64,000 bases of DNA, taken from contig JALUTY010000096.1 in assembly GCA_027021615.1 (NCBI GenBank), positions 1-64,000 of the forward strand, given 5' to 3'. Below the pieces are notes generated by a model, which worked only from the letters and a program-made list of their open reading frames with translations, was not told the origin of the DNA and made no database searches. Below, one piece after another: positions 1-64,000 of the stretch (positions are counted from its first letter, which is position 1; the number at the start of each line of letters is the position of its first letter). Position numbers and translations under genes: made by a program. This DNA comes from a bacterium (GTDB lineage Bacteria; Desulfobacterota; Deferrisomatia; Deferrisomatales; Deferrisomataceae).

Positions 1-100
1 GGCGGTGTCTCGCCGGTACATGAGCCTGGCGTCGATGGACGAAGTGCTGAAACGGACCAACCCACTCCCAACGAACCCGGAGCTGCCGGTGGCTGCCTGA
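1..100 (+). CDS. C-terminal tail of an unidentified protein (window edge)
   Basis: An open frame enters from the left edge (codons start at base 2) and ends with TGA at 98-100. It gives about 32 residues, including RRYMSLASMDEVLKRTN. A Tyr near the start of a short polar tail resembles the region after the catalytic Tyr of tyrosine recombinases, but this is too little to assign a family. The rest of the gene lies outside the window. Confidence 0.4.
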   Translation, partial: AVSRRYMSLASMDEVLKRTNPLPTNPELPVAA

Positions 101-247
101 TCTACCAACCGAGGATGACGCGGTCGGCTTCTTACACCACCTTGACGGACGTGACCCGAGGCTTCGGCGCCTACCCGGAGCTCACAGTGTTTCGACCGGC
201 GACCAAGGTTGCGGCGAGGTTGCCGGGAAGTCGACGAGGAGGATCGG

Positions 248-721
248 ATGCGGACGAGCCGGGCTGTGTGGAGAAGAGGGGTAGGGCTGGTCGCGACGCT
301 GCTGGGTGTGTGGGGATGCGCGGGCGTTGCGTTCGCTCCCCTGACCCGAGTGGACGCCAAGGTGGAAGGGTTCACCAAACACTATGCCGAGAGCTTTTTT
401 CGGATCGGTGAGAACCGGTTGTTCAGCGTAGAGCTGGAAACGAGCCCGGCCCGCCTTCGGGTGGGAAAGAACCGGTTCGAGCTGATCGTGCACCATGCCA
501 AGATGGGCGATGTGGAAGGGGCGCGGGTGGAGGTGGTGGCCAGGGGGCCCTCGGGCCAGGAGGTGCGCCCCCACGTCTGGGAGGTGGAGTACGGGGCCTA
601 CGATGTGACCGGTTTGGCGTTTGACGAGCCCGGTACCTGGACCGTGGAGGTGCGGGCACAGAAGGGGAACCTTCGGGACCGGGTGCAGTTCGATCTCGTC
701 GTGCCTCCTCCCGGCGGATGA
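248..721 (+). CDS. YtkA/FixH-like secreted or membrane-anchored protein
   Basis: This 157-residue protein has an N-terminal hydrophobic segment (about residues 10-30) containing a Cys (GVWGCAG), so it may be a signal peptide or a non-canonical lipobox. The rest is beta-rich with the pattern VGKNRFELIVHHA...GARVEV...G.YDVTGLAFDEPGTW, typical of YtkA/FixH-like domains often found with copper handling or cytochrome oxidase assembly. The ATG at 248 is preferred over an upstream in-frame ATG at 209 because GAGGAGG lies about 5 bases before it. The next gene, a beta-barrel, is 60 bp downstream on the same strand. Metal binding is inferred from the family and from the island. Confidence 0.6.
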   Translation: MRTSRAVWRRGVGLVATLLGVWGCAGVAFAPLTRVDAKVEGFTKHYAESFFRIGENRLFSVELETSPARLRVGKNRFELIVHHAKMGDVEGARVEVVARGPSGQEVRPHVWEVEYGAYDVTGLAFDEPGTWTVEVRAQKGNLRDRVQFDLVVPPPGG

Positions 722-781
722 CGGGGCGGCCGGTTCCATGGAGGGGGTAGCCTCCGCGGGCTTTCGGTAGGGAGACGGCGT

Positions 782-1627
782 ATGCGATGGAGAGGGCTCG
801 TTTCGGTCACGATCGTGGGGGGCCTCGTCGTGGGTGCTGGGGGACGGGTCATGGCGAGCCCGCGGGTGGCTGCGGGGATGGCGGTGGACTACCAGACCGG
901 GGACTACGGGTCCGGACAGACCACGGATGCCTGGGCGGTGACCGTCACCGCGAGCTTCTGGCCAAAGGACCGGTGGGTCGTCGATGTATCGGTTCCCTAC
1001 CTATATCAGTCGGCCAGCACCACCGTCACCGCTGCCGGCGGTGTGCGGTTTGACGTGAGCTCGGACGGCCGCGCCTCCAGCTCCACCATGGGGCCGGGCC
1101 ACGGAGAACCAGAGGCTGGCAACGCCACCACGGTCACCGACTCCCAGAGCGGGTTGGGCGACGTGATGGTGGGGCTCGCCTACACCCTCATGGAGGAGAG
1201 CGACGAGCTACCCCAGATCGTCCTTTCCTCCGCGGTCAAGATCCCAACGGCCGACGAGGAGAAGAGCCTGGGCACCGGGGAGTGGGACCTGGAGGTGGGG
1301 CTGGGTCTGGCGAAGATCGTGGCCGAGTGGGACCTGTTCGCCTCGGGGCGGTACGTGTTTCAGGGAGAGTCCGAGGCGTTCGGGCTCAAGGACTTCGCGG
1401 TGCTAGAAGCAGGGCTCGGCCGGTTCGCCGGGGAGGCGGCAGAGGTTTGGGCCTCTACCGCATGGGCCTCGGCCCCTTCGGAGTTTTCGGATCCTTCGGC
1501 CGAGGTGCGGCTCGGGATCGACTTCGGCCTCCCCTCGGGGCTCGGTCTCGGCGGCTACCTCTCCAAGGGCCTCACCGATGGCGCCCCCGACTACGGAGCC
1601 GGCGTGTCGGCTTCGGTCGCGTTCTGA
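782..1627 (+). CDS. outer-membrane beta-barrel protein (transporter-like)
   Basis: This 281-residue protein begins with a signal peptide (about residues 1-25, ending VMA/SPRVAAG). Alternating hydrophobic strands follow, with motifs such as QSGLGDVMVGLAYTL, IVLSSAVKIPTADEEKSLGTG and a C-terminal aromatic residue (ASVAF), the usual end of outer-membrane barrels. The middle resembles the phenol-degradation MetA-like 'transporter' barrels that are often annotated near metal-efflux genes. GGGAG lies seven bases before the ATG. It probably forms a unit with the YtkA-like gene. The substrate is unknown. Confidence 0.6.
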   Translation: MRWRGLVSVTIVGGLVVGAGGRVMASPRVAAGMAVDYQTGDYGSGQTTDAWAVTVTASFWPKDRWVVDVSVPYLYQSASTTVTAAGGVRFDVSSDGRASSSTMGPGHGEPEAGNATTVTDSQSGLGDVMVGLAYTLMEESDELPQIVLSSAVKIPTADEEKSLGTGEWDLEVGLGLAKIVAEWDLFASGRYVFQGESEAFGLKDFAVLEAGLGRFAGEAAEVWASTAWASAPSEFSDPSAEVRLGIDFGLPSGLGLGGYLSKGLTDGAPDYGAGVSASVAF

Positions 1628-1659
1628 GCGCGACACGCGCCGGTAACGAAGGGGCTCGC

Positions 1660-2153
1660 TCAGTCTTTGTCCCCTGCGGCAATGGCTTCGAGGAATCGGC
1701 AGAAATCGCTCAAGGCAGCGCGGAGGTCCGCGGAAACGGTAGGAAGGTTTTCGCCCAGACGCTGCAGCCGTTCCGGATCGAACTGGAAGGCGTACACGTT
1801 TCGCACGACGTGCCGAAATCCGAGATACTCCTGAAGGGCCCTGGCCGTGGAGTCGGATAGGACTGCGGGGCGGAGGCCCGGGACGGGGCCGCCAGCTGCC
1901 GTAGGAGTTCGCGGTGCCAGTCCCTCCCGGTCGGTACCACTTCGTCCACCGTTCGTGCGACGCGCTCCAGGATTCTTTCAATCCCGCAATAGAAGTCGTG
2001 AAGGTTCAGGGCGCACGAGTCGAGAAAGGCGTCCTGGTGCTCGGGGTGTTCCCGAGCCCCGCGCAAAGCGCGGTCGACCCGGCTTTCCACCCGAGCGATT
2101 TCCCGCAGTTCCGCCCGGATCCGGGCGGCGAGCACCTCGTATCGAGGCCTCAC
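1660..2153 (-). pseudogene. HepT-like HEPN ribonuclease toxin, frameshifted
   Basis: The frame opens with GTG at 2153, overlapping the stop of the nucleotidyltransferase by GTGA. It encodes a helical HEPN-type protein (LNLHDFYCGIERILERVAR, DWHRELLRQL). After the codons for LLRQLA, near 1880-1895, the homologous sequence continues in another frame: RPAVLSD, then FRHVVRNVYAF (the RxxxxN/H-type HEPN active-site region), then DPERLQRLGENLP, ending at TGA 1660. A one-base loss or two-base gain separates the halves. The original frame continues into meaningless residues. Either the toxin is dead or the assembly carries an indel. The coupled order antitoxin-toxin matches MNT/HepT modules. Confidence 0.65.
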
Positions 2154-2530
2154 AACTCCACCGCCTGCTCCAACAGCCGGTCCAGGACGTCCGGCGCACA
2201 CGTTTCCGCACAGATCAGTTCGACGGGGAGCTCCGGATCCATATACGCGAGCTCGGCGACGGCCCGAAAAGTGTCGCACGCCGGCACTCCCCACGCGAGG
2301 AGATCCACGTCGGACCACTGTGTAAACAGGTCCTCTGGGCCGGCGAGCGAGCCCACCAGCATCACCCGGCCGGCCCCATACCGCGCCCGTAGGATTCGGG
2401 CGGCCTCCTTGGCCAGTGCCAGCGTCCGGGTCCTCCTGACCGAGAGCCGGGAGTGCTCGGCGCGTGCCCGCGAGCGGTAGGTTTCGCGAAACGGGGCGAG
2501 TTCATGGTCCGACCACCTTCCGGCGCACAT
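2150..2530 (-). CDS. MNT-type nucleotidyltransferase antitoxin-like protein
   Basis: This 126-residue minimal nucleotidyltransferase carries the Pol-beta signature GSLAG followed about ten residues later by SDVDLLAW, the GS...DxD metal-binding motif. In MNT/HepT pairs this protein AMPylates or otherwise neutralises the HEPN toxin. The ATG at 2530 is chosen over a TTG at 2566 because the residues from MCAGRWSDHEL match the usual N-terminal helix; no strong ribosome binding site is visible at either. The gene follows the P-type ATPase on the same strand and overlaps the frameshifted HEPN gene by 4 bp. An intact antitoxin beside a broken toxin is a common decayed state. Confidence 0.7.
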   Translation of the reverse strand: MCAGRWSDHELAPFRETYRSRARAEHSRLSVRRTRTLALAKEAARILRARYGAGRVMLVGSLAGPEDLFTQWSDVDLLAWGVPACDTFRAVAELAYMDPELPVELICAETCAPDVLDRLLEQAVEL

Positions 2531-2588
2531 GGCGTTCACTGCACCAAGGGGCCGCTCGGTAATCAAAGACTGCGGATCGGTCTTGCCA

Positions 2589-5210
2589 TTACAGCTTCAC
2601 CCTCCGGAGCCGCAGGGCGTTACCCACCACCGACACGGAGCTGAAGCTCATGGCTGCGGCCGCGATGATGGGGCTCAGGAGCAGGCCGAAGGGTGGGTAC
2701 AGGACCCCGGCAGCGATCGGCACGCCCAGGCTGTTGTACGCAAACGCCCAAAACAGGTTCTGCTTGATGTTGCGCATGGTTGCCCGGCTCAGCTTGCGGG
2801 CCCGCACGATGCCCCGGAGGTCCCCCTTCACCAGGGTCACCCCGGCGCTCTCCATGGCCACGTCGGTTCCCGTGCCCATGGCGATCCCGATCTGGGCCTG
2901 GGCCAGGGCCGGGGCGTCGTTGATGCCGTCGCCGGCCATGGCCACGAATCGGCCCTCCTCTTGATAGCGCTTGACCACGCTGGCCTTGTCCTCGGGCAGC
3001 ACCTCGGCCACCACCTCATCGATGTCCAGACGCCGGGCCACGGCCTCGGCCGTGGTGCGGCTGTCGCCGGTGAGCATGACGATCCGGATCCCCTCGTCAT
3101 GGAGCTGCTGGATCGCCTCGGGCGTGGTCTCCTTGATGGGGTCCGTCACCCCGAGGAGCCCGGCCGGCCTGCCGTCCACGGCCACGAGCATGACCGTCTG
3201 GCCCTCGGCCCGAAGATCCTCGGCCCTCTTGCCGAGCGGTCCGGGATCGACGCCCAGGTCGTCCAGGAGCTTCTTCGTGCCCAGCACCACCTCGGCCCCG
3301 TCCACATGGCCTCGGACGCCTTTGCCGGTGATCGATTCGAAGCCTTCCACCGCCGCCAGTTCCACCCCCCGGTCTCCGGCGCCGGCCACGATCGCCGCGG
3401 CCAGCGGGTGCTCGCTGGCCCGCTCGAGACTGGCGGCTAGGCGCACGAGGCGCTGCTCGTCCATCCCCTCGGCCGGCTCCACCGTCACCAGTCTGGGCTT
3501 GCCCTCGGTCAGGGTGCCGGTCTTGTCCACCACCAGGGTATCCACCTTGCGCATGTGTTCGATGGCCTCGGCGTTCTTGAACAACACCCCCATCGTGGCA
3601 CCCTTTCCGGTGGCCACCATGATCGACATGGGGGTAGCCAGTCCCAAAGCACAGGGGCAGGCGATGATCAGCACGGCCACCGCGTTGATCAGCCCGTGGG
3701 CCAGGCGTGGATCGGGCCCGAACAACGCCCATATGACGAAGGTGAGCACGGCGATCAGCACCACGGCTGGCACGAAGTAGCCGGCCACCTGGTCGGCCAG
3801 CTTCTGGATGGGGGCCCGGCTGCGCTGGGCCTCGGCCACCATCCGCACGATCTGGGCGAGTAGGGTCTCGGCCCCTACCCTTCTGGCCTCCATCACGAAC
3901 GAGCCGGTGGCGTTCACCGTGGCGCCGGTCACGGGGTCGCCCGGTCCCTTCTCCACCGGCACTGGCTCACCGGTGATCATGGACTCGTCCACGTTGGAGC
4001 GCCCCTCCACCACCACCCCGTCGACCGGGATCTTTTCGCCGGGCCGGACCCGGAGCCGGTCACCGGGCTTGACCTGGTCGAGGGGTACGTCCTTCTCGGT
4101 GCCGTCGGGTAGCACGAGGCGGGCCGTCTTGGGGGCGAGCCCGAGAAGAGCCCGGATGGCTGCCCCGGTTTGGCTGCGTGCCTTGAGCTCCAGCACCTGC
4201 CCCAACAGGACCAGGGTCACGATCACCGATGCGGCCTCGAAGTACACCGCCACCTGTCCGGACTCGTCCCGGAACGAAGGGGGGAAAATGTCGGGAAAGA
4301 TAGTGGCGATTACGCTGTAGGCGTACGCCACGCCGACGCCGAGCCCGATCAGGGTAAACATGTTGAGGCTGCGGTTCACCACCGACTGCCAGCCTCGCAC
4401 GAAGAACGGCCAGCCGCCCCACAGGATGACGGGGGTCGCCAGAACGAGCTCCACCCAGCTGAGCATCCGGCTGGAGCCCAGCTGCCCCAAGGGGCGGCCG
4501 GGCAGGTACTCGGACATGGCGATCAGGAACACCGGCGTCGTGAGCACCGCGCTCACCCAGAACCTCCGGCGCATGTCCCGAAGCTCGGGGTTCTCTTCTT
4601 CCTCCGCCTCGGGGACCCGGGGCTCGAGGGCCATACCACAAATGGGGCACGACCCAGGTTCGTTCTGCACGATCTCGGGGTGCATGGGGCAGACGTACTC
4701 GGTGGGGCCGCCCCCGGGCACCGCGGACACCATCGGCTCGAGGGCCATGCCGCACTTGGGACAGGGGCCGGGCTCGTCCGCCACCACCTCCGGGTGCATG
4801 GGGCAGGTGTAGCGGGTGGATTCGGCCGCCTTGGGCTGGACCGGCGCCGGCTTCTCTCCCAGATACGTCCCGGGGTCCGCCCGGAACTTCTCGAGGCAGT
4901 GGGCGCTGCAGAAGGCGTAGTCCTTGCCCTGGTGGGTGTGGTGGTGCTCGCACGTTTCCGGGTCCACGGTCATGCCACACACGGGGTCGGTGGAGGGGGC
5001 CTGACCCGGGTCGACCGACCCGTCCGGCGCACCCAGATACGCCCCGGGGTCCGCCCGGAACCTCTCGAGGCAGTGGGCGCTGCAGAAGGCGTAGTCCTTG
5101 CCCTGGTGGGTGTGGTGGTGCTCGCACGTTTCCGGGTCCACGGTCATGCCGCACACGGGATCGGTGGCGGTGTGCGCTGTTGCGGAATGATGGTGCGAAG
5201 GATGGCTCAT
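2589..5210 (-). CDS. copA: CopA-like heavy-metal P1B-type ATPase with YHS-YHS-HMBD-HMBD N-terminus
   Basis: This 873-residue ATP-driven exporter probably moves Cu(I) (or Ag) out of the cytoplasm. The N-terminus has a His-rich stretch, two nearly identical YHS domains ([17 protein letters not shown]...FCSAHC) in about residues 17-115, and two heavy-metal-binding modules ([18 protein letters not shown] and [18 protein letters not shown]). The membrane and ATPase core carries the CPC ion motif ([13 protein letters not shown], about residue 517), the phosphorylation site DKTGTLTEG (about 563), SEHPLA and [26 protein letters not shown] precedes the ATG. It is the last efflux gene of the leftward operon starting at 7111. 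It lacks a classical GMTCxxC HMA domain. Confidence 0.93.
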
Positions 5211-5261
5211 GGTGGGTTTCCTCCTGCTCGAAAAGCGGCCAAGCCCAGCCGGTTCCGGACC

Positions 5262-5783
5262 TTACCCCCGTTTCTCAGAGGCCGCAAGGCGGGAATCGGA
5301 CGATCGAGTTTCCGTATGAGCGAAGGGGGGGTTGCGGAGAGTTCGGAGTTCCGGCTCGACCACTGCGCGCATGCAGTGTGGGCAGATGCCGTGGCTGAAG
5401 GTGATGTGGTGGGTCTGGAACAGGGCCTGCTCGAGGGGGAGCCAGTGCTTCTTCCCGTCTCCTCCGGGGACCGGGATCGCCTTGCAGTACATACAGGTGC
5501 GCAACAGCGAGTCCTCCGCGGGCCTGCCGGACTCCTCCCTGTGCTTTCGCCGAGCCGGATCAGCCAGGTGGAACGCCCATGCGAGCACCGCCCCCAGCGC
5601 TGCGAACGCGGCAGCCATGGGGAGCATGGACAGATGGAATGCGCCCGCGCCCGCCGAACCCCCGGTTCCCGGGCCCGCCCCAGGCCCTCCCACCGCGACC
5701 ATGGCAAACGGGTGAAGGACCAGCCACCCCGCGCCTGCTCCGGTCACAAACGGCGACAACAGTGTGCGAGCAATGAGGTTCAT
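5262..5783 (-). CDS. membrane protein with C-terminal CxxC...CPHC zinc-ribbon-like domain
   Basis: This protein of about 173 residues starts at MNLIARTLL; the ATG at 5783 has AAAGGACAGG upstream, and an earlier in-frame ATG at 5840 is less likely. Two hydrophobic segments (about 10-35, and 50-75 with a Gly/Ala-rich linker) are followed by a cytoplasmic domain with CMYCKAIP...FSHGICPHCMRAV. This resembles the ICAWCKKI...SHGICPEC tail that often ends sensor proteins. It sits between the small Gly/His-rich membrane protein and the ATPase in the same operon. The function is unknown; metal sensing or redox coupling through the four Cys is an inference. Confidence 0.6.
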   Translation of the reverse strand: MNLIARTLLSPFVTGAGAGWLVLHPFAMVAVGGPGAGPGTGGSAGAGAFHLSMLPMAAAFAALGAVLAWAFHLADPARRKHREESGRPAEDSLLRTCMYCKAIPVPGGDGKKHWLPLEQALFQTHHITFSHGICPHCMRAVVEPELRTLRNPPFAHTETRSSDSRLAASEKRG

Positions 5784-5842
5784 GATCCTGTCCTTTCGGG
5801 TGACGGGAGGCCCGCTCTCGTTTCGTCCAGCGCCCCGCATCG

Positions 5843-6073
5843 CTATCCCTGGGGGCCGTTCTTGCCGTTGGATTCGTGTCCGGACGGGTTGCCCACCTCG
5901 GCCGGGGGATCCTGGGGCGAGGTGCCGTGGCCGCCAGGGTGCGCTTCGGGCTTGTGGTCACCTCCCCCGCCGTGCTGCCCATGCGCGCCGCACCCCCCGC
6001 CCCGGCGGTGCATCCAGAAAAAGAGGACGATCAGCAGGATCCAGAACCAGTTGTTGCGCAGGAACTCTTCCAT
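5843..6073 (-). CDS. small membrane protein with Gly/His-rich tail
   Basis: This 76-residue protein starts at MEEFLRNNWFWILLIVLFFW, giving one N-terminal transmembrane helix, followed by MHRRGGGCGAHGQHGGGGD and a His/Gly/Pro-rich tail. The layout matches DUF2933-like small membrane proteins found with copper resistance genes. The tail could hold metal ions, but no specific fold is visible. It is the third gene of the leftward ATPase operon, with 43 bp to the YHS gene upstream and 59 bp to the next gene. Confidence 0.6.
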   Translation of the reverse strand: MEEFLRNNWFWILLIVLFFWMHRRGGGCGAHGQHGGGGDHKPEAHPGGHGTSPQDPPAEVGNPSGHESNGKNGPQG

Positions 6074-6116
6074 GACCGAGGTTCTCCCAATGGGCAAGCG
6101 GGGGGTGCGGGCTGGG

Positions 6117-6329
6117 TCAGTGCGCGGATCTCGGTGCCGAGTCGGGGTCGGCTCGAAACGCCTCCCGGCATCCGGGTGAGCAAAAGTAATACCGTTTGCC
6201 CTCGTGGTCGAACGTGCCCCCCGGAGGGTCCTTCTCATCGATCAGCATGCGGCACATCGGATCGTAGCTCCACCCGGCATAGGGCCCGGGCAGTCCTGGG
6301 GAGATCTGGTGCAACTCGCGGGGGTTCAT
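6117..6329 (-). CDS. stand-alone YHS-domain protein
   Basis: This 70-residue soluble protein contains SYDPMCRMLIDEKDPPGGTF and then RYYFCSPGCREAFRADP, the DPxCxM...YYFCSxxCxxxF pattern of YHS domains, the same module that is duplicated on the ATPase. GGAAGGAGGGCATC precedes the ATG at 6329, which overlaps the stop of the upstream gene by ATGA. It may act as a small metal chaperone or buffer for the exporter; that role is inferred. Confidence 0.8.
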   Translation of the reverse strand: MNPRELHQISPGLPGPYAGWSYDPMCRMLIDEKDPPGGTFDHEGKRYYFCSPGCREAFRADPDSAPRSAH

Positions 6330-7111
6330 GATGCCCTCCTTCCGACCTGGTTTCTCGTGGGAGTGGTGTCGTGCCGTCGGCCGTGAGAACTACTTGGGAG
6401 AGATGCATGTTGCGTGCCGATGGGGGGTGCTGGTTCCCAGACGGGTCCCCGACTCATGCGAGATCCTGTTCCCGGGGGGGGGGCACCGGGTCCCGGAGGG
6501 GCGTCCGGCCCGTCGGACGGCCGACGTGAAAAGGCCCGGCTCGGAGGGGTAGACGGTATTTCCAAGAACGCCCGTCTGCGGGCTCGTTCCAAGACCCCGT
6601 GAAACGCCACGACCGCCGGTGGGGACAGACGGTGCGATGCAAGGCGCAGCTCCGCTTCGAGTGCCCGGAACGCGGCCTCTGCCCCGGCTTGCAGGGGATC
6701 CGCCGGTTCGGGCGGAGGCACGGGGGGCGGGGGCAAGGGGGGCGCCGTGGGGAGAAGACGATTGGCTCCCGGATCGGAGCGGTTGCGGCGGGATCGCAAG
6801 GACCACAGCCCGTCGAACACAGCTGCCAGGCCCACAACCAAGAAGACCGATGCGAGGATCCCGTAGCCGAGATTCACCGAGATGATCTCCCGGGTGGGCA
6901 CCGTGCCGGGTGCGGCGGCCAGCCGTCGCAACGAATCGATCTGGTGGAGGGACGCCAGTCCCACGAACAGAGCGACGACGGGCACGACCACCAGGGCGGC
7001 CAGCCCTGCGGGCACGGCGAGCGAGGGCCAGGATCCCATGGGCGGCTTCAACCGCTTTCTCGGGCGGGCTGAAGTTTTCGACGGGGACGGAAACGCTCGA
7101 AACGGACGCAT
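6326..7111 (-). CDS. membrane protein of unknown function, first gene of the ATPase operon
   Basis: This 261-residue protein has two predicted transmembrane helices (about residues 28-52, PSLAVPAGLAALVVVPVVAL, and about 78-100, LGYGILASVFLVVGLAAVF). A Pro-rich stretch near residue 125 ([13 protein letters not shown]) and a disordered Pro/Ser/Arg-rich C-terminus follow. I recognise no family. An ATG at 7111 with AGAGG upstream is preferred to ATG 7039, which lacks a ribosome binding site. The gene starts about 50 bases below a sigma-54 promoter candidate and is translationally coupled to the YHS gene, so it probably heads the copper ATPase operon. Confidence 0.5.
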   Translation of the reverse strand: MRPFRAFPSPSKTSARPRKRLKPPMGSWPSLAVPAGLAALVVVPVVALFVGLASLHQIDSLRRLAAAPGTVPTREIISVNLGYGILASVFLVVGLAAVFDGLWSLRSRRNRSDPGANRLLPTAPPLPPPPVPPPEPADPLQAGAEAAFRALEAELRLASHRLSPPAVVAFHGVLERARRRAFLEIPSTPPSRAFSRRPSDGPDAPPGPGAPPPGTGSRMSRGPVWEPAPPIGTQHASLPSSSHGRRHDTTPTRNQVGRRAS

Positions 7112-7172
7112 GACGGCCTCTGCTCTGGTTTCGGGGCGACCGGGGTGGCGTCACGGTGCTCTACGAACGAGA

Positions 7173-7188
7173 TGCATAAAGGGTGCCG
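7173..7188 (-). promoter_or_regulatory. sigma-54 (-24/-12) promoter candidate for the copA operon
   Basis: On the minus strand the sequence reads CGGCACCCTTTATGCA, with GG and GC separated by exactly ten bases and two mismatches to TGGCAC-N5-TTGCA. Predicted transcription starts near 7162, giving a leader of about 50 bases to the ATG at 7111. The nearby NtrC-type activator makes it plausible, but two-mismatch sites occur by chance. Confidence 0.45.
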
Positions 7189-7429
7189 GCTATGGCCCCC
7201 CTGCTCGGGATGCCAAAAAGCTCCTCCCGGGGGGGCAGGGAGCATGGCCCTGTGTCTCGCCGTCTCTGGGGCGTGCCTTCCGGGGGCGCGGAGACCGCCT
7301 TCTCCGCACCCCCCGCGGGGCCCATCGTGCCTCGCCCACGGTGCTCAGTATCCGCCAGGTCTGTGGAATGTTCGACGCTGACACGGGGGAGGCACCGAAA
7401 AAGCGGACGCTCGGCAAAGGATTCGGACG

Positions 7430-7445
7430 TGGCACATCGCGTGCA
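7430..7445 (+). promoter_or_regulatory. sigma-54 promoter candidate facing an apparently gene-free stretch
   Basis: TGGCACATCGCGTGCA matches TGGCAC-N5-TTGCA with one mismatch and correct GG-N10-GC spacing. The 7112-7615 interval has no convincing gene. About 60-80 bases downstream, AAAGGGGGTGATAC precedes a five-codon frame (ATG at 7522, TAG). A leader RNA, an antisense RNA against the 7616-7954 gene, or chance are all possible. Confidence 0.3.
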
Positions 7446-7615
7446 GAGGGCTCTTGTGCCGGCCGGGTCTGGCGTGCGGACACGTCCTTCCGGGTCGAGC
7501 CCACGCGAAAGGGGGTGATACATGGCCCACCCTCGTTAGTCCCCCCCACATGCCAGGTCCTGGGCACGACCCAAAACTGCCCGTTTCTTGTCGTGTTGCA
7601 GGCAGGAGGGGCGGA

Positions 7616-7954
7616 TCAGAGCAGAACAGAAAGAGAGGGGACCACGAGAAGGGCCAGGACGAGCGTCATCCCGGTCCATGCGATCCATGCGGCCCGCCGT
7701 TTGGCGGCTGGGGAGGGGATCGTGGGAGGAGAGCCGTGGACGGCCGACAGGGCCCACCAGGGAGCGGCCAGGGCGGCCAGGGCGAGCGCGAAACGGAGAG
7801 GTTGGCTCCAGTCTTGAATGCGGGCCGCCCACGCCATTGGGATCCGGACGCCCCAGTACGGGAGGAACGCCACCGCGTCATAGAGGAGGGCGAAGAGGAT
7901 CCCGAGCCCGATCCACGTCACGACCCGGAAGGGCGACCACTCACCATGTCTCAT
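7616..7954 (-). CDS. small integral membrane protein, unknown function
   Basis: This 112-residue protein starts at MRHGEWSPFRVV, with ATG 7954 overlapping the end of the upstream gene by 14 bp, so translation is probably coupled. Three hydrophobic segments are visible (about 12-35, 50-70 and 88-110). No conserved motif is recognised. It is the third gene of the leftward set 9451-8594, 8597-7941, 7954-7616, whose other members are secreted. A role with the GerMN-domain and repeat proteins is inferred from context only. Confidence 0.5.
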   Translation of the reverse strand: MRHGEWSPFRVVTWIGLGILFALLYDAVAFLPYWGVRIPMAWAARIQDWSQPLRFALALAALAAPWWALSAVHGSPPTIPSPAAKRRAAWIAWTGMTLVLALLVVPSLSVLL

Positions 7955-8597
7955 AGTAGAATCCGAACCGGTCGTCCCCCCACCGCGCAAACTTGCCCCT
8001 CAACTCCAACGGGAGACGCGTACCAGGGTAGTACCTCACGGTGAACCGCTCGTCTCCAAAGGTCAAGAGCTTCCCGACCACCGTTGCGATCCGCCCCTGG
8101 CCGTCGTACCCGAACGAGAGGGACGGAGAGCCGTCTCGACCAAACTTCCCCTCCACCCGGACCAGACGGCCGTCGTCATCCCGGACGAACCGGAACACCT
8201 CGTCGCCGTAGTGATAGAACCGTCCTCTCACCTCCCGGATTCGACGCTTGGGGCCGAGAATCACCTGGAACGTCGTGCCGCCGCCGTCCCCGAACTTCCC
8301 GAGCACGCGCCAGGCCCCCGGTGCACGCTCGAACCGGAACCGGTCGTCTCCGAGCCGGATGAACTTCCCTTCGACGGACACGGGGTTGCCCTCGGGGTCG
8401 AACCGGATCACGTGGACCCGGTCGCCGTACTCCCCGAACTTGCCCTCGATCCACACGGCCCGAATCGCGGCTCCCTCCCGAACCCGGGCTACGGCCTCGG
8501 GCGTGCCGATCCGCACGGCCTCAGGAACCGTCTCCGACGGGGCTGCCGTGGCCCGCGCTGCCAGCAAGATCGCGAGCACCACGAGAAACGAGATCAT
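7941..8597 (-). CDS. secreted protein built of GKF-x-GDxxF repeats
   Basis: This 218-residue protein has a signal peptide (MISFLVVLAILLAARATAA). After about residue 45 it consists of repeated units: EGKFGEYGDR, EGKFIRLGDDRFRF, LGKFGDGGGTTF, RGRFYHYGDEVFRF, EGKFGRDGSPSLSF, VGKLLTFGDERFTV and RGKFARWGDDRFGF, spaced about 20-28 residues. Each looks like a beta-hairpin with alternating charged and aromatic residues. I do not recognise the family; YD-type or beta-solenoid-like folds are possible. The ATG at 8597 overlaps the GerMN gene stop (ATGA). Confidence 0.7.
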   Translation of the reverse strand: MISFLVVLAILLAARATAAPSETVPEAVRIGTPEAVARVREGAAIRAVWIEGKFGEYGDRVHVIRFDPEGNPVSVEGKFIRLGDDRFRFERAPGAWRVLGKFGDGGGTTFQVILGPKRRIREVRGRFYHYGDEVFRFVRDDDGRLVRVEGKFGRDGSPSLSFGYDGQGRIATVVGKLLTFGDERFTVRYYPGTRLPLELRGKFARWGDDRFGFYYETW

Positions 8598-9451
8598 TTC
8601 GTGCCGGGATGCCGGTACCAACGCAGGGGGATCGTCCGGCTGCCCCGCGATTCCCGGCCCTTGCGGTCGCGCACGGCCCACGTGACACGTAGCTCCATGC
8701 CTTCGCGGATCACCCCCGGATTCTCGGGGCGCAGCACGGCGGCCATGTCGAACATCGAGGTGTAGAGCTTGCCGGGTATGGGGGTGCCGTCCGGCCTCTC
8801 AAGGCGGGTCTCGATCACCTCGATCGGGCGATCGAACAACACATCGATCTCGGCAGGGGGCTCGCCCTCCTGCACGGCGGTCAGGACGTCGAGGAGCCGC
8901 GGAGCGGCCGGCGGCTCCACCACGGCCGGATCGGGACGCACCACAGGGGTCGCGGGATCGTCCCCGATCCGAAGCCGCACGCCAGCGATGCCCTCGAACT
9001 GGGTCAGGGTGTGGGCCAGGGCCTGGCCGGCCAGGGGGTGGGGTTGGCCCGCGGTGCCCAGGGCGATCCGGACCACGGCCACGCCCTTTTCCACCGTGAC
9101 GCCCTTGAGTGCCGTCCCCTCGGGGAACAGCCGGGGCAGGGGGAGGAGGCGGACCTGCTCCGGATGCCCGGCCACCAGCACCCTGGCGGCCTCCTCCACG
9201 ATCTTTCCGGGCGTTACCGAGAACAAGGGGATCGGCGCCAGCCGATCCCCGGACCCCGAGGCTCCGAGACCGGGCAGGTACACCACGGCGGCCCGGCAGT
9301 CGACCCCTTGGGATGCCGGGGGAGCGCCGAAGGCCGCGCGGTAGGCCGGGGTTGCGGACACCCCGGCTCGGGCCCCCCAGGCGGGGCCGGAGGTGAGAAG
9401 AGCGAGGCCCGTCCAGAGGACTGCGGCGGCTCGGAACGTGCGGCGGTTCAT
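8594..9451 (-). CDS. GerMN-domain secreted protein
   Basis: This 285-residue exported protein begins MNRRTFRAAAVLWTGLALL with an Ala cleavage region near residue 27. AAGGAGAAACGCC lies before the ATG at 9451. Residues of about 50-165 follow the GerMN (sporulation/germination) pattern: VVYLPGLG...LAPIPLFSV...IVEEAARVLVAGHPEQ...FPEGTALKGVTVEKGVAVVRI...LTQFEGIAGVRLRI. The C-terminal region (DVLFDRPIEVIETRLERPDG, VTWAVRDRKGR) resembles Gmad2-like beta-sandwich domains seen with GerMN in non-sporulating bacteria. Its role is probably in the periplasm or envelope. It is first in a tightly coupled three-gene unit. Confidence 0.7.
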   Translation of the reverse strand: MNRRTFRAAAVLWTGLALLTSGPAWGARAGVSATPAYRAAFGAPPASQGVDCRAAVVYLPGLGASGSGDRLAPIPLFSVTPGKIVEEAARVLVAGHPEQVRLLPLPRLFPEGTALKGVTVEKGVAVVRIALGTAGQPHPLAGQALAHTLTQFEGIAGVRLRIGDDPATPVVRPDPAVVEPPAAPRLLDVLTAVQEGEPPAEIDVLFDRPIEVIETRLERPDGTPIPGKLYTSMFDMAAVLRPENPGVIREGMELRVTWAVRDRKGRESRGSRTIPLRWYRHPGTK

Positions 9452-9599
9452 GGCGTTTCTCCTTAGGAAGCTCCGGCAGGCAGCGAGACGGCCTGTTCGC
9501 AAAACAGCAACTTCTTGCCCCCCGAAGTTTCGGCGGCAGGGCGTGGGGTCTGTTTCCGGACGCACGCGGTTCTCCAACAGGCCCCATGCCTCCCGGGCT

Positions 9600-9760
9600 T
9601 TGGCGCGGTTCGAGAGCCGCCTGGCCGCCCAGCGGGCCGAAAGCCCGAGGTCACTTGGAAGACCCCTCAGGCCCCTGCGGGGCCGGGCAACGAGGAAAGG
9701 TAACGTTCCGTGATCCTGGGGCCCTGGCGGCCGCGGGGCATGGGGCTGTGGCGATGGCTC
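9600..9760. repeat. dispersed intergenic repeat copies (octamer/hairpin and CCTGCGGGGCCGGG type)
   Basis: Bases 9615-9650 hold GCCGCCTG-GCCGCCCA-GCGGGCCGAAAGCCC, an octamer array ending in a short hairpin. Bases 9675-9755 (CCTGCGGGGCCGGG, then GGAAAGGTAACGTTCCGTG, then GGGGCATGGGGC) closely parallel 41000-41080. The 9452-9881 stretch otherwise shows no gene. Confidence 0.6.
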
Positions 9761-9840
9761 CTGCGCCGGGCCACTTGCGTCACAGCCGGACCGGGCTAGG
9801 TTTGTGCAAGCACGTTTAGGATAGCTTGGGGCCGTTCGTT

Positions 9841-9856
9841 AGCAACGACCGTGCCG
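9841..9856 (-). promoter_or_regulatory. sigma-54 promoter candidate upstream of the GerMN operon
   Basis: The minus strand reads CGGCACGGTCGTTGCT: a perfect -12 element (TTGCT), a one-mismatch -24 element and correct spacing. The nearest leftward gene starts at 9451, so the leader would be about 380 bases and would run through the repeat block. The length weakens the assignment. Confidence 0.35.
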
Positions 9857-9881
9857 AGAATCGGGGAGATCGGAGGAGCGG

Positions 9882-10520
9882 ATGAAGCTTCGACTCGTGG
9901 TTGTGGTCTCGTTGCTCGCGGTGCTGCTGGGAAGCTCTGCTCAGGCCTCCCACGCCCGGGCCCGGGTCGGGATCGTTCCGGAGGGGTTCGAGATGAGAGC
10001 TGTGCCGGATGCGGCGGCTGCCGCGCGCTACACCCGGTTGTACGTTGCAGCTCTCGGGCTGAAGGGGCTTCAGGTGCGTCGGGTGGCTATTACTAGAACA
10101 GAGGGCTACTTTTACGTGTACGTTGCGGAGCGGTCCACCGGAAGGGGCGCGTTCACCTTGGAGATCACGCCCCAGGGCCGGCTCTCTGTCAGGAGGTTCC
10201 CGTCCATGGACCCCGAGATGATGTGGAACCAGAAGTACGGCCACCGTGCCCGCAGAGACCTGGGCATGATCCGCGAGCGGCTGACCCCCGAGCAGGCGCG
10301 GGCCCGGGCCGCGAAAGCGATCCCGGCCTCGACCGGGCTCCGGCTCGGTTCCCAAGAGCACTATTACGGGTACCTGTTGGTGTTCCTCCTGGACCCGGGA
10401 GGCCGCTGGGTCGGAGAGGCCGCGGTGAACACGGTGAGCGGCCGGGTGGTGTGGGCCCGGTTTGCGGGGGGGACGCCCGCCGTGGTTCCTCCCTCGGCAG
10501 ACCCGGCGAGTGGGGAATAG
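9882..10520 (+). CDS. secreted PepSY-like protein, unknown function
   Basis: This 212-residue protein has a signal peptide (MKLRLVVVVSLLAVLLGSSAQA). GGAGGAGCGG precedes the ATG. A first beta-rich part (YVYVAERSTGRGAFTLEITPQGRLSV) is followed by LTPEQARARAAKAIPAS and GGRWVGEAAVNTVSGRVVWARF. The pattern of 'xxAxxxAxxA...V.t.tG.vv' recalls PepSY repeats, but the match is loose. It is transcribed alone, away from the GerMN unit, with a terminator candidate after it. Confidence 0.5.
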   Translation: MKLRLVVVVSLLAVLLGSSAQASHARARVGIVPEGFEMRAVPDAAAAARYTRLYVAALGLKGLQVRRVAITRTEGYFYVYVAERSTGRGAFTLEITPQGRLSVRRFPSMDPEMMWNQKYGHRARRDLGMIRERLTPEQARARAAKAIPASTGLRLGSQEHYYGYLLVFLLDPGGRWVGEAAVNTVSGRVVWARFAGGTPAVVPPSADPASGE

Positions 10521-10561
10521 TGCCCATGCAAGTGGAGAATAGTCCGCAGCTCACGGACTCC

Positions 10562-10596
10562 GGAAGGTCCTACGGTCTTCCCGTTTTTCGTTTTTT
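10562..10596 (+). terminator. intrinsic terminator candidate after the 9882 gene
   Basis: A short imperfect stem (GGAAG...CTTCC, extended by GU pairs) is followed by TTTTT at 10584-10588 and TTTTTT at 10591-10596. The stem is weak, but the T-runs stand out in this GC-rich sequence. Confidence 0.45.
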
Positions 10597-10642
10597 CCCG
10601 CCCCCCGGCCGGCGGTGCTTTGATGGGCGTCGGCAAGAGGGG

Positions 10643-10658
10643 GGGCACGCCCCCTGCA
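10643..10658 (+). promoter_or_regulatory. sigma-54 promoter candidate for the 10704 gene
   Basis: GGGCACGCCCCCTGCA fits TGGCACG-N4-YTGCA with one mismatch in the -24 box and correct GG-N10-GC spacing. Transcription would start near 10670, 35 bases before the ATG at 10704. Confidence 0.45.
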
Positions 10659-10703
10659 AATTCGCCGTTGCTTCTGCTCTTCTCTGGACACCAGGAGGCC
10701 GAG

Positions 10704-11024
10704 ATGCGCGTGGGGTGGATCGGTAAGAGCTTGGGGTGGACCGAGGTGCTGGAGGCCGCCGGATTCTACGTGGTGCCGGTCGGTGACGATGGACGCGCCT
10801 TGAGGCCGGGACAGGTGGACGTGGTGGTGTGCTGGGGGTCGTGGCCTCCCGGCGGGCAGTGGCCGTCGGTGCCTGTGGTGTGGTGCCCCGGCACGGTGCG
10901 CGCCTGCTTGGATGGGGAGCCGGCCCGGCGCGCCCATGTTATCCTGCCGGCCCCGGTACGGGCGGTGGACCTCCTACGGGCGATCGAAGAGGCCCTGGAC
11001 CTGCGGTGGCAGGGGCTTCGGTGA
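10704..11024 (+). CDS. hypothetical protein with receiver-like pattern
   Basis: This 106-residue protein starts at MRVGWIGKSLGWTE. GGAGGCCGAG precedes the ATG, which is preferred over ATG 10620. The pattern LEAAGFYVVPV..., VDVVVCWG..., ARRAHVILPAPVRAVDLLRAIEEAL resembles a degenerate response-regulator-like alpha/beta fold, but no phospho-acceptor Asp region is clear. There is no signal peptide, so it is probably cytoplasmic. A sigma-54 promoter candidate lies just upstream, which would place it in the island regulon. The function is unknown. Confidence 0.5.
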   Translation: MRVGWIGKSLGWTEVLEAAGFYVVPVGDDGRALRPGQVDVVVCWGSWPPGGQWPSVPVVWCPGTVRACLDGEPARRAHVILPAPVRAVDLLRAIEEALDLRWQGLR

Positions 11025-11146
11025 AAAAAACACGGCGGAGACTGTAAACTCCCCGACCGGCGGTGCGTCTACACGGGGGTGTGACCCTGCTCCCCATCCC
11101 ACCGTTCCGATCGACGAGGGCCCGGACGCCTGAGGAGGAAGAGTCG

Positions 11147-11266
11147 ATGTTGCCGAGGAGATGGATGTGGCTGGTTCTCGCCGGCGTCGTCCTTCTGGGT
11201 CTGGCAGGATGCCTCCCCTTCCACCACTGGGGTCACATGGCTCCCGGTCACTGCACGGTGCCCTGA
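11147..11266 (+). CDS. small lipoprotein (39 aa)
   Basis: A strong GAGGAGGAAGAGTCG site precedes an ATG at 11147. The product has a lipoprotein signal with lipobox LAGC (VLLGLAGCLPF). The mature peptide is only about 18 residues, with three His (HHWGHMAPGH) and a terminal Cys-Thr-Val-Pro. His/Cys content and location suggest metal contact, but nothing identifies a family. No promoter is evident; it may be co-transcribed with the 10704 gene. Confidence 0.55.
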   Translation: MLPRRWMWLVLAGVVLLGLAGCLPFHHWGHMAPGHCTVP

Positions 11267-11457
11267 AGCCAGGGCTGGCCGGATGCCGGAGTCTGGTGAG
11301 GAGGCCGGCTTCAGGCGCGGTGGCCCGTTCCCGGAGGAGAAACGCGAAGACCCAGCGCAGGAGAATCAGACCGTGAGGTATAGAAGCATGGCCCCGCGCG
11401 CCGGTGGAGCGCGACCTTAGGCGGCGTGGCCTGCCGCGGTCTCTCCGTCACAAACAC

Positions 11458-11493
11458 AAAACGGGCCGTCCCCCGGGGAGGGAGGCCCGTTTT
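11458..11493. terminator. bidirectional intrinsic terminator
   Basis: AAAACGGGCC at 11458-11467 pairs with GGCCCGTTTT at 11484-11493 around a C/G-rich loop. It stands 16 bp beyond the stop of the leftward gene at 11510 and could also serve the rightward small lipoprotein. Confidence 0.7.
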
Positions 11494-11509
11494 GCATCGG
11501 CGAACTGGG

Positions 11510-12898
11510 TCAGGGGCGAAGCATCCGGAGGTATGCCGTGCCCTGGCCGTCCTCCCTCTCGTTCCCCAACAGGAGCACCCCGGGTCGCCCGTCCGTCTTG
11601 AGGCTGAAGTCCACGAGGAACAGCTCCACAGTGCCGAACGGCTCCTCCACCCCCATGGCATCGCGGCCCAAGCGGATCCTGGCTACGGCGTCCGATCCTG
11701 ACGGGCGCCCCACCAGGGGAAGCCCCGGGGTCCTGCCCCGGCGGATCGTGTACACCTCGCCGTCGGGGCTCACCACCACCCTCCGGGGCAGCGGGATCCA
11801 CCGCTCCGTGACTCGGTCCTCCTTTTCGAAGCCCGACCGGAACTCCGGGCTCTCGAGACGCACCGCCACGGCCGGGCCCCGAAACCGGCCCAGGTCGGCC
11901 AGCAGAACCGGACCGTTCCCTCCCTCGGTGGCCGTGCGCCGCCACCGCTGCCCGGTTCGGTGGCTTAGCCAGGCCCCCCCGGGCAAGGGGGTGGCATCGT
12001 AGAGCGCGTGCCCCCGTGGCCACGGGACCGCGGCACCCGGCTGCCATTGACCGGCCTTCTCCGTCACAGACAGGACGCCACCCTCAAAGGCGGAGAACCG
12101 CCCCCTGCGCTGCAGCAAGGCGCGGTCCTGGACGATTCGGAGGTACCCGGAGAGGTCCTGACTCCGGGGGGTGAGGTCCGGCCAGGCCAGGATCCAGGAA
12201 TGGGGCCACGAGTCCGTGCCCTCGTACACCTGCTGCACGTCCTCGGCCCAGGTCACGGCCACCTCAGGGCTGCCGTCGCCGTTGAGGTCGCCGGCGTCGA
12301 GCCACAGGGCCCGGCTGGGCCGCACCGGGGCTGGGAACCGGGCCAGCTCCCGGAGGGCCCCATCCACGACCTCGGCCCGCACCACCCGATCGTCGTACAG
12401 GAGCACGATCTCGTCTCCCATGGCGACGAGCCGCTGGGGAGCCTCCCTCAGCTCGATCGTCTGCGCCCTCGGGGCTGGGACCCGGGGGCTGGCTTGGGGA
12501 GCCGGCGTCCGGGGAGACCGGGGGAGAGAGGGCGTCGCCGCAGGGGCGGACGGCCCCACCTCGTCCACGGCCAGGAACGCTCCGTCCGAGGCCCGGCGCA
12601 GGGAGGCCACCCAACTCTCTCCCTCCCTCCGGAGGTCCAGGATCAGCCCCCTGCCAGGACCCTGGCCTGCCGAGGGCGCAGGCACCACCACAAACCCCCG
12701 CTGGGTGAACAGGCGGAGCAGCTCCCGAACCCGGGGTTCGGCCAGGGGGTCGGCTCCGGCCCCCCGGATCACGGCGGTCTTCTCCCCCTGCCAGGCGTTC
12801 AGGGCCTTGGAGACGCCTTCCCAGGCCTGGGCCCCAGCGGCCGAGGCGGCCCATGCGAGGGCGACCACGGTGCAACACACGAGCGTGATTCGGCGCAC
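11510..12898 (-). CDS. secreted FG-GAP/VCBS-like repeat protein
   Basis: This 462-residue exported protein starts with GTG at 12898, with AAGGAGAACCGAC upstream. The signal sequence is RRITLVCCTVVALAWAASAAGAQA. The first ~120 residues resemble a lipoprotein-type assembly domain (AVIRGAGADPLAEPRVRELLRLF). After a Pro/Ala-rich linker, the protein shows calcium-type DLNGDGSPEVAV and repeated beta-propeller-like blades (DEIVLLYDDRVVRAEVVDG). This points to an FG-GAP-like propeller at the cell surface or in the periplasm. The function is unknown; it follows the porin-like gene after a terminator, so it is probably a separate unit. Confidence 0.55.
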   Translation of the reverse strand: MRRITLVCCTVVALAWAASAAGAQAWEGVSKALNAWQGEKTAVIRGAGADPLAEPRVRELLRLFTQRGFVVVPAPSAGQGPGRGLILDLRREGESWVASLRRASDGAFLAVDEVGPSAPAATPSLPRSPRTPAPQASPRVPAPRAQTIELREAPQRLVAMGDEIVLLYDDRVVRAEVVDGALRELARFPAPVRPSRALWLDAGDLNGDGSPEVAVTWAEDVQQVYEGTDSWPHSWILAWPDLTPRSQDLSGYLRIVQDRALLQRRGRFSAFEGGVLSVTEKAGQWQPGAAVPWPRGHALYDATPLPGGAWLSHRTGQRWRRTATEGGNGPVLLADLGRFRGPAVAVRLESPEFRSGFEKEDRVTERWIPLPRRVVVSPDGEVYTIRRGRTPGLPLVGRPSGSDAVARIRLGRDAMGVEEPFGTVELFLVDFSLKTDGRPGVLLLGNEREDGQGTAYLRMLRP

Positions 12899-12990
12899 GT
12901 CGGTTCTCCTTCCTATAATTCCGGGAGACGGCGTCCTTCCGTCGCCGCTCTCGGTGCGAGCTTCCAGCCTACCACGGTTCCCAAAGACCG

Positions 12991-13018
12991 AAAAAAGGGG
13001 CCCCGTTTCCGGGGCCCC
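12991..13018 (-). terminator. intrinsic terminator of the porin-like gene
   Basis: On the minus strand GGGGCCCC, a six-base loop and GGGGCCCC are followed by TTTTTT (12996-12991). It lies about 40 bp past the stop of the 13061 gene. Confidence 0.75.
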
Positions 13019-13060
13019 CATGCGGGTTGGGTCAAAACCACGCGCAAGGAACGGGGTGGG

Positions 13061-14470
13061 TTAGTACGCCCACGCCAGCGTCAGCATGTTGAGCCAGGCG
13101 GTGTCGTTGGCGTTCACCTGGTCCTCGATGCCCTGGCCCGGCACGAAGGCCGAGAAGATGTTGTCGATGGAGAAGTTCTTGTTGAACTTGTACTTGAGCT
13201 GGAGGTCGAAGGTGGTGCCGGCGTAGTCGTCCACTTCCTCGCCGGGGTCCTTCGCGTTGGTCAGGTTGCCGGTCTCGTCGTACCAGATGAAGAACGCCTG
13301 GGCCTTGTAGGAGAGCTTCGGCACGAGCTGCCCCAGATCGCCCTTGGCGCCCACCGCGATCAGCCGCTGGCCCGGGTTGTTGCCGGAGCCGCCGTTGCCG
13401 ATGCCGCCGTAGCCGTTGCCGCCCACGGCCCGCTCCGGCGCGTAGGCATAGAGGGACGCGCCGTAGGGGCTCGCGCCCGAGGCCAGGTGCTCGCCCAGGA
13501 TGTTGCCGTCCATGCCCATGAGGGGGGTGAACCGGCCGATGTCGGTGATGCCGAGCCAGCCCTCGACGTCGTCGTCGCTGGAGTCGTCGTCACCGCGGGT
13601 GTACCGGAACGCCACGTAGGGGTTGAGCGCCTTGCTCACCGGCACCTCGAGCCCTGCGAACGCGGCCCAGGAGCGCACGTCCGGGCCGCCGTCCTCGAAC
13701 TCGCCGTTGGCGGCCACCACCTCGAAGCTGGGCTTCACGGGCCCGATCTGGCCGAGCCCCTCCAGGCCGTAGTAGGTCACGTTCACGTTCTTGGCCTCGT
13801 TGTCGCTGTACGCGACGAGGGGGCTCACCGTGAACTTGCCCATGCCCGTGTCGAGCGTGGCGTTCACCTTGGCCGTGTACACCCTCCAGTCGCCGGTCTG
13901 CCAGTCGTCCCGGGTTCCGATCAGGTCCGAGTTCTGGATGGGCATGTACAGCAGCTCGTACGAGAGCATATCGCCCACCTTGCCCCGGAACCCCACGAAC
14001 GGGTGGTCGTCGCCGTACAGGAGACCCCCGGTCTTCAGGTCCAGGAACCGGATGTCCCAGCCGGTCTCCAGCTGCAGCTCGGGGGCGAAGGTGTAGAGGA
14101 ACTCGGCCCGCTCGATCCCGAACTCGCCGCCCGCGTTGGGCTGGTTGTTCTTCGTTGCGCCCACATAGAACGAGCGATCGCCGTTGTCCTTGTTCATGAT
14201 CACGTCGGACTCGGCGATCATCTTCACCGACCAGTTGTCGCCCTTGGCCTTCCAGCCGAGCCGCAGCTCGGCGCGGATGTGCTCGCCCGAGGCCCACCCG
14301 CCCTCGTTCAGGGCCGGGGCGTCGCCCTTGGAGTCGTCGAAGTCGAAGTTGTTGTAAAAGGTGGGCTTGATCTTGGCGGTCCCGAAGAACTGGACGGCCG
14401 CTTGGGCCGGTAGGGCCAGGCCCACCGCGGCGATCGTGGCGAGGGCGATCTGGGAAACGGTTCTTCTCAT
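13061..14470 (-). CDS. porin-like outer-membrane beta-barrel protein
   Basis: This 469-residue protein begins MRRTVSQIALATIAAVGLAL with cleavage near PAQA/AVQFFG. Many amphipathic strands follow (LRLGWKAKGDNWSVKMIAESDV, FLYTFAPELQLETGWDIRF, LSYELLYMPIQ, PYVAFRYTRGDDD) and the chain ends WLNMLTLAWAY with a terminal aromatic, typical of porins. Asp-rich loops (DDDSSDDDVEG) and a Gly-rich loop are present. AAGGAGGAGTCCTC precedes the ATG. It is probably strongly expressed from the sigma-70 promoter at 14601-14629. The substrate is unknown; an alginate-export-like or general porin fold is likely. Confidence 0.7.
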   Translation of the reverse strand: MRRTVSQIALATIAAVGLALPAQAAVQFFGTAKIKPTFYNNFDFDDSKGDAPALNEGGWASGEHIRAELRLGWKAKGDNWSVKMIAESDVIMNKDNGDRSFYVGATKNNQPNAGGEFGIERAEFLYTFAPELQLETGWDIRFLDLKTGGLLYGDDHPFVGFRGKVGDMLSYELLYMPIQNSDLIGTRDDWQTGDWRVYTAKVNATLDTGMGKFTVSPLVAYSDNEAKNVNVTYYGLEGLGQIGPVKPSFEVVAANGEFEDGGPDVRSWAAFAGLEVPVSKALNPYVAFRYTRGDDDSSDDDVEGWLGITDIGRFTPLMGMDGNILGEHLASGASPYGASLYAYAPERAVGGNGYGGIGNGGSGNNPGQRLIAVGAKGDLGQLVPKLSYKAQAFFIWYDETGNLTNAKDPGEEVDDYAGTTFDLQLKYKFNKNFSIDNIFSAFVPGQGIEDQVNANDTAWLNMLTLAWAY

Positions 14471-14540
14471 GAGGACTCCTCCTTTTTCTGTGAGACTTCC
14501 ATGGTGACTTTCGGATGTGCGTGATGCTCGGGTCTGCCGT

Positions 14541-14553
14541 ATCACCTCCTTTC
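14541..14553 (-). promoter_or_regulatory. extended Shine-Dalgarno-like sequence in the porin leader
   Basis: The minus strand reads GAAAGGAGGTGAT, a 13-base match to the complement of the usual 16S rRNA 3' end, 70 bases upstream of the porin ATG, which has its own SD. No start codon follows it at a useful distance. It could be a ribosome standby site, a decoy, or part of a hairpin with ACCTCC further upstream in the leader. Confidence 0.4.
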
Positions 14554-14600
14554 GTCTATGGGATGGGCATCTGCGGGCATACCGCGGAGGTATCGCGCCA

Positions 14601-14629
14601 TCGATACCAGGGCAAACTTGACCTGTCAA
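14601..14629 (-). promoter_or_regulatory. sigma-70 promoter of the porin-like gene
   Basis: On the minus strand TTGACA (14629-14624), a 17-base spacer and TATCGA (14606-14601) form a good vegetative promoter. The surrounding 14620-14690 is strikingly AT-rich. The transcript leader would be about 125 bases. Confidence 0.6.
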
Positions 14630-14790
14630 CAAAAAAATAACGCTGTTTGAAATTGTATATTATTCGACAGCTCTGCGGAATATTCATCAGGAGCCTCCCT
14701 TCCAACCCGGCGGCCGGGTCCCGGGCCCCGGGTGAAAGATCTTACCTAAGTCTCGGCCCTTACGGCTGTCGGCCATCAAGCATCTGGTGC

Positions 14791-14806
14791 TGGCACGGTT
14801 GGTGCA
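14791..14806 (+). promoter_or_regulatory. sigma-54 promoter candidate of the putative small RNA
   Basis: TGGCACGGTTGGTGCA matches TGGCACG-N4-TTGCA with one mismatch and exact GG-N10-GC spacing. Predicted start is near 14818. The only downstream element is a very strong terminator 45-80 bases away. Confidence 0.5.
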
Positions 14807-14817
14807 TGAACGCCGAG

Positions 14818-14898
14818 CACATGGGAGTCGCCCCAACCCGATTCCCATTCCTCCTGTAGAGGGGGGAAGGGTCTGGTCCACCCTTCCCCCCTTTTCTT
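14818..14898 (+). ncRNA. putative sigma-54-dependent small regulatory RNA (~80 nt)
   Basis: The stretch between the promoter candidate and the terminator can fold as a 5' hairpin (ATGGGA at 14821-14826 with TCCCAT at 14843-14848) with a C-rich loop (CCCCAACCC), then an unpaired TTCCTCCT (14848-14855), then the terminator stem. A C-rich loop plus exposed anti-SD CCUCCU is typical of small RNAs that occlude ribosome binding sites. Seven bases (TCCTCCT) can pair with AGGAGGA at the porin start. No credible protein is encoded. This is a prediction from promoter, fold and terminator only. Confidence 0.45.
14861..14898 (+). terminator. strong intrinsic terminator
   Basis: GGGGGGAAGGGT (14861-14872) and ACCCTTCCCCCC (14880-14891) form a perfect 12-bp stem with a 7-base loop, followed by TTTTCTT. 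No annotated gene ends here, which is the main reason to propose the small RNA. Confidence 0.85.
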
Positions 14899-14984
14899 CG
14901 GTTGTCAAGCAACCCCCCGTTCTCCCGCCCGTGGTTCCCGGCGTGAAACGCGTGCCCTTGGGGGCAATTATTACCCCGGTGGCT

Positions 14985-15300
14985 ATAGAGGCGCGCAGGT
15001 GGCCGCAGGGGCGCGGGGCTCGCTTCCGGCCGTGCGTGAGTGCGGCATCCGGCTTACGCGGCCTCCGGCACTCAGCCCTATAAGCTGAAACGCGGCTGAA
15101 GTGCGGGCATTTTCGGAGTCCCCGAGGCCGGAAGAGCACCAAGCGTAGGCCGAGTGCCGGAGGCAGCGACTGTCGGAGCCACGCCCGGCGCTCCAGCAGG
15201 CCCCGCGCCCCAGAGCGCGTCCATTTAGCCGCCGGAGTAATGGATGCTCCTCCGTGTCCGCCAAGCTACCTCGCCGCCCAGCGGGCCGAAGGCCCGAAAG
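14985..15300. repeat. dispersed intergenic element, inverted relative to the copy at 63190-63265
   Basis: Bases 15000-15060 are nearly the reverse complement of 63195-63265 (shared GGCCGTGCGTGAGTGCGGCA and CCGGCTTACG). Bases 15270-15300 carry the octamer/hairpin signature GCCGCCCA-GCGGGCCGAAGGCCC. The 14899-15384 stretch has no supported gene. Confidence 0.65.
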
Positions 15301-15320
15301 TCGGAGCCCCAGACGGCGCC

Positions 15321-15348
15321 GGGCCCCCTGGAGGGTTCCAGGGGGCCC
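15321..15348. other. perfect stem-loop downstream of the tiny-protein operon
   Basis: GGGCCCCCTGGA and TCCAGGGGGCCC form a 12-bp stem with a 4-base loop, about 36 bp past the stop at 15385. No T-run follows on either strand, so it may be an RNA 3'-end stabiliser or a Rho-assisted end rather than a classical terminator. Confidence 0.5.
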
Positions 15349-15384
15349 GGAGGGGCGGGGCGGGTGGAGGGGGCTAGAGGCGGG

Positions 15385-15534
15385 CTATCGAACCAGGTCG
15401 ATCGCCTCCATGGTGGTGGTGCGTTCCATCGTCGGGCAGGAGCACCCAGCTGCCGCGGTGGCTGGGGCCGCCAGGCTCACCGTGCCGGCGGCCAGGATCG
15501 TCAGGAGCAGGGCGAGAAACGTTGCGCGCTTCAT
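15385..15534 (-). CDS. tiny secreted CxC protein, paralog 2 (49 aa)
   Basis: The ATG at 15534 follows an ideal GAAGGAGGTGACCC. The product has a signal peptide (MKRATFLALLLTILAAG, cleavage near ATA/AAG) and a mature part of about 22 residues: GCSCPTMERTTTMEAIDLVR. Its start, signal sequence, Cys-x-Cys and C-terminal EAxDLVR are shared with the neighbouring 48-aa protein, so the two arose by duplication. The Cys could instead be a lipid-modified residue in a weak lipobox (AAGC). I know of no family. It is second in a two-gene operon, 20 bp after its paralog, under a sigma-54 promoter candidate. Metal binding or a secreted signal are guesses. Confidence 0.7.
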   Translation of the reverse strand: MKRATFLALLLTILAAGTVSLAAPATAAAGCSCPTMERTTTMEAIDLVR

Positions 15535-15554
15535 GGGTCACCTCCTTCGGTGCG

Positions 15555-15701
15555 TTAGCGCACCAGGTCTGTGGCTTCCAGGTTGGTGGTGGTCTGCTGG
15601 GCCGAGCTGCACCCACACGCCGACGCGGCAGGGGCGGCCAGGCTCACGCCCGTGATGCCGAGCAGGGCCAACAGGACGGTGAGAGCTGCGATGCGTTTCA
15701 T
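15555..15701 (-). CDS. tiny secreted CxC protein, paralog 1 (48 aa)
   Basis: The ATG at 15701 follows TAAGGAGGTGGAACC. The product has a signal peptide (MKRIAALTVLLALLGITG, then VSLAAPAASA) and a mature part CGCSSAQQTTTNLEATDLVR. Compared with its paralog, the mature regions conserve CxC, a Thr triplet, and E-A-x-D-L-V-R at the very end. Strong ribosome sites on both genes suggest high translation when induced. The site at 15753-15768 would start the message about 40 bases upstream. It lies divergent from the sensor kinase gene, which suggests a dedicated target of that two-component system. Confidence 0.7.
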   Translation of the reverse strand: MKRIAALTVLLALLGITGVSLAAPAASACGCSSAQQTTTNLEATDLVR

Positions 15702-15752
15702 GGTTCCACCTCCTTAGGATGGAAAAGGGGGTTGCGTTTGCCCTGAGTGCAA

Positions 15753-15768
15753 AGCATAGGGCGTGCCA
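15753..15768 (-). promoter_or_regulatory. sigma-54 promoter of the tiny CxC operon
   Basis: The minus strand reads TGGCACGCCCTATGCT: the -24 element TGGCACG is perfect and the -12 element ATGCT has one mismatch, with correct spacing. Start is near 15742. An inverted repeat TATGC-N9-GCATA (15791-15809) lies 24 bases above it as a possible activator site. Confidence 0.6.
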
Positions 15769-15839
15769 GTGCGAGAGGTTTTGATGTAACTATGCTTGAT
15801 TGTTGCATAATTTTGTTTCTATTGGGTTTGTGCTGATTG

Positions 15840-15868
15840 TTGACAAGGGTTCGGTTTAGATGAATATT
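15840..15868 (+). promoter_or_regulatory. sigma-70 promoter candidate for the sensor kinase operon
   Basis: TTGACA (15840-15845), a 17-base spacer and AATATT (15863-15868, four of six matches) face the kinase gene at 16021. The 15780-15870 stretch is AT-rich compared with the window. Confidence 0.45.
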
Positions 15869-16020
15869 CTGCGGGTTGAAGAAAACTCGACAGGCCAGGG
15901 GGGCGGTGGTAGCCTGCCGGGCCATGGAGTTCGATAGAACGGCGGAAAATCGAGGGGTTCGGTACAACGGTACGTCCCTTGCTTTGGACTCCGGCCGACC
16001 GTTGCCGGAGGAATCACGCC

Positions 16021-17173
16021 ATGCTGGTCAACGACCCGAGGAAGGACTTCTGGATCAAGGTGAGCGCGGTGGCCGTGCTCGTGTTCGGCGTGTCGCTCCT
16101 GCACTACGGCACGACCACGGCCCGCCCCCTGCTCCACGACGTGTACCGTCGTCTCTACTACATCCCCGTGGGGCTGGCCGCCGTGTGGTTCGGTCTGCGC
16201 GGGGGGCTCGCCGTATCCGGGGTGGTGGCAGCGATCTACGTGCCGCACATCATTATTTACTGGAACGATATGGGCCGGGAGCTGTGGAACCGGGTCATGG
16301 AGGTGGGGTTGTACTTTGTGTTCTCGGGGCTGGTGGGCTTCTTCACCGACCGTGACCGGGCCTACCGGCGCCGGCTCCAGATGGCCAACGAGCGCCTGGA
16401 GAGGTCGTACGATGAGCTGCGCCGTCAGGCGGACACCCTGTTCCAGGTGGAGGAGCAGCTCCGGCGGGCCGACAGGCTTTCGGCCATCGGTCAGCTCGCC
16501 GCCGCGGTGACCCACGAGATCCGCAACCCGCTGGGCGCGATCAAGGGGACGGCCGAGATCCTCCGCGACGAGTTCCCACCGGGCCACCCCAAGGCGGAGT
16601 TCCTGGAGATCCTGCTCAAGGAGACCGATCGACTCAATCAGGTGGTGGAGGAGTTCCTGGGGTACGCCCGACCTGGCAGCACCGACGAGGGGGAGGCGGT
16701 GGACCTGGCGCAGATCGCTCGGCAGGTGGTGGGGTTCCTGTCCACCCCGGCCCGAAAGGCCGGGGTGACGGTGGCGCTGGAGGGCGACGAGACCGTGCGG
16801 GTGGGTGGGCGACCGGCACAGCTCAAGCAGGTGCTCCTCAACCTGGTGTTGAACGCGGTCCAGGCCACGCCCCCCGGCGGGGGCGTGACCGTCCGGGTGG
16901 GCGGGTGTGACGGCCGGGTCCTGGGGGCCGAGTACCGGGAGGTGGCCGGGCGGGTGGCCCGGCTGTGTGTGGAGGACGAAGGGCCCGGGTTGCCCCGTGG
17001 AGAGGAGCAGCGGGTGTTCGAGCCGTTCTTCACGACCAAAGACGAGGGTACGGGGTTGGGCCTTGCGATCAGCCGTAAGATCGCGGAGGCCCACGGAGGG
17101 ACGTTGGTGGCGGAGAACCGCCCCGAGGGGGGGTCACGGTTCGTGCTGACCCTTCCGGCGCTGGAGGAGGCGG

Positions 17174-17181
<8 letters not shown>
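16021..17181 (+). CDS. membrane sensor histidine kinase (NtrB/ZraS type)
   Basis: This 386-residue kinase has about four transmembrane helices in residues 10-115 with only short loops, so it probably senses through the membrane or a small periplasmic surface. A coiled linker (RRRLQMANERLERSYDELRRQ) leads to the HisKA box AVTHEIRNPLGAIKGTAEIL (phospho-His about residue 163), the N box NLVLNAVQATPPGG, the G1 box EDEGPGLP, FEPFFTTKDEGTGLGLAIS and the G2 region. GGAGG precedes the ATG at 16021. The stop overlaps the start of the activator gene by 8 bp. The signal is unknown; metal stress is inferred from the neighbours. Confidence 0.9.
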
Positions 17182-18544
<1,363 letters not shown>

Positions 18545-18734
18545 TGCAAGGCTCCTCAGGGGATCGGGCGGGGAGCGGGTTCCGGCGCCGGCGCCGCCAA
18601 GCGGGCGAGCAGCCTCGGCAGGCCGAGCACGGCACTCCACCAGGGGCACCCCGTGCGCCCGGACCGTGACGCCGTGACGCAGACCTGTTTGAAGCGCTAG
18701 GGGATAGAGGAGGGCTTCAGCCTTATAGCCTCCC

Positions 18735-18975
18735 GGCGGCCTCCCAGCCCGCACTGTTCATGAGCGTTCGTCGCGAAACCGCCGGGTGTGCGTCAGATCG
18801 AGGCGAGCACGAGCGCAGAGGGGTGCAGGCGTACTGGACGGTACGTCGAGCCCCGAGGCGCGAGCACGCCCCGAGATGGCGTGCAATCGGTGGTCGCAGT
18901 AGAAGGCTTTATGAAATAGTGCGGGCTAGCTTCCCAGCCTTCAAGCGGGCCGGGAGGCCCGAAGTTACTGGTAAG
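18735..18975. repeat. repeat-rich intergenic block with left arm of a long inverted repeat
   Basis: The arm at about 18748-18815 (shared core TTCATGAGCGTTCGTCGCGA) is repeated inverted at 19655-19725 with about 90% identity by eye over some 60 bases. Octamer/hairpin repeats occur at 18735-18755 and 18930-18965 (GCTTCCCA-GCCTTCAA-GCGGGCC). The 18545-18989 interval has no convincing gene. Confidence 0.65.
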
Positions 18976-18989
18976 GATTGCTCAAAAGA

Positions 18990-19376
18990 ATGACATCGGT
19001 TCAGCGTTGGGTCGCAACACGCCTGGTGGCGGCGATGGTGCTCCTGGGGTTCGCGTCCCCCGGGGCTGCCGCGTGCGGTGCGTCGTGCTGCCCCTCCATG
19101 CCGTCGGGGCACGGCCCCGAGCGCCAACCGTCCCCGGCTTGCTGCTGCGGTCATGCCCCAATTCCCTGCGACCTCCACGAGGACATCGGGGGCCGCGTTC
19201 CCGATGCGGCCGTGGGGGCCACGTCGTTCTTCCCCCCGGTCCAAGGTGTCGGGCTCGCCCCGATCCCGCTGGCGCCTGTTCCCCCCACCGGGCCCCTCGG
19301 ATCCGAGCGGATCCGCCCCTCAGGCGCCTCTCCCCCCGCCGACCTGTACCTTCGAAACCTCTCCTTCCTGTGTTGA
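18990..19376 (+). CDS. Cys-rich secreted protein
   Basis: This 128-residue protein has a signal peptide (MTSVQRWVATRLVAAMVLLG, cleavage near GAA/ACG). The mature N-terminus is dense in Cys and His: ACGASCCPSMPSGHG, then ACCCGHAPIPCDLHED, about eight Cys in 45 residues. The remainder is Pro-rich and probably disordered, ending NLSFLC. The ATG at 18990 is preferred over a TTG at 18978. Soft-metal binding is a reasonable inference. The gene lies between the arms of a long inverted repeat and downstream of the regulator, so it may have arrived as a unit. Confidence 0.55.
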   Translation: MTSVQRWVATRLVAAMVLLGFASPGAAACGASCCPSMPSGHGPERQPSPACCCGHAPIPCDLHEDIGGRVPDAAVGATSFFPPVQGVGLAPIPLAPVPPTGPLGSERIRPSGASPPADLYLRNLSFLC

Positions 19377-19654
19377 GCCGCGCCTCCGGGGGGGAACGCC
19401 AAAGTGCGTCCTGACGCCCGAGACATGGTCTGCCTTGACGGCAGCAGGGTAGGTGGGGAAGTTGCGCGCCGCGTCAACGCGGCGGAGAGCGCCCGCCCCG
19501 GCGCGCTCTCGTTCAGCCACGGAGATGCGGTGACCCGGTTCAAGCCGAGGAGAGACGGAGACAGGGGCCAAAGCACCAACCGTTCCAAAGACAAACTCGC
19601 CGCCAAGAAGGCGGCGGTGCCCGGGGAGGAAACGAGAAAGAGATCGAAGGGGCC

Positions 19655-19725
19655 GCTGCGCTTGCCCCGATCTGACGCACACTCGGCGGTTTCGCGACGA
19701 ACGCTCATGAATCGTGCGGGCTCGC
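19655..19725. repeat. right arm of the inverted repeat flanking the Cys-rich gene
   Basis: This is the reverse complement of 18748-18815 with few differences. Between 19377 and this arm the sequence holds stem-loops (GAGAGCGC...GCGCTCTC at 19485-19510; CGCCGCC...GGCGGCG near 19587-19605) but no convincing gene. Confidence 0.65.
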
Positions 19726-19775
19726 GTCCCGGCAGAAGCTGCTGGCAAGGTATCAAAAGTCGAGGAGACGTGACG

Positions 19776-20176
19776 ATGAAATATCCGTGGAAATGGTGGG
19801 CGGGGGTGCTGGTTGGAGGGGCGGTGTTGGCCGTGTGGCCGGCGTTCGCCGGGCTTCCGGCGGGGCCCCGGCCGCCGCGGCCACCGATCGGGTTCTGTTC
19901 GCGGTGGAAGGCCTTTCCTTCGGCAGTTGTGAAGGTCAGGTGGTCCAAGCCCTGCAGGTCCAGCCCGGGGTGCGGGCGGTCGGCGTGGACCTGCGGGCGG
20001 GACGGGTGGTGGTGGAGTACGAGCCCTCGGTGGTCGACGCGAAGCGGCTGGCCGACGCCGTGACCCGCATCGGGTACCCGGCCCGATATCTGGCCTCCGG
20101 CCCTTCCGTGCCGCGGGGACAGTGGGGCCGGGCCGATGACGGCGGGTGTGGAGGGAGCTGCTGTCAGGATGCCTAA
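19776..20176 (+). pseudogene. secreted HMA-domain (MerP/CopZ-like) protein, frameshifted
   Basis: GAGGAGACGTGACG precedes ATG 19776, which opens a signal peptide (MKYPWKWWAGVLVGGAVLAV, then WPAFAG). That frame then loses sense. From about 19845 another frame encodes a heavy-metal-associated fold: VLFAVEGLSFGSCEGQVVQA, GVRAVGVDLRAGRVVVEYEP, ADAVTRIGYPARYL, with a C-terminal GGCGGSCCQDA. A one-base deletion or two-base insertion near 19840-19885 would join them. The metal loop has a single Cys (GSC) instead of CxxC. It is either a pseudogene, an assembly error or, less likely, a programmed frameshift. It would otherwise be a periplasmic metal carrier beside the efflux operon. Confidence 0.65.
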
Positions 20177-20270
20177 TAGTCCACAGGCGGTTGGAGAATA
20201 GTCTTCATGCCGCCGTTCTCAAGAGGAAATCCTTTGTGCTAACAGGTGAGAATAACGGGGGAATGGTGGC

Positions 20271-20286
20271 TGGCACATGGGTTGCT
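20271..20286 (+). promoter_or_regulatory. sigma-54 promoter of the cus-like efflux operon
   Basis: TGGCACATGGGTTGCT is a perfect match to TGGCAC-N5-TTGCW. Transcription would start near 20297, about 100 bases before the first TolC gene. It is the best of the sigma-54 sites in the window by sequence. Confidence 0.75.
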
Positions 20287-20395
20287 CCTTGGGCCGCCGG
20301 CCCGTGACGGCGACGCGAGTTCGGTTTGCGAATTCCTGGCCCCCGGGTATAACGGCTGCCGTCTGCTGGGTTTTTCGAAAACCGGAGAGAGTGGG

Positions 20396-21727
20396 ATGAA
20401 ACGAACCGTTGGATGGATGATGGGTGCGCTGGCGGTCGCCGTTGCGGTGACGCCGATCCGGGCCGCCGAGGCCCCGACCGCTTTGGAGGCCCGGCTCCGG
20501 AGCGGCCCCTCGGTGGCGGATCTGGTGACCTACGCGTACCAAACCAACCCCAAGATCGAGGCGGCCCGGCAGAAGTGGAAGGCCGTGGTGGAGCGCTACC
20601 GGGTCTCCACGGCGTACCCCGACCCCCAGGTCATGGTGACCTACTTCCCCGAGCCGATCGAGACCAGGCTGGGGCCCCAGGACTGGAACGCGGTGCTGAG
20701 CCAGATGATTCCGTTCCCCGGCAAGCTCTCGAAGGCCGGGGAGGTGGTGGAGGCGGACGCGCGCATCGCCCGGCTGAAGCTCGACAAAACGGTCCGGGAC
20801 GTGATCGTGGCGCTTCGCGAGTCGGTCCACGAGCTGCTCTACATCCGCCGCGCCAGGCAGGTGGTGGCCGCGAACCGGAAGCTCCTGGACCACATGCGCA
20901 AGGTGGCCGAGACCTCCCACGCCGGCGACCGGGCCACGTTCGTGGACGTGGCCAAGGCCCAGTCCCAGCGGGCCCAGCTGGAGTACGACGCCCTCCTGCT
21001 CGAGGAGCTCGAGGCGACCGAGCGCGCCCGGTTGAACGCGTTGCTCAACCGCGCTCCGGACGCCGAGCTGGGGCCTCTGCCGGAGGTCCCGTTCCAACCC
21101 CTGGCCTACAGCCTCGATGAGATCCACGAGCTGGCGGCCAAGCGGCAGGAGGAGATCCGGATCGCCGAGGCCCGGGTGGCGAAGGCGAGGGCCAAGCTGG
21201 ACCTGGCTCGGTACGAGAACCGCCCGGACTTCAAGGTGGGGCTGTTCTACGCGGGCGTCGGAGAGCCGGACGTGGCCAACGAGCCCGATGATGCTGGCCG
21301 CGACGCCCTGGGCGTGCAGTTCGGCATGACGATCCCCCTGTGGCTCGGGAAGAACGCGGGCCGAACCTCGGCCGCTCGCGCCGAGATCAAGCGGGCACGG
21401 GCCCTGAAGGTTGCGCGGATCAACGACACCGACGCGGCCATCCGGAGCGTCTACTTCCGCCTCAAGAATGCGGAGCGGCTGGTCACGCTGTACCGGGACG
21501 AGCTCCTGCCCCAGGCCGCCCAGTCCCTGGACGTGGCCGAGACGTGGTTCCAGGAGGGGGAGGGAAGCTTCAGCGACTTCGTGGAGACCCAGTCGGTGTA
21601 CTACAACTTCCAGCTCTCCCTGGCCCGGGCCGAGGCTGACTACGGAAAGTTCCTGGCCCGGCTGGAGCGGCTGACGGCCACGAGCCTGACCCGGCGGGAA
21701 GGAAGCGCCGAGGAGGGGAAGCGATGA
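20396..21727 (+). CDS. TolC-family outer-membrane efflux protein, first of two
   Basis: This 443-residue protein has a signal peptide (MKRTVGWMMGALAVAVAVTP) and two TolC-type halves, each with a long helical hairpin: LVTYAYQTNPKIEAARQKWK...YPDPQVMVTYF and LAAKRQEEIRIAEARVAKAR...GVQFGMTIPLW. It corresponds to CusC/CzcC, the outer-membrane channel of the tripartite pump, although it lacks an obvious lipobox Cys. GGAGAGAGTGGG precedes the ATG. It opens a five- or six-gene operon and overlaps the next gene by ATGA. Confidence 0.88.
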   Translation: MKRTVGWMMGALAVAVAVTPIRAAEAPTALEARLRSGPSVADLVTYAYQTNPKIEAARQKWKAVVERYRVSTAYPDPQVMVTYFPEPIETRLGPQDWNAVLSQMIPFPGKLSKAGEVVEADARIARLKLDKTVRDVIVALRESVHELLYIRRARQVVAANRKLLDHMRKVAETSHAGDRATFVDVAKAQSQRAQLEYDALLLEELEATERARLNALLNRAPDAELGPLPEVPFQPLAYSLDEIHELAAKRQEEIRIAEARVAKARAKLDLARYENRPDFKVGLFYAGVGEPDVANEPDDAGRDALGVQFGMTIPLWLGKNAGRTSAARAEIKRARALKVARINDTDAAIRSVYFRLKNAERLVTLYRDELLPQAAQSLDVAETWFQEGEGSFSDFVETQSVYYNFQLSLARAEADYGKFLARLERLTATSLTRREGSAEEGKR

Positions 21728-23313
21728 GACGGTTACGGAGTTGGATCCGCCGCACGCCAGGGCTTTGGGCCCTGGGTGCCGTCGTGCTCGCGGGGGCGCC
21801 GGCCTGGGCCGGGTACGGGGAGCTGAGCGATCAATGGGAGTCCTACCAGCCCGAAGGGCTGTACCAAACCCAGACCGCTGCCGCGCCGGCCGCTGCTCCG
21901 GCAAAAGCGGAATCCGCCGGCAGCGACGAGTTCGAGCGCCAGAAGGAGGTCCTGGCGCAGGCCCGGAAGCGGTGGACGGAAGCGCTGGCTCAACCAGCAC
22001 CGTCGGAAGGGTTCTACTCGCCGCCGGCCGAAGCACTCGCACGGCTTCGGGACGCGGCTGACGACGCCGAGGTCGCCGCCCGGGCGCTCGCCGTCGACGG
22101 GATCACCTTGGAGGATCTGGAGGTGCTCACCTGGCTGCGCAACCCCGGGATCCGTGCCGCCCAGGACCGGTTGCGCGGAGTGCTGGAGCGCTACACCCAG
22201 GCTTGGAATCTCGACGAGATCCTGCGCCAGTACACGGCCTTCACCGAGGGTCTGATGAACGGGGTGGGGCCCATGAAGGGGCGGGAGCCTGTGCAGATGC
22301 GGTTCCCCTTCCCTGGTCTGCTGGCCTTGAAGGGCGAGATCGTCACCCAGGAGGTGAGGGCGGCTGCCGAAGGGCTCGAGATCGCCCGGCGTACCGCGAT
22401 CACCAACATCCGCAAGGCATACTGGAACCTGGAGTTCGTGACCGAGGCCGAGCGGATCACGGCGGAGATGCTCGACCTGCTCGAACGGCTCGAGTCCGTG
22501 GCCAAGGCCCGGTACGAGTCGGGAAAGACCAACTTCCAGGACGTGATCCAGGTACGGATCCGGCGGGAGACCGTGACCGAGGACGTGCAGACCCTGTTCG
22601 AGCAGCGCCACACCGTGGAGTCGAAGCTCCGCGAGATCCTGGACCTGCCCCCGGACGCGGCAGTGGGACGGCCGACCAAGGTCGAGCCCGTACGCAACGT
22701 GCCCCAGCTTGGCCCCCTGTACGAGCTGGCCCTGGACCGGCGCCAGGAGCTGCGAAGGCTCCGGGCGCAGGTGGGCAAGATGGAGCGGATGATCGAGCTG
22801 GCCGAGACGCGGATCTACCCTGACTACACCCTGAACCTCTCCCTGTACCAGGACGAGGCGGTGACCCAGGTGGGCACGGCCCGCATGAAGGAGCCGTTCG
22901 CCACGGTGACCACGGCTTCGGTGGGGGCGGGGCTGCCCAAGATGCCGTGGTACGGCCGCGGGGACGCTTATGTCCGCGAGACCCGCCAGAAGCTCGATGC
23001 CCTGCGGCAGCGCCTCCGCAAGGAAGAGGCCGCCGCCCGCTTCGGAGTCCACGACGCCTGGTTCCGGCTGGACCGCGCCGCCCGGGAAGAGGCTCTGTAC
23101 GCCGGCAAGGTGGTGGACCTGTCCCGAGCGGCCCTCGACGTGGCCACCCGGGGGTACGAGGCCGGCGAGGTGATGTTTGCCGACGTGATCGGCTCGTACA
23201 TGGGGTGGCTCGGAGCGAATCTGACCGAGGCTCGAAAGCGCGCCGATCTGGGGGTGGCCTGGGCCGAGCTGGCCGAGGCGATCGGGGTGGACCAACGGGG
23301 TACGAACCGGTAG
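21724..23313 (+). CDS. TolC-family outer-membrane efflux protein, second of two
   Basis: This 529-residue protein has a signal peptide (about residues 1-29, ending PAWA/GYGEL) and an extra ~80-residue N-terminal segment rich in Gln and Ala before the TolC-like core (LRNPGIRAAQDRLRGVLERY, MRFPFPGLLALKGEIVTQEV). The second half carries TLNLSLYQDEAVTQVGTARM and LPKMPWYGRGDAYVRETRQ. It is translationally coupled to the first TolC gene. Two adjacent outer-membrane components for one pump are uncommon; the pair might form mixed channels or serve different partners. Confidence 0.85.
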   Translation: MRRLRSWIRRTPGLWALGAVVLAGAPAWAGYGELSDQWESYQPEGLYQTQTAAAPAAAPAKAESAGSDEFERQKEVLAQARKRWTEALAQPAPSEGFYSPPAEALARLRDAADDAEVAARALAVDGITLEDLEVLTWLRNPGIRAAQDRLRGVLERYTQAWNLDEILRQYTAFTEGLMNGVGPMKGREPVQMRFPFPGLLALKGEIVTQEVRAAAEGLEIARRTAITNIRKAYWNLEFVTEAERITAEMLDLLERLESVAKARYESGKTNFQDVIQVRIRRETVTEDVQTLFEQRHTVESKLREILDLPPDAAVGRPTKVEPVRNVPQLGPLYELALDRRQELRRLRAQVGKMERMIELAETRIYPDYTLNLSLYQDEAVTQVGTARMKEPFATVTTASVGAGLPKMPWYGRGDAYVRETRQKLDALRQRLRKEEAAARFGVHDAWFRLDRAAREEALYAGKVVDLSRAALDVATRGYEAGEVMFADVIGSYMGWLGANLTEARKRADLGVAWAELAEAIGVDQRGTNR

Positions 23314-23376
23314 CCAGCTCCTCCTTCCGACGGCTGACGACCGACGATCAACGACCACGGCTTAGGAGTTCTTTAC

Positions 23377-24912
23377 ATGGCAACGAACACCGAGAACAAG
23401 AAACCCCGATCCACCATGCGGGTGGCCCTCGCAACCGCTGTGGTGACCCTGGGCATAGCCGGGGGGACTGCCTACTTCCTCGGTTGGCTCTCGCCTCCGG
23501 GAGCCGGCGTGGCCACGGCGCCCCAGCCGGTGGGTGAGGCTGGAGGGCAGAAGGGCGAGAAGACCCTGTACACCTGCGGCATGCACCCCTGGATCATCTC
23601 GGAGGAGCCGGGGACCTGCCCAATCTGTGGCATGGAGCTGGTGCCCAAGCGCGACGAGGCCTCCGAGGCCAAGGCCACAGCCTCCGGGAAGAAGGAGCGC
23701 AAGATCCTGTACTGGCGGGCACCCATGAACCCCACGGAGATCTACGACCGCCCCGGCAAGAGCAAGATGGGCATGGACCTGGTGCCGGTGTACGAGGACG
23801 AGGTGGTCGGGGGGGTGGAGGTCCGGATCGACCCGGTGATCCAGCAGAACATGGGTATCCGGACGGCGCCGGTGGAGAAGGGGCCGCTGGTCCGCACCAT
23901 TCGCACCTACGGCCACGTGACCTACGACGAGACCCGCACCGCCACGGTGAGCCCCAAGTTCGGGGGCTGGATCGAGAAGCTCTACGTGGACTTCACCGGC
24001 CAGTTGGTGAAGAAGGGGGACCCGCTTTTCGAGATCTACTCCCCGGACCTGGTCTCGGCCCAGGAGGAGTACCTCACCGCCTACCGGAGCCTGAGCGAGA
24101 CCGAGGGCGGATCGGATCTCCTGGCGTCGGCCCGCCGCCGGCTGGAGTACATGGACATCCCCCCCGACCAGATCCGGGCCATCGAGAAGTTCGGCAAGGT
24201 ACGCCGGACCCTCTTGATCCGGTCGCCGTTCACCGGCGTGGTCACCCACAAGAAGGCGGTGGAGGGGGTGTTCGTGAAGGCCGGTCAGCCCGTGTACCAG
24301 ATCGCTGACCTGTCAAAGGTCTGGGTGGAGGCCCACATCTACGAGTACGAGCTGCCCTGGGTGAAGGTCGGGCAGGAGGCCCGGATGACCCTGCCCTACC
24401 AGCCGGGCAAGGTGTACGTGGGCAAGGTGACCTACGTGTACCCCTACCTCCAGCGGCAGACCCGGGATGTGGTGATCCGGCTGGAGTTCGAGAACCCCGG
24501 CCTGGAGCTCAAGCCCGACATGTACGCCGACGTGGAGCTGCGCACCACCCTGCCCGGCCAGGGCCTGCTGATTCCCTCCGAGGCGGTGCTCCGGTCCGGG
24601 GAGCGCAACGTGGTGTTCGTGACCCGGGGCGACGGCAAGTTCACGCCCCGGGAGGTGACCCTGGGGCTCGAGGTGGACGGCGGGAAGGTGCAGATCCTAT
24701 CGGGGGTGGCCGAGGGGGAGTACGTGGTCACGTCCGGCCAGTTCCTCCTGGACTCCGAGTCCAAGCTCAAGGAGGCCGTGCAGAAGATGCTCGAGGCCAA
24801 GATGGGCAAGCCCAAGGCCGAGAAGCCGGCCAAGTCGTCCGACGATTTCTTCAACGACATGGACGGTGGCGACGCGGGCAAGAAGAAGGACGACTTTTTC
24901 GAGGACATGTGA
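23377..24912 (+). CDS. cusB: CusB-like periplasmic adaptor with heavy-metal-binding modules
   Basis: This 511-residue RND adaptor has an N-terminal membrane anchor (about 12-32). A metal module YTCGMHPW...CPICGMELVPK and a degenerate second copy (RAPMNPTEIYDRPGKSKMGM) follow. The hairpin, lipoyl and beta-barrel domains are visible: GWIEKLYVDFTGQLVKKGDP, SPFTGVVTHKKAVEGVFVKAG, VWVEAHIYEYELPWVKVGQ. It passes Cu/Ag from the periplasm to the pump and docks the TolC partner. The C-terminus has duplicated DDFF(N/E)DM acidic-aromatic motifs. TAGGAGTTCTTTAC precedes the ATG. Confidence 0.9.
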   Translation: MATNTENKKPRSTMRVALATAVVTLGIAGGTAYFLGWLSPPGAGVATAPQPVGEAGGQKGEKTLYTCGMHPWIISEEPGTCPICGMELVPKRDEASEAKATASGKKERKILYWRAPMNPTEIYDRPGKSKMGMDLVPVYEDEVVGGVEVRIDPVIQQNMGIRTAPVEKGPLVRTIRTYGHVTYDETRTATVSPKFGGWIEKLYVDFTGQLVKKGDPLFEIYSPDLVSAQEEYLTAYRSLSETEGGSDLLASARRRLEYMDIPPDQIRAIEKFGKVRRTLLIRSPFTGVVTHKKAVEGVFVKAGQPVYQIADLSKVWVEAHIYEYELPWVKVGQEARMTLPYQPGKVYVGKVTYVYPYLQRQTRDVVIRLEFENPGLELKPDMYADVELRTTLPGQGLLIPSEAVLRSGERNVVFVTRGDGKFTPREVTLGLEVDGGKVQILSGVAEGEYVVTSGQFLLDSESKLKEAVQKMLEAKMGKPKAEKPAKSSDDFFNDMDGGDAGKKKDDFFEDM

Positions 24913-25059
24913 CCACGGGGCAGCCGGCGCGGCCCGGCCTCCACTGTCGGGCCCAGAAGTCGGCGCCCAGGGGTTCGGAAAGTTCGGATTTGAGCCCTGT
25001 ACCCGGCCCGGAGGCCGTTCTGACGGGTGGAGGCAAACGATGGCGCGAGAACACGAGGG

Positions 25060-25112
25060 GCTTCCGCTTTCAGCGGGCTAGCCTCCTAGTCTCCTAGCTT
25101 TCCAGCGGAAGG
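25060..25112. repeat. octamer-array repeat between adaptor and pump genes
   Basis: GCCTCCTA-GTCTCCTA-GCTTTCCA-GCGGAAGGCC lies within the operon, ending just before the pump ATG at 25118. It therefore falls in the mRNA and may overlap the ribosome binding region (GCGGAAGGCCGAC). Confidence 0.6.
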
Positions 25113-25117
25113 CCGAC

Positions 25118-28100
25118 ATGATTGAAAAGATCATCGAATGGTCGATCAACAATAAGTTTATGGTGATCCTGGCCACGGTGTTCGTGATCCTGGGCGGGGT
25201 GCTGGCCATGACCAACACCCCCCTGGATGCGATCCCGGACCTGTCGGACGTGCAGGTGATCATCTACACCGAATACCCGGGCCAGGCCCCCCAGGTGGTG
25301 GAGGACCAGGTCACCTATCCACTCACCACGGCCATGCTGGCCGTGCCTTACGCCAAGGTGGTGCGGGGATACTCGTTCTTCGGGTTCTCCTTCGTCTACA
25401 TCATCTTCGAGGACGGAACCGACCTGTACTGGGCCCGGAGCCGGGTGCTCGAGTACCTGAACTTCGTGGCCGGCCGGCTGCCCCAGGGGGTGACCCCGAG
25501 TCTGGGCCCCGACGGCACCGGGGTGGGGTGGATCTACGAGTACGTCCTCAAGGACACCACCGGCACCCATGACCTCTCGGAGCTGCGGTCCCTCCAGGAC
25601 TGGTACCTACGCTACGAGCTGACGGCCGTTCCCGGCGTGTCGGAGGTCGCCAGCGTGGGTGGGTTCGTGAAGCAGTACCAGGTCGAGGTGGATCCGAACA
25701 AGCTGTTGGCCTACGGGATCCCCATCCAGAAGGTGCGCCGGGCGATTCAGCGATCCAACAACGACGTGGGCGGCAAGCTCATCGAGATGGGGGAGACCGA
25801 GTTCATGGTGCGGGGCAAGGGGTACCTGCGAAGCATCGAGGACATCGAGAACATCTCGATCGGGGTGGACAAGTTCGGCACCCCGGTGCTGTTGAAGCAG
25901 GTGGCCGACGTGCATCTGGGGCCCGAGCTCAGGCGCGGCATCCTGGAGTGGAACGGTGAGGGCGAGGCCGTGGGCGGGGTGGTGGTGATGCGGTTCGGCG
26001 AGAACGCCCTCGAGGTGATCCGGAAGGTCAAGGAGAAGCTCAAGGACCTGGAGAAGGGCCTGCCCGAGGGCGTGGTGATCGAGACGGGCTACGACCGGTC
26101 GGCCCTGATCCTGAGAGCGGTGGACACCCTGAAGGGGAAGCTCATCGAGGAGATGACGGTGGTGGCGATCATCTGCGTCATCTTCCTGCTGCACTTCCGG
26201 TCCGCGTTCGTGGCGATCTTCACCCTGCCCGTGGGCATCCTGATGTCGTTCCTGGTGATGTACGCCCTGGGGATCAACGCCAACATCATGAGCCTGGGGG
26301 GAATCGCCATCGCCATCGGGGTGATGGTGGACGCCTCGGTGGTGCTGGTGGAGAACGCCCACAAGCACCTGGAGCACGATCGGGGCAAGCGCCCCCACAT
26401 CGAGATCATCGTGGAGGCCTCGAAGGAGGTGGGACCGGCGCTGTTCTACAGCCTCTTGATCATCACGGTGAGCTTCCTGCCGGTGTTTGCCCTGCAGGAG
26501 CAGTCGGGCCGGCTCTTCAAGCCTTTGGCCTACACCAAGACGTTTGCCATGGCGGCCTCGTCGATTCTGGCCATTACCATCATCCCGGTGCTCATGACCT
26601 TCTTCGTGCGGGAAGAGACGTTCTCGCCCGAAACGTCGCGCCGACGTCGGTTCTGGACCTGGGCCAGCGCCGTGGCCGGCCCCCCGGCCCTGGTGGTGGC
26701 CGGGGGAGTGGCGGGGCTCGCGCTCCCGGACTGGAGCCTGGTGGCGGCCCTGGGGGTGTCGGCCTTCGCGGCGGTGTGCCTGGTGCCCCAGCGGATGATC
26801 CCCGAGGCGAGGAACCCGATCAGCCGGTTCTTCATCCGCCTGTACCTGCCGTTCATCCGCACGGTGCTCAAGTGGCGCAAGACCACCGTCCTGGTGGCCC
26901 TGGTGGCCGTGGTGGTTACCTGGTACCCCCTGTCGCGGTTGGGCAGCGAGTTCATGCCACCCCTGAACGAGGGGGATCTCCTGTACATGCCCACGACGCT
27001 CCCGGGGATCTCCATCACCAAGGCCAAGGAGATCCTCCAGCAGACCGACAAGATCATCCAGAGCTTTCCCGAGGTGCACCACACCCTGGGCAAGATCGGC
27101 CGCGCCGAGACAGCCACCGACCCGGCGCCCCTGTCGATGATCGAGACCACCATCATGCTCCGGCCCCAGGTGGAGTACGAGGAGATCCCGGTTCAGCGGT
27201 TCTTCTCGGGCTGGCCGGGCTGGCTCAAGGAGCCCCTGACCTGGATCTGGCCCGAGGTGAAGCGGGGCAAGGTGCTCCACGAGTGGCGCAAGAAGAAGGT
27301 AGAGCGGTTCTTCTCGAGCTGGCCCGACTGGATCCGAGCACCCCTGGCCAAGATCTGGCCCGAGGAGCGGTACCTTACCACCGACGAGCTGGTGGAGGAT
27401 CTGGACCGGGCCATCCAGTTCCCGGGGCTCACCAACGCCTGGACCATGCCGATCAAGACCCGGATCGATATGCTCTCCACCGGCATCAAGACCCCGGTGG
27501 GGATCAAGCTGATGGGGCCGGATCTGCAGGTGCTCTCGGATCTGGGTGCCAAGATCGAGGCGGTGGTGCGGGACATCCCGGGCACGCTGTCGGCCTACTC
27601 CGAGCGGGTCACCGGCGGCAACTACGTGGACTTCGAGATCGACCGCAAGGAGATTGCCCGGTACGGCCTCACGGTGCAGGACGTGCAGGACGTGATCATG
27701 ACCGCCATCGGCGGCATGAACGTGACTTACACGGTCGAGGGGCTCGAGCGCTACCCGGTGAACCTGCGCTACAGCCGGGAGCTGCGGGACGACCTGGAGA
27801 AGCTCCGCCGCGTGCTGGTGCCCACGCCCACCGGGGCTCAGGTGCCCCTGGGGCAGCTGACGAAGATGTCGATCATTAAAGGCCCACCGAGCATCAAGAG
27901 CGAGAACGCCCGCCAGACCGCGTGGATCTACGTGGACCTGAAGGGGGTGGACGTGGGGTCTTACGTGGAGCAGGCCAAGAAGGTGGTGGAGCGGGAGGTG
28001 AAGTTCCCGGCGGGGTACTCCATCGTGTGGTCCGGCCAGTACGAGTACATGCAGAAGGCCCGTAAGACCTTGAACGTGATCGTCCCGATCACCCTGGTCG

Positions 28101-28642
28101 TGATCTTCCTGCTGCTGTACCTCCACTTCCACAGCATCGCCGAGGCCACCATCGTGATGGCGAGCCTGCCGTTTGCCCTGGTGGGCGGGGTGTGGCTCCT
28201 GTTCCTTCTGGGCTACAACCTCTCGGTGGCCGTGACCGTGGGGTTCATCGCCCTGGCCGGTCTGGCGGCGGAGACCGGGGTGGTGATGCTGGTGTACCTG
28301 GACGAGACGTTCCACCGACGCCGGACCCACGCCCTGATGAAGACCACCGGGGACCTGCACGCCTCGATCATCGAGGGCGCGGTGGAGAGGGTCCGGCCGA
28401 AGCTCATGACCGTGGCCACCACTCTGATTGGGCTGCTGCCCGTGATGTGGGGCCACGAGACCGGCTCCCAGGTGATGAAGCGGATCGCGGCGCCCATGGT
28501 GGGCGGGCTGATCTCGTCGACGATCCTCACCCTGGTCATCATCCCGGCGGTGTACGATATCTGGAAGCGTTGGGAGCTGAGGGGCGTCCTGGCCCACGGC
28601 CCGGCCACGGACGCGGCGCCCGAGGACGACGAAGAAGGGTAG
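25118..28642 (+). CDS. cusA: CusA/CzcA-family heavy-metal RND efflux pump
   Basis: This 1174-residue inner-membrane proton antiporter exports Cu(I)/Ag(I) or a related metal. It starts MIEKIIEWSINNKFMVILAT and shows family motifs LDAIPDLSDVQVIIYTEYPG, GIAIAIGVMVDASVVLVENA (TM4 charged residues), and GFIALAGLAAETGVVMLVYL near the end. It is longer than the ~1045-residue E. coli CusA. There are extra hydrophobic residues around 500-560, and an inserted duplicated segment at about 690-750 (RFFSGWPGWLKEPLTWIWPE and RFFSSWPDWIRAPLAKIWPE). It sits between the adaptor and the PII-like gene. Metal choice is inferred from the neighbours. Confidence 0.93.
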   Translation: MIEKIIEWSINNKFMVILATVFVILGGVLAMTNTPLDAIPDLSDVQVIIYTEYPGQAPQVVEDQVTYPLTTAMLAVPYAKVVRGYSFFGFSFVYIIFEDGTDLYWARSRVLEYLNFVAGRLPQGVTPSLGPDGTGVGWIYEYVLKDTTGTHDLSELRSLQDWYLRYELTAVPGVSEVASVGGFVKQYQVEVDPNKLLAYGIPIQKVRRAIQRSNNDVGGKLIEMGETEFMVRGKGYLRSIEDIENISIGVDKFGTPVLLKQVADVHLGPELRRGILEWNGEGEAVGGVVVMRFGENALEVIRKVKEKLKDLEKGLPEGVVIETGYDRSALILRAVDTLKGKLIEEMTVVAIICVIFLLHFRSAFVAIFTLPVGILMSFLVMYALGINANIMSLGGIAIAIGVMVDASVVLVENAHKHLEHDRGKRPHIEIIVEASKEVGPALFYSLLIITVSFLPVFALQEQSGRLFKPLAYTKTFAMAASSILAITIIPVLMTFFVREETFSPETSRRRRFWTWASAVAGPPALVVAGGVAGLALPDWSLVAALGVSAFAAVCLVPQRMIPEARNPISRFFIRLYLPFIRTVLKWRKTTVLVALVAVVVTWYPLSRLGSEFMPPLNEGDLLYMPTTLPGISITKAKEILQQTDKIIQSFPEVHHTLGKIGRAETATDPAPLSMIETTIMLRPQVEYEEIPVQRFFSGWPGWLKEPLTWIWPEVKRGKVLHEWRKKKVERFFSSWPDWIRAPLAKIWPEERYLTTDELVEDLDRAIQFPGLTNAWTMPIKTRIDMLSTGIKTPVGIKLMGPDLQVLSDLGAKIEAVVRDIPGTLSAYSERVTGGNYVDFEIDRKEIARYGLTVQDVQDVIMTAIGGMNVTYTVEGLERYPVNLRYSRELRDDLEKLRRVLVPTPTGAQVPLGQLTKMSIIKGPPSIKSENARQTAWIYVDLKGVDVGSYVEQAKKVVEREVKFPAGYSIVWSGQYEYMQKARKTLNVIVPITLVVIFLLLYLHFHSIAEATIVMASLPFALVGGVWLLFLLGYNLSVAVTVGFIALAGLAAETGVVMLVYLDETFHRRRTHALMKTTGDLHASIIEGAVERVRPKLMTVATTLIGLLPVMWGHETGSQVMKRIAAPMVGGLISSTILTLVIIPAVYDIWKRWELRGVLAHGPATDAAPEDDEEG

Positions 28643-28708
28643 ACCCCTTTGAACCCGCCGTTGGGGAGGGGGCCGGCCCCCCAGCGGCACAACCCATGGA
28701 GTCACCGC

Positions 28709-29047
28709 ATGAAACTGATCCGAGCCTACATCCGCGTAGAGCGGGCCGACGAGGTCCTGGACGCCCTGAGCCATGCCGGTATCGTGAACGCCACCCTGAC
28801 CCACGTGCTGGCTGTGGGCCCCAATCAGGACCCCGACCAGAGCAAGGTGAGCATGGAGTTCGGCCGACGGGTGAACCGCATGGTCAAGCTGGAGCTGATC
28901 TGCCCGGACAAGGACGAGGGAAAGATGGTCGAGACGATCCGAAAGGCCGCCTGTACCGGACAGCCCGGCGACGGGGTGGTGGCCGTGCAGAACCTGAACC
29001 GGTTGGTGAAGATCCGCACGGCCGAGGAGAGTGTGGACGCGTTGTGA
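28709..29047 (+). CDS. PII-like signalling protein of the efflux operon
   Basis: This 112-residue protein starts MKLIRAYIRVERADEVLDAL and ends NLNRLVKIRTAEESVDAL. The fold order matches PII/GlnK (beta-alpha-beta with VKLELICPDKDEGKMVETIR and GDGVVAVQNLNRLVKIRT), but the T-loop (GPNQDPDQSKVSMEFGRR) lacks the uridylylated Tyr context of GlnB. PII-like proteins of this type are known next to heavy-metal RND genes. It could gate the pump from the cytoplasm through nucleotide or metal binding. It lies 66 bp after the pump gene in the same operon. Confidence 0.75.
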   Translation: MKLIRAYIRVERADEVLDALSHAGIVNATLTHVLAVGPNQDPDQSKVSMEFGRRVNRMVKLELICPDKDEGKMVETIRKAACTGQPGDGVVAVQNLNRLVKIRTAEESVDAL

Positions 29048-29127
29048 GGGCGGCGTCCGGCCGTTGACGGCCGGTCGTTGGGCCGGCGCACCCACGACCG
29101 CCCGCCCGGTGCCGATCGCTGTCCCGA

Positions 29128-29163
29128 GCCCCTCCGGCGGGAGCGGGTTGCCGCCGGAGGGGC
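29128..29163. other. strong stem-loop between PII-like and Met-rich genes
   Basis: GCCCCTCCGGCGG and CCGCCGGAGGGGC form a perfect 13-bp stem around a 10-base loop. No T-run follows. It may stall decay or transcription so that the Met-rich gene is expressed differently from the pump. Confidence 0.55.
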
Positions 29164-29216
29164 CTTCCAGGCCCGAACCCGCACCATCCAAACCTGAGTA
29201 CCAAGGAGAAGACGCC

Positions 29217-29756
29217 ATGAAGAAGCACACGATCTGGACCCTGGTGACCCTGCTGAGCTTGAGCCTCTCCGTTCCGGCGTTTGCCGGGCCGGACCACGGC
29301 GGCGGCATGCAGGGCGGCGGCATGAAGGGCATGCAGATGAAAGGCATGGGTATGAAGGGGTCCATGCCGATGATGGGCAAGGAGATCCGCACGACCCAGG
29401 TGAACGGTTACACGCTCACCTACCGCCTGATCGACATGAAGCAGAAGATGGAGATGATGAAGGGCATGAAGGGCATGTCCATGAAGGGCATGGACATGTC
29501 CAAGATGAAGTCCCACCACCTCATGGTGTTCGTCAAGGGGGCCGACGGAAAGCCGGTGGCCGACGCCAAGGCCGGGTTCAAGGTGGAGGGGCCGAGCGGC
29601 GCCCAGGAGCCGGTGCAGAAGGTGATGTGCATGGCCATGAGCGGCGGGTTCGGCGCGGACGTGGACCTCAAGGCCAAGGGCACCTACACGATCAAGACCA
29701 AGGTCGTGGCGGGCGACACGAAGCTCATGGACGAGTTCACGTACACCGTGGAGTGA
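29217..29756 (+). CDS. Met-rich secreted metal-binding protein
   Basis: This 179-residue protein has a signal peptide (MKKHTIWTLVTLLSLSLSVP, cleavage after AFA). Two Met-dense blocks follow: GGMQGGGMKGMQMKGMGMKG (about 24-50) and a run of K-M-G-M/S repeats (about 75-98), plus His pairs. The C-terminal half is a beta-sandwich (HLMVFVKGADGKPVADAKAG, YTIKTKVVAGDTKLMDEFTY) like YtkA/CopC-type folds. Thioether-rich motifs favour Cu(I)/Ag(I). AAGGAGAAGACGCC precedes the ATG. It closes the operon and may hand copper to or buffer it for the CusB-like adaptor. Confidence 0.75.
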   Translation: MKKHTIWTLVTLLSLSLSVPAFAGPDHGGGMQGGGMKGMQMKGMGMKGSMPMMGKEIRTTQVNGYTLTYRLIDMKQKMEMMKGMKGMSMKGMDMSKMKSHHLMVFVKGADGKPVADAKAGFKVEGPSGAQEPVQKVMCMAMSGGFGADVDLKAKGTYTIKTKVVAGDTKLMDEFTYTVE

Positions 29757-29779
29757 GACCGGGAAGCCCCATCATCCTA

Positions 29780-29821
29780 GAGACTAGAGACCAGAAACTA
29801 GAAACTAGAAACTAGAAACTA
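29780..29821. repeat. heptamer tandem repeat (GAAACTA)
   Basis: Six heptamers in a row: GAGACTA, GAGACCA and four GAAACTA. CTAG-rich, AT-rich DNA is out of character for the window. It lies just after the last efflux-operon gene. Confidence 0.85.
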
Positions 29822-29874
29822 GAGAAATTCCGGGTGCCTTGGTTCGTTGGACGGTCGGGGCTCCACCCAGGCCC

Positions 29875-29998
29875 CATGCCCCTGGAGTGTGATGCAGTAA
29901 CGCAGGCATGCTTGGAACTTTAGGAGATAAAAGAGGGCTTTTAGCCTTATGGCCTCCCAGCCTCCTAGCTTCTCAGCCTTTAAGCGGGCCGAAGGCCA
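29875..29998. repeat. octamer-array dispersed repeat
   Basis: The first part (about 29888-29955) parallels 18662-18735 (GTAACGCAGGCATG..., GGAGATAAAAGAGGGCTTTTAGCCTTAT). It ends with octamers GCCTCCCA-GCCTCCTA-GCTTCTCA-GCCTTTAA and the hairpin GCGGGCCGAAGGCC. Confidence 0.7.
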
Positions 29999-30020
29999 AA
30001 AAGCACAAGACGTGAGAAGG

Positions 30021-30053
30021 AAAAGGGCAACCCCCTCGGGGGTTGCCCTTTTT
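30021..30053. terminator. bidirectional terminator between efflux operon and pnp
   Basis: AAAAGGGCAACCCCC (30021-30035) pairs with the sequence ending TTGCCCTTTTT (30053) around a 3-base loop. It separates the convergent efflux and pnp operons. Confidence 0.9.
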
Positions 30054-30085
30054 GTAGGCTGGGGCGGGATCCAGGCCGGTCTAAC

Positions 30086-32233
30086 CTAACGTCGGCCGCC
30101 GCGCCGGTTCCGTCCGTTGTCGTGGCGGGCGTTCGACGATCCGGCCTCGTCCGGGTACAGGGCCGCCTTCCGGGAGAGCTTGATCCGGCCGGTCTGGTCG
30201 ATGCTTATGACCTTCACCGGCACGGTGTCGCCCTCCTTCATGTAGTCGGTGACCTTATTTACCCGCTCCTTGTCGATCTCACTGATGTGAAGCAGCCCGT
30301 CGGTCCCCGGGAAGATCTCGACGAACGCGCCGTAATCGGTCACCCGCCGCACGATGCCCTCGTACACCCGGCCCACCTCGGCCTCCTGGGTAAGCTCCTC
30401 GATCATCTGGATCGCCTTCTTGCACTGGTCCTCGTTGGTGCTGGCGATCATGACGCTTCCGTCGTCCTCGATGTCGATCGAGGTCTGGGTGGTCTGGATG
30501 ATCTTGCGGATCGTCTTTCCGCCCGGGCCGATCACGTCCTTGATCTTCTCGGGGTTGATCTTGATCACCGTGATCCGAGGGGCCAAGGGCGAGATGTCGG
30601 GCCGGGGGGCCGAGATGGCCTTCTCCATCTCGCCGAGGATGTGCAGCCTGCCCTGCCGAGCCTGCTCCAAGGCCTGGCGCATGATCTCGGTGGTGATTCC
30701 GGCCACCTTGATGTCCATTTGGAGGGCCGTGATGCCGTCGCGGGTGCCGGCAACCTTGAAGTCCATGTCGCCCAGGTGGTCCTCATCGCCCAGGATGTCG
30801 GACAGCACGGCAAACCTGTCCCCCTCGAGAATGAGCCCCATGGCGATCCCGGCCACCGGATGGGCGATGGGAACGCCGGCGTCCATCATGCTCAGGCTGC
30901 CGCCGCACACGGTGGCCATGGAGCTGGAGCCGTTGGACTCCAGGATCTCCGAGACCACCCGGATCGTGTACGGGAACTTCTCCTGCTCCGGCAGCAGGGG
31001 CTCCAGGGCCCGCTCGGCCAGGGCGCCGTGGCCGATCTCTCGCCGGCTGGGGGCACGGAGGAACCGGGCCTCGCCCACCGAGAACGGAGGGAAGTTGTAG
31101 TGGAGCATGAACCGTTTGTAGTACTCGCCCTCCAGGGCGTCGATCATCTGCTCATCACTCGATGTGCCCAGGGTGGTGACGACCAGGGCCTGGGTCTCGC
31201 CCCGGGTGAACAAGGCCGATCCGTGGGTGCGCGGAAGCACGCCCACCTGGCAGTCGATCGGACGGATGTCCGCCAAGCCCCGGCCGTCGATGCGGCGCCC
31301 CTCCTCCAGGATCATCCGCCGCACGTGCCGCTTGGCCAGCTCGTCGAACGCGGCCAGATACTCCTTCTCCCGAAGCCGCTCCTCCTCGGTCAGGGAGTCG
31401 AGCAGAACCTGCTTGGCCTGCCGCAGGGCCGCGTACCGGGTCTTCTTCCCGACCTCTTGGTAGGCCGGGACCCCGTGCTCGGCAAAGATCGGGGCCACCC
31501 GGACCTCCACCTCGGGGTCGGGCGTGACCTCGGGGACCTCGCGCTTGGGCTTGCCGGCCTGCTCCACGAGCCGTCCCTGAAGCTCCACCAGGCGCCGGAC
31601 CTCTGCGTGGCCCCTCTCGATGGCCCCCAGCACCTCGTCCTCCAAAAGCATGTCGGAGCCGCTCTCCACCATGGTCACAGCGTCGCGGGTGCCGGCCACC
31701 ACCAGGTTCAGCCGGCTACGCTCCAGCTGCTCCAAGGTGGGGTTCACCACGTACTCGCCGTCGATGTATCCCACCCGCACGGCCGCGATCGGTCCCTGGA
31801 ACGGGATGTCCGAGACGGACAGGGCCGCGCTCGCGCCCACCAGCCCGAGCACGTCCGGAGAGTTCTGGGAGTCGTGGGACAGCACCGTGGCGATGATCTG
31901 GGTCTCCGACCGGAAGCCCTTGGGGAACAAGGGACGGATCGGCCGGTCGATCAGCCGGGAGGCCAGGGTGTCGTAGTCGGGCGGCCGGCCCTCGCGTTTG
32001 AAAAAACCGCCGGGAATCTTCCCGGCGGCAAATGTCTTCGACTGAAAGTTCACGGTCAGGGGGAAGAAGTCCACTCCTTCCCGCGCTTCCTCGGCAGCAA
32101 CGGCCGTGACGAGCACCACGGTTCCCCCGTAGCTCACCACCACGGCGCCGTGGGCCTGGCGAGCCATGCGCCCGGTTTCGATGGAAAGGGTTCTGTCCCC
32201 CAGTTCGATCTCTACGGTTTTGGTGTCGAACAA
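30086..32233 (-). CDS. pnp: polyribonucleotide nucleotidyltransferase
   Basis: This 715-residue 3'-5' phosphorolytic exoribonuclease has two RNase PH domains ([20 protein letters not shown] near the start; [18 protein letters not shown] and [17 protein letters not shown] in the second). A KH domain ([12 protein letters not shown]) and an S1 domain ([20 protein letters not shown]) follow, with a basic tail [15 protein letters not shown]. The start codon is TTG at 32233, with ACGGAG seven bases before it. It follows rpsO by 32 bp, the usual rpsO-pnp order, and is the last gene of the rimP-to-pnp block. Confidence 0.97.
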
Positions 32234-32265
32234 CGCACTACTCCGTGACGGGAAGGGAAAGGGAG

Positions 32266-32535
32266 CTACTTGCGGATGCCGAGGCGTTCGATCAGGGTGC
32301 GGTAGCGCTCGATGTCCTTCTTCTTAAGGTACTCGAGCAGCCGACGACGCTGGCCGACCAGCTTCAGGAGCCCCCGGCGGGACGAGTGGTCCTTGTGGTG
32401 GTGCTGGAAGTGCTCGGTCAGATAGCTGATCCGCTCGCTCAGGAGCGCGATCTGGACCTCGGGGGAGCCGGTGTCCCCCTCGTGGGTCTGGAACTGCTCG
32501 ATGATCTCCTGCTTTCGTTCCGGGGTGAGGGCCAT
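32266..32535 (-). CDS. rpsO: 30S ribosomal protein S15
   Basis: This 89-residue protein contains [54 protein letters not shown] and [17 protein letters not shown], matching S15 throughout. It binds the central domain of 16S rRNA. The ATG at 32535 is chosen over ATG 32541 because AGGAGG then lies eight bases away. Confidence 0.98.
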
Positions 32536-32662
32536 CTTCATATCCTCCTGGTACTTCCTTGTTTCTCGGGACCATCCGGCCCGTCCGGCGGGCCGGGTAC
32601 GAGCATGAACATGACTTTTTAGCACAACCGCCGATTTCGGTAAAGCGGACACCGCGTGGCGG

Positions 32663-33544
32663 TCAGGCGGCGAACACCTTCACGGGCCGCAGGCGCTGCT
32701 TCTCGACCCTGCCGACTGCCGTGAGCTCGCCGGCAGGGCCGAACACGGCCACGGGCCCCTCGCGGGGCGGGCCCGCCCACTCCACGGCGGTTCCGTGGGC
32801 CAGGCGCGCCGCCTCGTCCGGCCCGATCTCGACCCGAGGCAGCCCCTCCACCATGCGCTCGGGAGGGAGCACCCGTTCCCAGGCAGCGGTCCCCAGCTCC
32901 TCCACTTCGTCGAGGGGCACCGCATCCCCCAAGGAGAAGGGGCCGGAGCGGACCCGCTCAAGCTCCCACAGGACCGCGCCGCATCCGGCGGCCCGGCCGA
33001 GATCCCGGGCCAGCGACCGGATGTAGGTGCCGGCCGAGCACTCCACCTCCACCTCGATCTCGGGCAGGTCCACGGCGATCAGGTCCAGCCGTCGGACCTC
33101 CACGGTCCGGGCAGGGGGCTCGACCCGCTCGCCCCGTCGGGCGCGCCGGTACAGCGCCTGGCCCCCCACCTTGACGGCGGAGTATGCAGGAGGGACCTGG
33201 ATGAGTGTGCCGCGGAACCGGTCCAGCAGCCGTTCGATCTCCCCTTGGGACAGGGCAGGGACAGGGGCGGTGGCCGTGATCCGGCCGGTGCGGTCGAGGG
33301 TGTCGCGCTGCTCGCCCAGCCGGATCCGGGCCCGATAGGTCTTGGGATGACCCACCAGGTACTCGAGCAGACGGGTCGCCCGGCCGAGCCCCACCAGCAG
33401 GACCCCCGAAGCGAACGGGTCCAGCGTGCCGGCGTGGCCGGCCTTTGCGGCAGCCAAGGCGCGGCGGACCCGCACCACGGCCGTGTGGGATGTTGGACCG
33501 GGGGGTTTTGCGCAGACCAGAAGGCCCGAACGGGGAGCCGTCAT
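32663..33544 (-). CDS. truB: tRNA pseudouridine-55 synthase
   Basis: This 293-residue enzyme makes pseudouridine 55 in the T arm of tRNAs. It has the opening [20 protein letters not shown], the catalytic loop [20 protein letters not shown] (nucleophile Asp), [37 protein letters not shown] and [16 protein letters not shown] small PUA-like tail follows. The ATG at 33544 overlaps the nrnA stop by ATGA, so translation is coupled. Confidence 0.97.
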
Positions 33545-34536
33545 CCCACCTCGCGCCTTCCCAGGAGCAGCTCGTCGCAGGCCGCCTCCACACGGTCGAA
33601 GATCCGCTGCCGGATCCGGGGGGCGGTGCCTTCCACCGTGGCGCCAGCCGCGTTGCGGTGGCCGCCCCCGCCGAGCTCCCGGGCGATCTCGGCCACGTCC
33701 ACCCGGCCCTTGGATCGGAACGCCACACGGTAGCGGCCCCCGGGCTCCTCCCTCAGCAGGAACCCCACCTCCACCCCGCACACCGATCGGGGGTAGTTCA
33801 CGAACCCTTCCACGTCCTCCACGCCGGTGTGGGTGGCCCGGAACATCTCCTGGGTCACCACCACGCAGGCGGCCTTGTCGCGGGGGGACAGCTCGAGGGT
33901 CTCCAGCACCCGGCTGAGCAGCCTCAAACGGTTGACCGGCTGCTGGTCGTAAACCATCTGGGCCACCCACGACGGATCCACGCCCCGGCCCACCATCCGC
34001 GAGGCGATCTCGAACGCCCGGGCGTTGGAGTTGGAGAACCGAAAACAGCCCGTGTCGGTGAGGATGGCCGTGTAGATGTTCGCAGCGGCGGTGAACCCGA
34101 CCGGTACCTGGAGCCCCACGAGCACCTCGTAGACCAGCTCGGCCGTGGCGCAGGCCGCCGGCTCCACCAGGTTGGCGTGGCCGAAGTCGCCGTTGCCCGG
34201 ATGATGGTCGATGTTGATCCACCGGGCCCTCCGCAGGGGGGCGAGGTCCACGCCGGGCCGGTCGGGGTTGCCGCAGTCCAGGAACACCACCGTGTCGTAG
34301 TCGTCCCTCTCCGGCGCGATGCCCACCCGCTCGGCCAGGGGCAGCCACACCAGGTTGGCGGGCACGCCGTCTGTGTTCACCACCTCGCAGGTCTTGCCGA
34401 GGGCCAGCAGGCCCGACAGCAGCGCCAGCGAGGACCCCACGGCGTCGCCGTCGGGGTTGCGGTGGGACAGGATGAGAACCTGCCGGGCCGGGAGGAGGGC
34501 CCGGCGCACCTCAGCGATCCGGGTCTTCCGTTGCAT
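33541..34536 (-). CDS. nrnA: DHH/DHHA1 phosphoesterase (NrnA-type nanoRNase)
   Basis: This 331-residue enzyme degrades short oligoribonucleotides and probably pAp. Motifs are ILSHRNPDGDAVGSSLALL (DHH motif I, here NPDGD), TVVFLDCGNPDRPG, WINIDHHPGNGDFG (DHH), TAILTDTGCFRFSN and the DHHA1 ending LGGGGHRNAAGA. It stands between rbfA (26-bp overlap) and truB, the common order in this operon. Confidence 0.93.
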   Translation of the reverse strand: MQRKTRIAEVRRALLPARQVLILSHRNPDGDAVGSSLALLSGLLALGKTCEVVNTDGVPANLVWLPLAERVGIAPERDDYDTVVFLDCGNPDRPGVDLAPLRRARWINIDHHPGNGDFGHANLVEPAACATAELVYEVLVGLQVPVGFTAAANIYTAILTDTGCFRFSNSNARAFEIASRMVGRGVDPSWVAQMVYDQQPVNRLRLLSRVLETLELSPRDKAACVVVTQEMFRATHTGVEDVEGFVNYPRSVCGVEVGFLLREEPGGRYRVAFRSKGRVDVAEIARELGGGGHRNAAGATVEGTAPRIRQRIFDRVEAACDELLLGRREVG

Positions 34537-34873
34537 CGCGAACGTCCTCTAGCACGGCCTGGGTCCGCAGGGCCCGCTCGAAGTCTTCGTCGTACACGAA
34601 CTTGAGCTCCGGAACCACCTTGATTCGCAGGCGGGCGCCCACGGCCCGACGCACGAAGGCCCGGGCGCTGTCGAGGCCCTTCTGGGTCTCCGAGCGCTGG
34701 AGGGGCTCCCCAAGCACCGTGTAGTAGACCCGGGCGTGGCGCAGGTCGGCACTAACCCGCACCCCCGTGATGGTCACGAACCCCACCCGCGGGTCCTTGA
34801 TCTCCCGCTGGAGCACCCAGGCGATCTCGTGATGGAGAAGGTCGGCCACCCGCTGGGTCCGTCGTGATTCCAT
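34511..34873 (-). CDS. rbfA: ribosome-binding factor A
   Basis: This 120-residue KH-like protein has RRTQRVADLLHHEIAWVLQR, DPRVGFVTITGVRVSADLRH, ARVYYTVLG and IKVVPELKFVYDEDFERALR. It assists 30S maturation at helix 1 of 16S rRNA. Its 3' end overlaps nrnA. Confidence 0.95.
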   Translation of the reverse strand: MESRRTQRVADLLHHEIAWVLQREIKDPRVGFVTITGVRVSADLRHARVYYTVLGEPLQRSETQKGLDSARAFVRRAVGARLRIKVVPELKFVYDEDFERALRTQAVLEDVRDATEDPDR

Positions 34874-34875
34874 GG

Positions 34876-34926
34876 ATGGCTCCTGTAGAGGCTGGAAGGC
34901 TGGAAGGCGAGAAGGCCAGAGGCCCT
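34876..34926. repeat. octamer-array repeat inside the nusA-infB operon
   Basis: Read on the minus strand: GCCTTCTC-GCCTTCCA-GCCTTCCA-GCCTCTAC, just upstream of rbfA and within the 90-bp gap after the DUF503 gene. An intergenic repeat inside a core translation operon shows the family tolerates transcribed positions. Confidence 0.6.
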
Positions 34927-34963
34927 CCGTCTCCCGCCCCCGGCATGGGGAATCGCCCCTGGA

Positions 34964-35251
34964 TCAGAAATGCAGGATCTCCCGGTGCACCGCAAGGATC
35001 TGGGCCAGGTGTTGATCCTCCACGAACTGGAGCACGCCCTCCAGCACCCGGTCGGCCAGCGGAGCCGACCCCGAGACCACGGCAAAGCCGATCGTGGCCC
35101 GCTGGTGCAGGTCAAGGCTGTCCACCTCGGCCACGCTCACCGGAAACCGGTTGCGTACCCGGTCCACCACCCGGCGCACCACGGAGCGCTTCTCCTTGAG
35201 GCTGTGGGCCTCGGGGATGTACAGGTCGAACCGGGCCACGCCGATCACCAT
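34964..35251 (-). CDS. DUF503 (YlxP-like) protein
   Basis: This 95-residue protein has MVIGVARFDLYIPEAHSLKE, KRSVVRRVVDRVRNRFPVSV, AEVDSLDLHQRATIGFAVVS and a C-terminal helix. It is the DUF503/YlxP family, usually located between infB and rbfA and thought to help ribosome assembly. It lies 5 bp after infB. Confidence 0.9.
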   Translation of the reverse strand: MVIGVARFDLYIPEAHSLKEKRSVVRRVVDRVRNRFPVSVAEVDSLDLHQRATIGFAVVSGSAPLADRVLEGVLQFVEDQHLAQILAVHREILHF

Positions 35252-35256
35252 GGAGG

Positions 35257-37716
35257 CTATGCCTCGCCGGCGGCCTTCTCCTCCATCACGAAGAACTCCA
35301 CCACATCGCCTTCCTTGATGTCGTTATAGTTCTGGATGGACAGGCCGCACTCCATGCCCTCACGCACCTCACGCACGTCGTCCTTGAACCGTTTGAGGCT
35401 GGCCAGGGTGCCCTCGTACACCACCACGTTGTCCCGCAGCAGCCGCACCCGTGCCGAGCGCTGGGCCACGCCCTCGGTGACGTAGCATCCGGCCACGGTG
35501 CCCACCTTGGGCACCCGGAACAGCTGCCGCACCTCGGCCCGTCCCAGCACCTTCTCCTCGATGGTCGGCGCAAGCAGCCCCTGCACGGCCTTGTTCAGGT
35601 CGTCGATGGCGTCGTAAATGACGCTGTACAGGCGGATGTCCACCCCCTGCCGGTCGGCCAGCTGGGAGGCCTTGGACTCGGGCCGCACATTGAACCCGAT
35701 GATGATCGCATGGGATGCTGCGGCCAGGTTCACGTCGTTCTCGGTGATTCCGCCCACGGCCCCGTGGATCACCCGGACCCGGACCTCGTCGGTGGATCGC
35801 TCCTCCAGGGCCTTGGTGAGGGCCTCCACCGATCCCTGCACGTCGGCCTTGACGATGAGGTTGAGGTCCTGCACCTCGCCCTCGGCGAGCTGGGCGTGGA
35901 GGTCCTCCAGGCTGACCCGTCTGGTCTTGGCCATCTCCTCCTGCCGGGCCTTCTCGGCCCGGCGTGTGGCGATCTGCTTCGCCACCCGCTCGCTCTCCAC
36001 CACCTGGAACGCCTCGCCGGCGGTGGGCACCCCGCCGAGGCCCAGAACCTCCACCGGGATCGACGGCCCGGCCTCCTTGACCCGCTTGCCCTGGTCGTTG
36101 ATCAGGGCCCGGATCCGGCCGTAGTGATGGCCCGCCAGGACCACATCGCCCACCTTGAGGGTACCCTCTTGAACCAGCACCGAGGCCACGGGCCCTCGGC
36201 CGCGGTCCACCCGGGCCTCGATCACCACCCCGTGGGCGGGCTTGTTGGGGTTGGCCTTGAGGTCCAGCAGCTCGGCCTGGAGGGCGATCATCTCCAGCAG
36301 ATCGTCGATGCCGTCGCGCTTTTTGGCCGACACCGGCACGCAGATCACGTCGCCGCCCCACTCCTCGGGCACCATCCCGTGCTCGGTGAGCTGGCGTTTG
36401 ACCCGCTCGGGGTCGGCGTCGGGCTTGTCCATCTTGTTGATGGCCACGATGATGGGCACCCCGGCCGCCTTGGAGTGATCGATGGCCTCGATGGTCTGGG
36501 GCATGATGCCGTCGTCCGCCGCCACCACGAGCACAGTGACATCGGTGACCTTGGCGCCGCGGGCCCGTAGGGCGGTGAACGCCTCGTGCCCCGGCGTGTC
36601 GAGGAACACGAGCTTGCCCCGGCTGGTCTTTACCTCGTAGGCACCGATATGCTGGGTGATCCCGCCGGCCTCGCGGTCGGCGACCCGGGTCTCCCGGATG
36701 GCGTCGAGCAGCGAGGTCTTTCCGTGGTCCACGTGGCCCATGACGGTGACCACGGGGGGCCGGGGCTCGAGGTCTTCGGGCCGGTCCTCGCTTTGGGCCA
36801 GCATCTCCTCCTCGCCCACCTGGTAGCTCTCGACCTCGTACCCGAACTCCGAGGCCACCAATGCCGCGGTCTCCACGTCGATGGTCTGGTTGATGGTGGC
36901 CAGGACCCCGAGCCCCATCAGCTGGCGGATCAGCTCGGTGGCCTTCACGCCCATCCGCTGGCTCAGGTCCGAAACCGTGATCACCTCGCCGATGCGGATC
37001 CGGCGCTTCTGAGCCTTGGGTGCCACCGTGGCGGGAGCCTGGGGAGCCGCCTTCCTTTGGGGCTTGGCCTGGACCTCGCGCTTGGCCCTCTTTCCCTTCT
37101 TGCCCTTGCGTGCCTTCCGGGCCGCCTTCGACGCCTCTCGCTCCTCCTTGGACATCTGGTACGAGGGCGGTGGGGTGGGCTGCTCCGGCAGGTGGTGGAT
37201 GAACCGAACCACCTTGAGCTTGAACTTCTCCTCCCCCTCGGCGGGCTCCTTGGCCCCTTCTTCGGTGGGCTCCTGGGGCTCGGCCGCCGGGGCGGTCTCC
37301 GGCTCGGACGCCGTGGCTTCCTCCTCGGCCTCGGACGGCTCTGCCGGTGCAGGCGCCTCGGCTTCGGCAGGGGCGGCATCTCCCTCCCGCTGGGGCTCCG
37401 AGATCGGTTCCTCCCCAAGTGCCTCGGCCCCGGCAGGCGCAGCCTCGGCGGCCGGCTCCTCCAGAGCCTCCAGAGCCGGGGGCTCTTCCTTCTTGCGGCG
37501 TCGGCGCACAACCTTTGCCGGCTTCGGTGTCGGGGCCGCCTCGGCCTCGGGCGTCTGCCCGGCACCCAGGATGCCCAACGCCTTCTCGAGATCGGGTTCG
37601 TCCACGGGCGAAAGGTGGCTTCGGACCTTGACACCCAGGTCGGTCAGGGCGCCCAGCAGGGCCTGGACCTCCACACCGTGTTTCTTCGCGGCTTCAAATA
37701 CGCGGATCTTCGCCAT
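35257..37716 (-). CDS. infB: translation initiation factor IF-2
   Basis: This 819-residue GTPase places fMet-tRNA on the 30S subunit. An N-terminal IF2_N module ([20 protein letters not shown]) is followed by a long Ala/Glu/Pro-rich linker (about 60-170) and a basic patch. The G domain has [32 protein letters not shown] and [10 protein letters not shown]. Domains II-IV follow ([37 protein letters not shown]). GGAAGGCGGGA precedes the ATG. Between nusA and infB there is no YlxR gene, only 77 bp. Confidence 0.97.
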
Positions 37717-37793
37717 TCCCGCCTTCCTGCCAGGGACAGATCGTGTTCATGCCCCGTGAGGGGCCTTAGCTACCCTTGGGTTCTCGGACCGGC

Positions 37794-39212
37794 TCAGCCG
37801 GCCGGGGGGAGCTCCGGGTCCGAGGTTCCGGGCTCGGCTCGCCCGTGGTCTTCTTCGCTTTCCCGTTCGGGCTCTTCACCGGGCTCGGGCTCCTCCCCCG
37901 GGGCTGGGCTCTCCGAGCCCGCCTCTGACACCGCTGATCCTTCGGTGCCCTCCGGCGTAGCCTCGCTCGTGGCGGCGATGAGCTCCGCCTCGAAGGCCTC
38001 TTTGGCCGCCTTACGCAAGGCCTCGGCCTCCTCCGTGCCCAGGCCGAGGGCCTCGCACAGCTTGGGGGCCGGGATCTCGGACAGATCCTCCAGCGAGTGC
38101 ACGTCGATTCGGCCGAGCAGGGCCACCTTGAGGGGGTCCATGCCGGGAAGCCGCAGGATCTTGCCCCGCTCCTCCTCCCGGCGCCGGGCCTCCCGCTCGG
38201 TGATGATGTCGAGCCGCCACCCCATGAGTTTCGCCGCGAGCTTTACGTTCTGCCCCCTGCGGCCGATGGCGAGGCTCAGCTGATCCTCGGGCACGATCAC
38301 CGTCATGGCGTGCCGCTCCTCATCCACCAGCACCCGGGAGATCTGGGCCGGGGAGAGGGCGTTGGCGGCAAACATGGCCGGCTCTTCGTTCCACACCACG
38401 ATGTCGATCCGTTCGCCCCGGAGTTCCTGGACCACGGCCCGCACCCGGCTCCCTCGTACGCCCACGCAGGCGCCCACCGGGTCCACGTCGGGATCGTGGG
38501 AGGCCACCGCGATCTTCGCCCGCTCGCCCGGGTCCCGGGCACAGGCCTTGATCTCCACCACGCCCTCCCGGATCTCGGGCACCTCCGCCTCGAACAGCTT
38601 CTTCACGAAGTCCGGATGGGTCCGCGACAGGACCAGCTGAGGCCCCCGGGACTCCTTCTGCACCTTGAGTAGGAGCGCCCGGATCCGGTCGCCCTGCCGG
38701 TAGTTCTCGCTTCGGATCTGCTCGGAGTGGGGCAGCACCGCATCGGTGCGGCCCAAGTTCACGATGATGTCCCCGCGCTCGAACCGTTGGACAATGCCGT
38801 TGATGATCTCGCCGCGGCGGCCGATAAACTCGCTGTAGATCAGCTCCCGCTCGGCTTCCCGGACCTTCTGGATGATCACCTGCTTGGCCACCTGGGCCGT
38901 GATCCGGCCCATCTCCCCCAGCTCCAGGGGGATGCCGAGCTCGTCGCCCACCTCGCACTCGGGGTCGTACTTCTGCCGGGCCTCCTGGAGGCTGATCTGC
39001 GTGTAGGAGTCCTCCACCTCCTCCACCACGGTCATGTACTCGAAGATCTGGACGCGGCCGGTCTCCTCGTCGAACTGGGCCTCGATCTCGCGGCTGCCCA
39101 GCTGCCGCCGGGCGGCCGTGGCCATGGCCTGCTCCAGGGCGTCGATCAGCACCTCCCGGTCGATGCCTTTCTCTCGGACCACTTGGTCGATGACTCGGTT
39201 CAGGTCTTTCAT
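37794..39212 (-). CDS. nusA: transcription termination/antitermination factor NusA
   Basis: This 472-residue protein has the RNA-polymerase-binding N-terminus (MKDLNRVIDQVVREKGIDRE), an S1 domain (GEIINGIVQRFERGDIIVNL), KH1 (GACVGVRGSRVRAVVQELRG), KH2 (SLAIGRRGQNVKLAAKLMGW) and an HhH-type region (LCEALGLGTEEAEALRKAAK). A Glu/Pro/Gly-rich acidic tail of about 60 residues ends it in place of full AR repeats. It is the second gene of the block, after rimP. Confidence 0.97.
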   Translation of the reverse strand: MKDLNRVIDQVVREKGIDREVLIDALEQAMATAARRQLGSREIEAQFDEETGRVQIFEYMTVVEEVEDSYTQISLQEARQKYDPECEVGDELGIPLELGEMGRITAQVAKQVIIQKVREAERELIYSEFIGRRGEIINGIVQRFERGDIIVNLGRTDAVLPHSEQIRSENYRQGDRIRALLLKVQKESRGPQLVLSRTHPDFVKKLFEAEVPEIREGVVEIKACARDPGERAKIAVASHDPDVDPVGACVGVRGSRVRAVVQELRGERIDIVVWNEEPAMFAANALSPAQISRVLVDEERHAMTVIVPEDQLSLAIGRRGQNVKLAAKLMGWRLDIITEREARRREEERGKILRLPGMDPLKVALLGRIDVHSLEDLSEIPAPKLCEALGLGTEEAEALRKAAKEAFEAELIAATSEATPEGTEGSAVSEAGSESPAPGEEPEPGEEPERESEEDHGRAEPGTSDPELPPAG

Positions 39213-39256
39213 GGTGTCCCCACTGGCTCGGTGTCTTTAACGCGTCTGGCGGCCGC

Positions 39257-39730
39257 TCAGAACCGGATCTCCGGGTCCAGGTTCGCCTCCCGGATCGACG
39301 CGAACGGAATCCGCGTCGTGGCCCCGGAGCCGTCCTCCACCAGGACCGTTTGGTCCTCGCCCAGCCCCCGGTTGATGCCACGGAACGTCTTGCGCCCCCC
39401 CAACGCCTCGGTGGTCCTCACCACGACCCGCTCCCCCGCGAACCGCTCGAAGTGCTCGGGCCGGGTAAGGGGGCGACGGATTCCCGGGCTGGACACTTCC
39501 AGCACGTAGGCCCCCCGGATGGGGTCGGCCACGTCCATGTGGGCACTCAGCTCCCGGCTCAGCCGGGCACACTCGTCGAGTGTGATCCCCCCCGGCCGGT
39601 CCACCAGGAGGCGCAGCACCAGCCGGCCCGCCTCGGTCCGAAGCCGCAGGTCCACCACCTCGTACCCCGCATCTTCAACCACCGGGGCCAGAAGCTCCTG
39701 GATCTCGATTTCCTTGGGGCTTTTCTGCAT
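39257..39730 (-). CDS. rimP: ribosome maturation factor RimP
   Basis: This 157-residue protein has LLAPVVEDAGYEVVDLRLRT, VLRLLVDRPGGITLDECARL, YVLEVSSPGIRRPLTRPEHF, then a C-terminal SH3-like domain (TRIPFASIREANLDPEIRF). It is needed for 30S assembly. The ATG at 39730 lacks a recognisable Shine-Dalgarno sequence; a terminator-like hairpin ends only about 14 bases above it, so initiation and operon control here look unusual. Confidence 0.95.
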   Translation of the reverse strand: MQKSPKEIEIQELLAPVVEDAGYEVVDLRLRTEAGRLVLRLLVDRPGGITLDECARLSRELSAHMDVADPIRGAYVLEVSSPGIRRPLTRPEHFERFAGERVVVRTTEALGGRKTFRGINRGLGEDQTVLVEDGSGATTRIPFASIREANLDPEIRF

Positions 39731-39744
39731 GGCCGCGCCAAAAC

Positions 39745-39771
39745 GAAAAAAGTGGGCGAACGGCCCACTTC
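39745..39771 (-). terminator. terminator or attenuator hairpin immediately upstream of rimP
   Basis: On the minus strand AAGTGGGC, a 5-base loop, GCCCACTT then TTTT form an intrinsic terminator. It could end the permease message or attenuate transcription into rimP-nusA-infB. Its T-run ends about 14 bases before the rimP ATG. Confidence 0.7.
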
Positions 39772-39834
39772 GGAGTGCCTCGAAGCGAAGAGCGAAAGGG
39801 TAACAGCGAAAGCCCTTTGTGTAAAGACGAAATT

Positions 39835-40809
39835 TCAGATTCCAAGCCACGCGGTGGCCTGGAACGCGAAGGCCGCGATGAGGGTGCCCGCGAGGCACAG
39901 GCCCAGGTACAGGGCGAACAGCCTCGGTTTGAACAGCGTGAGGAACACGCCCATCACCGGCAGCGCCGTGACCGGCCCACCCACCAGAAACGCCATGCCC
40001 GCCGCCCGGGAGACGGCCAGATCGCTGAACCCGAACAGGATGGCCGAGGCCGTGATCTGGGTGATGTGCAGCGGCACCACGGCCAAGGTGAGCCCCAGTA
40101 CCGACAGCGGGTTTCCCGAGACCAGGAGCCGGTCGATCCACTCGTTGGGCACGTAGCGGCGGGCGAGCACCTCGATCAGGACCCCGATCAACACGTACTT
40201 CCCCACCTTGACCCCGCCCTCCCAGACCTTTGCCAGGAACACGAGCCCCGAGCTGTCCGTGCGCGCCTCCACCCGCTTACTGAGCATCTCGTTGCAGTGG
40301 CAGCGGAGGATCTCCTCGGGGTAGTCCGGGTCGTGGAAGTTGCCCTTGGGCAGCTCCTTGCGGAACAGGGTCTCCAGGCGCAGCCCCCTCGTCTCGAACC
40401 AGTGGGTGACCCCACCGGCGAACAACCCCATGAACACGGCTGCGGCGAGCTCGGCGTTGGCCCAGAACGGGCCCAGGTTCTTGACCGCCAGGGTGTAGCC
40501 CGCGGGGCTCATGAGGGGTGAGACGACCAGCAGGCTCATGGCCGGGGCCAGGGGGAGCCCGCCCAGAATCAGGCTGATGGTGAGCGGAAGGATGCCGCAG
40601 GCGCACAGCGGGCTCACGATGCCCAGCACGGTGGCCACCAGCACGGCCCACGGCCCGTACCGGGTCAGGGCCCGCCGGATCCTCAAGTGCCACTTCTTGG
40701 TGCGGATCCACGCCTCCAGGGCAACCCCCAGGGCGAAGTAGGGCCAGATCGCGCCGATCTCGGCCAGCATGTCCTGGGCGACGGCCGTCGCCTCGTGGAA
40801 AAGCGCCAT
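39835..40809 (-). CDS. CACG-motif permease (ArsP/UPF0718, SO_0444-like metal efflux type)
   Basis: This 324-residue inner-membrane protein has about eight transmembrane helices. The hallmark SPLCACGILPLTISLILGG in the first half and VVPLHITQITASAILFGF in the second half form the repeated core. A central cytoplasmic loop carries ILRCHCNEMLSKRVEARTD, with CxC near residue 168. Related permeases export trivalent organoarsenicals or are annotated as Cu/Zn efflux. GGAGAGCTCC precedes the ATG at 40809. It is transcribed ahead of rimP but probably separately, behind a palindromic operator. Confidence 0.8.
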   Translation of the reverse strand: MALFHEATAVAQDMLAEIGAIWPYFALGVALEAWIRTKKWHLRIRRALTRYGPWAVLVATVLGIVSPLCACGILPLTISLILGGLPLAPAMSLLVVSPLMSPAGYTLAVKNLGPFWANAELAAAVFMGLFAGGVTHWFETRGLRLETLFRKELPKGNFHDPDYPEEILRCHCNEMLSKRVEARTDSSGLVFLAKVWEGGVKVGKYVLIGVLIEVLARRYVPNEWIDRLLVSGNPLSVLGLTLAVVPLHITQITASAILFGFSDLAVSRAAGMAFLVGGPVTALPVMGVFLTLFKPRLFALYLGLCLAGTLIAAFAFQATAWLGI

Positions 40810-40821
40810 GGAGCTCTCCGG

Positions 40822-40839
40822 TTGTTGCCCCGGCAACAA
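40822..40839. promoter_or_regulatory. palindromic operator candidate in front of the permease gene
   Basis: TTGTTGCC-CC-GGCAACAA is an 8-bp inverted repeat starting 13 bases upstream of the ATG. Its size suits a dimeric repressor (ArsR, MerR or TetR class), but no regulator gene is adjacent. Confidence 0.45.
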
Positions 40840-40854
40840 AACGGGTTCGTTAGT

Positions 40855-41220
40855 CCGGAGGCGGGGCGAGGGACCTGCCTCCCGATCGGCGGGCGTGTGC
40901 CCACAAGGAGGCCCCGTTTTCGCGTGCTCGGGCGAAGGAAGACAGCGGATACCCGGAACTCAAGGAAAAGTTGCGGCCCCGTTACCCTCGTTTCCTCCCC
41001 CCGGACCCTGCGGGGCCGGGAAACGGAGGAAGGGTAACTTCCATTGGTTCGGGGCCAGCGCCAGCGGCGGGCATGGGGCCTGCTTCCGGCCGGGCGCGAA
41101 GCCGTGCGTTGAGATTCGCCGCGCAGGCACGAGACACGGGAGCTGGTTTCATCACAGTTCCGTACAGATGGATACCATTTCGCGGTCCGAACGCGGGAGG
41201 CACTGCATTTAGCCTTCTAG
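40855..41220. repeat. large dispersed intergenic element
   Basis: This stretch shares blocks with 63045-63225 and 54770-54930: GGCGCGAAGCCG, GAGATTCGCCGCGCAGGCAC, AGCTGGTTTCATCAC, ATACCATTTCGCGGTCCGAA. Its first part (41000-41080) matches 9675-9755. No gene is seen in 40810-41231. Confidence 0.7.
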
Positions 41221-41231
41221 CTGACGTTGGC

Positions 41232-42548
41232 TCACAGATCGTTCATCACGGCCAGCATCCGGGCCCGGGCGACCAAGTAGTCCCGGAGGGCCCGGGCGTG
41301 GTCGGTGCGGGCCGCCGTCAGGCCCAGCTCCGCGTCCGTCACGTCCAGGGCGGTCCCCACCCCGTACCGGTACGAGGCCTCGGCCAGCTCCAGGGCCCTG
41401 CGGGCCTGCTCGATGTTCTGACCCACGGCCTCAATGATCTTCTCCGCCTCCTCCGCGGCGTCGAGGGCCACCTTGGCCTCCAGGGCGATGCCCTGGCGGG
41501 TCTGATCCAGGGCGAGCTGCACGTCGCGCAGCTGGCTGCGGGCCTGGGCGATCTTCCCCCGGGTCTTCCCCGAGTCGAAGAACGGCCAGGTCATCTGCAC
41601 CCCCACCGACCACTGCTCGCGCCGGAAGTCCAGCCGGTCCCACTGCTGGGTCGCGAACCCGTACTCGGCCCTCAACCCAACGGTGGGCTTGTCCTCGGAC
41701 CGGGCCAGGGTCAGGTTCTTTTGGGCCAGGTCCCGGGCCTGGACCAAGGCCTGGAGCTCCGGCCGCCGCTCCCAGGCGCGCTCGATCACTGCCGAGAGGT
41801 CCCGCACCGGCAACGGCGGCTGATCCAGCTCGCCTCGGGGCTCCAGGGGGGCATCCTGGGGGCGGGCCAGCAGGTTGTTGAGCTTGGCCACCGCCTGCCG
41901 AACCCGGTTCCGGGCCTGAATCACCGGGGGGCGGGCGTTGGCCACGGCCACCCGGGCGCGAACCACCTCGAACTCGTTGACCACGCCGGCCTGGAACCGT
42001 TTGCGGGCCACGTCGAGGTGCCGCTCCTTTTGGGCGAGGGTCTCCTCGGCTACCTCCACGAGGCGCCGGGCCAGCAGCAGGTCGTAGAACGCCTCGTGGA
42101 CCCGGAGCTTCACGTCCCGCTCCACCGCTTCCTGCTGCCATCTGGCCTGCTCCCGTGCCACCCGGGCGATCTCAATGGCGGTGGACACCCGTCCCCATGA
42201 GAACAGGATCTGGTCCAGGGTGCCCTTGAGGGAGTAGGAGTTGACCTCCTCCGGGGGGATGAACCCGTCGAACAGATCAAGGAAGCTCTCGTCGTAGCTG
42301 CGACGATAGGCCGCCTCCAGCCCGAGGCGGGGGTAGGCCTGGCTCTTGACCTCTGTGATCCGTCCCTCCAGCTGTCGGATCCGCTCCCGGGCCCGGAGCA
42401 CCTCGTGGTTTCGTTCCATGGCCAGGGACACCGCGCCCGGCAGGTCCAGCCGGAGGGGGCCCGGGGCCGGTTCCTGGGCACCTGCCGGCGTTCCGGCCGT
42501 CGCAATCCACACGAACCCAGCCGCCACCCACGCCGTCCAACGCCTCAT
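41232..42548 (-). CDS. orphan TolC-family outer-membrane protein
   Basis: This 438-residue protein has a signal peptide (MRRWTAWVAAGFVWIATAGT, cleavage GAQ) and the two-fold TolC repeat: VSLAMERNHEVLRARERIRQ, SYSLKGTLDQILFSWGRVST, AWERRPELQALVQARDLAQK, WSVGVQMTWPFFDSGKTRGK. CAGGAGGACATGC precedes the ATG. No pump or adaptor genes are adjacent, so its partner must be encoded elsewhere. It is distinct in sequence from the two TolC proteins of the efflux operon. Confidence 0.88.
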   Translation of the reverse strand: MRRWTAWVAAGFVWIATAGTPAGAQEPAPGPLRLDLPGAVSLAMERNHEVLRARERIRQLEGRITEVKSQAYPRLGLEAAYRRSYDESFLDLFDGFIPPEEVNSYSLKGTLDQILFSWGRVSTAIEIARVAREQARWQQEAVERDVKLRVHEAFYDLLLARRLVEVAEETLAQKERHLDVARKRFQAGVVNEFEVVRARVAVANARPPVIQARNRVRQAVAKLNNLLARPQDAPLEPRGELDQPPLPVRDLSAVIERAWERRPELQALVQARDLAQKNLTLARSEDKPTVGLRAEYGFATQQWDRLDFRREQWSVGVQMTWPFFDSGKTRGKIAQARSQLRDVQLALDQTRQGIALEAKVALDAAEEAEKIIEAVGQNIEQARRALELAEASYRYGVGTALDVTDAELGLTAARTDHARALRDYLVARARMLAVMNDL

Positions 42549-42742
42549 GCATGTCCTCCTGTAGGGGAAGCTTCTTGAACCTCGCGTCGTTCCTGGCTGA
42601 ATGGAGATTCAGGCGCGTACCCTACGCTCTCCGGCCCACGGTTGCAACCCCTCCTGGCCCTAGGGGACGGCCACGGGTAGACTGCTCCGTGCCCCGTGCC
42701 GGAGCGGAGCCGGGACGCCGATCCCCTGGGAGACTCGTGACG

Positions 42743-43606
42743 ATGCGACGGGCGCAGCGTTTCTCGAACCCTTGGAAGTGGGTGGGTGTGTTTGCCTGCG
42801 ACCACCTGGCCCATCAGGACTTCGCCGGCCTGGTGAGCCCTTATCACGTGCTTCGCGAGAAGCGCTGCTTTCCAAGGGGGTGCATCTACTTCCGGTGGCG
42901 GTGCCGGCGCCTCGAGAAGGGCAAGCCCTGCAAACGCAGGTTCCGCCATGTGGGCCGCCTGTGCCGGGGATGTCGCGAGTACGACGAGGAGAAGGTGCAC
43001 CAACAACCACGGCTCCTGCTCACGCCGGGGCAGTGGCTGGACTACCGCCGGGAGCTCGAGGCGTTCGAGGCGTGGTTCGACGAGACTGTCGGCCGGCGGG
43101 TGGAGGTGACCGGTGAGGTGGCCGAGGTCAAGCCCAGCTTCGTGCGCGAGGTGGACGCCGGGACCCGGGTACGGTATCAGGGGTTCCTGGTGGTGTTGGC
43201 AGGGGCTCATCTCGACTGGACACGGATCGACGCGCCCGTGTACCTGAAGGTGTCCCGCTCGGCCCAGGATCGGCACGCGTTCCGGGCAGGGGACCGGATC
43301 GAGTGCGTGGCCACCGTGGGGCAGGACCAGGGGAGGATCGTGCTGGGTCGCGTCGGCCGGGTGGAGGTGATGGAACGGGGCCGGGGGCGGGTGTGGACCG
43401 CTATGGAAGGCCTGGCGGCCAAGCACACGGCCTCCACGTTCTCGTGCCAGCCCGAAGCGTGCCTGCGGTGCCCGGACGGGACCCTGCTCGACGTGTTCCA
43501 GGACGCCGGCGGGGGAGTTCGGCGCTACCGGAGACTGCTGTGCCTGGAGGGCCTGTCGTCCCCCGAGCTGTGCCCGAGGTGGACGGCGGGGGGCGGTGGA
43601 CCGTAA
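42743..43606 (+). CDS. Cys-rich protein with OB-like core, unknown function
   Basis: This 287-residue soluble protein starts MRRAQRFSNPWKWVGVFACD; a GTG six bases earlier (42737) is an alternative start. An N-terminal cluster of Cys and Arg (KRCFPRGCIYFRWRCRRLEK, KPCKRRFRHVGRLCRGC) looks like one or two zinc-ribbon-type knuckles. A beta-rich middle (RRVEVTGEVAEVKPSFVREV ... GDRIECVATVGQDQGRIVLG) looks like an OB fold. Another Cys group (CQPEACLRCPDG...CLEG...CPRW) ends the protein. The combination suggests nucleic-acid binding. I recognise no named family. Confidence 0.55.
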   Translation: MRRAQRFSNPWKWVGVFACDHLAHQDFAGLVSPYHVLREKRCFPRGCIYFRWRCRRLEKGKPCKRRFRHVGRLCRGCREYDEEKVHQQPRLLLTPGQWLDYRRELEAFEAWFDETVGRRVEVTGEVAEVKPSFVREVDAGTRVRYQGFLVVLAGAHLDWTRIDAPVYLKVSRSAQDRHAFRAGDRIECVATVGQDQGRIVLGRVGRVEVMERGRGRVWTAMEGLAAKHTASTFSCQPEACLRCPDGTLLDVFQDAGGGVRRYRRLLCLEGLSSPELCPRWTAGGGGP

Positions 43607-43684
43607 GAGTGAGGATTCCGTTTTTTGGCAGATTCCAACGAAAACATTACCAGACCCGTGCCTCCGAGCTTTGGCGCGATCCGA

Positions 43685-43812
43685 GAGCCACCCAACTGCC
43701 TAGCTGCCCGGCCGCCTAGCGGGCCGAAGGCCCCAGACCGACGACCGTAGACCGACGACCGTAGACCGAAGTCACTGGGAAGCCTCCCAGCCTTCCAGCG
43801 GAAGCTGCTGGG
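43685..43812. repeat. octamer and heptamer repeat cluster
   Basis: GCCGCCTA-GCGGGCCGAAGGCC (about 43709-43731) is followed by five heptamers GACCGAC/GACCGTA/GACCGAC/GACCGTA/GACCGAA (43736-43770), and then GCCTCCCA-GCCTTCCA-GCGGAAGC. Both repeat types stand side by side here. Confidence 0.8.
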
Positions 43813-43856
43813 TTGCTGCAGATGCTACCGGCCGGTTTTCCCCACGGAGTTTCCGA

Positions 43857-45620
43857 ATGGTTCGATGCGATCCCGAGCTGCGCTGGCGCCTGATCCGCGT
43901 CGCCCAAGGGCTGGACGCGCCGGATCTACTGGTGTGGGGGGGCAGGGTCTGGAACGCGTTCACCGGCGAGGTTTTCGAGGCGGACGTGGCCGTGTGCGGA
44001 GACCGGATCGCCCGGATCGGCCCGTGGGAGGGGCCGATGGGGGACGCCACGGTCCGGATCGACGCACGGGGGAGCACCGTCGTACCCGGCTACATCGAGC
44101 CCCACACGCACCCCTGGCCGTTCCACAACCCTCTCTCCCTGGCCGAGGCTGCGGTGTGCCGGGGGACGACCTGCCTGGTGTACGACAACCTGCTCCTGTA
44201 CCTGGCCCTGGGTGCCGAGGCGTTCGGAGCCTTGGCGGCCGCGTTGAGCGGCGCGAGCCTGGGCCGAATCCGTTGGGTGGCTCGGGTCGCGAGCCAGTCG
44301 TGGTTCCCCCGAGAGGACGAGGTGTTCTCGGAGAAGGCGGTGCTGAGGATGCTGGAAAGGCCCGAGTTCGTGGCCGCTGGCGAGATGACCCGGTGGACGG
44401 ACTTTCTCCGGCCGGATCGGGCGCCCCGGCTCCTGCGGTTGATCGAGGGGGCGCGCGGCCGAGGTCGGTTCGCGGACGGCCACACGGCCGGGGCGAGCCG
44501 TCGCCGGCTGCCCGCATTGGCTGCGGCAGGGCTTCGTTCGTGCCACGAGGCCATCACCGCGGACGAGGTCCTGGACCGGCTGCGGCAGGGGCTCTGGGTT
44601 CTGCTCCGCCACTCGAGCCTCCGGGAGGACCTGATGGACCTCCTGCCGGCGCTCGGCCGGACCCGGTTCCTCGACCGGCTCGCCCTGACCACGGACGGCG
44701 CCAAGGCCCATCAGATCGCCCGAAAAGGTCTGACCGACCATCTGATCCGGGAGGCGCTGGCGGCCGGGGTGCCTGCGGACACTGCGTACGTGCTGGCCAC
44801 CCGCAACGCCGCCGCGTTCCTGGGCCTGGACGATGACCTCGGGGCCGTGGCTCCCGGTCGCCTGGCCGATATGAACCTCTTGCGGGACCTCTCGGACCCC
44901 ACACCGTGCGCCGTGATCGTGGGGGGGCGGGTAGTGGCCCAGGAGGGCCGTTTGACGGTCCCGCCGCCCAGCGAGAGCTTCCCATGGGAGAGCGCCTATG
45001 CCGGGGCCGAGCCGCGGGTGCCGGCCTGGGGCCCCGACCGGTTTCTGCTGCCGGGGGAGGCGCCGGACCCGTTTCCGGCGGGGCGCCTGGTCAACGCCGT
45101 GATCACCCGGGAGGAACCGGTTCCGCTGACCCGCCGGGGATCAGGACGATGGCCCCGGGCTGGGGACGCCCACGTGGTGGCGCTGACGGACCGGACCGGC
45201 TCGTGGATCAGCCGCGGTGTCGTCCTGGGGTTGGGTGAGGGGCTGCGGGCCGTGGCCAGCTCGTACACCACCAACGGCGGTCTGGTCGTGGCCGGGCAGG
45301 ATCCGGCCGCCATGGCCGACGCCCTGGCCCGGCTTCGGGCCATGGCCGGGGGAGTCGTGGTGCTGCTCGAAGGCGGCGAGGTCGCGGCGCTCTCCCTGCC
45401 CCTGGCCGGCATCCAGATGCCCGGGCCCTTCGAGCCTGCGGCGGAGGCTGCGTCGGCGTTTCAGAGGGCTATGGAGGCCGGGGGGTACGCCCACTCGGAC
45501 CCGAACTACACCCTGTTGTTCCTCTCGTGCGACTTTCTGCCCGATCTGCGGGTGACCCGCCGGGGGTGGGTCCGGGTCAAGGCCGACGAGGTGGTGGTGC
45601 CGTGGGAACCCACGGGGTGA
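43857..45620 (+). CDS. adenine-deaminase-like amidohydrolase with altered metal site
   Basis: This 587-residue protein has the length and order of adenine deaminase (AdeC): ADVAVCGDRIARIGPW, GSTVVPGYIEPHTHPW, CRGTTCLVYD, FADGHTAG, SCHEAITADEVLDRLRQGLW, LALTTDGAKAHQIARKG, and a C-terminal AdeC domain (GLGEGLRAVASSYTTNGGLV, LPLAGIQMPG, LLFLSCDFLPDLRVT). Canonical AdeC has HxHIESS and a DPHE segment; here the first is HTHPWPF and the second is not recognisable. The HxH pair is kept. Substrate may therefore differ from adenine. It is co-transcribed with the small HhH gene. Confidence 0.7.
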   Translation: MVRCDPELRWRLIRVAQGLDAPDLLVWGGRVWNAFTGEVFEADVAVCGDRIARIGPWEGPMGDATVRIDARGSTVVPGYIEPHTHPWPFHNPLSLAEAAVCRGTTCLVYDNLLLYLALGAEAFGALAAALSGASLGRIRWVARVASQSWFPREDEVFSEKAVLRMLERPEFVAAGEMTRWTDFLRPDRAPRLLRLIEGARGRGRFADGHTAGASRRRLPALAAAGLRSCHEAITADEVLDRLRQGLWVLLRHSSLREDLMDLLPALGRTRFLDRLALTTDGAKAHQIARKGLTDHLIREALAAGVPADTAYVLATRNAAAFLGLDDDLGAVAPGRLADMNLLRDLSDPTPCAVIVGGRVVAQEGRLTVPPPSESFPWESAYAGAEPRVPAWGPDRFLLPGEAPDPFPAGRLVNAVITREEPVPLTRRGSGRWPRAGDAHVVALTDRTGSWISRGVVLGLGEGLRAVASSYTTNGGLVVAGQDPAAMADALARLRAMAGGVVVLLEGGEVAALSLPLAGIQMPGPFEPAAEAASAFQRAMEAGGYAHSDPNYTLLFLSCDFLPDLRVTRRGWVRVKADEVVVPWEPTG

Positions 45621-45979
45621 GGCCGGAACCCCCGAGCGGGCGTTGGGCGGTCGGCCTGCTGGTGCTGGCCGCGGTGTCCGGAGCCGTTGGGTGGACGGTG
45701 CGGGGCCCGGTCCGGCCGCGCCCCGCCGTCGTTCCGGCCGGCCCGACCGGAGGCGGCTGGGAGGGGCTCCTCCGGGGGGTTCCGCTGGATCTGAACCGGG
45801 CCACCCCTGAGGACCTCACCGCCGTTCCCGGCCTCGGCCCGGTGCGGGCCCGGCGGATCGTGGCCGAGCGGGACCGGCGGGGCGGGTTCGGGGCTCTGGA
45901 TGAGATCGTGGAGGTGAGGGGGGTGGGGCCGAAGACCCTGGCGGCGGTTCGGCCCTACCTGTGCTTGACCTCGCCCTGA
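45617..45979 (+). CDS. ComEA-like helix-hairpin-helix protein
   Basis: This 120-residue protein has an N-terminal transmembrane anchor (WAVGLLVLAAVSGAVGW), a Pro-rich linker and a C-terminal HhH pair: LDLNRATPEDLTAVPGLGPV, ARRIVAERDRRGGFGALDEI, VRGVGPKTLAAVRPYL. This is the ComEA layout for DNA binding in competence, or a related membrane DNA-binding role. The GTG at 45617 overlaps the previous stop (GTGA); GTG 45602 is an alternative. Confidence 0.75.
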   Translation: MRPEPPSGRWAVGLLVLAAVSGAVGWTVRGPVRPRPAVVPAGPTGGGWEGLLRGVPLDLNRATPEDLTAVPGLGPVRARRIVAERDRRGGFGALDEIVEVRGVGPKTLAAVRPYLCLTSP

Positions 45980-45987
45980 GGATCGGG

Positions 45988-46881
45988 TCAGGCGGGCACG
46001 AAGGCCGGGAACCAGCCGGGGGTGGGCGCGTTCTCCAGGAACCGGCGGGCCGTGGGTACGTGCCAGCCCGAGATGCGTGCGGTCAGCCCGGGCTCGCCGG
46101 CCTCGAGGAGGTCGAGCATCTCCGGTCGCAGGGTCAGGAGCTGGCGGATCGTCCCGGTGTCCATGGCTCCCACCCGCAGGGGAATCCAAGGGAACTCCGT
46201 GGGGGGGTGCCGGAACAGGAAGCCGTGGAGGCCTTGCCCCACCCCGAACGCCTCTCGGTATCGCTGCTCGGCGGTCTCGAGGTCCAGGCGCAAAGCCACT
46301 GCCGGGGCGTCGTTCACGGCCCGATAGGTCCGCAGGGGGCCCAGCTCCTCGAACCGAAACAGCCGGGTGTAGAGCCGGGCATGGCGGGGGTGGCAGGCCA
46401 CCACCAGATCGGTCACCCTGGTGCGCTGGGCGTAGGCGTACATCATCCGTACCAGGTTCAAGATCAGGAGCAGGGTCACCGATTCATAGGAAGGGGCCAC
46501 GGCCAGACCGGAGATCTCGGCGGGCCGTCGGCCCGGTCTGAGGGCTGCCAGCTCCCTAGCGTACAGGGCGTCCATGGGAAGGCCGAAGGAACGGGTGTCG
46601 GGGATGAGAGAGAAGGTGGCCACCACCCGGCCGCCGTTCGATGCCACGAAGGTGGCCGACTCCGGCAGGAGATTGAAGTGGGTGTACCGGAGGCCGATCC
46701 CGTCGGGGGGGATCAGGCCTCGGGAAAGGTAGTTCCGGTAGAGCAGAGAAAAGGCGCCCCGAACTTCAGACCATCGGGACGCCTGGGCAAACGTGAACGG
46801 CCCGGGCACGGCCGGGCCCGAGCCGAGGGACCCCGAGACCCGGACAAAGGCTTCCGCGCGTCGGCACGCCGTGGAGATCAT
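45988..46881 (-). CDS. FeeM-like GNAT N-acyltransferase (first of two)
   Basis: This 297-residue protein starts MISTACRRAEAFVRVSGSLG; AGGAGGCCTCCCC precedes the ATG at 46881. The acyltransferase core shows YLSRGLIPPDGIGLRYTHFN, VVATFSLIPDTRSFGLPMDA, RRPAEISGLAVAPSYESVTL (beta4-alpha3 acyl-CoA/ACP site), TDLVVACHPRHARLYTRLFR and DAPAVALRLDLETAEQRYRE. This matches the N-acyl-amino-acid synthase FeeM / exosortase-associated acyltransferase group, which links fatty acids to amino acids. It is divergent from a paralog at 47296 with a 414-bp shared upstream region. Confidence 0.75.
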   Translation of the reverse strand: MISTACRRAEAFVRVSGSLGSGPAVPGPFTFAQASRWSEVRGAFSLLYRNYLSRGLIPPDGIGLRYTHFNLLPESATFVASNGGRVVATFSLIPDTRSFGLPMDALYARELAALRPGRRPAEISGLAVAPSYESVTLLLILNLVRMMYAYAQRTRVTDLVVACHPRHARLYTRLFRFEELGPLRTYRAVNDAPAVALRLDLETAEQRYREAFGVGQGLHGFLFRHPPTEFPWIPLRVGAMDTGTIRQLLTLRPEMLDLLEAGEPGLTARISGWHVPTARRFLENAPTPGWFPAFVPA

Positions 46882-47295
46882 GGGGAGGCCTCCTGGAGAA
46901 CAGACAGATGAATGGGACAGGGTCCCGCTGGACCAGGGGTGCGAAGTATGCACACGTTGTGCCCGGTCCGACAAGCGCCCGAATCCCCCAAAGCTCCCTC
47001 GGTGCCGGCCGCTGAGGCACCGTTTCGAAACGCCGGGCCCCAACGCGTCCCGGAAAGGGAACACCCATGGGAGAGGCGCGGCGTGGTAGGTAAGGGTACC
47101 GGGGGGGAAGCGAATTGTCCATAGGAAACATTTTTAAGTGCAGTTTTGTGTTAAGTTTTTTGTTATGGTGGTGGCGCGAGGAAAAACGTGACCCCGCGGG
47201 CACCCCGCCCCGGCAGGCCCCGTGCCCCCCGACCTTCGACCCGATTGCCGAAGGATCACAGGAGAGGGAGCCGTTCGTGACCCGAGGAGCCTTTC
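46882..47295. other. divergent control region between the two acyltransferase genes
   Basis: No gene is supported. The 47120-47180 part is sharply AT-rich (ACATTTTTAAGTGCAG, TTAAGTTTTTTGTTATGG) in an otherwise GC-rich background. Promoters for both directions probably lie there; I could not fix convincing -35/-10 pairs. Confidence 0.4.
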
Positions 47296-48234
47296 ATGGG
47301 GGGTAGTTCCGGCCCCGAGAAGCGCTTTGCCGAGGACCCGCGCAGGGACCGCCGGCGAAGCATCCGGATGGGCCCGGACCGGGGCCTCCTGAAGCCAAAC
47401 GTCAAGGTAGCGGAGGAAGCTTCGGAGTTCGAGGCCGCGTTTCGGCTGGTCCACGACGTGTACGTGGACATGGGGTATGCCGAGCGCCATCCGAGCGGGC
47501 TGCGGGCCACCCTTCATCAGCTGGTGCCCTCCACCCTGGTGTTCCTGGCGCGGGATGAGTCGGTGATCCTGGGAACGGTGAGCCTCATCTTCGACGACCC
47601 CGGAGGCATAGGGCTCCCCATGAGTGCCCTGTACCAGGAGGAGCTGGACCGGTTCCGAGACCAGGGCCTTCGTCTGGCCGAGGTGTCGGCCCTGGCTGTG
47701 GACTCCCAGTACCGGTGGCTCCTGATCGACGAGGAGGGGAAACGCAGGGGGTTGTTCTGGTTGCTGCACCAGGCGGTGCTGTACTACGCCCGGCGGAGGA
47801 AGGTGGATCACCTGGTCATCACCGTGAACCCGAGGCACGTGACTTTTTACGAGCGTTTGTACCTGTTCGAGCGGTTCGGCGAGGTGAGACCCTACGACTC
47901 GGTGAGGGGAGCCCCGGCGGTGCCGCTCCAGCTCGATCTCAACCGGCTCCCGGAACGTCTGGATCGGGCCATGCGCGAGAGCGACCGGATGTTCGGTCTG
48001 GGGAGGTTCTTCTTCCGGTTGGAGCACGGGTTCTTCCGGGGGGAGGAGAGGCTTCCCAGCCTCGGTCCGGCCGGGGCCTGGCGATTCGCCGTGGAAGGCG
48101 GGGCCCTCGCCCGGGCGAGGCCCTCGGAGGCGGCCGCTTTCGCCCGGGTCCACGGCTTTGCCGACGTGGATGCGTTTCGTATTTGGGCCGAGACCCAGGG
48201 AGGGGGACGGTGCGGGACCTCCGAGCCTTCCTAA
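47296..48234 (+). CDS. FeeM-like GNAT N-acyltransferase (second of two)
   Basis: This 312-residue paralog of the divergent gene has VHDVYVDMGYAERHPSGLRA, LGTVSLIFDDPGGIGLPMSA, LAEVSALAVDSQYRW, VDHLVITVNPRHVTFYERLY and GAPAVPLQLDLNRLPERLDR. The shared pattern EISxLAV / DHLV..xPRHxxFYxRLxxFE and the long form (about 300 residues) fit N-acyl-amino-acid synthases. GAGGAGCCTTTC precedes the ATG. The C-terminal ~70 residues may be a small regulatory extension (AAAFARVHGFADVDAFRIWA). Its 3' end overlaps the acyl-AMP ligase start by 25 bp, so the two products probably act together. Confidence 0.75.
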   Translation: MGGSSGPEKRFAEDPRRDRRRSIRMGPDRGLLKPNVKVAEEASEFEAAFRLVHDVYVDMGYAERHPSGLRATLHQLVPSTLVFLARDESVILGTVSLIFDDPGGIGLPMSALYQEELDRFRDQGLRLAEVSALAVDSQYRWLLIDEEGKRRGLFWLLHQAVLYYARRRKVDHLVITVNPRHVTFYERLYLFERFGEVRPYDSVRGAPAVPLQLDLNRLPERLDRAMRESDRMFGLGRFFFRLEHGFFRGEERLPSLGPAGAWRFAVEGGALARARPSEAAAFARVHGFADVDAFRIWAETQGGGRCGTSEPS

Positions 48235-49688
48235 GCCTGGCTGTCGTCCGGGCGGCGGGCTTGCCCCACCGGCTGCTGCGGCCCGCCCTACGGCGGAACG
48301 CCGGACGCGCCGCCTTCGTCGAGGGGGTGACCTATGCCCGTCTCGGGGAGCGGATCGCCCGGCTCGCCGGCGCCTGGGCCCGGGCCGGGGTCTCGGTGGG
48401 GGACCGGATCCTCCTGGACCTGCCCAACGACCCCGCCTTCGTGGAGGCTCGGCTGGCATGCCTGTGGCTCGGTGCCACGGCCGTACCGGTGCCCCCGGGC
48501 ACCGGGGACGACCGGCTGGGCTGGATCGCCGAGGCCACCCAGGCCCGGGCGTACCTGGGGCCCCGGGGGGACGCCGTTCCCGGCGTGAGCCGGCTTCACC
48601 TCGATCCGCTGGCCGGCGATCGAGGGGAGTACGAGACCGCACTGTCAGGGACCGACCCGATCCCCCGGCCGCGTCGGCGGGCCTTGGATACCCTGGTCAC
48701 CATCAACTTCACCTCGGGGACCACGGGCGAGCCCAAGGGGGTCATGAGCACCGGGAGGGGTTGGGGCGCGAGTCTGTACCACGCACTGCGCGAGAACCGT
48801 TTGCCGGTGGGCGCGGACGAGGTGTTCCTCCACGCGGTGCCCCTTGCCACGGCCGGGTCCACCCTGATCCTGCCGGCCGTGCTCTCGGGGGCCGCGAGCG
48901 TTTTCCTGCCCCGTTGGGATCCGGATGCAGCGGCGGACCTGGTGGAGGCCCACCGGGTGACCCGGATCTTCCTGACCCCGACCATGTTGGCCGAGTTTGT
49001 GGACGTGGTGCGGGCGGGGCGGCGGGACGTGTCGAGCCTGCGGGCCGTGATCTACGGCACGGAGGGGGCCCCGCCTGCACGCATCCGAAAGGCTCTGGAG
49101 GTGTTGGGCCCCGTGCTCCAGCAGGGGTACGGCATGGCTGAGGCCCTGCCGCCGGTCTGCCTGTTGCATCCCGACGAACACGCCCGCGCCCTGGACGGGG
49201 AACCCTGGATCCTCGAGACGGCTGGTCGGCCCAGCCGGGCCGCGGACCTTTGGGTGGCAGACCCCGAGGGAGCTCCGCTCCCACCGGAGGAACCCGGATC
49301 GATCCGGGTCAGGGGTCCCACGGTGTCCCCCGGGTACTGGCGCCGGCCGGATCTCACGGCGGCCACCCGGCGCGGAGAGTACTACGTGACCGGGGACCTG
49401 GGGTTTCTTGATCGGCAGGGGTACCTGCACGTGCTGGGACGGGAGGGCCGGGTGCCCTCCCCAGCGGCCCGGGCCCTGGGGGACTGGGCCGAGGCTCGGC
49501 CCGAGGTCTGCCTGGCCTGGGTGTCGGAGGCGGAGGGGGCGCGAACCCTCCACGTGGTGCCGGCCCGGGGCGCCCGCCCGGATCCGGAGAACCTGGCGGG
49601 AGAAGCCCCGGTCCCCTGCCGGGTGAGCCTGGAGGCAGAGGCCCCCAAGACCGGAAGCTACAAGCTCCGGCTGGACCGGAATCCCTGA
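48210..49688 (+). CDS. AMP-forming acyl ligase (ANL superfamily)
   Basis: This 492-residue enzyme starts with GTG at 48210 behind GGGAGGGGGACG. Core motifs are TINFTSGTTGEPKGVM (P-loop A3), YGMAEALPPVCLL (A5), GEYYVTGDLGFLDRQGYLHV (A7/A8) and a C-terminal PKTGSYKLRL carrying the A10-type Lys. It should adenylate a carboxylic acid, probably a fatty or acylated substrate, and pass it to CoA or a carrier protein. Translation is probably coupled to the FeeM-like gene. Acyl ligases of this kind are also found in exosortase-associated loci. Confidence 0.82.
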   Translation: MRDLRAFLSLAVVRAAGLPHRLLRPALRRNAGRAAFVEGVTYARLGERIARLAGAWARAGVSVGDRILLDLPNDPAFVEARLACLWLGATAVPVPPGTGDDRLGWIAEATQARAYLGPRGDAVPGVSRLHLDPLAGDRGEYETALSGTDPIPRPRRRALDTLVTINFTSGTTGEPKGVMSTGRGWGASLYHALRENRLPVGADEVFLHAVPLATAGSTLILPAVLSGAASVFLPRWDPDAAADLVEAHRVTRIFLTPTMLAEFVDVVRAGRRDVSSLRAVIYGTEGAPPARIRKALEVLGPVLQQGYGMAEALPPVCLLHPDEHARALDGEPWILETAGRPSRAADLWVADPEGAPLPPEEPGSIRVRGPTVSPGYWRRPDLTAATRRGEYYVTGDLGFLDRQGYLHVLGREGRVPSPAARALGDWAEARPEVCLAWVSEAEGARTLHVVPARGARPDPENLAGEAPVPCRVSLEAEAPKTGSYKLRLDRNP

Positions 49689-49769
49689 GTCGACGAACCT
49701 CAAGTTCCGCCCCAAACCCGCCGAAGGGGAGAACGACGCATTCGTCGAGACCCGTTGCGGAGCAACGCC

Positions 49770-51557
49770 ATGGCCAAGATTCTCCTTTGGAACTCCCTCA
49801 CCACCCGGCGCCGGTCCGCGAGCGACACGTTCTTCGACAACGGTCTTGGGGTGCTGGCCGCCCATCTCGAGGCCAGGGGCCATTCGGTGTGGATGGAGGA
49901 CTGGGCCACCGACGAGTTCTTCGCCGACCTCACCCTGAAGCCGGTGGCCCGGCTTCTGCGGCCGGCCTACGGCCTGCTGCTGGGCGCCCGGCGCGACGAC
50001 CCTCCTCCGGTCTGGATGAAGGCCCTGGGCGGGGCGACCATGGGGCTCCAAGAGGTGCAGTCCGCCCTCCAGAGGCGGGCCATGGAAGCCCGCCTGCGGG
50101 ACCTGGCGTGGCGGGTGGTGGAGGAGGGGGTGCCGATCGTGGGGGTCAAGCTGTGGTACGGCGAGGCGTTTGGCTGGGCGCGGCGGTTCGCCGAGCTCGT
50201 GCGCGAGCGGGCCCCCGAGGTGGTGCTGATCGCCGGGGGGTACCACGCCACCCTGTACGAGGAGGAGGTCCTGCGGCAGAGCCCCTTCGATCTGGCCGTG
50301 CGGGGGGAGGGGGAGTTCGCGCTGACCAAGATCCTCGGCCTCGTCGACGCCATGCCCGGAGCGGGCCGGGAGGCGGTGTTGGGGGCGGTGGCGTCGCGGC
50401 GGTTCGAGAACGTGCTGTGGCGGGAGCCGGAGGGGACGATCCGGAAGGGCCGGAAACGGCCCGTGAAGATCGTGAAGAAGGCCGTTCCCCGGTACGGAGA
50501 CCGTCCGGGGAAGGTACGGATCCACGTGCTGCTGGAGAGCCTCGGCTGCCCCTGGGGCAAGTGTCACTTCTGCGTTCATCCCCATTTCTACAAGAAGTAC
50601 GCGCCCCGGCCCGTGGAGGACGTGATCGCGGAGATGCGGGCCATGGTGGACCAGGGCATCGGCATCTTCCGGTTCGCCGGGTCCGACACGCCGCCGGCTT
50701 TCGGCGCCCGGATCGCCGAGGGCATCCTGGATGCCGGACTTGAGGTCGTCTACGGCATGGGGAGCCGGGCCGTGCGACACGCTGCCCGGCCCGAGGTGTT
50801 CGAGCGGACGGTTCGCCAGTACGAGACCATGCTGCGCTCGGGGCTCCGGGCCGTCTTTATCGGAGGTGAGACCGGGCACGACCGGATCAATGACGAGGTG
50901 ATGAACAAGGGCGTCACCCGCTCGGATCTGGTGGCCACGGCCCGGGCCATCCGGGAGGCGGAGGGCCGGACCGGGCTCCCCATCGACGTGTCGCTGGCCC
51001 TGATCTATCCCACCCCCCTCGTGGAGGGGGTGACCGACCAGGAGGTGTTCGAGGCGAACCTCGAGCTGCTTCACGAGTTCCGGCCGGACTCGGTCATGGT
51101 CACACCCCCGGGTCCGTTCAAGCACAGCCGGTGGTACACCGAGAAGGAGCGGTTCGGGTTCGAGTTCGAGGAGTCGGTGATCCCGTCGGCCATGGAGTAC
51201 GAGTACGTCCTGTACAAGCCCCCCTCCCTATGGCCCCGGTTGGACGTGGGGCTCCAGGGCCGCAGCTTCGTCCAGCTCCTGGAGGAGTGCGGCCGTTTCC
51301 GCAAAGCGGTCGAGGCCATGGGGATCCCCACCGACATCTCGGACGAGCACTTTCTCATGCTCCGGGCAGCCGGGTACGAGGGGCGCGAAGGGGCCGAGGA
51401 GTTCAAACGGGAGACCCTGCTCGACATCGTGTCGTGCGACTATCGAACCCTCCTCGGCGTCTCCCGCCGGATCAACGCCGAGAGCCGCCGGCTGGCGACC
51501 GCGTCGAGCTCCGGAAGCCTGGAGGAGAACGAGAAGAACTCCCCGGCCGCCGCCTGA
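49770..51557 (+). CDS. B12-type radical SAM protein
   Basis: This 595-residue protein has an N-terminal Rossmann-like B12-binding-type domain (LGVLAAHLEARGHSVWMED, VPIVGVKLWYGE, VVLIAGGYHATLYEEEVL, DLAVRGEGEFALTKI) without the DxHxxG cobalamin ligand motif. The radical SAM core then shows LLESLGCPWGKCHFCVHPHF. The cluster-binding motif is C-x4-C-x2-C, one residue longer than the usual CxxxCxxC. Later elements include FRFAGSDTPPAFGARIA and FIGGETGHDRINDEVMNKGV. The substrate is unknown; the neighbours suggest modification of a lipidic or amino-acid-derived product. Confidence 0.82.
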   Translation: MAKILLWNSLTTRRRSASDTFFDNGLGVLAAHLEARGHSVWMEDWATDEFFADLTLKPVARLLRPAYGLLLGARRDDPPPVWMKALGGATMGLQEVQSALQRRAMEARLRDLAWRVVEEGVPIVGVKLWYGEAFGWARRFAELVRERAPEVVLIAGGYHATLYEEEVLRQSPFDLAVRGEGEFALTKILGLVDAMPGAGREAVLGAVASRRFENVLWREPEGTIRKGRKRPVKIVKKAVPRYGDRPGKVRIHVLLESLGCPWGKCHFCVHPHFYKKYAPRPVEDVIAEMRAMVDQGIGIFRFAGSDTPPAFGARIAEGILDAGLEVVYGMGSRAVRHAARPEVFERTVRQYETMLRSGLRAVFIGGETGHDRINDEVMNKGVTRSDLVATARAIREAEGRTGLPIDVSLALIYPTPLVEGVTDQEVFEANLELLHEFRPDSVMVTPPGPFKHSRWYTEKERFGFEFEESVIPSAMEYEYVLYKPPSLWPRLDVGLQGRSFVQLLEECGRFRKAVEAMGIPTDISDEHFLMLRAAGYEGREGAEEFKRETLLDIVSCDYRTLLGVSRRINAESRRLATASSSGSLEENEKNSPAAA

Positions 51558-51748
51558 CCCGCCCCTTTCTCCATCCCTCATCCATGCGCCTCGCCGTGGC
51601 GCCCGTGCCGCGGTTTCGGGTATCCTTACCGCTTCCGAGTCCGATTCCCGAGAAGGAAGCAGGGCTCTCGGACGGCCCCGGCCATCGAGCTGCTGGGAGC
51701 CGCTCGGGGGACTTGCGTCCGTTCTTCTGCCAGCGAGGAGCGCCGTCT

Positions 51749-53005
51749 ATGCCGATGTCTGCCGACTTTCACCACAGGCTCTCGCCCATTCTGCCCCGCA
51801 TCGCCGAGACCTTCGGCACGCCGTTTCACATCTACGACGAGATCGGGATCCGCAGCACGGGCGAGAGGCTCAAGAGGGCGTTTGCGGGGGTGGCGGAGTT
51901 TCGGGAGTACTACGCGGTCAAGGCGCTACCCAACCCGGCGGTGCTCCGGATCATGGCGGAGATGGGGTTCGGGTTCGACTGCAGCTCGATCCCGGAGATC
52001 GAGCTGGCCCGACGGGTGGGGGCGTCCGGAGAGGAGGTCCTGTTCACCTCCAACAACACCACGTCAGAGGAGATGGAGGCGTGTCTGGCGGTGGGCGGGA
52101 TCCTCAACCTAGATGACGTGACACTGATCCCGAAGGTGCCGCGCATGCCGGAGCTGATCTGCTTCCGGTACAACCCCGGGCCCCGCCGCACCGGCAACGC
52201 GATCATCGGGAACCCGGTGGAGGCCAAGTACGGCGTGGCCCACGGGCAGATCGTGGACGCCTACCGGGAGGCCCGGGACCGGGGAGCGCGCCGGTTCGGG
52301 CTGCACACGATGATCTGCTCCAATGAGCGCAACGCCGGCTACTTCGTGGAGACGGTCCGGATGCTCCTCGAGGTGGTGGAGGAGGTCCAGAACGCCCTGG
52401 GGATCCGGTTCGAGTTCGTGAACATGGGGGGCGGGCTGGGCATCCCGTACCGGCCCGGGGACGAGCCCTTGGACCTGGAGTCCATGGCCACGCGGATCGC
52501 GGGGCTGCTCGGGGAGTTTGGCCGCACCCACGGCTACGTGCCCCGGTTGCTCATGGAGAGCGGCCGGTACATGACCGGCCCCCACGGGGTCCTGGTGACC
52601 CGGTGCATCAACCACAAGCACATCTACCGCGAGTACGTGGGCGTGGACGCCTGCATGTCGGCGTTGATGCGGCCGGCCATCTACGGGGCGTACCACCATG
52701 TCACGGTGCACGGTAAGGAGGACAGGCCCGCGGACACCGTGGTGGACGTGGTGGGGGCGCTGTGCGAGAACAACGACAAGTTCGCGGTGCAGCGGTCCCT
52801 GCCCCGGATCGACGAGGGGGACCTGTTGCTCGTTCACGACACGGGGGCCCATGGCCACGCCATGGGGTTCAACTACAACGGCCGGCTGCGTCCCCAAGAG
52901 CTGCTGCTCCGGGCAGACGGTACGGTGGAGCGGATCCGGCGGGCCGAAACAATGGACGACTACTTCGCCACCCTGAGCTTCGAGCCCGAGGTATGGAGGG
53001 GGTGA
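51749..53005 (+). CDS. PLP-dependent decarboxylase, fold III (diaminopimelate decarboxylase-like)
   Basis: This 418-residue protein starts at MPMSADFHHRLSPILPRIAE, with GAGGAG upstream. It shows TPFHIYDEIGIR, YYAVKALPNPAVLR (PLP-binding Lys), FDCSSIPEIELARRVG, FVNMGGGLGIPYR (phosphate loop), MESGRYMTGPHGVLVTRC, VGVDACMSALMRPAIYGAYH and the catalytic region ALCENNDKFA, where classical LysA has CESGD. It may be the lysine-pathway enzyme or a relative acting on another amino acid; decarboxylases of this family occur in exosortase-associated loci. Location after the radical SAM gene favours the second view. Confidence 0.8.
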   Translation: MPMSADFHHRLSPILPRIAETFGTPFHIYDEIGIRSTGERLKRAFAGVAEFREYYAVKALPNPAVLRIMAEMGFGFDCSSIPEIELARRVGASGEEVLFTSNNTTSEEMEACLAVGGILNLDDVTLIPKVPRMPELICFRYNPGPRRTGNAIIGNPVEAKYGVAHGQIVDAYREARDRGARRFGLHTMICSNERNAGYFVETVRMLLEVVEEVQNALGIRFEFVNMGGGLGIPYRPGDEPLDLESMATRIAGLLGEFGRTHGYVPRLLMESGRYMTGPHGVLVTRCINHKHIYREYVGVDACMSALMRPAIYGAYHHVTVHGKEDRPADTVVDVVGALCENNDKFAVQRSLPRIDEGDLLLVHDTGAHGHAMGFNYNGRLRPQELLLRADGTVERIRRAETMDDYFATLSFEPEVWRG

Positions 53006-53224
53006 GAGGCGAGAACCGGGCATCGACGGAGAGCTGGAGGAGTTCGAACTCCTTCGGCAGGAGCCGTCCGGCTCCCCTCCGGCTCTCCAGCGGACCCCAT
53101 GCCCGCGGGTTGCCGGTGGCGGTGTTGGGCCCCTGACCGACGACCGAAGACCGCTTTCGGCACATCAACATCCGGATCCTGTGACCCGGCGCCGGCCCGT
53201 GAGCCGGCGGAAGGAGGCGAACCC

Positions 53225-53479
53225 ATGAGCCGGAAAGAGTTTCTGCTCGGTGTGGGAATGGGCGCGGTGGGGGCGTTGCTGCTCGCGAATCTCCTGCGGC
53301 CCGAGACGCCGGTGGCGTACACCCTGCCCGAGCCTGCGGGCCCGCCGGTGTCCATCTCGGCTGCCGGCGACTCGGCCTGGGCCATCGTGGGCAACCGAGT
53401 GTACTACCTCAGCCTCAAGAGCCGGGGAGAGCTGAAGAACCGGATCATCTACCTGATCGACGACGAGGAGCTCAAATGA
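53225..53479 (+). CDS. small membrane-anchored protein (84 aa)
   Basis: The ATG at 53225 has GGAAGGAGGCGAACCC upstream. The product has an N-terminal hydrophobic segment (KEFLLGVGMGAVGALLLANL), a Pro-rich spacer, and a beta-rich C-terminal part (ISAAGDSAWAIVGNRVYYLS, NRIIYLIDDEEL). No family is recognised. It overlaps the redoxin gene by ATGA, so it is probably its partner in the periplasm. Confidence 0.6.
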   Translation: MSRKEFLLGVGMGAVGALLLANLLRPETPVAYTLPEPAGPPVSISAAGDSAWAIVGNRVYYLSLKSRGELKNRIIYLIDDEELK

Positions 53480-54732
53480 CCCGTCGGGTATCGGGCTGGC
53501 TCCTGGCGCTCCTGGTTGCCTGCCCGGCCCTTGCCCGCGAGGTCCCACCGGCGAGGCTGCGGGTGGGCGACGTGCTTCCCCCGCTGGCGGGGGTGGACCT
53601 GGCCGGCCGGCCGGTGACGTTGAAGGACCTGGCCGGGGACGGGGCCGTGGTCCTGTCGTTCTGGTCGGTCCACTGCCGGGACTGCGTGCGGGAGCTGGAC
53701 GATCTGCGACTTGTGGGCCGGGAGTTCCAGGGCGAGGACCTGACCCTGGTGGCCGTGAACACCGACTCGGGCCTGCCGCTCAACCGGATCGCCGGGTTCG
53801 TGCGGAGGTACGAGGCGGCCCGGGGCTCGCTGGGGGTGGCTCACCTTCTGGATCGGGACGCCGCCATCCTCCGGTCGCTGGGCATCCGGTACATCCCTTT
53901 GCTGGTGGTGGCCGATCGGACCGGTCGGATCACGGCCCTGGTGTCCGGCTACCGGCAGGGGGACCGGGAGCTCCTGGGCCGTGCCCTGGAAGAGGGCACC
54001 GTGGCGTTGGGCGCCTGGGGAACCGGGCTGCGGGCTCGCCTGGTCACCCTGCTGCGCGGCCAGGGGACGGGCGGCGGTGTGGAGTGGGGAAGCTTCCGGG
54101 TGGAGGCGGAGCTGCCCCGGTTCGGCCTGTACGACGCCTCGGGCTGGATCGCCGATCCGGTCGGCCGGGCCGACCGGCAGAGCGAGTCACGCCGGGTCGA
54201 AGGGGTGGTGGCCGACCGGCTGCGGGTGGCCCTGGCCCAGGAGGCCCTGGCGAGCGTGGGGGTGCGGCTCCCGGGCCCGAACGCGGCAGCGCGGCTCGGC
54301 GAGGGGATCCGGGTTCCGGAGAGCCCCCTGGCGGGTGACGGCCGGTGGGCGCGGCTGTACGCCGACCTGGCGTTCGACGGCCTGTACCGCGAGGAGGATC
54401 GCCAGGCCCTTTGGACCGGGGACGTGTACCGGGCCGGCATGGTGGGGGACGTGGACCTGGGCAGGCTCCGGGCCAGGCTGAAGAACCTGGATCTCCCGAC
54501 GGAGCCGAGCACCATCCGGCTCGAGGTGGTGACCGACTTCGACTTCAAGGCCCGGGCGGTGCTCGAGGAGCTCCGGAGGGTCTCGTACCGGCTCCAGCAG
54601 GTGCGGGGGGAGGACCTGCTCTATTACGGCACCCCTGAGCAGCTGGCGACCGAGATCCGGGGGCTCTCCCTTGGCCTGCGGATCTTTGCGGAGCCCCTGG
54701 GCGAAGATCGGGTTCGGGTGGAACTCTTCTGA
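53476..54732 (+). CDS. secreted thioredoxin-like (TlpA/AhpC-type) protein with extra C-terminal domain
   Basis: This 418-residue exported protein has a signal peptide (MTRRVSGWLLALLVACPALA). A redoxin domain covers about residues 25-160: LRVGDVLPPLAGVDLAGRPV, VVLSFWSVHCRDCVRELDDL (CxxC active site), [20 protein letters not shown]. The remaining ~250 residues contain VEGVVADRLRVALAQEALAS and IRLEVVTDFDFKARAVLEEL and are not recognised; they resemble flagellar or secretion assembly beta domains only loosely. It probably reduces or isomerises disulfides or carries electrons in the periplasm. Confidence 0.7.
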   Translation: MTRRVSGWLLALLVACPALAREVPPARLRVGDVLPPLAGVDLAGRPVTLKDLAGDGAVVLSFWSVHCRDCVRELDDLRLVGREFQGEDLTLVAVNTDSGLPLNRIAGFVRRYEAARGSLGVAHLLDRDAAILRSLGIRYIPLLVVADRTGRITALVSGYRQGDRELLGRALEEGTVALGAWGTGLRARLVTLLRGQGTGGGVEWGSFRVEAELPRFGLYDASGWIADPVGRADRQSESRRVEGVVADRLRVALAQEALASVGVRLPGPNAAARLGEGIRVPESPLAGDGRWARLYADLAFDGLYREEDRQALWTGDVYRAGMVGDVDLGRLRARLKNLDLPTEPSTIRLEVVTDFDFKARAVLEELRRVSYRLQQVRGEDLLYYGTPEQLATEIRGLSLGLRIFAEPLGEDRVRVELF

Positions 54733-54764
54733 TACCGAGTTGCGTTCAAACCGAGAGCCTTCGG

Positions 54765-54985
54765 GGGACGGGGCAACGGACCTGCCCCCGGCCGGGCGCG
54801 AAGCCGGGCATAAGATTCGCCGCGCAGGCACGGCGCTGAAAAGCTGTTTCACGACAACTCGTCGGTGGAATCCGAACCATTTCGTGGTCCGAGCGTCCGA
54901 GGCGCCGCGCGGCGAGCTAAGGGGCCGCGCCCGGCTCTTCGGCAGGCCCCTTGCCCTTCCGAGCAGGGAGCAATAGCGCCTGGTT
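54765..54985. repeat. large dispersed intergenic element, copy
   Basis: It shares GGGGCAACGGACCTGCC, GGCCGGGCGCGAAGCCGGGC, ATAAGATTCGCCGCGCAGGC and AACCATTTCGTGGTCCGA with copies at 41090-41215 and 63045-63225. It separates the redoxin and larE genes; the 54733-55012 stretch has no gene. Confidence 0.7.
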
Positions 54986-55012
54986 ATCCGCTGGGGTAAT
55001 AACTTGCAGAGC

Positions 55013-55840
55013 ATGCCACTAGCCGAGAAGGAGCGCCGTCTGCAGGCCATTCTCCAGGACATGGGGGGAGTGGTCATCGGGTTCTCCGGGGGGGTGGACT
55101 CGAGCTACCTCTATGCCGCGGCCGTCGAGGTCCTGGGCGAGCGAGCCTTGGGCGTGACGGCCGTGTCCGACACCTACCCCGAGCGGGAGCGGCGCGAGGC
55201 CGAGGCCCTGGCCCGGGCCCTGGACGGGCGCCATCGCCTGATCGTGAGCGAGGAGCTGGACCTGCCCGCGTTCACCCGCAACCCCCCGGACCGGTGCTAC
55301 CACTGCAAGCGGGAGCTCTTCGGGAAGCTCCTTGAGGTGGCCCGGGAAGAGGGGCTCCCGTGGGTGGCCGACGGCACCAACGCCGACGACCGGTCCGACC
55401 ACCGTCCCGGACGACGGGCCGCCCGGGAGCTGGGGGTGCGAAGCCCCCTGGAGGAGGCGGGCCTGACCAAGCACGACATCCGCGAGCTGTCGCGCCGGCG
55501 GGGGCTCCCCACCTGGGACAAGCCGGCCATGGCGTGCCTTTCGTCGCGGTTTCCCTACGGCACCCCCATCACCCGGCCCGAGGTGGCCCGGGTGGGCCGG
55601 GCCGAGGAGGGGCTTCGGGCCCTGGGCCTGCGGGTGCTCCGGGTGCGCCACCACGGCGACGTGGCCCGGATCGAGGTGGGGCCCGACGAGTTCCCCCGCG
55701 TGGCAGGGCTCTTGCGCGGCGAGGTGGTGCGCATCGTGAAAGACGCGGGCTACGCCTATGTGGCCCTGGACCTCCAGGGGTACCGCACCGGCGCCATGAA
55801 CGAGGTCCTGTCACCGGACGAGCGGGAAGACTCCCCATGA
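55013..55840 (+). CDS. larE: ATP-dependent sacrificial sulfur transferase LarE
   Basis: This 275-residue PP-loop enzyme starts MPLAEKERRLQAILQDMGGV; a TTG at 55004 is an alternative. It has VVIGFSGGVDSSYLYAAAVE (PP-loop), DRCYHCKRELFGKL, VADGTNADDRSDHRPGRR and PAMACLSSRFPYGTPIT, which holds the Cys sacrificed as sulfur donor in LarE. It adenylates and thiolates the nickel-pincer nucleotide precursor. The stop overlaps larB by ATGA. Confidence 0.92.
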   Translation: MPLAEKERRLQAILQDMGGVVIGFSGGVDSSYLYAAAVEVLGERALGVTAVSDTYPERERREAEALARALDGRHRLIVSEELDLPAFTRNPPDRCYHCKRELFGKLLEVAREEGLPWVADGTNADDRSDHRPGRRAARELGVRSPLEEAGLTKHDIRELSRRRGLPTWDKPAMACLSSRFPYGTPITRPEVARVGRAEEGLRALGLRVLRVRHHGDVARIEVGPDEFPRVAGLLRGEVVRIVKDAGYAYVALDLQGYRTGAMNEVLSPDEREDSP

Positions 55841-56655
55841 CCCGCGACCAGGTGCGAAGGCTGCTGGAGTCGCTGCGGGCAGGGGACACGACCCCCGACG
55901 AGGTCCTCGACGCCCTGGCCGGGCTGCCGTTTCAAGACCTGGGCTTCGCCAAGGTGGACCACCACCGGGGCCTGCGCAAGGGGCTGCCCGAGGTGATCTA
56001 CGGCGCGGGAAAGACCCCCGAGCAGGTGGCCGAGATTTTCGCCCGGCTGGCCGAGCGGTCGCCCACGGTCCTGTGCACCCGGGCCGATCCCGCCGCCTGG
56101 GGGACGGTGCGCAGACGAGTCCCGGACGCCCGCTACCACCCCATAGCCCGCGTGATCGTGCTCCGGCGTGGAGCGGTCGAGCCGAGGGGGCTGGTGGTGG
56201 TGGCCGCGGCAGGGACCTCGGACCTGCCGGTGGCCGAGGAGACGGCCCTCACCCTTGACGCGTTCGGGAGCCGGGTCGAACGGCTCTACGATGTGGGCGT
56301 GGCCGGCCTCCACCGCTTGCTCGCCCACGGCGAGGTGCTACGCAAGGCCCGGTGTGTGGTGGCCGTGGCCGGCATGGAAGGAGCCCTGCCGTCGGTGATC
56401 GGCGGGCTGGTGGCCGTGCCCGTGATCGCCGTGCCCACCAGCGTGGGCTACGGCGCGAGCTTCGGCGGGGTCGCGGCGCTGCTGGCCATGCTGAACTCCT
56501 GCGCCTCCGGCGTGAGCGTGGTCAACATCGACAACGGTTTCGGCGCCGGCTACCAGGCCCACCTGATCAACCGCCTGGCCGAGGGGAGAGGCAGGGACGT
56601 CAACGTGGACGGTTGGAAAGGGAAGGAGGGGAAAGCAAGAGGCGATGAGGTGTGA
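55837..56655 (+). CDS. larB: nickel pincer cofactor biosynthesis protein LarB
   Basis: This 272-residue enzyme carboxylates nicotinic acid adenine dinucleotide to pyridinium-3,5-biscarboxylic acid mononucleotide. It has GFAKVDHHRGLRKGLPEVIY, YGAGKTPEQVAEIFARLAE, GLVVVAAAGTSDLPVAEETA, EGALPSVIGGLVAVPVIAVP, PTSVGYGASFGGVAALLAML and CASGVSVVNIDNGFGAGYQA, all typical of the LarB/PurE-like fold. It is coupled to larE; the nickel-inserting LarC and the LarA racemase are not in the window. Confidence 0.93.
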   Translation: MTRDQVRRLLESLRAGDTTPDEVLDALAGLPFQDLGFAKVDHHRGLRKGLPEVIYGAGKTPEQVAEIFARLAERSPTVLCTRADPAAWGTVRRRVPDARYHPIARVIVLRRGAVEPRGLVVVAAAGTSDLPVAEETALTLDAFGSRVERLYDVGVAGLHRLLAHGEVLRKARCVVAVAGMEGALPSVIGGLVAVPVIAVPTSVGYGASFGGVAALLAMLNSCASGVSVVNIDNGFGAGYQAHLINRLAEGRGRDVNVDGWKGKEGKARGDEV

Positions 56656-56757
56656 AAAGTGGAAAAATTTTTCCCTCAACTTGAAGGGGGGGGACCGGGT
56701 ATGTGGAAGACTCGTTGATCTGGAGCCGAAAATCGATCGTAGGTCCTCTTTGTTGTG

Positions 56758-56773
56758 TGGCATGGAATCTGCA
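56758..56773 (+). promoter_or_regulatory. sigma-54 promoter of the PEP-CTERM gene
   Basis: TGGCATGGAATCTGCA is a perfect fit to TGGCAYG-N4-YTGCA. Start is near 56785, 47 bases before the ATG. PEP-CTERM/exosortase loci are known to use a sigma-54 activator (PrsR type), which fits. Confidence 0.7.
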
Positions 56774-56831
56774 TCTTTCCTCCCCAATACGGAGATGCCC
56801 CCGTGTGGGCGCGCAGCGAAGGAGGCTGAGG

Positions 56832-57641
56832 ATGCGGAGTACGCGACTCGTCGCGTTGGTGGTTGTGAGTGGGATGCTGGCCCCGGCGGCGGGATGGGCG
56901 AGCATCGTAAGCTTTCAGAGGGAGTTCAGGGTAGACGGAAAGGACGGCGCGAACGCCACCCTCCCGGCCGAACCGAGCAATACCCCGAGCGTCGTGTTCA
57001 CGGATCTCTCCGATGGGGTCGAGATTAAGATGGATCTCGGCAGCATGGCGAGGGGAAACGATAACTATCAGTATTACGTCCGGAACTGGTTGTTCAACTA
57101 TTCCGGTGATGCCACAGATCTGGAGTTCCAGTACCTTTCCGACAAGAGCCATTCGTACACCCAGGCCGCCAACGTTCAGACCGGAGATTTTTCGGCTCCC
57201 GTGGCGTTCTCGGACGGCGGAGTGACCCGAAGCGCGCCGGTGAACGAGGTGGGCAATGGAGGAGGCGACGTCACCGGGGCTTTGGGAACGTTTGATATCC
57301 TGTTCGATTTCGCATTTCCTGACGACGGCCCTTGGAATTCTAAAAGTCAATATGAGTTCGACGTGGGCGAGTACGTGACCTACAAGGTCACCTCCTCGGG
57401 CAGCCACACCCCGCGGGCCGCGGACTTCATGTTTCCCAGCGAAGACGGTACCGCCATGTCGGCGGTGGGCATCTGGCCCTCGTGCGAGAACTACGAGGTA
57501 TGGTACACCGCCGACGCCCCCAACGTGGTCCCGGAGCCGGGGACCATGGTGCTCCTGGGCACGGGCCTCCTGGGCATCGGGGCTTGGGGGCGCCGACAGC
57601 GACGGTCGGGGGCGCCAAAAAAGGGGGGGACGAAGACCTGA
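56832..57641 (+). CDS. PEP-CTERM sorting-signal secreted protein
   Basis: This 269-residue protein has a signal peptide (MRSTRLVALVVVSGMLAPAA), a beta-rich extracellular body (IVSFQREFRVDG, QYYVRNWLFNYSGDATDLEF) and a C-terminal sorting motif VPEPGTMVLLGTGLLGIG followed by a basic tail GRRQRR. Exosortase would cleave and anchor or release it, usually linked to exopolysaccharide export. AAGGAGGCTGAGG precedes the ATG. The body GC is lower in places (57040-57180) than its neighbours. Exosortase itself is not in the window. Confidence 0.85.
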   Translation: MRSTRLVALVVVSGMLAPAAGWASIVSFQREFRVDGKDGANATLPAEPSNTPSVVFTDLSDGVEIKMDLGSMARGNDNYQYYVRNWLFNYSGDATDLEFQYLSDKSHSYTQAANVQTGDFSAPVAFSDGGVTRSAPVNEVGNGGGDVTGALGTFDILFDFAFPDDGPWNSKSQYEFDVGEYVTYKVTSSGSHTPRAADFMFPSEDGTAMSAVGIWPSCENYEVWYTADAPNVVPEPGTMVLLGTGLLGIGAWGRRQRRSGAPKKGGTKT

Positions 57642-57663
57642 GGACGCCAACGCAGGCAACCGT

Positions 57664-57693
57664 GAGGGGCCTCCCGTGCGGGGGCCTTTTTTT
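57664..57693 (+). terminator. intrinsic terminator after the PEP-CTERM gene
   Basis: A G/C-rich stem (CCTCCCG...CGGGGG with one GU pair) is followed by TTTTTTT at 57687-57693. Confidence 0.65.
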
Positions 57694-57812
57694 GTGCCTG
57701 GCGCGCCGGCTGGCTGGCTCGTAAAGTGTCGGGGTGGGGCGGTCGACAACGGACGGATAGGGCACTCGTCTGGGGGCCTCCGGGGCTTGCGCGGCAGGGA
57801 GGAGCACGGGTC

Positions 57813-60107
57813 ATGAGACAGATGGGTCAGCGGTTCCGGAGCGGATTCCCCGGGTGGGGAACCGTGTGCGCGGTCTTGCTGGTGCTCGTGGCCTGTTCAG
57901 GAGGGCCTGCCGAGAAGGCCCGGGAGCACCGGCAGCGAGCCGAAACGTTCGTGCGGCAGGGCAAGTACCGGGAGGCTGCGGTGGAGTACCAGGCCGCTCT
58001 TCAGAACGCCCCCTCCGACCCGGACCTGCTGTACGGGTTTGCGCAGGTGCTCCGGGCCCAGGGGGAGCAGGGAGAGTACCGAAAGATCCTCGGCAAGGTG
58101 CTGGAGGCGGATCCGAGGCACCGGGGGGCGACGTTGGAGATGGCGTCGTTCTTTTTGGCCGCCCGTGCGTACGGGCGTGCCGAGGACCTTGTGAACCGGG
58201 TGCTGGATCAGCAACCCTCTGATTCCCAGGCCTGGTTGCTTCATGCTCGGGCGCTCACCGGGCTCGGCCGGACCGACGAAGCGGAACAGGCATGGAACAA
58301 GGTCCTGGAGTTGGGGCTGCCAAACGCGCGGGCCTGGGCGATGGCGGCGGATTTCTTCAGCCGAACCGGCCAAGCTCAGAGAGCCCTCGACCTTCTGGAG
58401 AAGGGGATCGCCTCGTTCCCGGACGAGCCCACCCTATGGCTCGCCAAGGCAGGCCTGCTGGTGCGCCTGGGCCGCGAGGACGAGGCCGAGACGGTTCTCG
58501 CCTCGTGCCGGAAACGGTTTCCCCGGGCAGCCAGGGTACGCGGAGCGTGGGCGAAGTTGCTGGTCCGAAGGGGCCGGGTGGGGGAGGCCGTGGCGTTCCT
58601 GCGACGCTCGGTGGAGGACGCCGGGGACGACCCGGCCGTGTTCGTGCCGATGGTGCTGCGAGCCGCCGACGTGCTGGTGCCCATCGGGCGGCTCCAGGAA
58701 GCGGCCGAGCTCTTAGAGGGGGCCAGGAAGCGGGCACCGGAGGACCCGAGCCTCGCTGCCGGCCTGGCGGACGTGTGGATCAGCCTCGGGCGCACCCGGG
58801 AGGTCCGGGAGCTGCTGCCCCTGGCAGCCAAAGCGGATCCTGCCGGTAGGACCGGTGCCCTGCTGGAGGCGCGGATGTACCTGGCGGAAGGGCTGGCGCC
58901 TCGGGCTCGCTTCGTGTTGGAGCCGCTTCTCGCCCGCGGGGACCTTGGCGTTGACCTCCACTACCTCTATGGGAGGGCTCTCGCATCGATGCGAAGGTGG
59001 GTCGACGCGCGTCGCGAGTTTCTGCTGGTGCTCGATCGGGTACCCAATCACGTGCTGGCCCGACTCGACTACGCCAATTTGTTGGCCAAGCTGGGGGATC
59101 GGCAGGGGGCCCTGGAGCAGCTCGACCGGTTGCCTCCGGCCGCGCGCAAGAGTTCGCGGGCCGAGCTGCTGCGAGCGAGGGTTCTCATCGCTCTGGGTAG
59201 GCTGAAGGAAGCCAGGTCGGTGGTAGACCGGCTGCGCTCGGAGGCGCCGGACAACGCGGTGCTGATGGCCTTGGAGGGCGATCTCGCCCTGGCTTCCGGG
59301 AGATTGAGAAAAGCACTGACCTGGTACCGGAAGGCCCAGAAGCAGAGCCCCTCCGCGTTCGAGCCGGTTCTGGCTGAGGCGCGGGTGTTGTACCGGTTGG
59401 GACAGCCGGTGAGGAAGATTGCGGAGGTTCTCGATGCATATCAACAGAGAGCCCGGGAGACCCCCTTCGTGCTGAACTTCCTGGCGCGGCTCTATCTGGA
59501 GACGGGCGATCTGGCACAGGCCGCACGGGTCGTGGACCGTAGCCTGTTGGTGGAGCCCAACTACTGGGAAACGCGGTACCTCAAGGCGCGGCTGGCGTTG
59601 GCCCAGGGCGAGCGAGCCAAGGCCATCGGTGAGCTGGAGCAAGCGATCCGCCTGGCCCCCTCGGAGCCCACCGCCTACAACGAGCTGGCAGCCCTGTATC
59701 GGGAGGAGGGGGACTCCACCAAGGCCGAGGAGCTGTACCGGCGGCTGTTGGAGGAGAACCCCCGGGAGCCAATCACCAGCAACAACCTGGCCACGCTCTT
59801 GCTGGAGACGGGGCGCGAGAAGGAGGCATTGGTGTTGGCCCGCATCGCAGTGGCCGGAGCCCCTTCCGAGCCTCGCGTCATGGACACCCTGGGTTGGGCG
59901 CTGCATCGGACAGGTCGCGTGGAAGAGGCCACGAATTGGCTGCGGAAGGCCGCGGGGATGCTGCCGGATGCTCCGGAGGTGCTGTTCCACTACGCGGAGA
60001 ACCTTCGTGCCAGGGGGGCCGAGGCCGAGGCGAGAAAGGTCGCCAAAAAGGTCAAGGCGTTGGCGCCGGACTCCGAGTACGCGGCCCAACTCGCCGCTTG
60101 GAAGTGA
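57813..60107 (+). CDS. PrsT-like TPR lipoprotein of the PEP-CTERM system
   Basis: This 764-residue protein has an N-terminal lipobox (CAVLLVLVACSGG) and then about 18-20 tetratricopeptide repeats over the full length, e.g. GKYREAAVEYQAALQNAPSD, GRTDEAEQAWNKVLELG, GDSTKAEELYRRLLEENPRE, GRVEEATNWLRKAAGMLPDA. The length, lipid anchor and position beside a PEP-CTERM gene match PrsT, a scaffold thought to assist exopolysaccharide/exosortase processes. GGGAGGAGCACGGGTC precedes the ATG at 57813. Confidence 0.8.
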   Translation: MRQMGQRFRSGFPGWGTVCAVLLVLVACSGGPAEKAREHRQRAETFVRQGKYREAAVEYQAALQNAPSDPDLLYGFAQVLRAQGEQGEYRKILGKVLEADPRHRGATLEMASFFLAARAYGRAEDLVNRVLDQQPSDSQAWLLHARALTGLGRTDEAEQAWNKVLELGLPNARAWAMAADFFSRTGQAQRALDLLEKGIASFPDEPTLWLAKAGLLVRLGREDEAETVLASCRKRFPRAARVRGAWAKLLVRRGRVGEAVAFLRRSVEDAGDDPAVFVPMVLRAADVLVPIGRLQEAAELLEGARKRAPEDPSLAAGLADVWISLGRTREVRELLPLAAKADPAGRTGALLEARMYLAEGLAPRARFVLEPLLARGDLGVDLHYLYGRALASMRRWVDARREFLLVLDRVPNHVLARLDYANLLAKLGDRQGALEQLDRLPPAARKSSRAELLRARVLIALGRLKEARSVVDRLRSEAPDNAVLMALEGDLALASGRLRKALTWYRKAQKQSPSAFEPVLAEARVLYRLGQPVRKIAEVLDAYQQRARETPFVLNFLARLYLETGDLAQAARVVDRSLLVEPNYWETRYLKARLALAQGERAKAIGELEQAIRLAPSEPTAYNELAALYREEGDSTKAEELYRRLLEENPREPITSNNLATLLLETGREKEALVLARIAVAGAPSEPRVMDTLGWALHRTGRVEEATNWLRKAAGMLPDAPEVLFHYAENLRARGAEAEARKVAKKVKALAPDSEYAAQLAAWK

Positions 60108-60180
60108 ACGCCAGGGCACACGCCACGACGCGGCCCCGCCGGCGAATTCCTCCCGGGTCGCACGGTCTCCCGGTGACGGC

Positions 60181-60642
60181 TCAGATGGCGGGCCCCCCTG
60201 AGCCGGACCCGTCGTTCGGCCTCTGTACCGGCGGGCACCCTTGGGCGCGGGTCACCCGGGCGATCCAGTCCTTGTCCAGGGGGCGGGGCTTCCCGGCCTG
60301 GTGGTCGAACCGCACCTGCACGCTCTCGGCTCGGGCCACCACCCGGCCGTTGCCGGTGCGGGCCTCATACTCGAACGCCCAGCTCGTCCTTCCCACCCAG
60401 ATCACCCGTATCCCCACCTCCAGGGTCTCGCCATACACCACCGGGCTCAGATAGTCGCACCGGATCGAGGCGACCAGAAAGTCGAGATCCCCGATGCCCC
60501 GGGCGTCGAACACCTCTTCGTAGTACCGGGCCCGGGCGGTCTCGAGGTACGTGAAGTACACCGCATTGTTCACGTGGCCCAGGGGGTCGATGTCCCGCCA
60601 CCGCACCTGGATCCTGGCCATCACCGGGAACCGTTCGTCCAT
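60181..60642 (-). CDS. 4HBT-fold acyl-CoA thioesterase (YbgC-like)
   Basis: This 153-residue hot-dog protein has RIQVRWRDIDPLGHVNNAVY (catalytic Asp in DxxGHVNN), FTYLETARARYYEEVF, SIRCDYLSPVVYGETLEVGI and GNGRVVARAESVQVRFD. It hydrolyses acyl-CoA or acyl-ACP thioesters. The first ATG at 60642 is used. It runs opposite to its neighbours and is probably monocistronic. Confidence 0.85.
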   Translation of the reverse strand: MDERFPVMARIQVRWRDIDPLGHVNNAVYFTYLETARARYYEEVFDARGIGDLDFLVASIRCDYLSPVVYGETLEVGIRVIWVGRTSWAFEYEARTGNGRVVARAESVQVRFDHQAGKPRPLDKDWIARVTRAQGCPPVQRPNDGSGSGGPAI

Positions 60643-60725
60643 GACTTACTCCTGACGTTGTTGGGGGAGCCCCGATCCTACCAGAGCCGGCTCCTCACCG
60701 CCCATTCTTGCCGTTGTCCTCCGGC

Positions 60726-60753
60726 TAATGCCGGGGAAGATCCGCGCCGATAA
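60726..60753 (+). promoter_or_regulatory. sigma-28 (FliA) promoter candidate of the chemoreceptor gene
   Basis: GCCGATAA at 60746-60753 is a perfect sigma-28 -10 element. TAATGCCG lies upstream with a 12-base gap, a weak -35 match. It is 147 bases before the chemoreceptor ATG; part of this stretch belongs to a dispersed repeat, so chance is possible. Confidence 0.35.
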
Positions 60754-60769
60754 CACCGGAGAACCGTTC

Positions 60770-60850
60770 GATGTGCGGCGGCAGGCGGCCTGCCCGGCTT
60801 CGCGCCCGGGTCCCTTGCCCTGCCCCCCAGAGAAACGAGCCTATTTTGTC
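60770..60850. repeat. dispersed element, inverted copy
   Basis: GGCCTGCCCGGCTTCGCGCC, GGTCCCTTGCCCTGCC and CAGAGAAACGAGCC are the reverse complement, with differences, of 63010-63100 and of 54775-54800. Confidence 0.6.
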
Positions 60851-60899
60851 GTCGGGTCAGTAAGGGCGAGCCTGGGGGCTCAGCGGGAGGAGAAACACC

Positions 60900-62966
60900 A
60901 TGACGGTCAGGCTCACGTTCCGGGCACGGTTGGCGATTGTGGTAGCCGTGGTGCTGGTGGCTTTCGGAGGCCTAGGGGCCGCGGTGTGGCGTACGTTCGA
61001 GGCGTTGCGAAGTGCCCACGCGCAGACCGAGAGTCTCTCCAAGGCGTTGGACGAACTGAAAGAGACGCAGATCCGTCTACTGGGCCTGGTGGAAGACGTG
61101 ACCACGGGGCTGTCGTCCCACTCGTTGCCGGCAATTCAAAAGCGGATCGCTGCCCTGGAGAAGGAGCGTAAGGCGATCTTGGAGGGATGGCGGAGCCGTC
61201 TGGAGGGGGGCGAAGCGGCTGCGTTTGGGAGGGCCTCCAAGAGCGTGTCCTCTGTGGTCGGTCTGCTGGGAGAGTGGATCTCCAGCTGCCAAGCCCTGGG
61301 GCTGACCGAGAAAGAAGGAGTCAGGGGGGAGTTTCGGGAGTCGGCCCAGCGATTGGAACAGGGGTTGGAAGGGGCACGGCTGATCCAGGCACTGCTTCAG
61401 GTACGCCGGCGGGAGAAGGATTTTTTCCTGCGGGAAGACCCGGTCTACCTGGACAAGCAGCGGGAGGCCCTGGGACTCCTGCGCAAAGCCATTGAAGATC
61501 TTCCCTACGGGTCCGGGAAGCGCTTCGTGCCCCTGTTGGACCGGTACGATGCGGCTTTCCGTCGGGCGGCCGAGCTGGTGCTGAAGCGAAAGGATCTGGG
61601 CGACCGGCTGACCCAGGCGGTGGGCGAGTTCCGAGCGGCCTCCAAGGTCGCCGAGGATCGGATCGGTACCCGTCTTGGCGCCATCCGGGCTCAGGCAGGG
61701 CAGGCGATGATCCGCACCCAGAGCACCGTAGCGATAGGGGGGATCGTCGTGGTGTCGGTGGTGCTCGTGCTGATGGTCTGGATCGGGGTCGGGACGACCC
61801 GCAGGTTGGACCGCACGATCGGGCTGCTGAAGGACCTGGCCGAGGGGGAGGGGGACCTCACCCAGAGGCTTCCTTTGCCGTACCTCAACTGCTCGCGCGT
61901 CAAGGACTGCGGGCACGAGGAGTGCGATTCGTTCGGCAAGAAGGAGGCGTGCTGGAGCCGCGTGGGGTCGATGCAGCCCATGCGGGAGCAGATCCGGTGC
62001 CCGGGGGTCCTGTCGGGCAAGGTGAAGGACTGCTCCGAGTGCCCCGTGTTCCGCGGTGCCCAAAGGGAGGAGTTCGACGAGCTCGCCAACTGGTTCAACA
62101 TCTTCGCGGACAAGATCCGGTTCCTGGTGGCCCAGGTGAAGACCTCGGCAGGGGAGCTGGCTGCGGTGTCCGAAGAGCTCTCGGCCACCACCACGCAGAT
62201 CGCATCGAGCAACGAGCAGGTGTCTCATCAGATCCAGGCCGTGGCCGCCAGCGGGGAGGAGATGGGGGGCACGGTGCGGGAGGTCGCCCAGAACGCGGCA
62301 GCCGTGGCCCGGGCGGCCGAGTCGGCCAACGCATGCGCATCGGACGCGGCGCACATGGTGCGGGCCACAGGGGAGGCCTTGAAGCGGATCGCGGCCACGG
62401 TGACCGAGGCGGGCACCGTGGTGGAGGGGCTGGGGAGCGAGGCGGAAAGGATCGACACGGTGATCCGGGCCATCGAGGACATCGCCGACCAGACCAACCT
62501 GCTGGCACTGAACGCGGCCATCGAGGCAGCCCGGGCCGGGGAGCACGGCCGCGGGTTCGCGGTGGTGGCCGACGAGGTGCGCAAGCTGGCCGAGAAGACC
62601 GTGAAGGCCACCCAGGAGATCGGCCAGACCATCGCAGGCATCCAGAGGGAAGCCAGCCGGGCCGTGGAAGCCATGGGAAAGGGCGTGGCCGGCGTGGAGG
62701 AGGGACGGGAGCTCGGGCAGAAGGCCGCGGCCGCCATGGCCGAGGTGGAGAACGAGGTAGCCGGCGCCGCAACCCAGGTTCAGCAGATCGCAGGAGCCAC
62801 CGAAGAGCTCACGGCCACGATCCAGAACCTGACCGTGAGCCTGGACCAGATTGCCCAAGGGGTGGGCGAGAACACCCGGGCCGGGGAGGAGATTGCCCGC
62901 ACAGCGGATACGGTGGCCCGAAAGGCCGACGACCTCCGGCACCTCACCGAGCGGTTCCGGACCTGA
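60900..62966 (+). CDS. methyl-accepting chemotaxis protein with Cys-rich insert
   Basis: This 688-residue receptor has TM1 (about 12-30), a helical periplasmic sensor of about 240 residues with [20 protein letters not shown] (as in HBM-type sensors), TM2 (about 272-300, [20 protein letters not shown]) and a HAMP-like segment. It is interrupted by a Cys-rich stretch at about 320-383: [40 protein letters not shown]. The signalling domain follows with the hairpin tip [19 protein letters not shown] (about 532-550). GGAGGAGAAACACC precedes the ATG. The Cys group resembles 'two-CW' type inserts and could bind a metal or iron-sulfur cluster. Confidence 0.88.
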
Positions 62967-63004
62967 GCCCCAGACCCCTGGGCTCACCGCCCGTGAGGGC
63001 CCGT

Positions 63005-63290
63005 TCATCGATCCGGCGATAAAACGGGCTCGCTTTTTCCAGAGGGCGGGGCAAGGGACCTACCTCCGGCCGGACACGAAGCCGGACTTGAGATCTGCCG
63101 CGCAGGGACAGGACAGGAGAGTTGGTTTCATTCCAGCTCCTCCAACGCATTGGAGTGCATACCGTTTCGTGGCTCAAACGCCGGAGGCGCTGCGCAGCGT
63201 AAGCCGGATGCCGCACTCACGCACGGCCGGAAGCAGGCCCCGCGCCCCTGCGGCCGCTTGCGCTTCTTTATCGCCGCCGGGTTAACAGTA
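63005..63290. repeat. large dispersed intergenic element, longest copy
   Basis: It contains all blocks of the family in order: AAAACGGGCTCGCTTTTTCC, GGCGGGGCAAGGGACCTACC, GATCTGCCGCGCAGGGACAG, TTGGTTTCATTCC, ATACCGTTTCGTGG, GCGCAGCGTAAGCCGGATGC and the block shared inverted with 15000-15060. The 62967-63380 interval has no gene. Confidence 0.7.
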
Positions 63291-63315
63291 CTTGCTCAGA
63301 GGGACCGGAACAGTT

Positions 63316-63341
63316 CGGCCGCACCCGAAGGAGTGCGGCCG
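63316..63341. other. stem-loop downstream of nuoN
   Basis: CGGCCGCAC and GTGCGGCCG pair over an 8-base loop, about 40 bp past the nuoN stop. No clear T-run follows, so termination is uncertain. Confidence 0.4.
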
Positions 63342-63380
63342 GGGACCACCCGAGGTCCAAGTCGATCGAATCCAGACGAA

Positions 63381-64000
63381 TCAAGCCGCCCACGCCAGAG
63401 CCCGCTGGAACCAACCCAGCACCGGCCCCGGCAGGGCGCCGATCACCAGAATGCCCACCACGAAGGCGCAGCCCAGGGCCCATCCCAAGGGCGACAGGAC
63501 CACGCGGCCAGCCGGCGGTGCCTCCCCTCCCTCCTCCTCGGGGCTGTAGGCCGCCTTCACCATCTTCAGGTAGTAGTAGATCGAGATCGCGGTGTTCAGG
63601 GCGCCGATGATCACCAGAGCCAGGTGCCCCTTCTCCAAGGCCGCGGCGAGCACGAAGAACTTGCCAGCAAACCCCACCGTGGGCGGGATGCCGGCCAGCC
63701 CGAACGCGGCCACGGCCAGCGTCAACGCCAGCAGCGGCGAGCGCCGGTACAGCCCCCGCAGGTTGGCCAGGGTCACGTTCTCGCCCCGGGGCGCCAGGGC
63801 GTAGATCACGTGGAACAGGGCCAGGTTCATGACCAGGTAGCCGGCCACGTAGTACAGCGCGCCGGCGTACCCCCGCACGGTGCCCGCCAGGATCCCGGCC
63901 ACCATGAACCCGGCGTGGGAGATTGAGGAGTAGGCCAGAAGCCGCTTCAGGTCCTCCTGCACCAGGGCGGCCAGGTTGCCGTAGGTCATGGAGAGCACGG
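63381..64000 (-). CDS. nuoN: NADH-quinone oxidoreductase subunit N, C-terminal part (cut by window edge)
   Basis: The open frame continues past the right edge. About 206 residues are visible with GNLAALVQEDLKRLLAYSSI, SHAGFMVAGILAG, PLLALTLAVAAFGLAGIPPT and VGFAGKFFVLAAALEKGHLA, the proton-antiporter-like core of NuoN (ND2) of complex I, including the Lys in the TM helix. The last helices and the stop at 63381 are complete. As the last nuo gene it should follow the rest of the operon to the right. Confidence 0.92.
   Translation of the reverse strand, partial: VLSMTYGNLAALVQEDLKRLLAYSSISHAGFMVAGILAGTVRGYAGALYYVAGYLVMNLALFHVIYALAPRGENVTLANLRGLYRRSPLLALTLAVAAFGLAGIPPTVGFAGKFFVLAAALEKGHLALVIIGALNTAISIYYYLKMVKAAYSPEEEGGEAPPAGRVVLSPLGWALGCAFVVGILVIGALPGPVLGWFQRALAWAA

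Follow-up and report, generated by a model that had tools for sequence, protein, structure and literature searches.

RNA control of outer-membrane permeability is best known from sigma-E in enterobacteria. The Qrr RNAs of Vibrio are transcribed from sigma-54 promoters switched on by an NtrC-type regulator, the small RNAs GlmY and GlmZ act on glmS by a mechanism different from that proposed below, and metal or envelope systems of the ZraSR type combine an NtrC-type regulator with sigma-54 promoters for small exported proteins encoded next door. GlmY and GlmZ have sigma-54 promoters under the two-component regulator GlrR (PMC3844500); the Desulfovibrio vulgaris response regulator DVU0679 targets the adjoining small RNA gene Dv_sRNA2, whose function is given as unknown (PMC3333781); alpha-r14 or cuckoo RNAs, including NfeR1, silence start regions through a CCUCCU-type anti-Shine-Dalgarno seed, with LsrB as activator and NtrC as repressor of NfeR1 (PMC10746234); and ncS25 of Burkholderia cenocepacia is described as constitutively expressed, with no sigma-54-like motif upstream (PMC10117139).

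In the window, i.e. the whole 64,000-nt stretch analysed here (genome G000), positions 14791–14898 were confirmed as a real feature, with a near-consensus sigma-54 promoter preceding a predicted RNA of about 80 nt that comprises two hairpins and a terminator (Table 1). The promoter candidate named in an earlier note on this DNA held up: a promoter corresponding to TGGCACGGTTGGTGCA is kept in all four family genomes examined, matching 11 of the 12 consensus letters in G000, G001 and G002 and nine in G003. The consensus TGGCACN6TGCA by itself is not enriched above chance in G000 (nine sites vs 28 for the reversed pattern); the case for the promoter rests on conservation. With rpoN found in every one of the 12 genomes searched from the order and a conserved -24/-12 promoter at the right distance, the locus is, judged by its sequence, a predicted sigma-54-dependent small RNA gene.

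The transcription start was predicted by applying the -24/-12 rule to TGGCACGGTTGGTGCA, and the terminator stem starts about 43 bases below it and not 55, as had been given. The terminator was correctly called perfect, its inverted repeat having arms of 13 nt (14860–14872 and 14880–14892) where 12 bp had been counted, followed by TTTTCTTC. The predicted fold has an energy of -43.1 kcal/mol (z -5.4), and none of 200 shuffled sequences was equally stable. The single CCUCCU of the RNA is placed in the linker between the two hairpins, and the anti-Shine-Dalgarno stretch UUCCUCCU, previously described as free, is unpaired except for its first base, which is the last U of hairpin 1, the rest being the linker.

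The RNA also contains an ATG...TAG frame of 12 codons reading MGVAPTRFPFLL, which is open in G000 and, by eye, in the alignment of G001 and G002. That the locus represents a leader, an attenuator or a tiny coding RNA is nevertheless extremely unlikely: G003 loses both start and stop and yet keeps the RNA structure, the 4-nt leader is too short for any Shine-Dalgarno sequence, and no same-strand gene lies within 1 kb downstream in G000. The frame was rejected.

Table 1 Features of the small RNA locus and its surroundings (window coordinates).
Feature	Position	Strand	Remarks
Adjacent porin, not the best-supported target	13061..14470	-	pairs at -14.2 kcal/mol; rank 13 among 39 gene starts of the window
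Putative enhancer site GCGGAATATTCATC	14675..14688	+	centre about -135 from RNA start; kept in G001, G002
Sigma-54 promoter TGGCACGGTTGGTGCA	14791..14806	+	11/12 consensus letters
Small RNA gene, ~80 nt	14817..14898	+	predicted start ~14817; 3' end within T run
Hairpin 1, 10 pairs (14821–14830 with 14839–14848)	14821..14848	+	3' arm inside target-pairing segment
Target-pairing segment AUUCCCAUUCCUCCUGUAG	14841..14859	+	reverse complement of distant porin start, exact in G000/G002, with a single G-U in G001
Unpaired linker UCCUCCUGU, proposed seed	14849..14857	+	identical in 4/4 genomes
Terminator hairpin (14858–14872 with 14880–14894), loop CUGGUCC, U-rich tail	14858..14898	+	3 pairs doubly changed
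Peptide B, paralogue of A, 49 aa	15385..15534	-	secreted, Cys-containing
Secreted Cys-containing peptide A, 48 aa	15555..15701	-	conserved in G001, G002
Second sigma-54 promoter TGGCACGCCCTATGCT, ahead of the two peptide genes	15753..15768	-	conserved in G001, G002
Second enhancer-like site GCAGAATATTCATC	15859..15872	-	centre about -124 from peptide promoter start; one mismatch in G002
Membrane histidine kinase	16021..17181	+	HisKA, HATPase_c; 95–96% in G001/G002, 59–64% in four other genomes of the order
NtrC-type sigma-54 response regulator, proposed activator	17174..18544	+	Response_reg, Sigma54_activat, HTH_8

When 59 relatives, G000 itself counted among them, were searched with the DNA sequence, strong matches were obtained in four genomes, namely G000, G001 (E 1.8e-44), G002 (5.4e-32) and G003 (1.0e-17), and only weak ones (E 0.007 to 1) in 38 of the remaining 55. 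The match in G002 (99% identity) covers 14820–14895 only, a span nearly coextensive with the RNA that leaves out the flanks. A covariance model, R1, scored 107.2, 105.8, 105.8 and 102 bits in G000 to G003, respectively, values that are high by construction as the model was built from these four sequences. Full copies of the RNA (102–107 bits) were found in all four family genomes and nowhere else, the next-best scores being 31.2 bits among 12 genomes of the order and 34.5 bits among 395 of the phylum. In the phylum search, 16 of the 395 genomes passed E 0.01, 12 of them weakly. The distant matches inspected at L031, L037–L040 and L042–L052 (n=16) were rejected as homologues, since they read as plain terminators with sigma-54 scores of 2–6 out of 12, and L041 and L053–L055 were excluded as matching the terminator part only. 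One of these rejected loci, L037 in G005, carries GUUCCUCCUGCAG ahead of its terminator but is the 3' end of a gene whose protein we read as TPR-like.

The 25 pairs of the RNA hold in 99 of 100 cells across the four genomes. The earlier note had suggested looking for covariation in relatives, and four pairs indeed change on both sides while remaining paired, compared to none in six slid controls; most of this covariation traces to a single lineage, G003. The note had further tied its reading to conservation of promoter, loop and terminator: promoter and terminator are kept in all four genomes, whereas conservation of the C-rich apical loop, rightly seen in G000, does not extend to G003. Its central proposal, a sigma-54-driven RNA of about 80 nt with an exposed anti-Shine-Dalgarno motif, is supported, promoter, hairpins, linker and terminator all being conserved. 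G003 thus keeps the RNA together with a weaker promoter, and the kinase pair, the peptides, the enhancer motif, hfq and the target porin discussed below were not found in this genome, a 92% complete draft in which gene loss and assembly gaps are indistinguishable. In G003 (L023 1078–3057, minus strand), a same-strand gene for a hybrid histidine kinase follows the RNA in place of the peptides and the kinase pair. Separately, about 260 bases of the window (14960–15230) contain nested inverted repeats (15008–15024 with 15195–15211, and 15048–15077 with 15148–15177); this region seems absent from the same place in G001 and is possibly a small mobile element.

The neighbouring divergent porin had been put forward as the target, its AGGAGGA being able to pair with UCCUCCU. 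The pairing exists, with nine bases including one G-U at the Shine-Dalgarno sequence in G000, and the divergent arrangement of RNA and porin is common to all four family genomes. It is, however, ordinary, as the rank among the gene starts of the window shows, and in G003 it is interrupted and weaker (-10.6 kcal/mol). The adjacent porin was for this reason rejected as a specific target, and we regard its repression by the RNA as very unlikely. In its leader, at 14540–14560 on the minus strand, a second, full Shine-Dalgarno-like sequence, AAAGGAGGTGATACGG, is found some 75 nt ahead of the porin start; G001 and G002 conserve it, G003 does so in part, and no gene is evident behind it.

The in-silico target search that the note had proposed instead led to a distant porin gene. 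A pattern search of the four genomes for ACAGGAGG before ATG, combined with BLAST, located a Shine-Dalgarno and start region, CUACAGGAGGAAUGGGAAU(G), with 19 nt complementary to 14841–14859 in G000 (C22:16961–16979) and G002, and 18 nt plus one G-U in G001. In G000, CTACAGGAGGAATGGGAAT sits right at the start codon of an outer-membrane protein of 447 aa (C22:15622–16962), which has a weak Alginate_exp porin match and does not meaningfully resemble the adjacent porin in sequence. The duplex with the RNA has a predicted energy of -36.1 kcal/mol; across 143 start-like places in the window, the most favourable value is -24.3. Opening hairpin 1, whose 5' arm (AUGGGA) resembles the target since its 3' arm belongs to the pairing segment, costs 14.3, and cofolding remains favourable by about 21 in G000, the letters of the G000 RNA having been used for all three genomes. 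In 600,000 simulated AGGAGG starts (first-order statistics from 24 start regions, AGGAGG forced), the longest complementary run was 17 and seven starts had runs of at least 15. The 1579 start-like places compared were drawn from redundant loci retrieved for other purposes, and a 17-nt match to the pairing segment at a gene start in the unrelated G035 (L017) is due to chance. By its extended complementarity to a porin start, the RNA is a predicted trans-acting, porin-repressing small RNA.

G000, G001 and G002 are close relatives, and over 250 nt their distant-porin leaders hardly differ, so the 19-nt site is not independently conserved and counts as one case. In G003, the target search yielded no gene start bearing an antisense site, and a porin start reading CCACAGGAGGAACGGGAAU in the genus of G003 would constitute a compensatory change between RNA and target. 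Part of the leader survives in homologues of the distant porin from other families (15 nt in G007 and 13 nt in G004), and R1 detects no such RNA in these two genomes. The leader therefore seems older than the RNA, which appears to have come to fit it. Two further observations were made at this gene. The target porin of G002 (L145 5974–7338) is 54% identical to that of G000 with a nearly identical leader and signal peptide, as if the barrel had been exchanged. Furthermore, GGGUUGGG in the distant-porin leader (L143, about 4000, minus strand) is complementary to the apical loop CCCAACCC of the RNA; given the order along the mRNA, this pairing is hard to combine with the 19-nt site in one duplex, and G003 does not conserve the loop.

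An RNA acting broadly on Shine-Dalgarno sequences, in the manner of cuckoo or AbcR RNAs, would lower many envelope mRNAs through CCUCCU, with the distant porin merely the most strongly affected. Matching sequences are indeed present: CUACAGGAGGA ahead of an outer-membrane efflux gene in the window and its counterparts in G001 and G002 (11 bp), and CUACAGGAGGAA ahead of an ABC substrate-binding gene (12 bp). Runs of at least 11 nonetheless arise by chance at 0.22% of AGGAGG starts (1345/600,000), so matches of 11–12 bp are not significant genome-wide, and these secondary targets were rejected as not above chance. As only the distant porin stands out, such broad action appears unlikely.

Between the RNA and the kinase–regulator pair lie two peptide genes; the peptides, which have a GCS motif and DLVR ends in common, had no match in Pfam or NCBIfam. 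In the 4.25-Mb G000 genome, the motif GNNGAATATTCNNC is present at exactly two sites (14675–14688 and 15859–15872), and its reversed pattern at none. Both sites are at enhancer distance from sigma-54 promoters and in like orientation to each, although the motif was derived from these two sites, so that the genome count is not a blind test. Three occurrences were found in G001, two of them at this locus, and one in G002, at the RNA site, the peptide site having one mismatch; a pattern search of the G003 genome gave none. Most likely, the adjacent kinase and NtrC-type regulator switch on the RNA. Alternatively, a genuine sigma-54 small RNA could answer to another activator, with the GAATATTC sites serving the divergent porin and kinase promoters. 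Each site is also upstream of a divergent gene, and G003 keeps the RNA where kinase pair and motif were not found; the orientation and similar distance that the two sites share relative to two sigma-54 promoters, and the lack of any further site genome-wide, make another activator rather improbable.

Sigma-54-like promoters also lie close to orthologous kinase–regulator pairs in G004, G005 and G007, which belong to other families of the order; some of these promoters precede genes for small exported proteins. Upstream of one such gene in G005 (L111:4280 region), the sigma-54 promoter is preceded by a perfect inverted repeat, GACTATT-N13-AATAGTC, with related TATTC-type sequences in L109 and L110; the repeat is a possible related enhancer site. 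In the window, a sigma-54-like site, TGGCACATGGGTTGCT, is located at 20271–20286 (plus strand) upstream of a Cus-like efflux operon (20396–28642), with no GNNGAATATTCNNC site by it. CopA-like and Cus-like genes in the window and metal-type neighbours beside the orthologous pairs (by reading the proteins) suggest metal stress; the Cus genes do not adjoin the kinase pair in G002. Envelope or metal stress is a guess at the inducing signal.

Taken together, we consider it probable that the locus encodes a sigma-54-dependent, trans-acting small RNA that represses the distant porin and is switched by the adjacent kinase/NtrC-type pair. The phosphorylated regulator would bind GNNGAATATTCNNC about 135 bp upstream of the RNA and, simultaneously, the matching site driving the two small secreted peptides, whereupon RNA polymerase with sigma-54 would transcribe the trans-acting RNA of about 80 nt. 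The free linker UCCUCCUGU would seed on the Shine-Dalgarno sequence of the distant porin mRNA, hairpin 1 would open, and 19 bp would form over the Shine-Dalgarno sequence and start codon, excluding the ribosome and thereby blocking porin translation. We infer that Hfq may take part; hfq is present in G000 and G002 and was not found in the G001 and G003 assemblies. A more elaborate arrangement, in which kinase pair, peptides and RNA form a closed sigma-54 switch, with feedback from the exported peptides (as signal or metal ligand) to the kinase and the RNA meanwhile shutting off the main porin, strikes us as quite improbable. If true, this would represent a stand-alone, sigma-54-based equivalent of the sigma-E/MicA-RybB porin response or, alternatively, a peptide analogue of the LuxO-Qrr circuit.

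The preferred reading, a porin-repressing RNA under the adjacent pair, amounts to a near-complete and testable circuit drawn from sequence, from sensor, enhancer site and sigma-54 promoter to small RNA and a 19-nt porin site. It would couple NtrC-type signalling directly to outer-membrane permeability via RNA, and it illustrates that a neighbouring porin need not be the target of a small RNA. Our literature search turned up no small RNA of this type that represses a porin and depends on sigma-54, though this is weak evidence that none exists, and no small-RNA work for the Deferrisoma lineage.

As in the Qrr system, a sigma-54 promoter is combined with a proposed NtrC-type regulator, and the Qrr precedent drawn in the earlier note is fair for promoter type only. 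Unlike Qrr, the RNA is single copy, and the window has no Rfam match at gathering score; a permissive scan of 14700–15000 gave 20 weak matches at E<=10, far below gathering and none to Qrr. The regulator scores 406.7 bits against a LuxO cut-off of 800. We therefore file the RNA, provisionally, among sigma-54-dependent, porin-targeting small RNAs and not with Qrr. The ZraSR systems share the NtrC-type regulator and the adjoining sigma-54 promoter for small secreted peptides, yet kinase and regulator score below the ZraS and ZraR cut-offs. With GlmY and GlmZ (PMC3844500), the RNA has in common the sigma-54 promoter and, as proposed, a two-component regulator, differing in its lack of an Rfam match. 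The DVU0679–Dv_sRNA2 pair likewise places a response regulator beside a small RNA gene. The cuckoo or alpha-r14 RNAs have three hairpins with CCUCCUCCC in each loop, in contrast to two hairpins and one linker CCUCCU here. NcS25 also lies beside one porin gene and targets another, and also uses a single-stranded anti-Shine-Dalgarno seed with pairing extending into a stem that opens, so that the translation start is covered (PMC10117139); the sigma-54 promoter sets the present RNA apart, and no sequence relation to NcS25 is shown. NcS25, NfeR1, GlmY/GlmZ and DVU0679–Dv_sRNA2 thus each share part of the design, and none shares all of it.

Follow-up and report, generated by a model that had tools for sequence, protein, structure and literature searches.

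Two short cysteine-containing peptides encoded beside an NtrC-type two-component system in a Deferrisomataceae bacterium: candidate periplasmic metal-binding peptides

Mature peptides of about 25 residues are easily missed by annotation. Two candidates of this size are encoded next to a two-component system in a stretch of 64,000 nucleotides from a bacterium of the Deferrisomataceae (contig JALUTY010000096.1; the whole stretch is referred to as the window), which raises the questions whether they are genuine genes, what controls them, and which function they may serve. An initial annotation had described both as exported paralogues under sigma-54 control, and had proposed metal-binding, lipopeptide or signalling roles. 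This paper addresses these questions by comparison with related genomes.

The peptide genes and their divergent two-component system

Both open reading frames were present exactly where the initial annotation had placed them, with signal-like N-termini, a CxC motif, and EAxDLVR ends:

15,555 to 15,701, minus strand: peptide A, 48 aa, predicted to be exported, with CGC; MKRIAALTVLLALLGITGVSLAAPAASACGCSSAQQTTTNLEATDLVR
15,385 to 15,534, minus strand: peptide B, 49 aa, predicted to be exported, with CSC; MKRATFLALLLTILAAGTVSLAAPATAAAGCSCPTMERTTTMEAIDLVR
about 15,316 to 15,354, minus strand: conserved GC-rich hairpin closing the peptide operon, fold of -35 kcal/mol
15,753 to 15,768, minus strand: sigma-54 promoter of the peptide operon, TGGCACGCCCTATGCT
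15,858 to 15,893, no strand: GAATATTC ... TTGAAGAAAACTCGACAG, probable regulator sites preceding the peptide promoter, conserved and with a motif common to the other promoters of the island
16,021 to 17,181, plus strand: membrane sensor histidine kinase (HisKA and HATPase_c)
17,174 to 18,544, plus strand: NtrC-type response regulator (Response_reg, Sigma54_activat and HTH_8)

A and B are paralogues with 54% identity. Each carries the consensus ribosome site AAGGAGGTG, as near-ideal as had been claimed, and the genes lie 20 bp apart on the same strand with the strong hairpin behind them, in agreement with the proposed two-gene operon. Both genes are intact in each of the three genomes of the genus examined (G000, G001 and G002), and no second copy of the pair was found elsewhere in its own genome (4.25 Mb in 134 contigs). 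Among these three genomes the identity amounts to 96-100% for A and about 90% for B, pairwise pN/pS ranges from 0 to 0.10 for A and from 0.11 to 0.20 for B, and the substitutions in A and B are distributed over codon positions 1, 2 and 3 as 14, 4 and 60. The possibility that relatives would lack coding constraint is contradicted by these values, since pN/pS ratios of 0-0.20 and the codon-position bias identify both A and B as constrained coding genes. The Thr cluster that had been noted in both peptides is present, but its length is not fixed in B, where it varies by one in-frame Thr codon (TTT or TT).

Crude hydrophobicity inspection and the A-x-A sites suggest that A and B are exported to the periplasm and would be about 23-26 residues long after maturation; mature A contains two Cys, zero His and zero Met, and mature B two Cys and two Met. 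Neither peptide matches a Pfam or NCBIfam family. In a protein search of 39 relatives with peptide A the genuine matches were confined to the genus, and the weak matches outside it were rejected, being signal peptides or frames open by chance. When 395 genomes of the phylum were searched with a profile built from eight peptides, this search found members in this order and none further; nine extra weak matches were set aside, the four that were translated being unrelated proteins that matched via their N-termini.

The sigma-54 promoter named in the initial annotation is one mismatch off consensus and is retained by each of the three genomes of the genus; TGGCACGCCCTATGCT and TGGCACGNNNNTTGCW differ at one position, and the G001 version reads TGGCACGTCCTATGCT. 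The kinase-regulator pair is divergent from the peptide operon, as had been stated, and its proposed NtrC-type link is supported by comparison with relatives. The regulator passes the PF00072, PF00158 and PF02954 cut-offs, which places it in the NtrC-type (sigma-54) class; the ZraS and ZraR equivalog scores were not reached (187 bits vs 479, and 428 vs 760, respectively). Judged from sequence, the sensor region of the kinase appears to consist mostly of membrane helices and short loops. In the membrane domain (window 16,021 to 16,440, plus strand), His 28, 39 and 76 are invariant in the five aligned genomes, and it is possible that they form a membrane-embedded metal site.

The same slot in other families

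Four other genomes of the order (G004, G005, G006 and G007), which span three families, carry orthologues of both the regulator (73-79% identity) and the kinase (59-62%). In G007 and G005, a one-mismatch sigma-54 promoter points in the opposite direction from the kinase gene and leads into the gene of an exported-type peptide (MKHAAILTLLAALLSFGAAGIASADDCSCKKTTAPTSTKTMSTYSPGPTDFSP and MKTLSALIATLSLFVFAAAAFAGFTHHAHMGDHCTAVSTGSTSNLTEHDMLP). The check for homologues proposed earlier was thereby answered in two ways: the pair itself recurs throughout the examined genus, and diverged peptides stand beside orthologous NtrC-type pairs in two other families, one with CSC and one with HHAHMGDHC, both having a stretch of Thr/Ser and ending in a similar way at the C-terminus. 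The architecture common to the slot peptides consists of a signal, a Cys/His cluster, a Thr/Ser stretch, and a D[LFM]xx end. The G007 and G005 peptides did not align significantly with A and B in local alignment, and their kinship therefore rests on position and architecture. When A and the G005 peptide were anchored at the C-terminus, none of 5000 shuffles scored as well, in a comparison that was picked after the sequences had been seen.

Two slots argue against the peptide-regulon model. The G004 slot encodes an 81-aa exported protein with His and without Cys, behind a weaker (two-mismatch) sigma-54 site; the G006 slot encodes a 153-aa protein that resembles a universal stress protein and is not a peptide, and no sigma-54 site was found there. 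As a separate observation, the apparent universal stress protein and an apparent acetate kinase face the sensor kinase in G006 (L042, 9,850 to 11,300), with a near-perfect regulator site between.

Among more distant relatives, G012 and G051 have a sigma-54 promoter opposite the kinase, and the gene behind it encodes a YHS-domain protein whose tail is rich in His and Met (in G051 the YHS score lies under the curated cut-off); a TolC relative lies farther along. Elsewhere, some kinases of this type adjoin HMA, FtrD-like and Met-rich exported proteins. A kinase search of named genomes was dominated by the generic kinase motif, the one good membrane-domain match being in a Geobacteraceae MAG.

A candidate regulon with an efflux island and a small RNA

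Several further features lie around the peptide operon, some of them with its promoter type and probable regulator sites and some with metal-related functions:

2,589 to 5,210, minus strand: Cu-type P1B ATPase (TIGR01511, 619 bits vs a cut-off of 397)
10,516 to 10,549, 10,643 and 10,710 to 11,024, plus strand: tandem sites, sigma-54 promoter (two mismatches) and 104-aa gene
13,061 to 14,473, minus strand: outer-membrane beta-barrel protein (weak OMP_b-brl match), divergent from the small RNA, with the same arrangement in G003
14,653 to 14,690, no strand: two tandem sites 20 bp apart ahead of the small RNA, probably bound by the regulator
14,791 to 14,806, plus strand: sigma-54 promoter of the small RNA, with a single mismatch and conserved across the three genomes of the genus
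14,816 to 14,898, plus strand: predicted small RNA of about 83 nt, with a hairpin, unpaired TTCCTCCTGTAGA and a terminator, conserved and covarying
18,978 to 19,376, plus strand: Cys-rich exported protein; G004 and G005 encode relatives of it immediately after the regulator
19,787 to 20,176, plus strand: HMA metal-binding protein (PF00403), start codon uncertain
20,271 to 20,286, plus strand: sigma-54 promoter of the efflux operon, with probable regulator sites at 20,169 to 20,208
20,393 to 29,047, plus strand: operon encoding TolC, TolC, CusB-like, CusA/CzcA and PII-like proteins

A palindrome of the type TTGTNGANTANTCNACAA, derived by eye from the G006 and window sites, is mostly tandem at 20-22 bp spacing and lies some 60-110 bp from sigma-54 promoters, namely those at 14,791 (small RNA), 15,768 (peptides), 20,271 (efflux operon) and 10,643 (104-aa gene). 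It stays conserved inside diverged DNA and is likely the binding site of the regulator. A genome-wide search for the tandem form returned the copies at 10,516 and 20,175 alone, its pattern being strict enough to miss the other two. At orthologous loci the motif beats nearly all shuffles in G006 (in part its source), G007, G004, G051 and G133; its support is weaker in G005 and G012, and absent at most of the more distant kinases.

Two products of the island, the conserved 104-aa protein and the Cys-rich exported protein, have no Pfam match and no clear Pfam match, respectively. Elsewhere in the window (7,361 to 7,590, plus strand) a further conserved site and a sigma-54-like promoter (7,430) precede a conserved, non-coding-looking transcript that ends in GTCCTGGGCACGACCCAAAACTGCCC. 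This element of about 27 nt, which has no entry in Rfam, recurs in most genomes of the order within a stand-alone tiny gene with a 22-aa open reading frame of the type MKRFMVPRVAHCSEGCPSRSWA (L177, L178 and L180-L184).

A Cu-type ATPase and/or CusABC-type genes are found near the regulator pair in the window and in G004, G005, G006 and G007, so that the linkage of metal genes to this kinase and regulator is old. The CusA/CzcA protein scores 1197 bits (TIGR00914), and the CusB-like adaptor falls below its cut-off (232 vs 390 bits). On basis of the ATPase and this adaptor, Cu/Ag is favoured over Zn/Co as the probable substrate, without certainty because of the adaptor's score. PII-NG proteins have been reported to cluster with metal pumps (PMC7726332).

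The small RNA region (14,816 to 14,898) is near-identical in the three genomes of the genus, with scrambled flanks. In G003, of the same family, a homologue is divergent from the same outer-membrane protein gene, and that genome yielded neither a kinase nor a peptide nor a close relative of the regulator. Both RNA helices covary, with four double-change pairs and 99% of cells paired in an alignment of four sequences. The unpaired segment and the stem arm next to it, ATTCCCATTCCTCCTGTAG, form a perfect 19-nt complement to CTACAGGAGGAATGGGAATG, which covers the Shine-Dalgarno sequence and start of a porin-like gene on another contig (G000:C22); this holds in all three genomes of the genus. The predicted duplex (-35.6 kcal/mol) compares with -13.5 +/- 3.8 (best -23.3) over 129 other start regions. 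By sequence, the RNA has the own promoter, intrinsic terminator and start-region seed of base-pairing small RNAs, and the natural reading is that it would repress the porin-like gene. It has no Rfam match. A similar leader is retained by relatives of the porin-like gene in G004, G005 and G007, and no convincing small RNA was found in these three genomes; weak RNA-model matches in G004, G005 and G006 were rejected, as they had no upstream sigma-54 sites.

Function of the peptides and comparison with known systems

The best reading of these data is that A and B, as members of a single NtrC/sigma-54 metal regulon, would be SilE-like peptides that are induced, exported to the periplasm and bind Cu(I)/Ag(I) there. 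A metal-binding role is the likeliest because a Cu-type ATPase, CusA/CusB/TolC and HMA proteins occur in this and orthologous loci, YHS proteins in distant ones, and Cys/His motifs in the slot peptides of two other families. The metal-binding role suggested in the initial annotation is thus favoured by gene context and motifs. Against a metal sponge, the two Cys of A are fewer ligands than known metal sponges have.

Excess metal in the envelope would be sensed by the membrane kinase, leading to phosphorylation of its NtrC-type partner. The phosphorylated regulator, bound to the tandem palindromes, would then act with sigma-54 polymerase to express the peptides, the CusCBA-like pump and the small RNA. 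The mature soluble peptides would chelate a soft metal, most likely Cu(I) or Ag(I), via their CxC thiolates, the pump would export it, and the small RNA would block translation of the porin and thereby shut the entry pore, with periplasmic buffering, export and pore closure as the joint outcome. We infer both the identity of the metal and the binding of the regulator, and the model as a whole, with on-demand metal-binding peptides, a CusCBA-like pump and a porin-blocking small RNA under one NtrC/sigma-54 system, is held to be moderately probable.

The peptides might instead be feedback modulators that, produced in large amounts after activation, bind the periplasmic face of the kinase, with or without metal, and tune the response, as feedback on the sensor kinase has been proposed for CpxP or ZraP. 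The peptide gene is divergent next to the kinase and kept in step in three families, and the conserved C-terminus is not an obvious metal ligand; however, a sensor region that appears to be mostly membrane helices leaves little periplasmic surface, and the peptides vary much faster than the kinase, which makes this role unlikely. More doubtful is a function as CusF-like chaperones that pass Cu(I) to CusB/CusA-like proteins rather than storing it: apparent co-regulation with the efflux operon and the CxC motif, a fast-exchanging thiolate motif, speak for it, but no CusF-like fold or match was found in the peptides, which are very short and encoded outside the efflux operon. Lipidation of the Cys, or processing and export of the peptides as a cue, is highly improbable despite the small size, the Cys near the presumed cleavage site and the conserved C-terminus, as the residues before the Cys (A-S-A-C and A-A-G-C) do not by inspection fit the lipobox L-[AS]-[GA]-C (they may still fit a looser PROSITE-like form), the G007 Cys lies two residues past a clear A-S-A site and is preceded by D-D, no maturation enzyme was recognised among the scanned neighbours, and metal genes lie near every locus of the order that carries such a peptide. 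The lipopeptide suggestion of the initial annotation is weakened accordingly, and nothing found points to its signalling role.

Returning to periplasmic metal-binding peptides as the preferred reading, A and B look like a new kind of such molecules, and a syntenic family of these peptides, associated with a metal-linked two-component system, would extend this group by a simple class. If the same regulator drives the porin-silencing RNA, export, buffering and outer-membrane permeability would be joined in one regulon. That this is a three-arm NtrC/sigma-54 response of Cys peptides, CusCBA-like exporter and porin-silencing RNA, with the peptides as a new, rapidly evolving class that alternates between Cys and His as metal ligands from one family to another, is a tentative proposal that we place slightly below an even chance. 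The pattern of tandem sites with a sigma-54 promoter offers a handle for finding such regulons in other genomes of the phylum.

Among known systems, ZraPSR of Escherichia coli also has a sigma-54 enhancer-binding regulator, and a metal protein of the periplasm is encoded divergently. The comparison with ZraP made in the initial annotation holds for this logic, in which a sigma-54 two-component system controls a metal protein in the periplasm, but does not extend to sequence: ZraP is a larger protein from a different family, and the regulator and kinase of the window are far under the ZraR and ZraS cut-offs. The small RNA resembles the porin-repressing MicA and RybB and the sigma-54-driven GlmY and Qrr in its short length, its dedicated promoter and terminator, and its seed against a ribosome-binding site, and differs in its apparent control by a metal-linked NtrC-type regulator and its 19-nt perfect complement.

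CorSR of Myxococcus xanthus (PMC3707914) is likewise a copper two-component system of the NtrC type. Its copper cluster, which includes a His-rich exported protein and CopA, has several putative sigma-54 promoters; CorS differs in having one transmembrane segment and a HAMP domain, and tiny Cys peptides or a small RNA are not described in the parts of that account consulted. SilE and PcoE are also small periplasmic proteins, adjoining a two-component system and a CusCBA-like exporter and expressed from their own inducible promoter, and SilE has been proposed to act as a metal sponge (PMC5008109). Judged via Pfam and NCBIfam family models, no similarity to SilE/PcoE was detected, and mature A and B do not have the many His/Met motifs of these proteins. 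SilE counts 143 aa, is His/Met-based and belongs to the SilRS system, whereas A and B, at 48-49 aa, are Cys-based and linked to a sigma-54/NtrC system.
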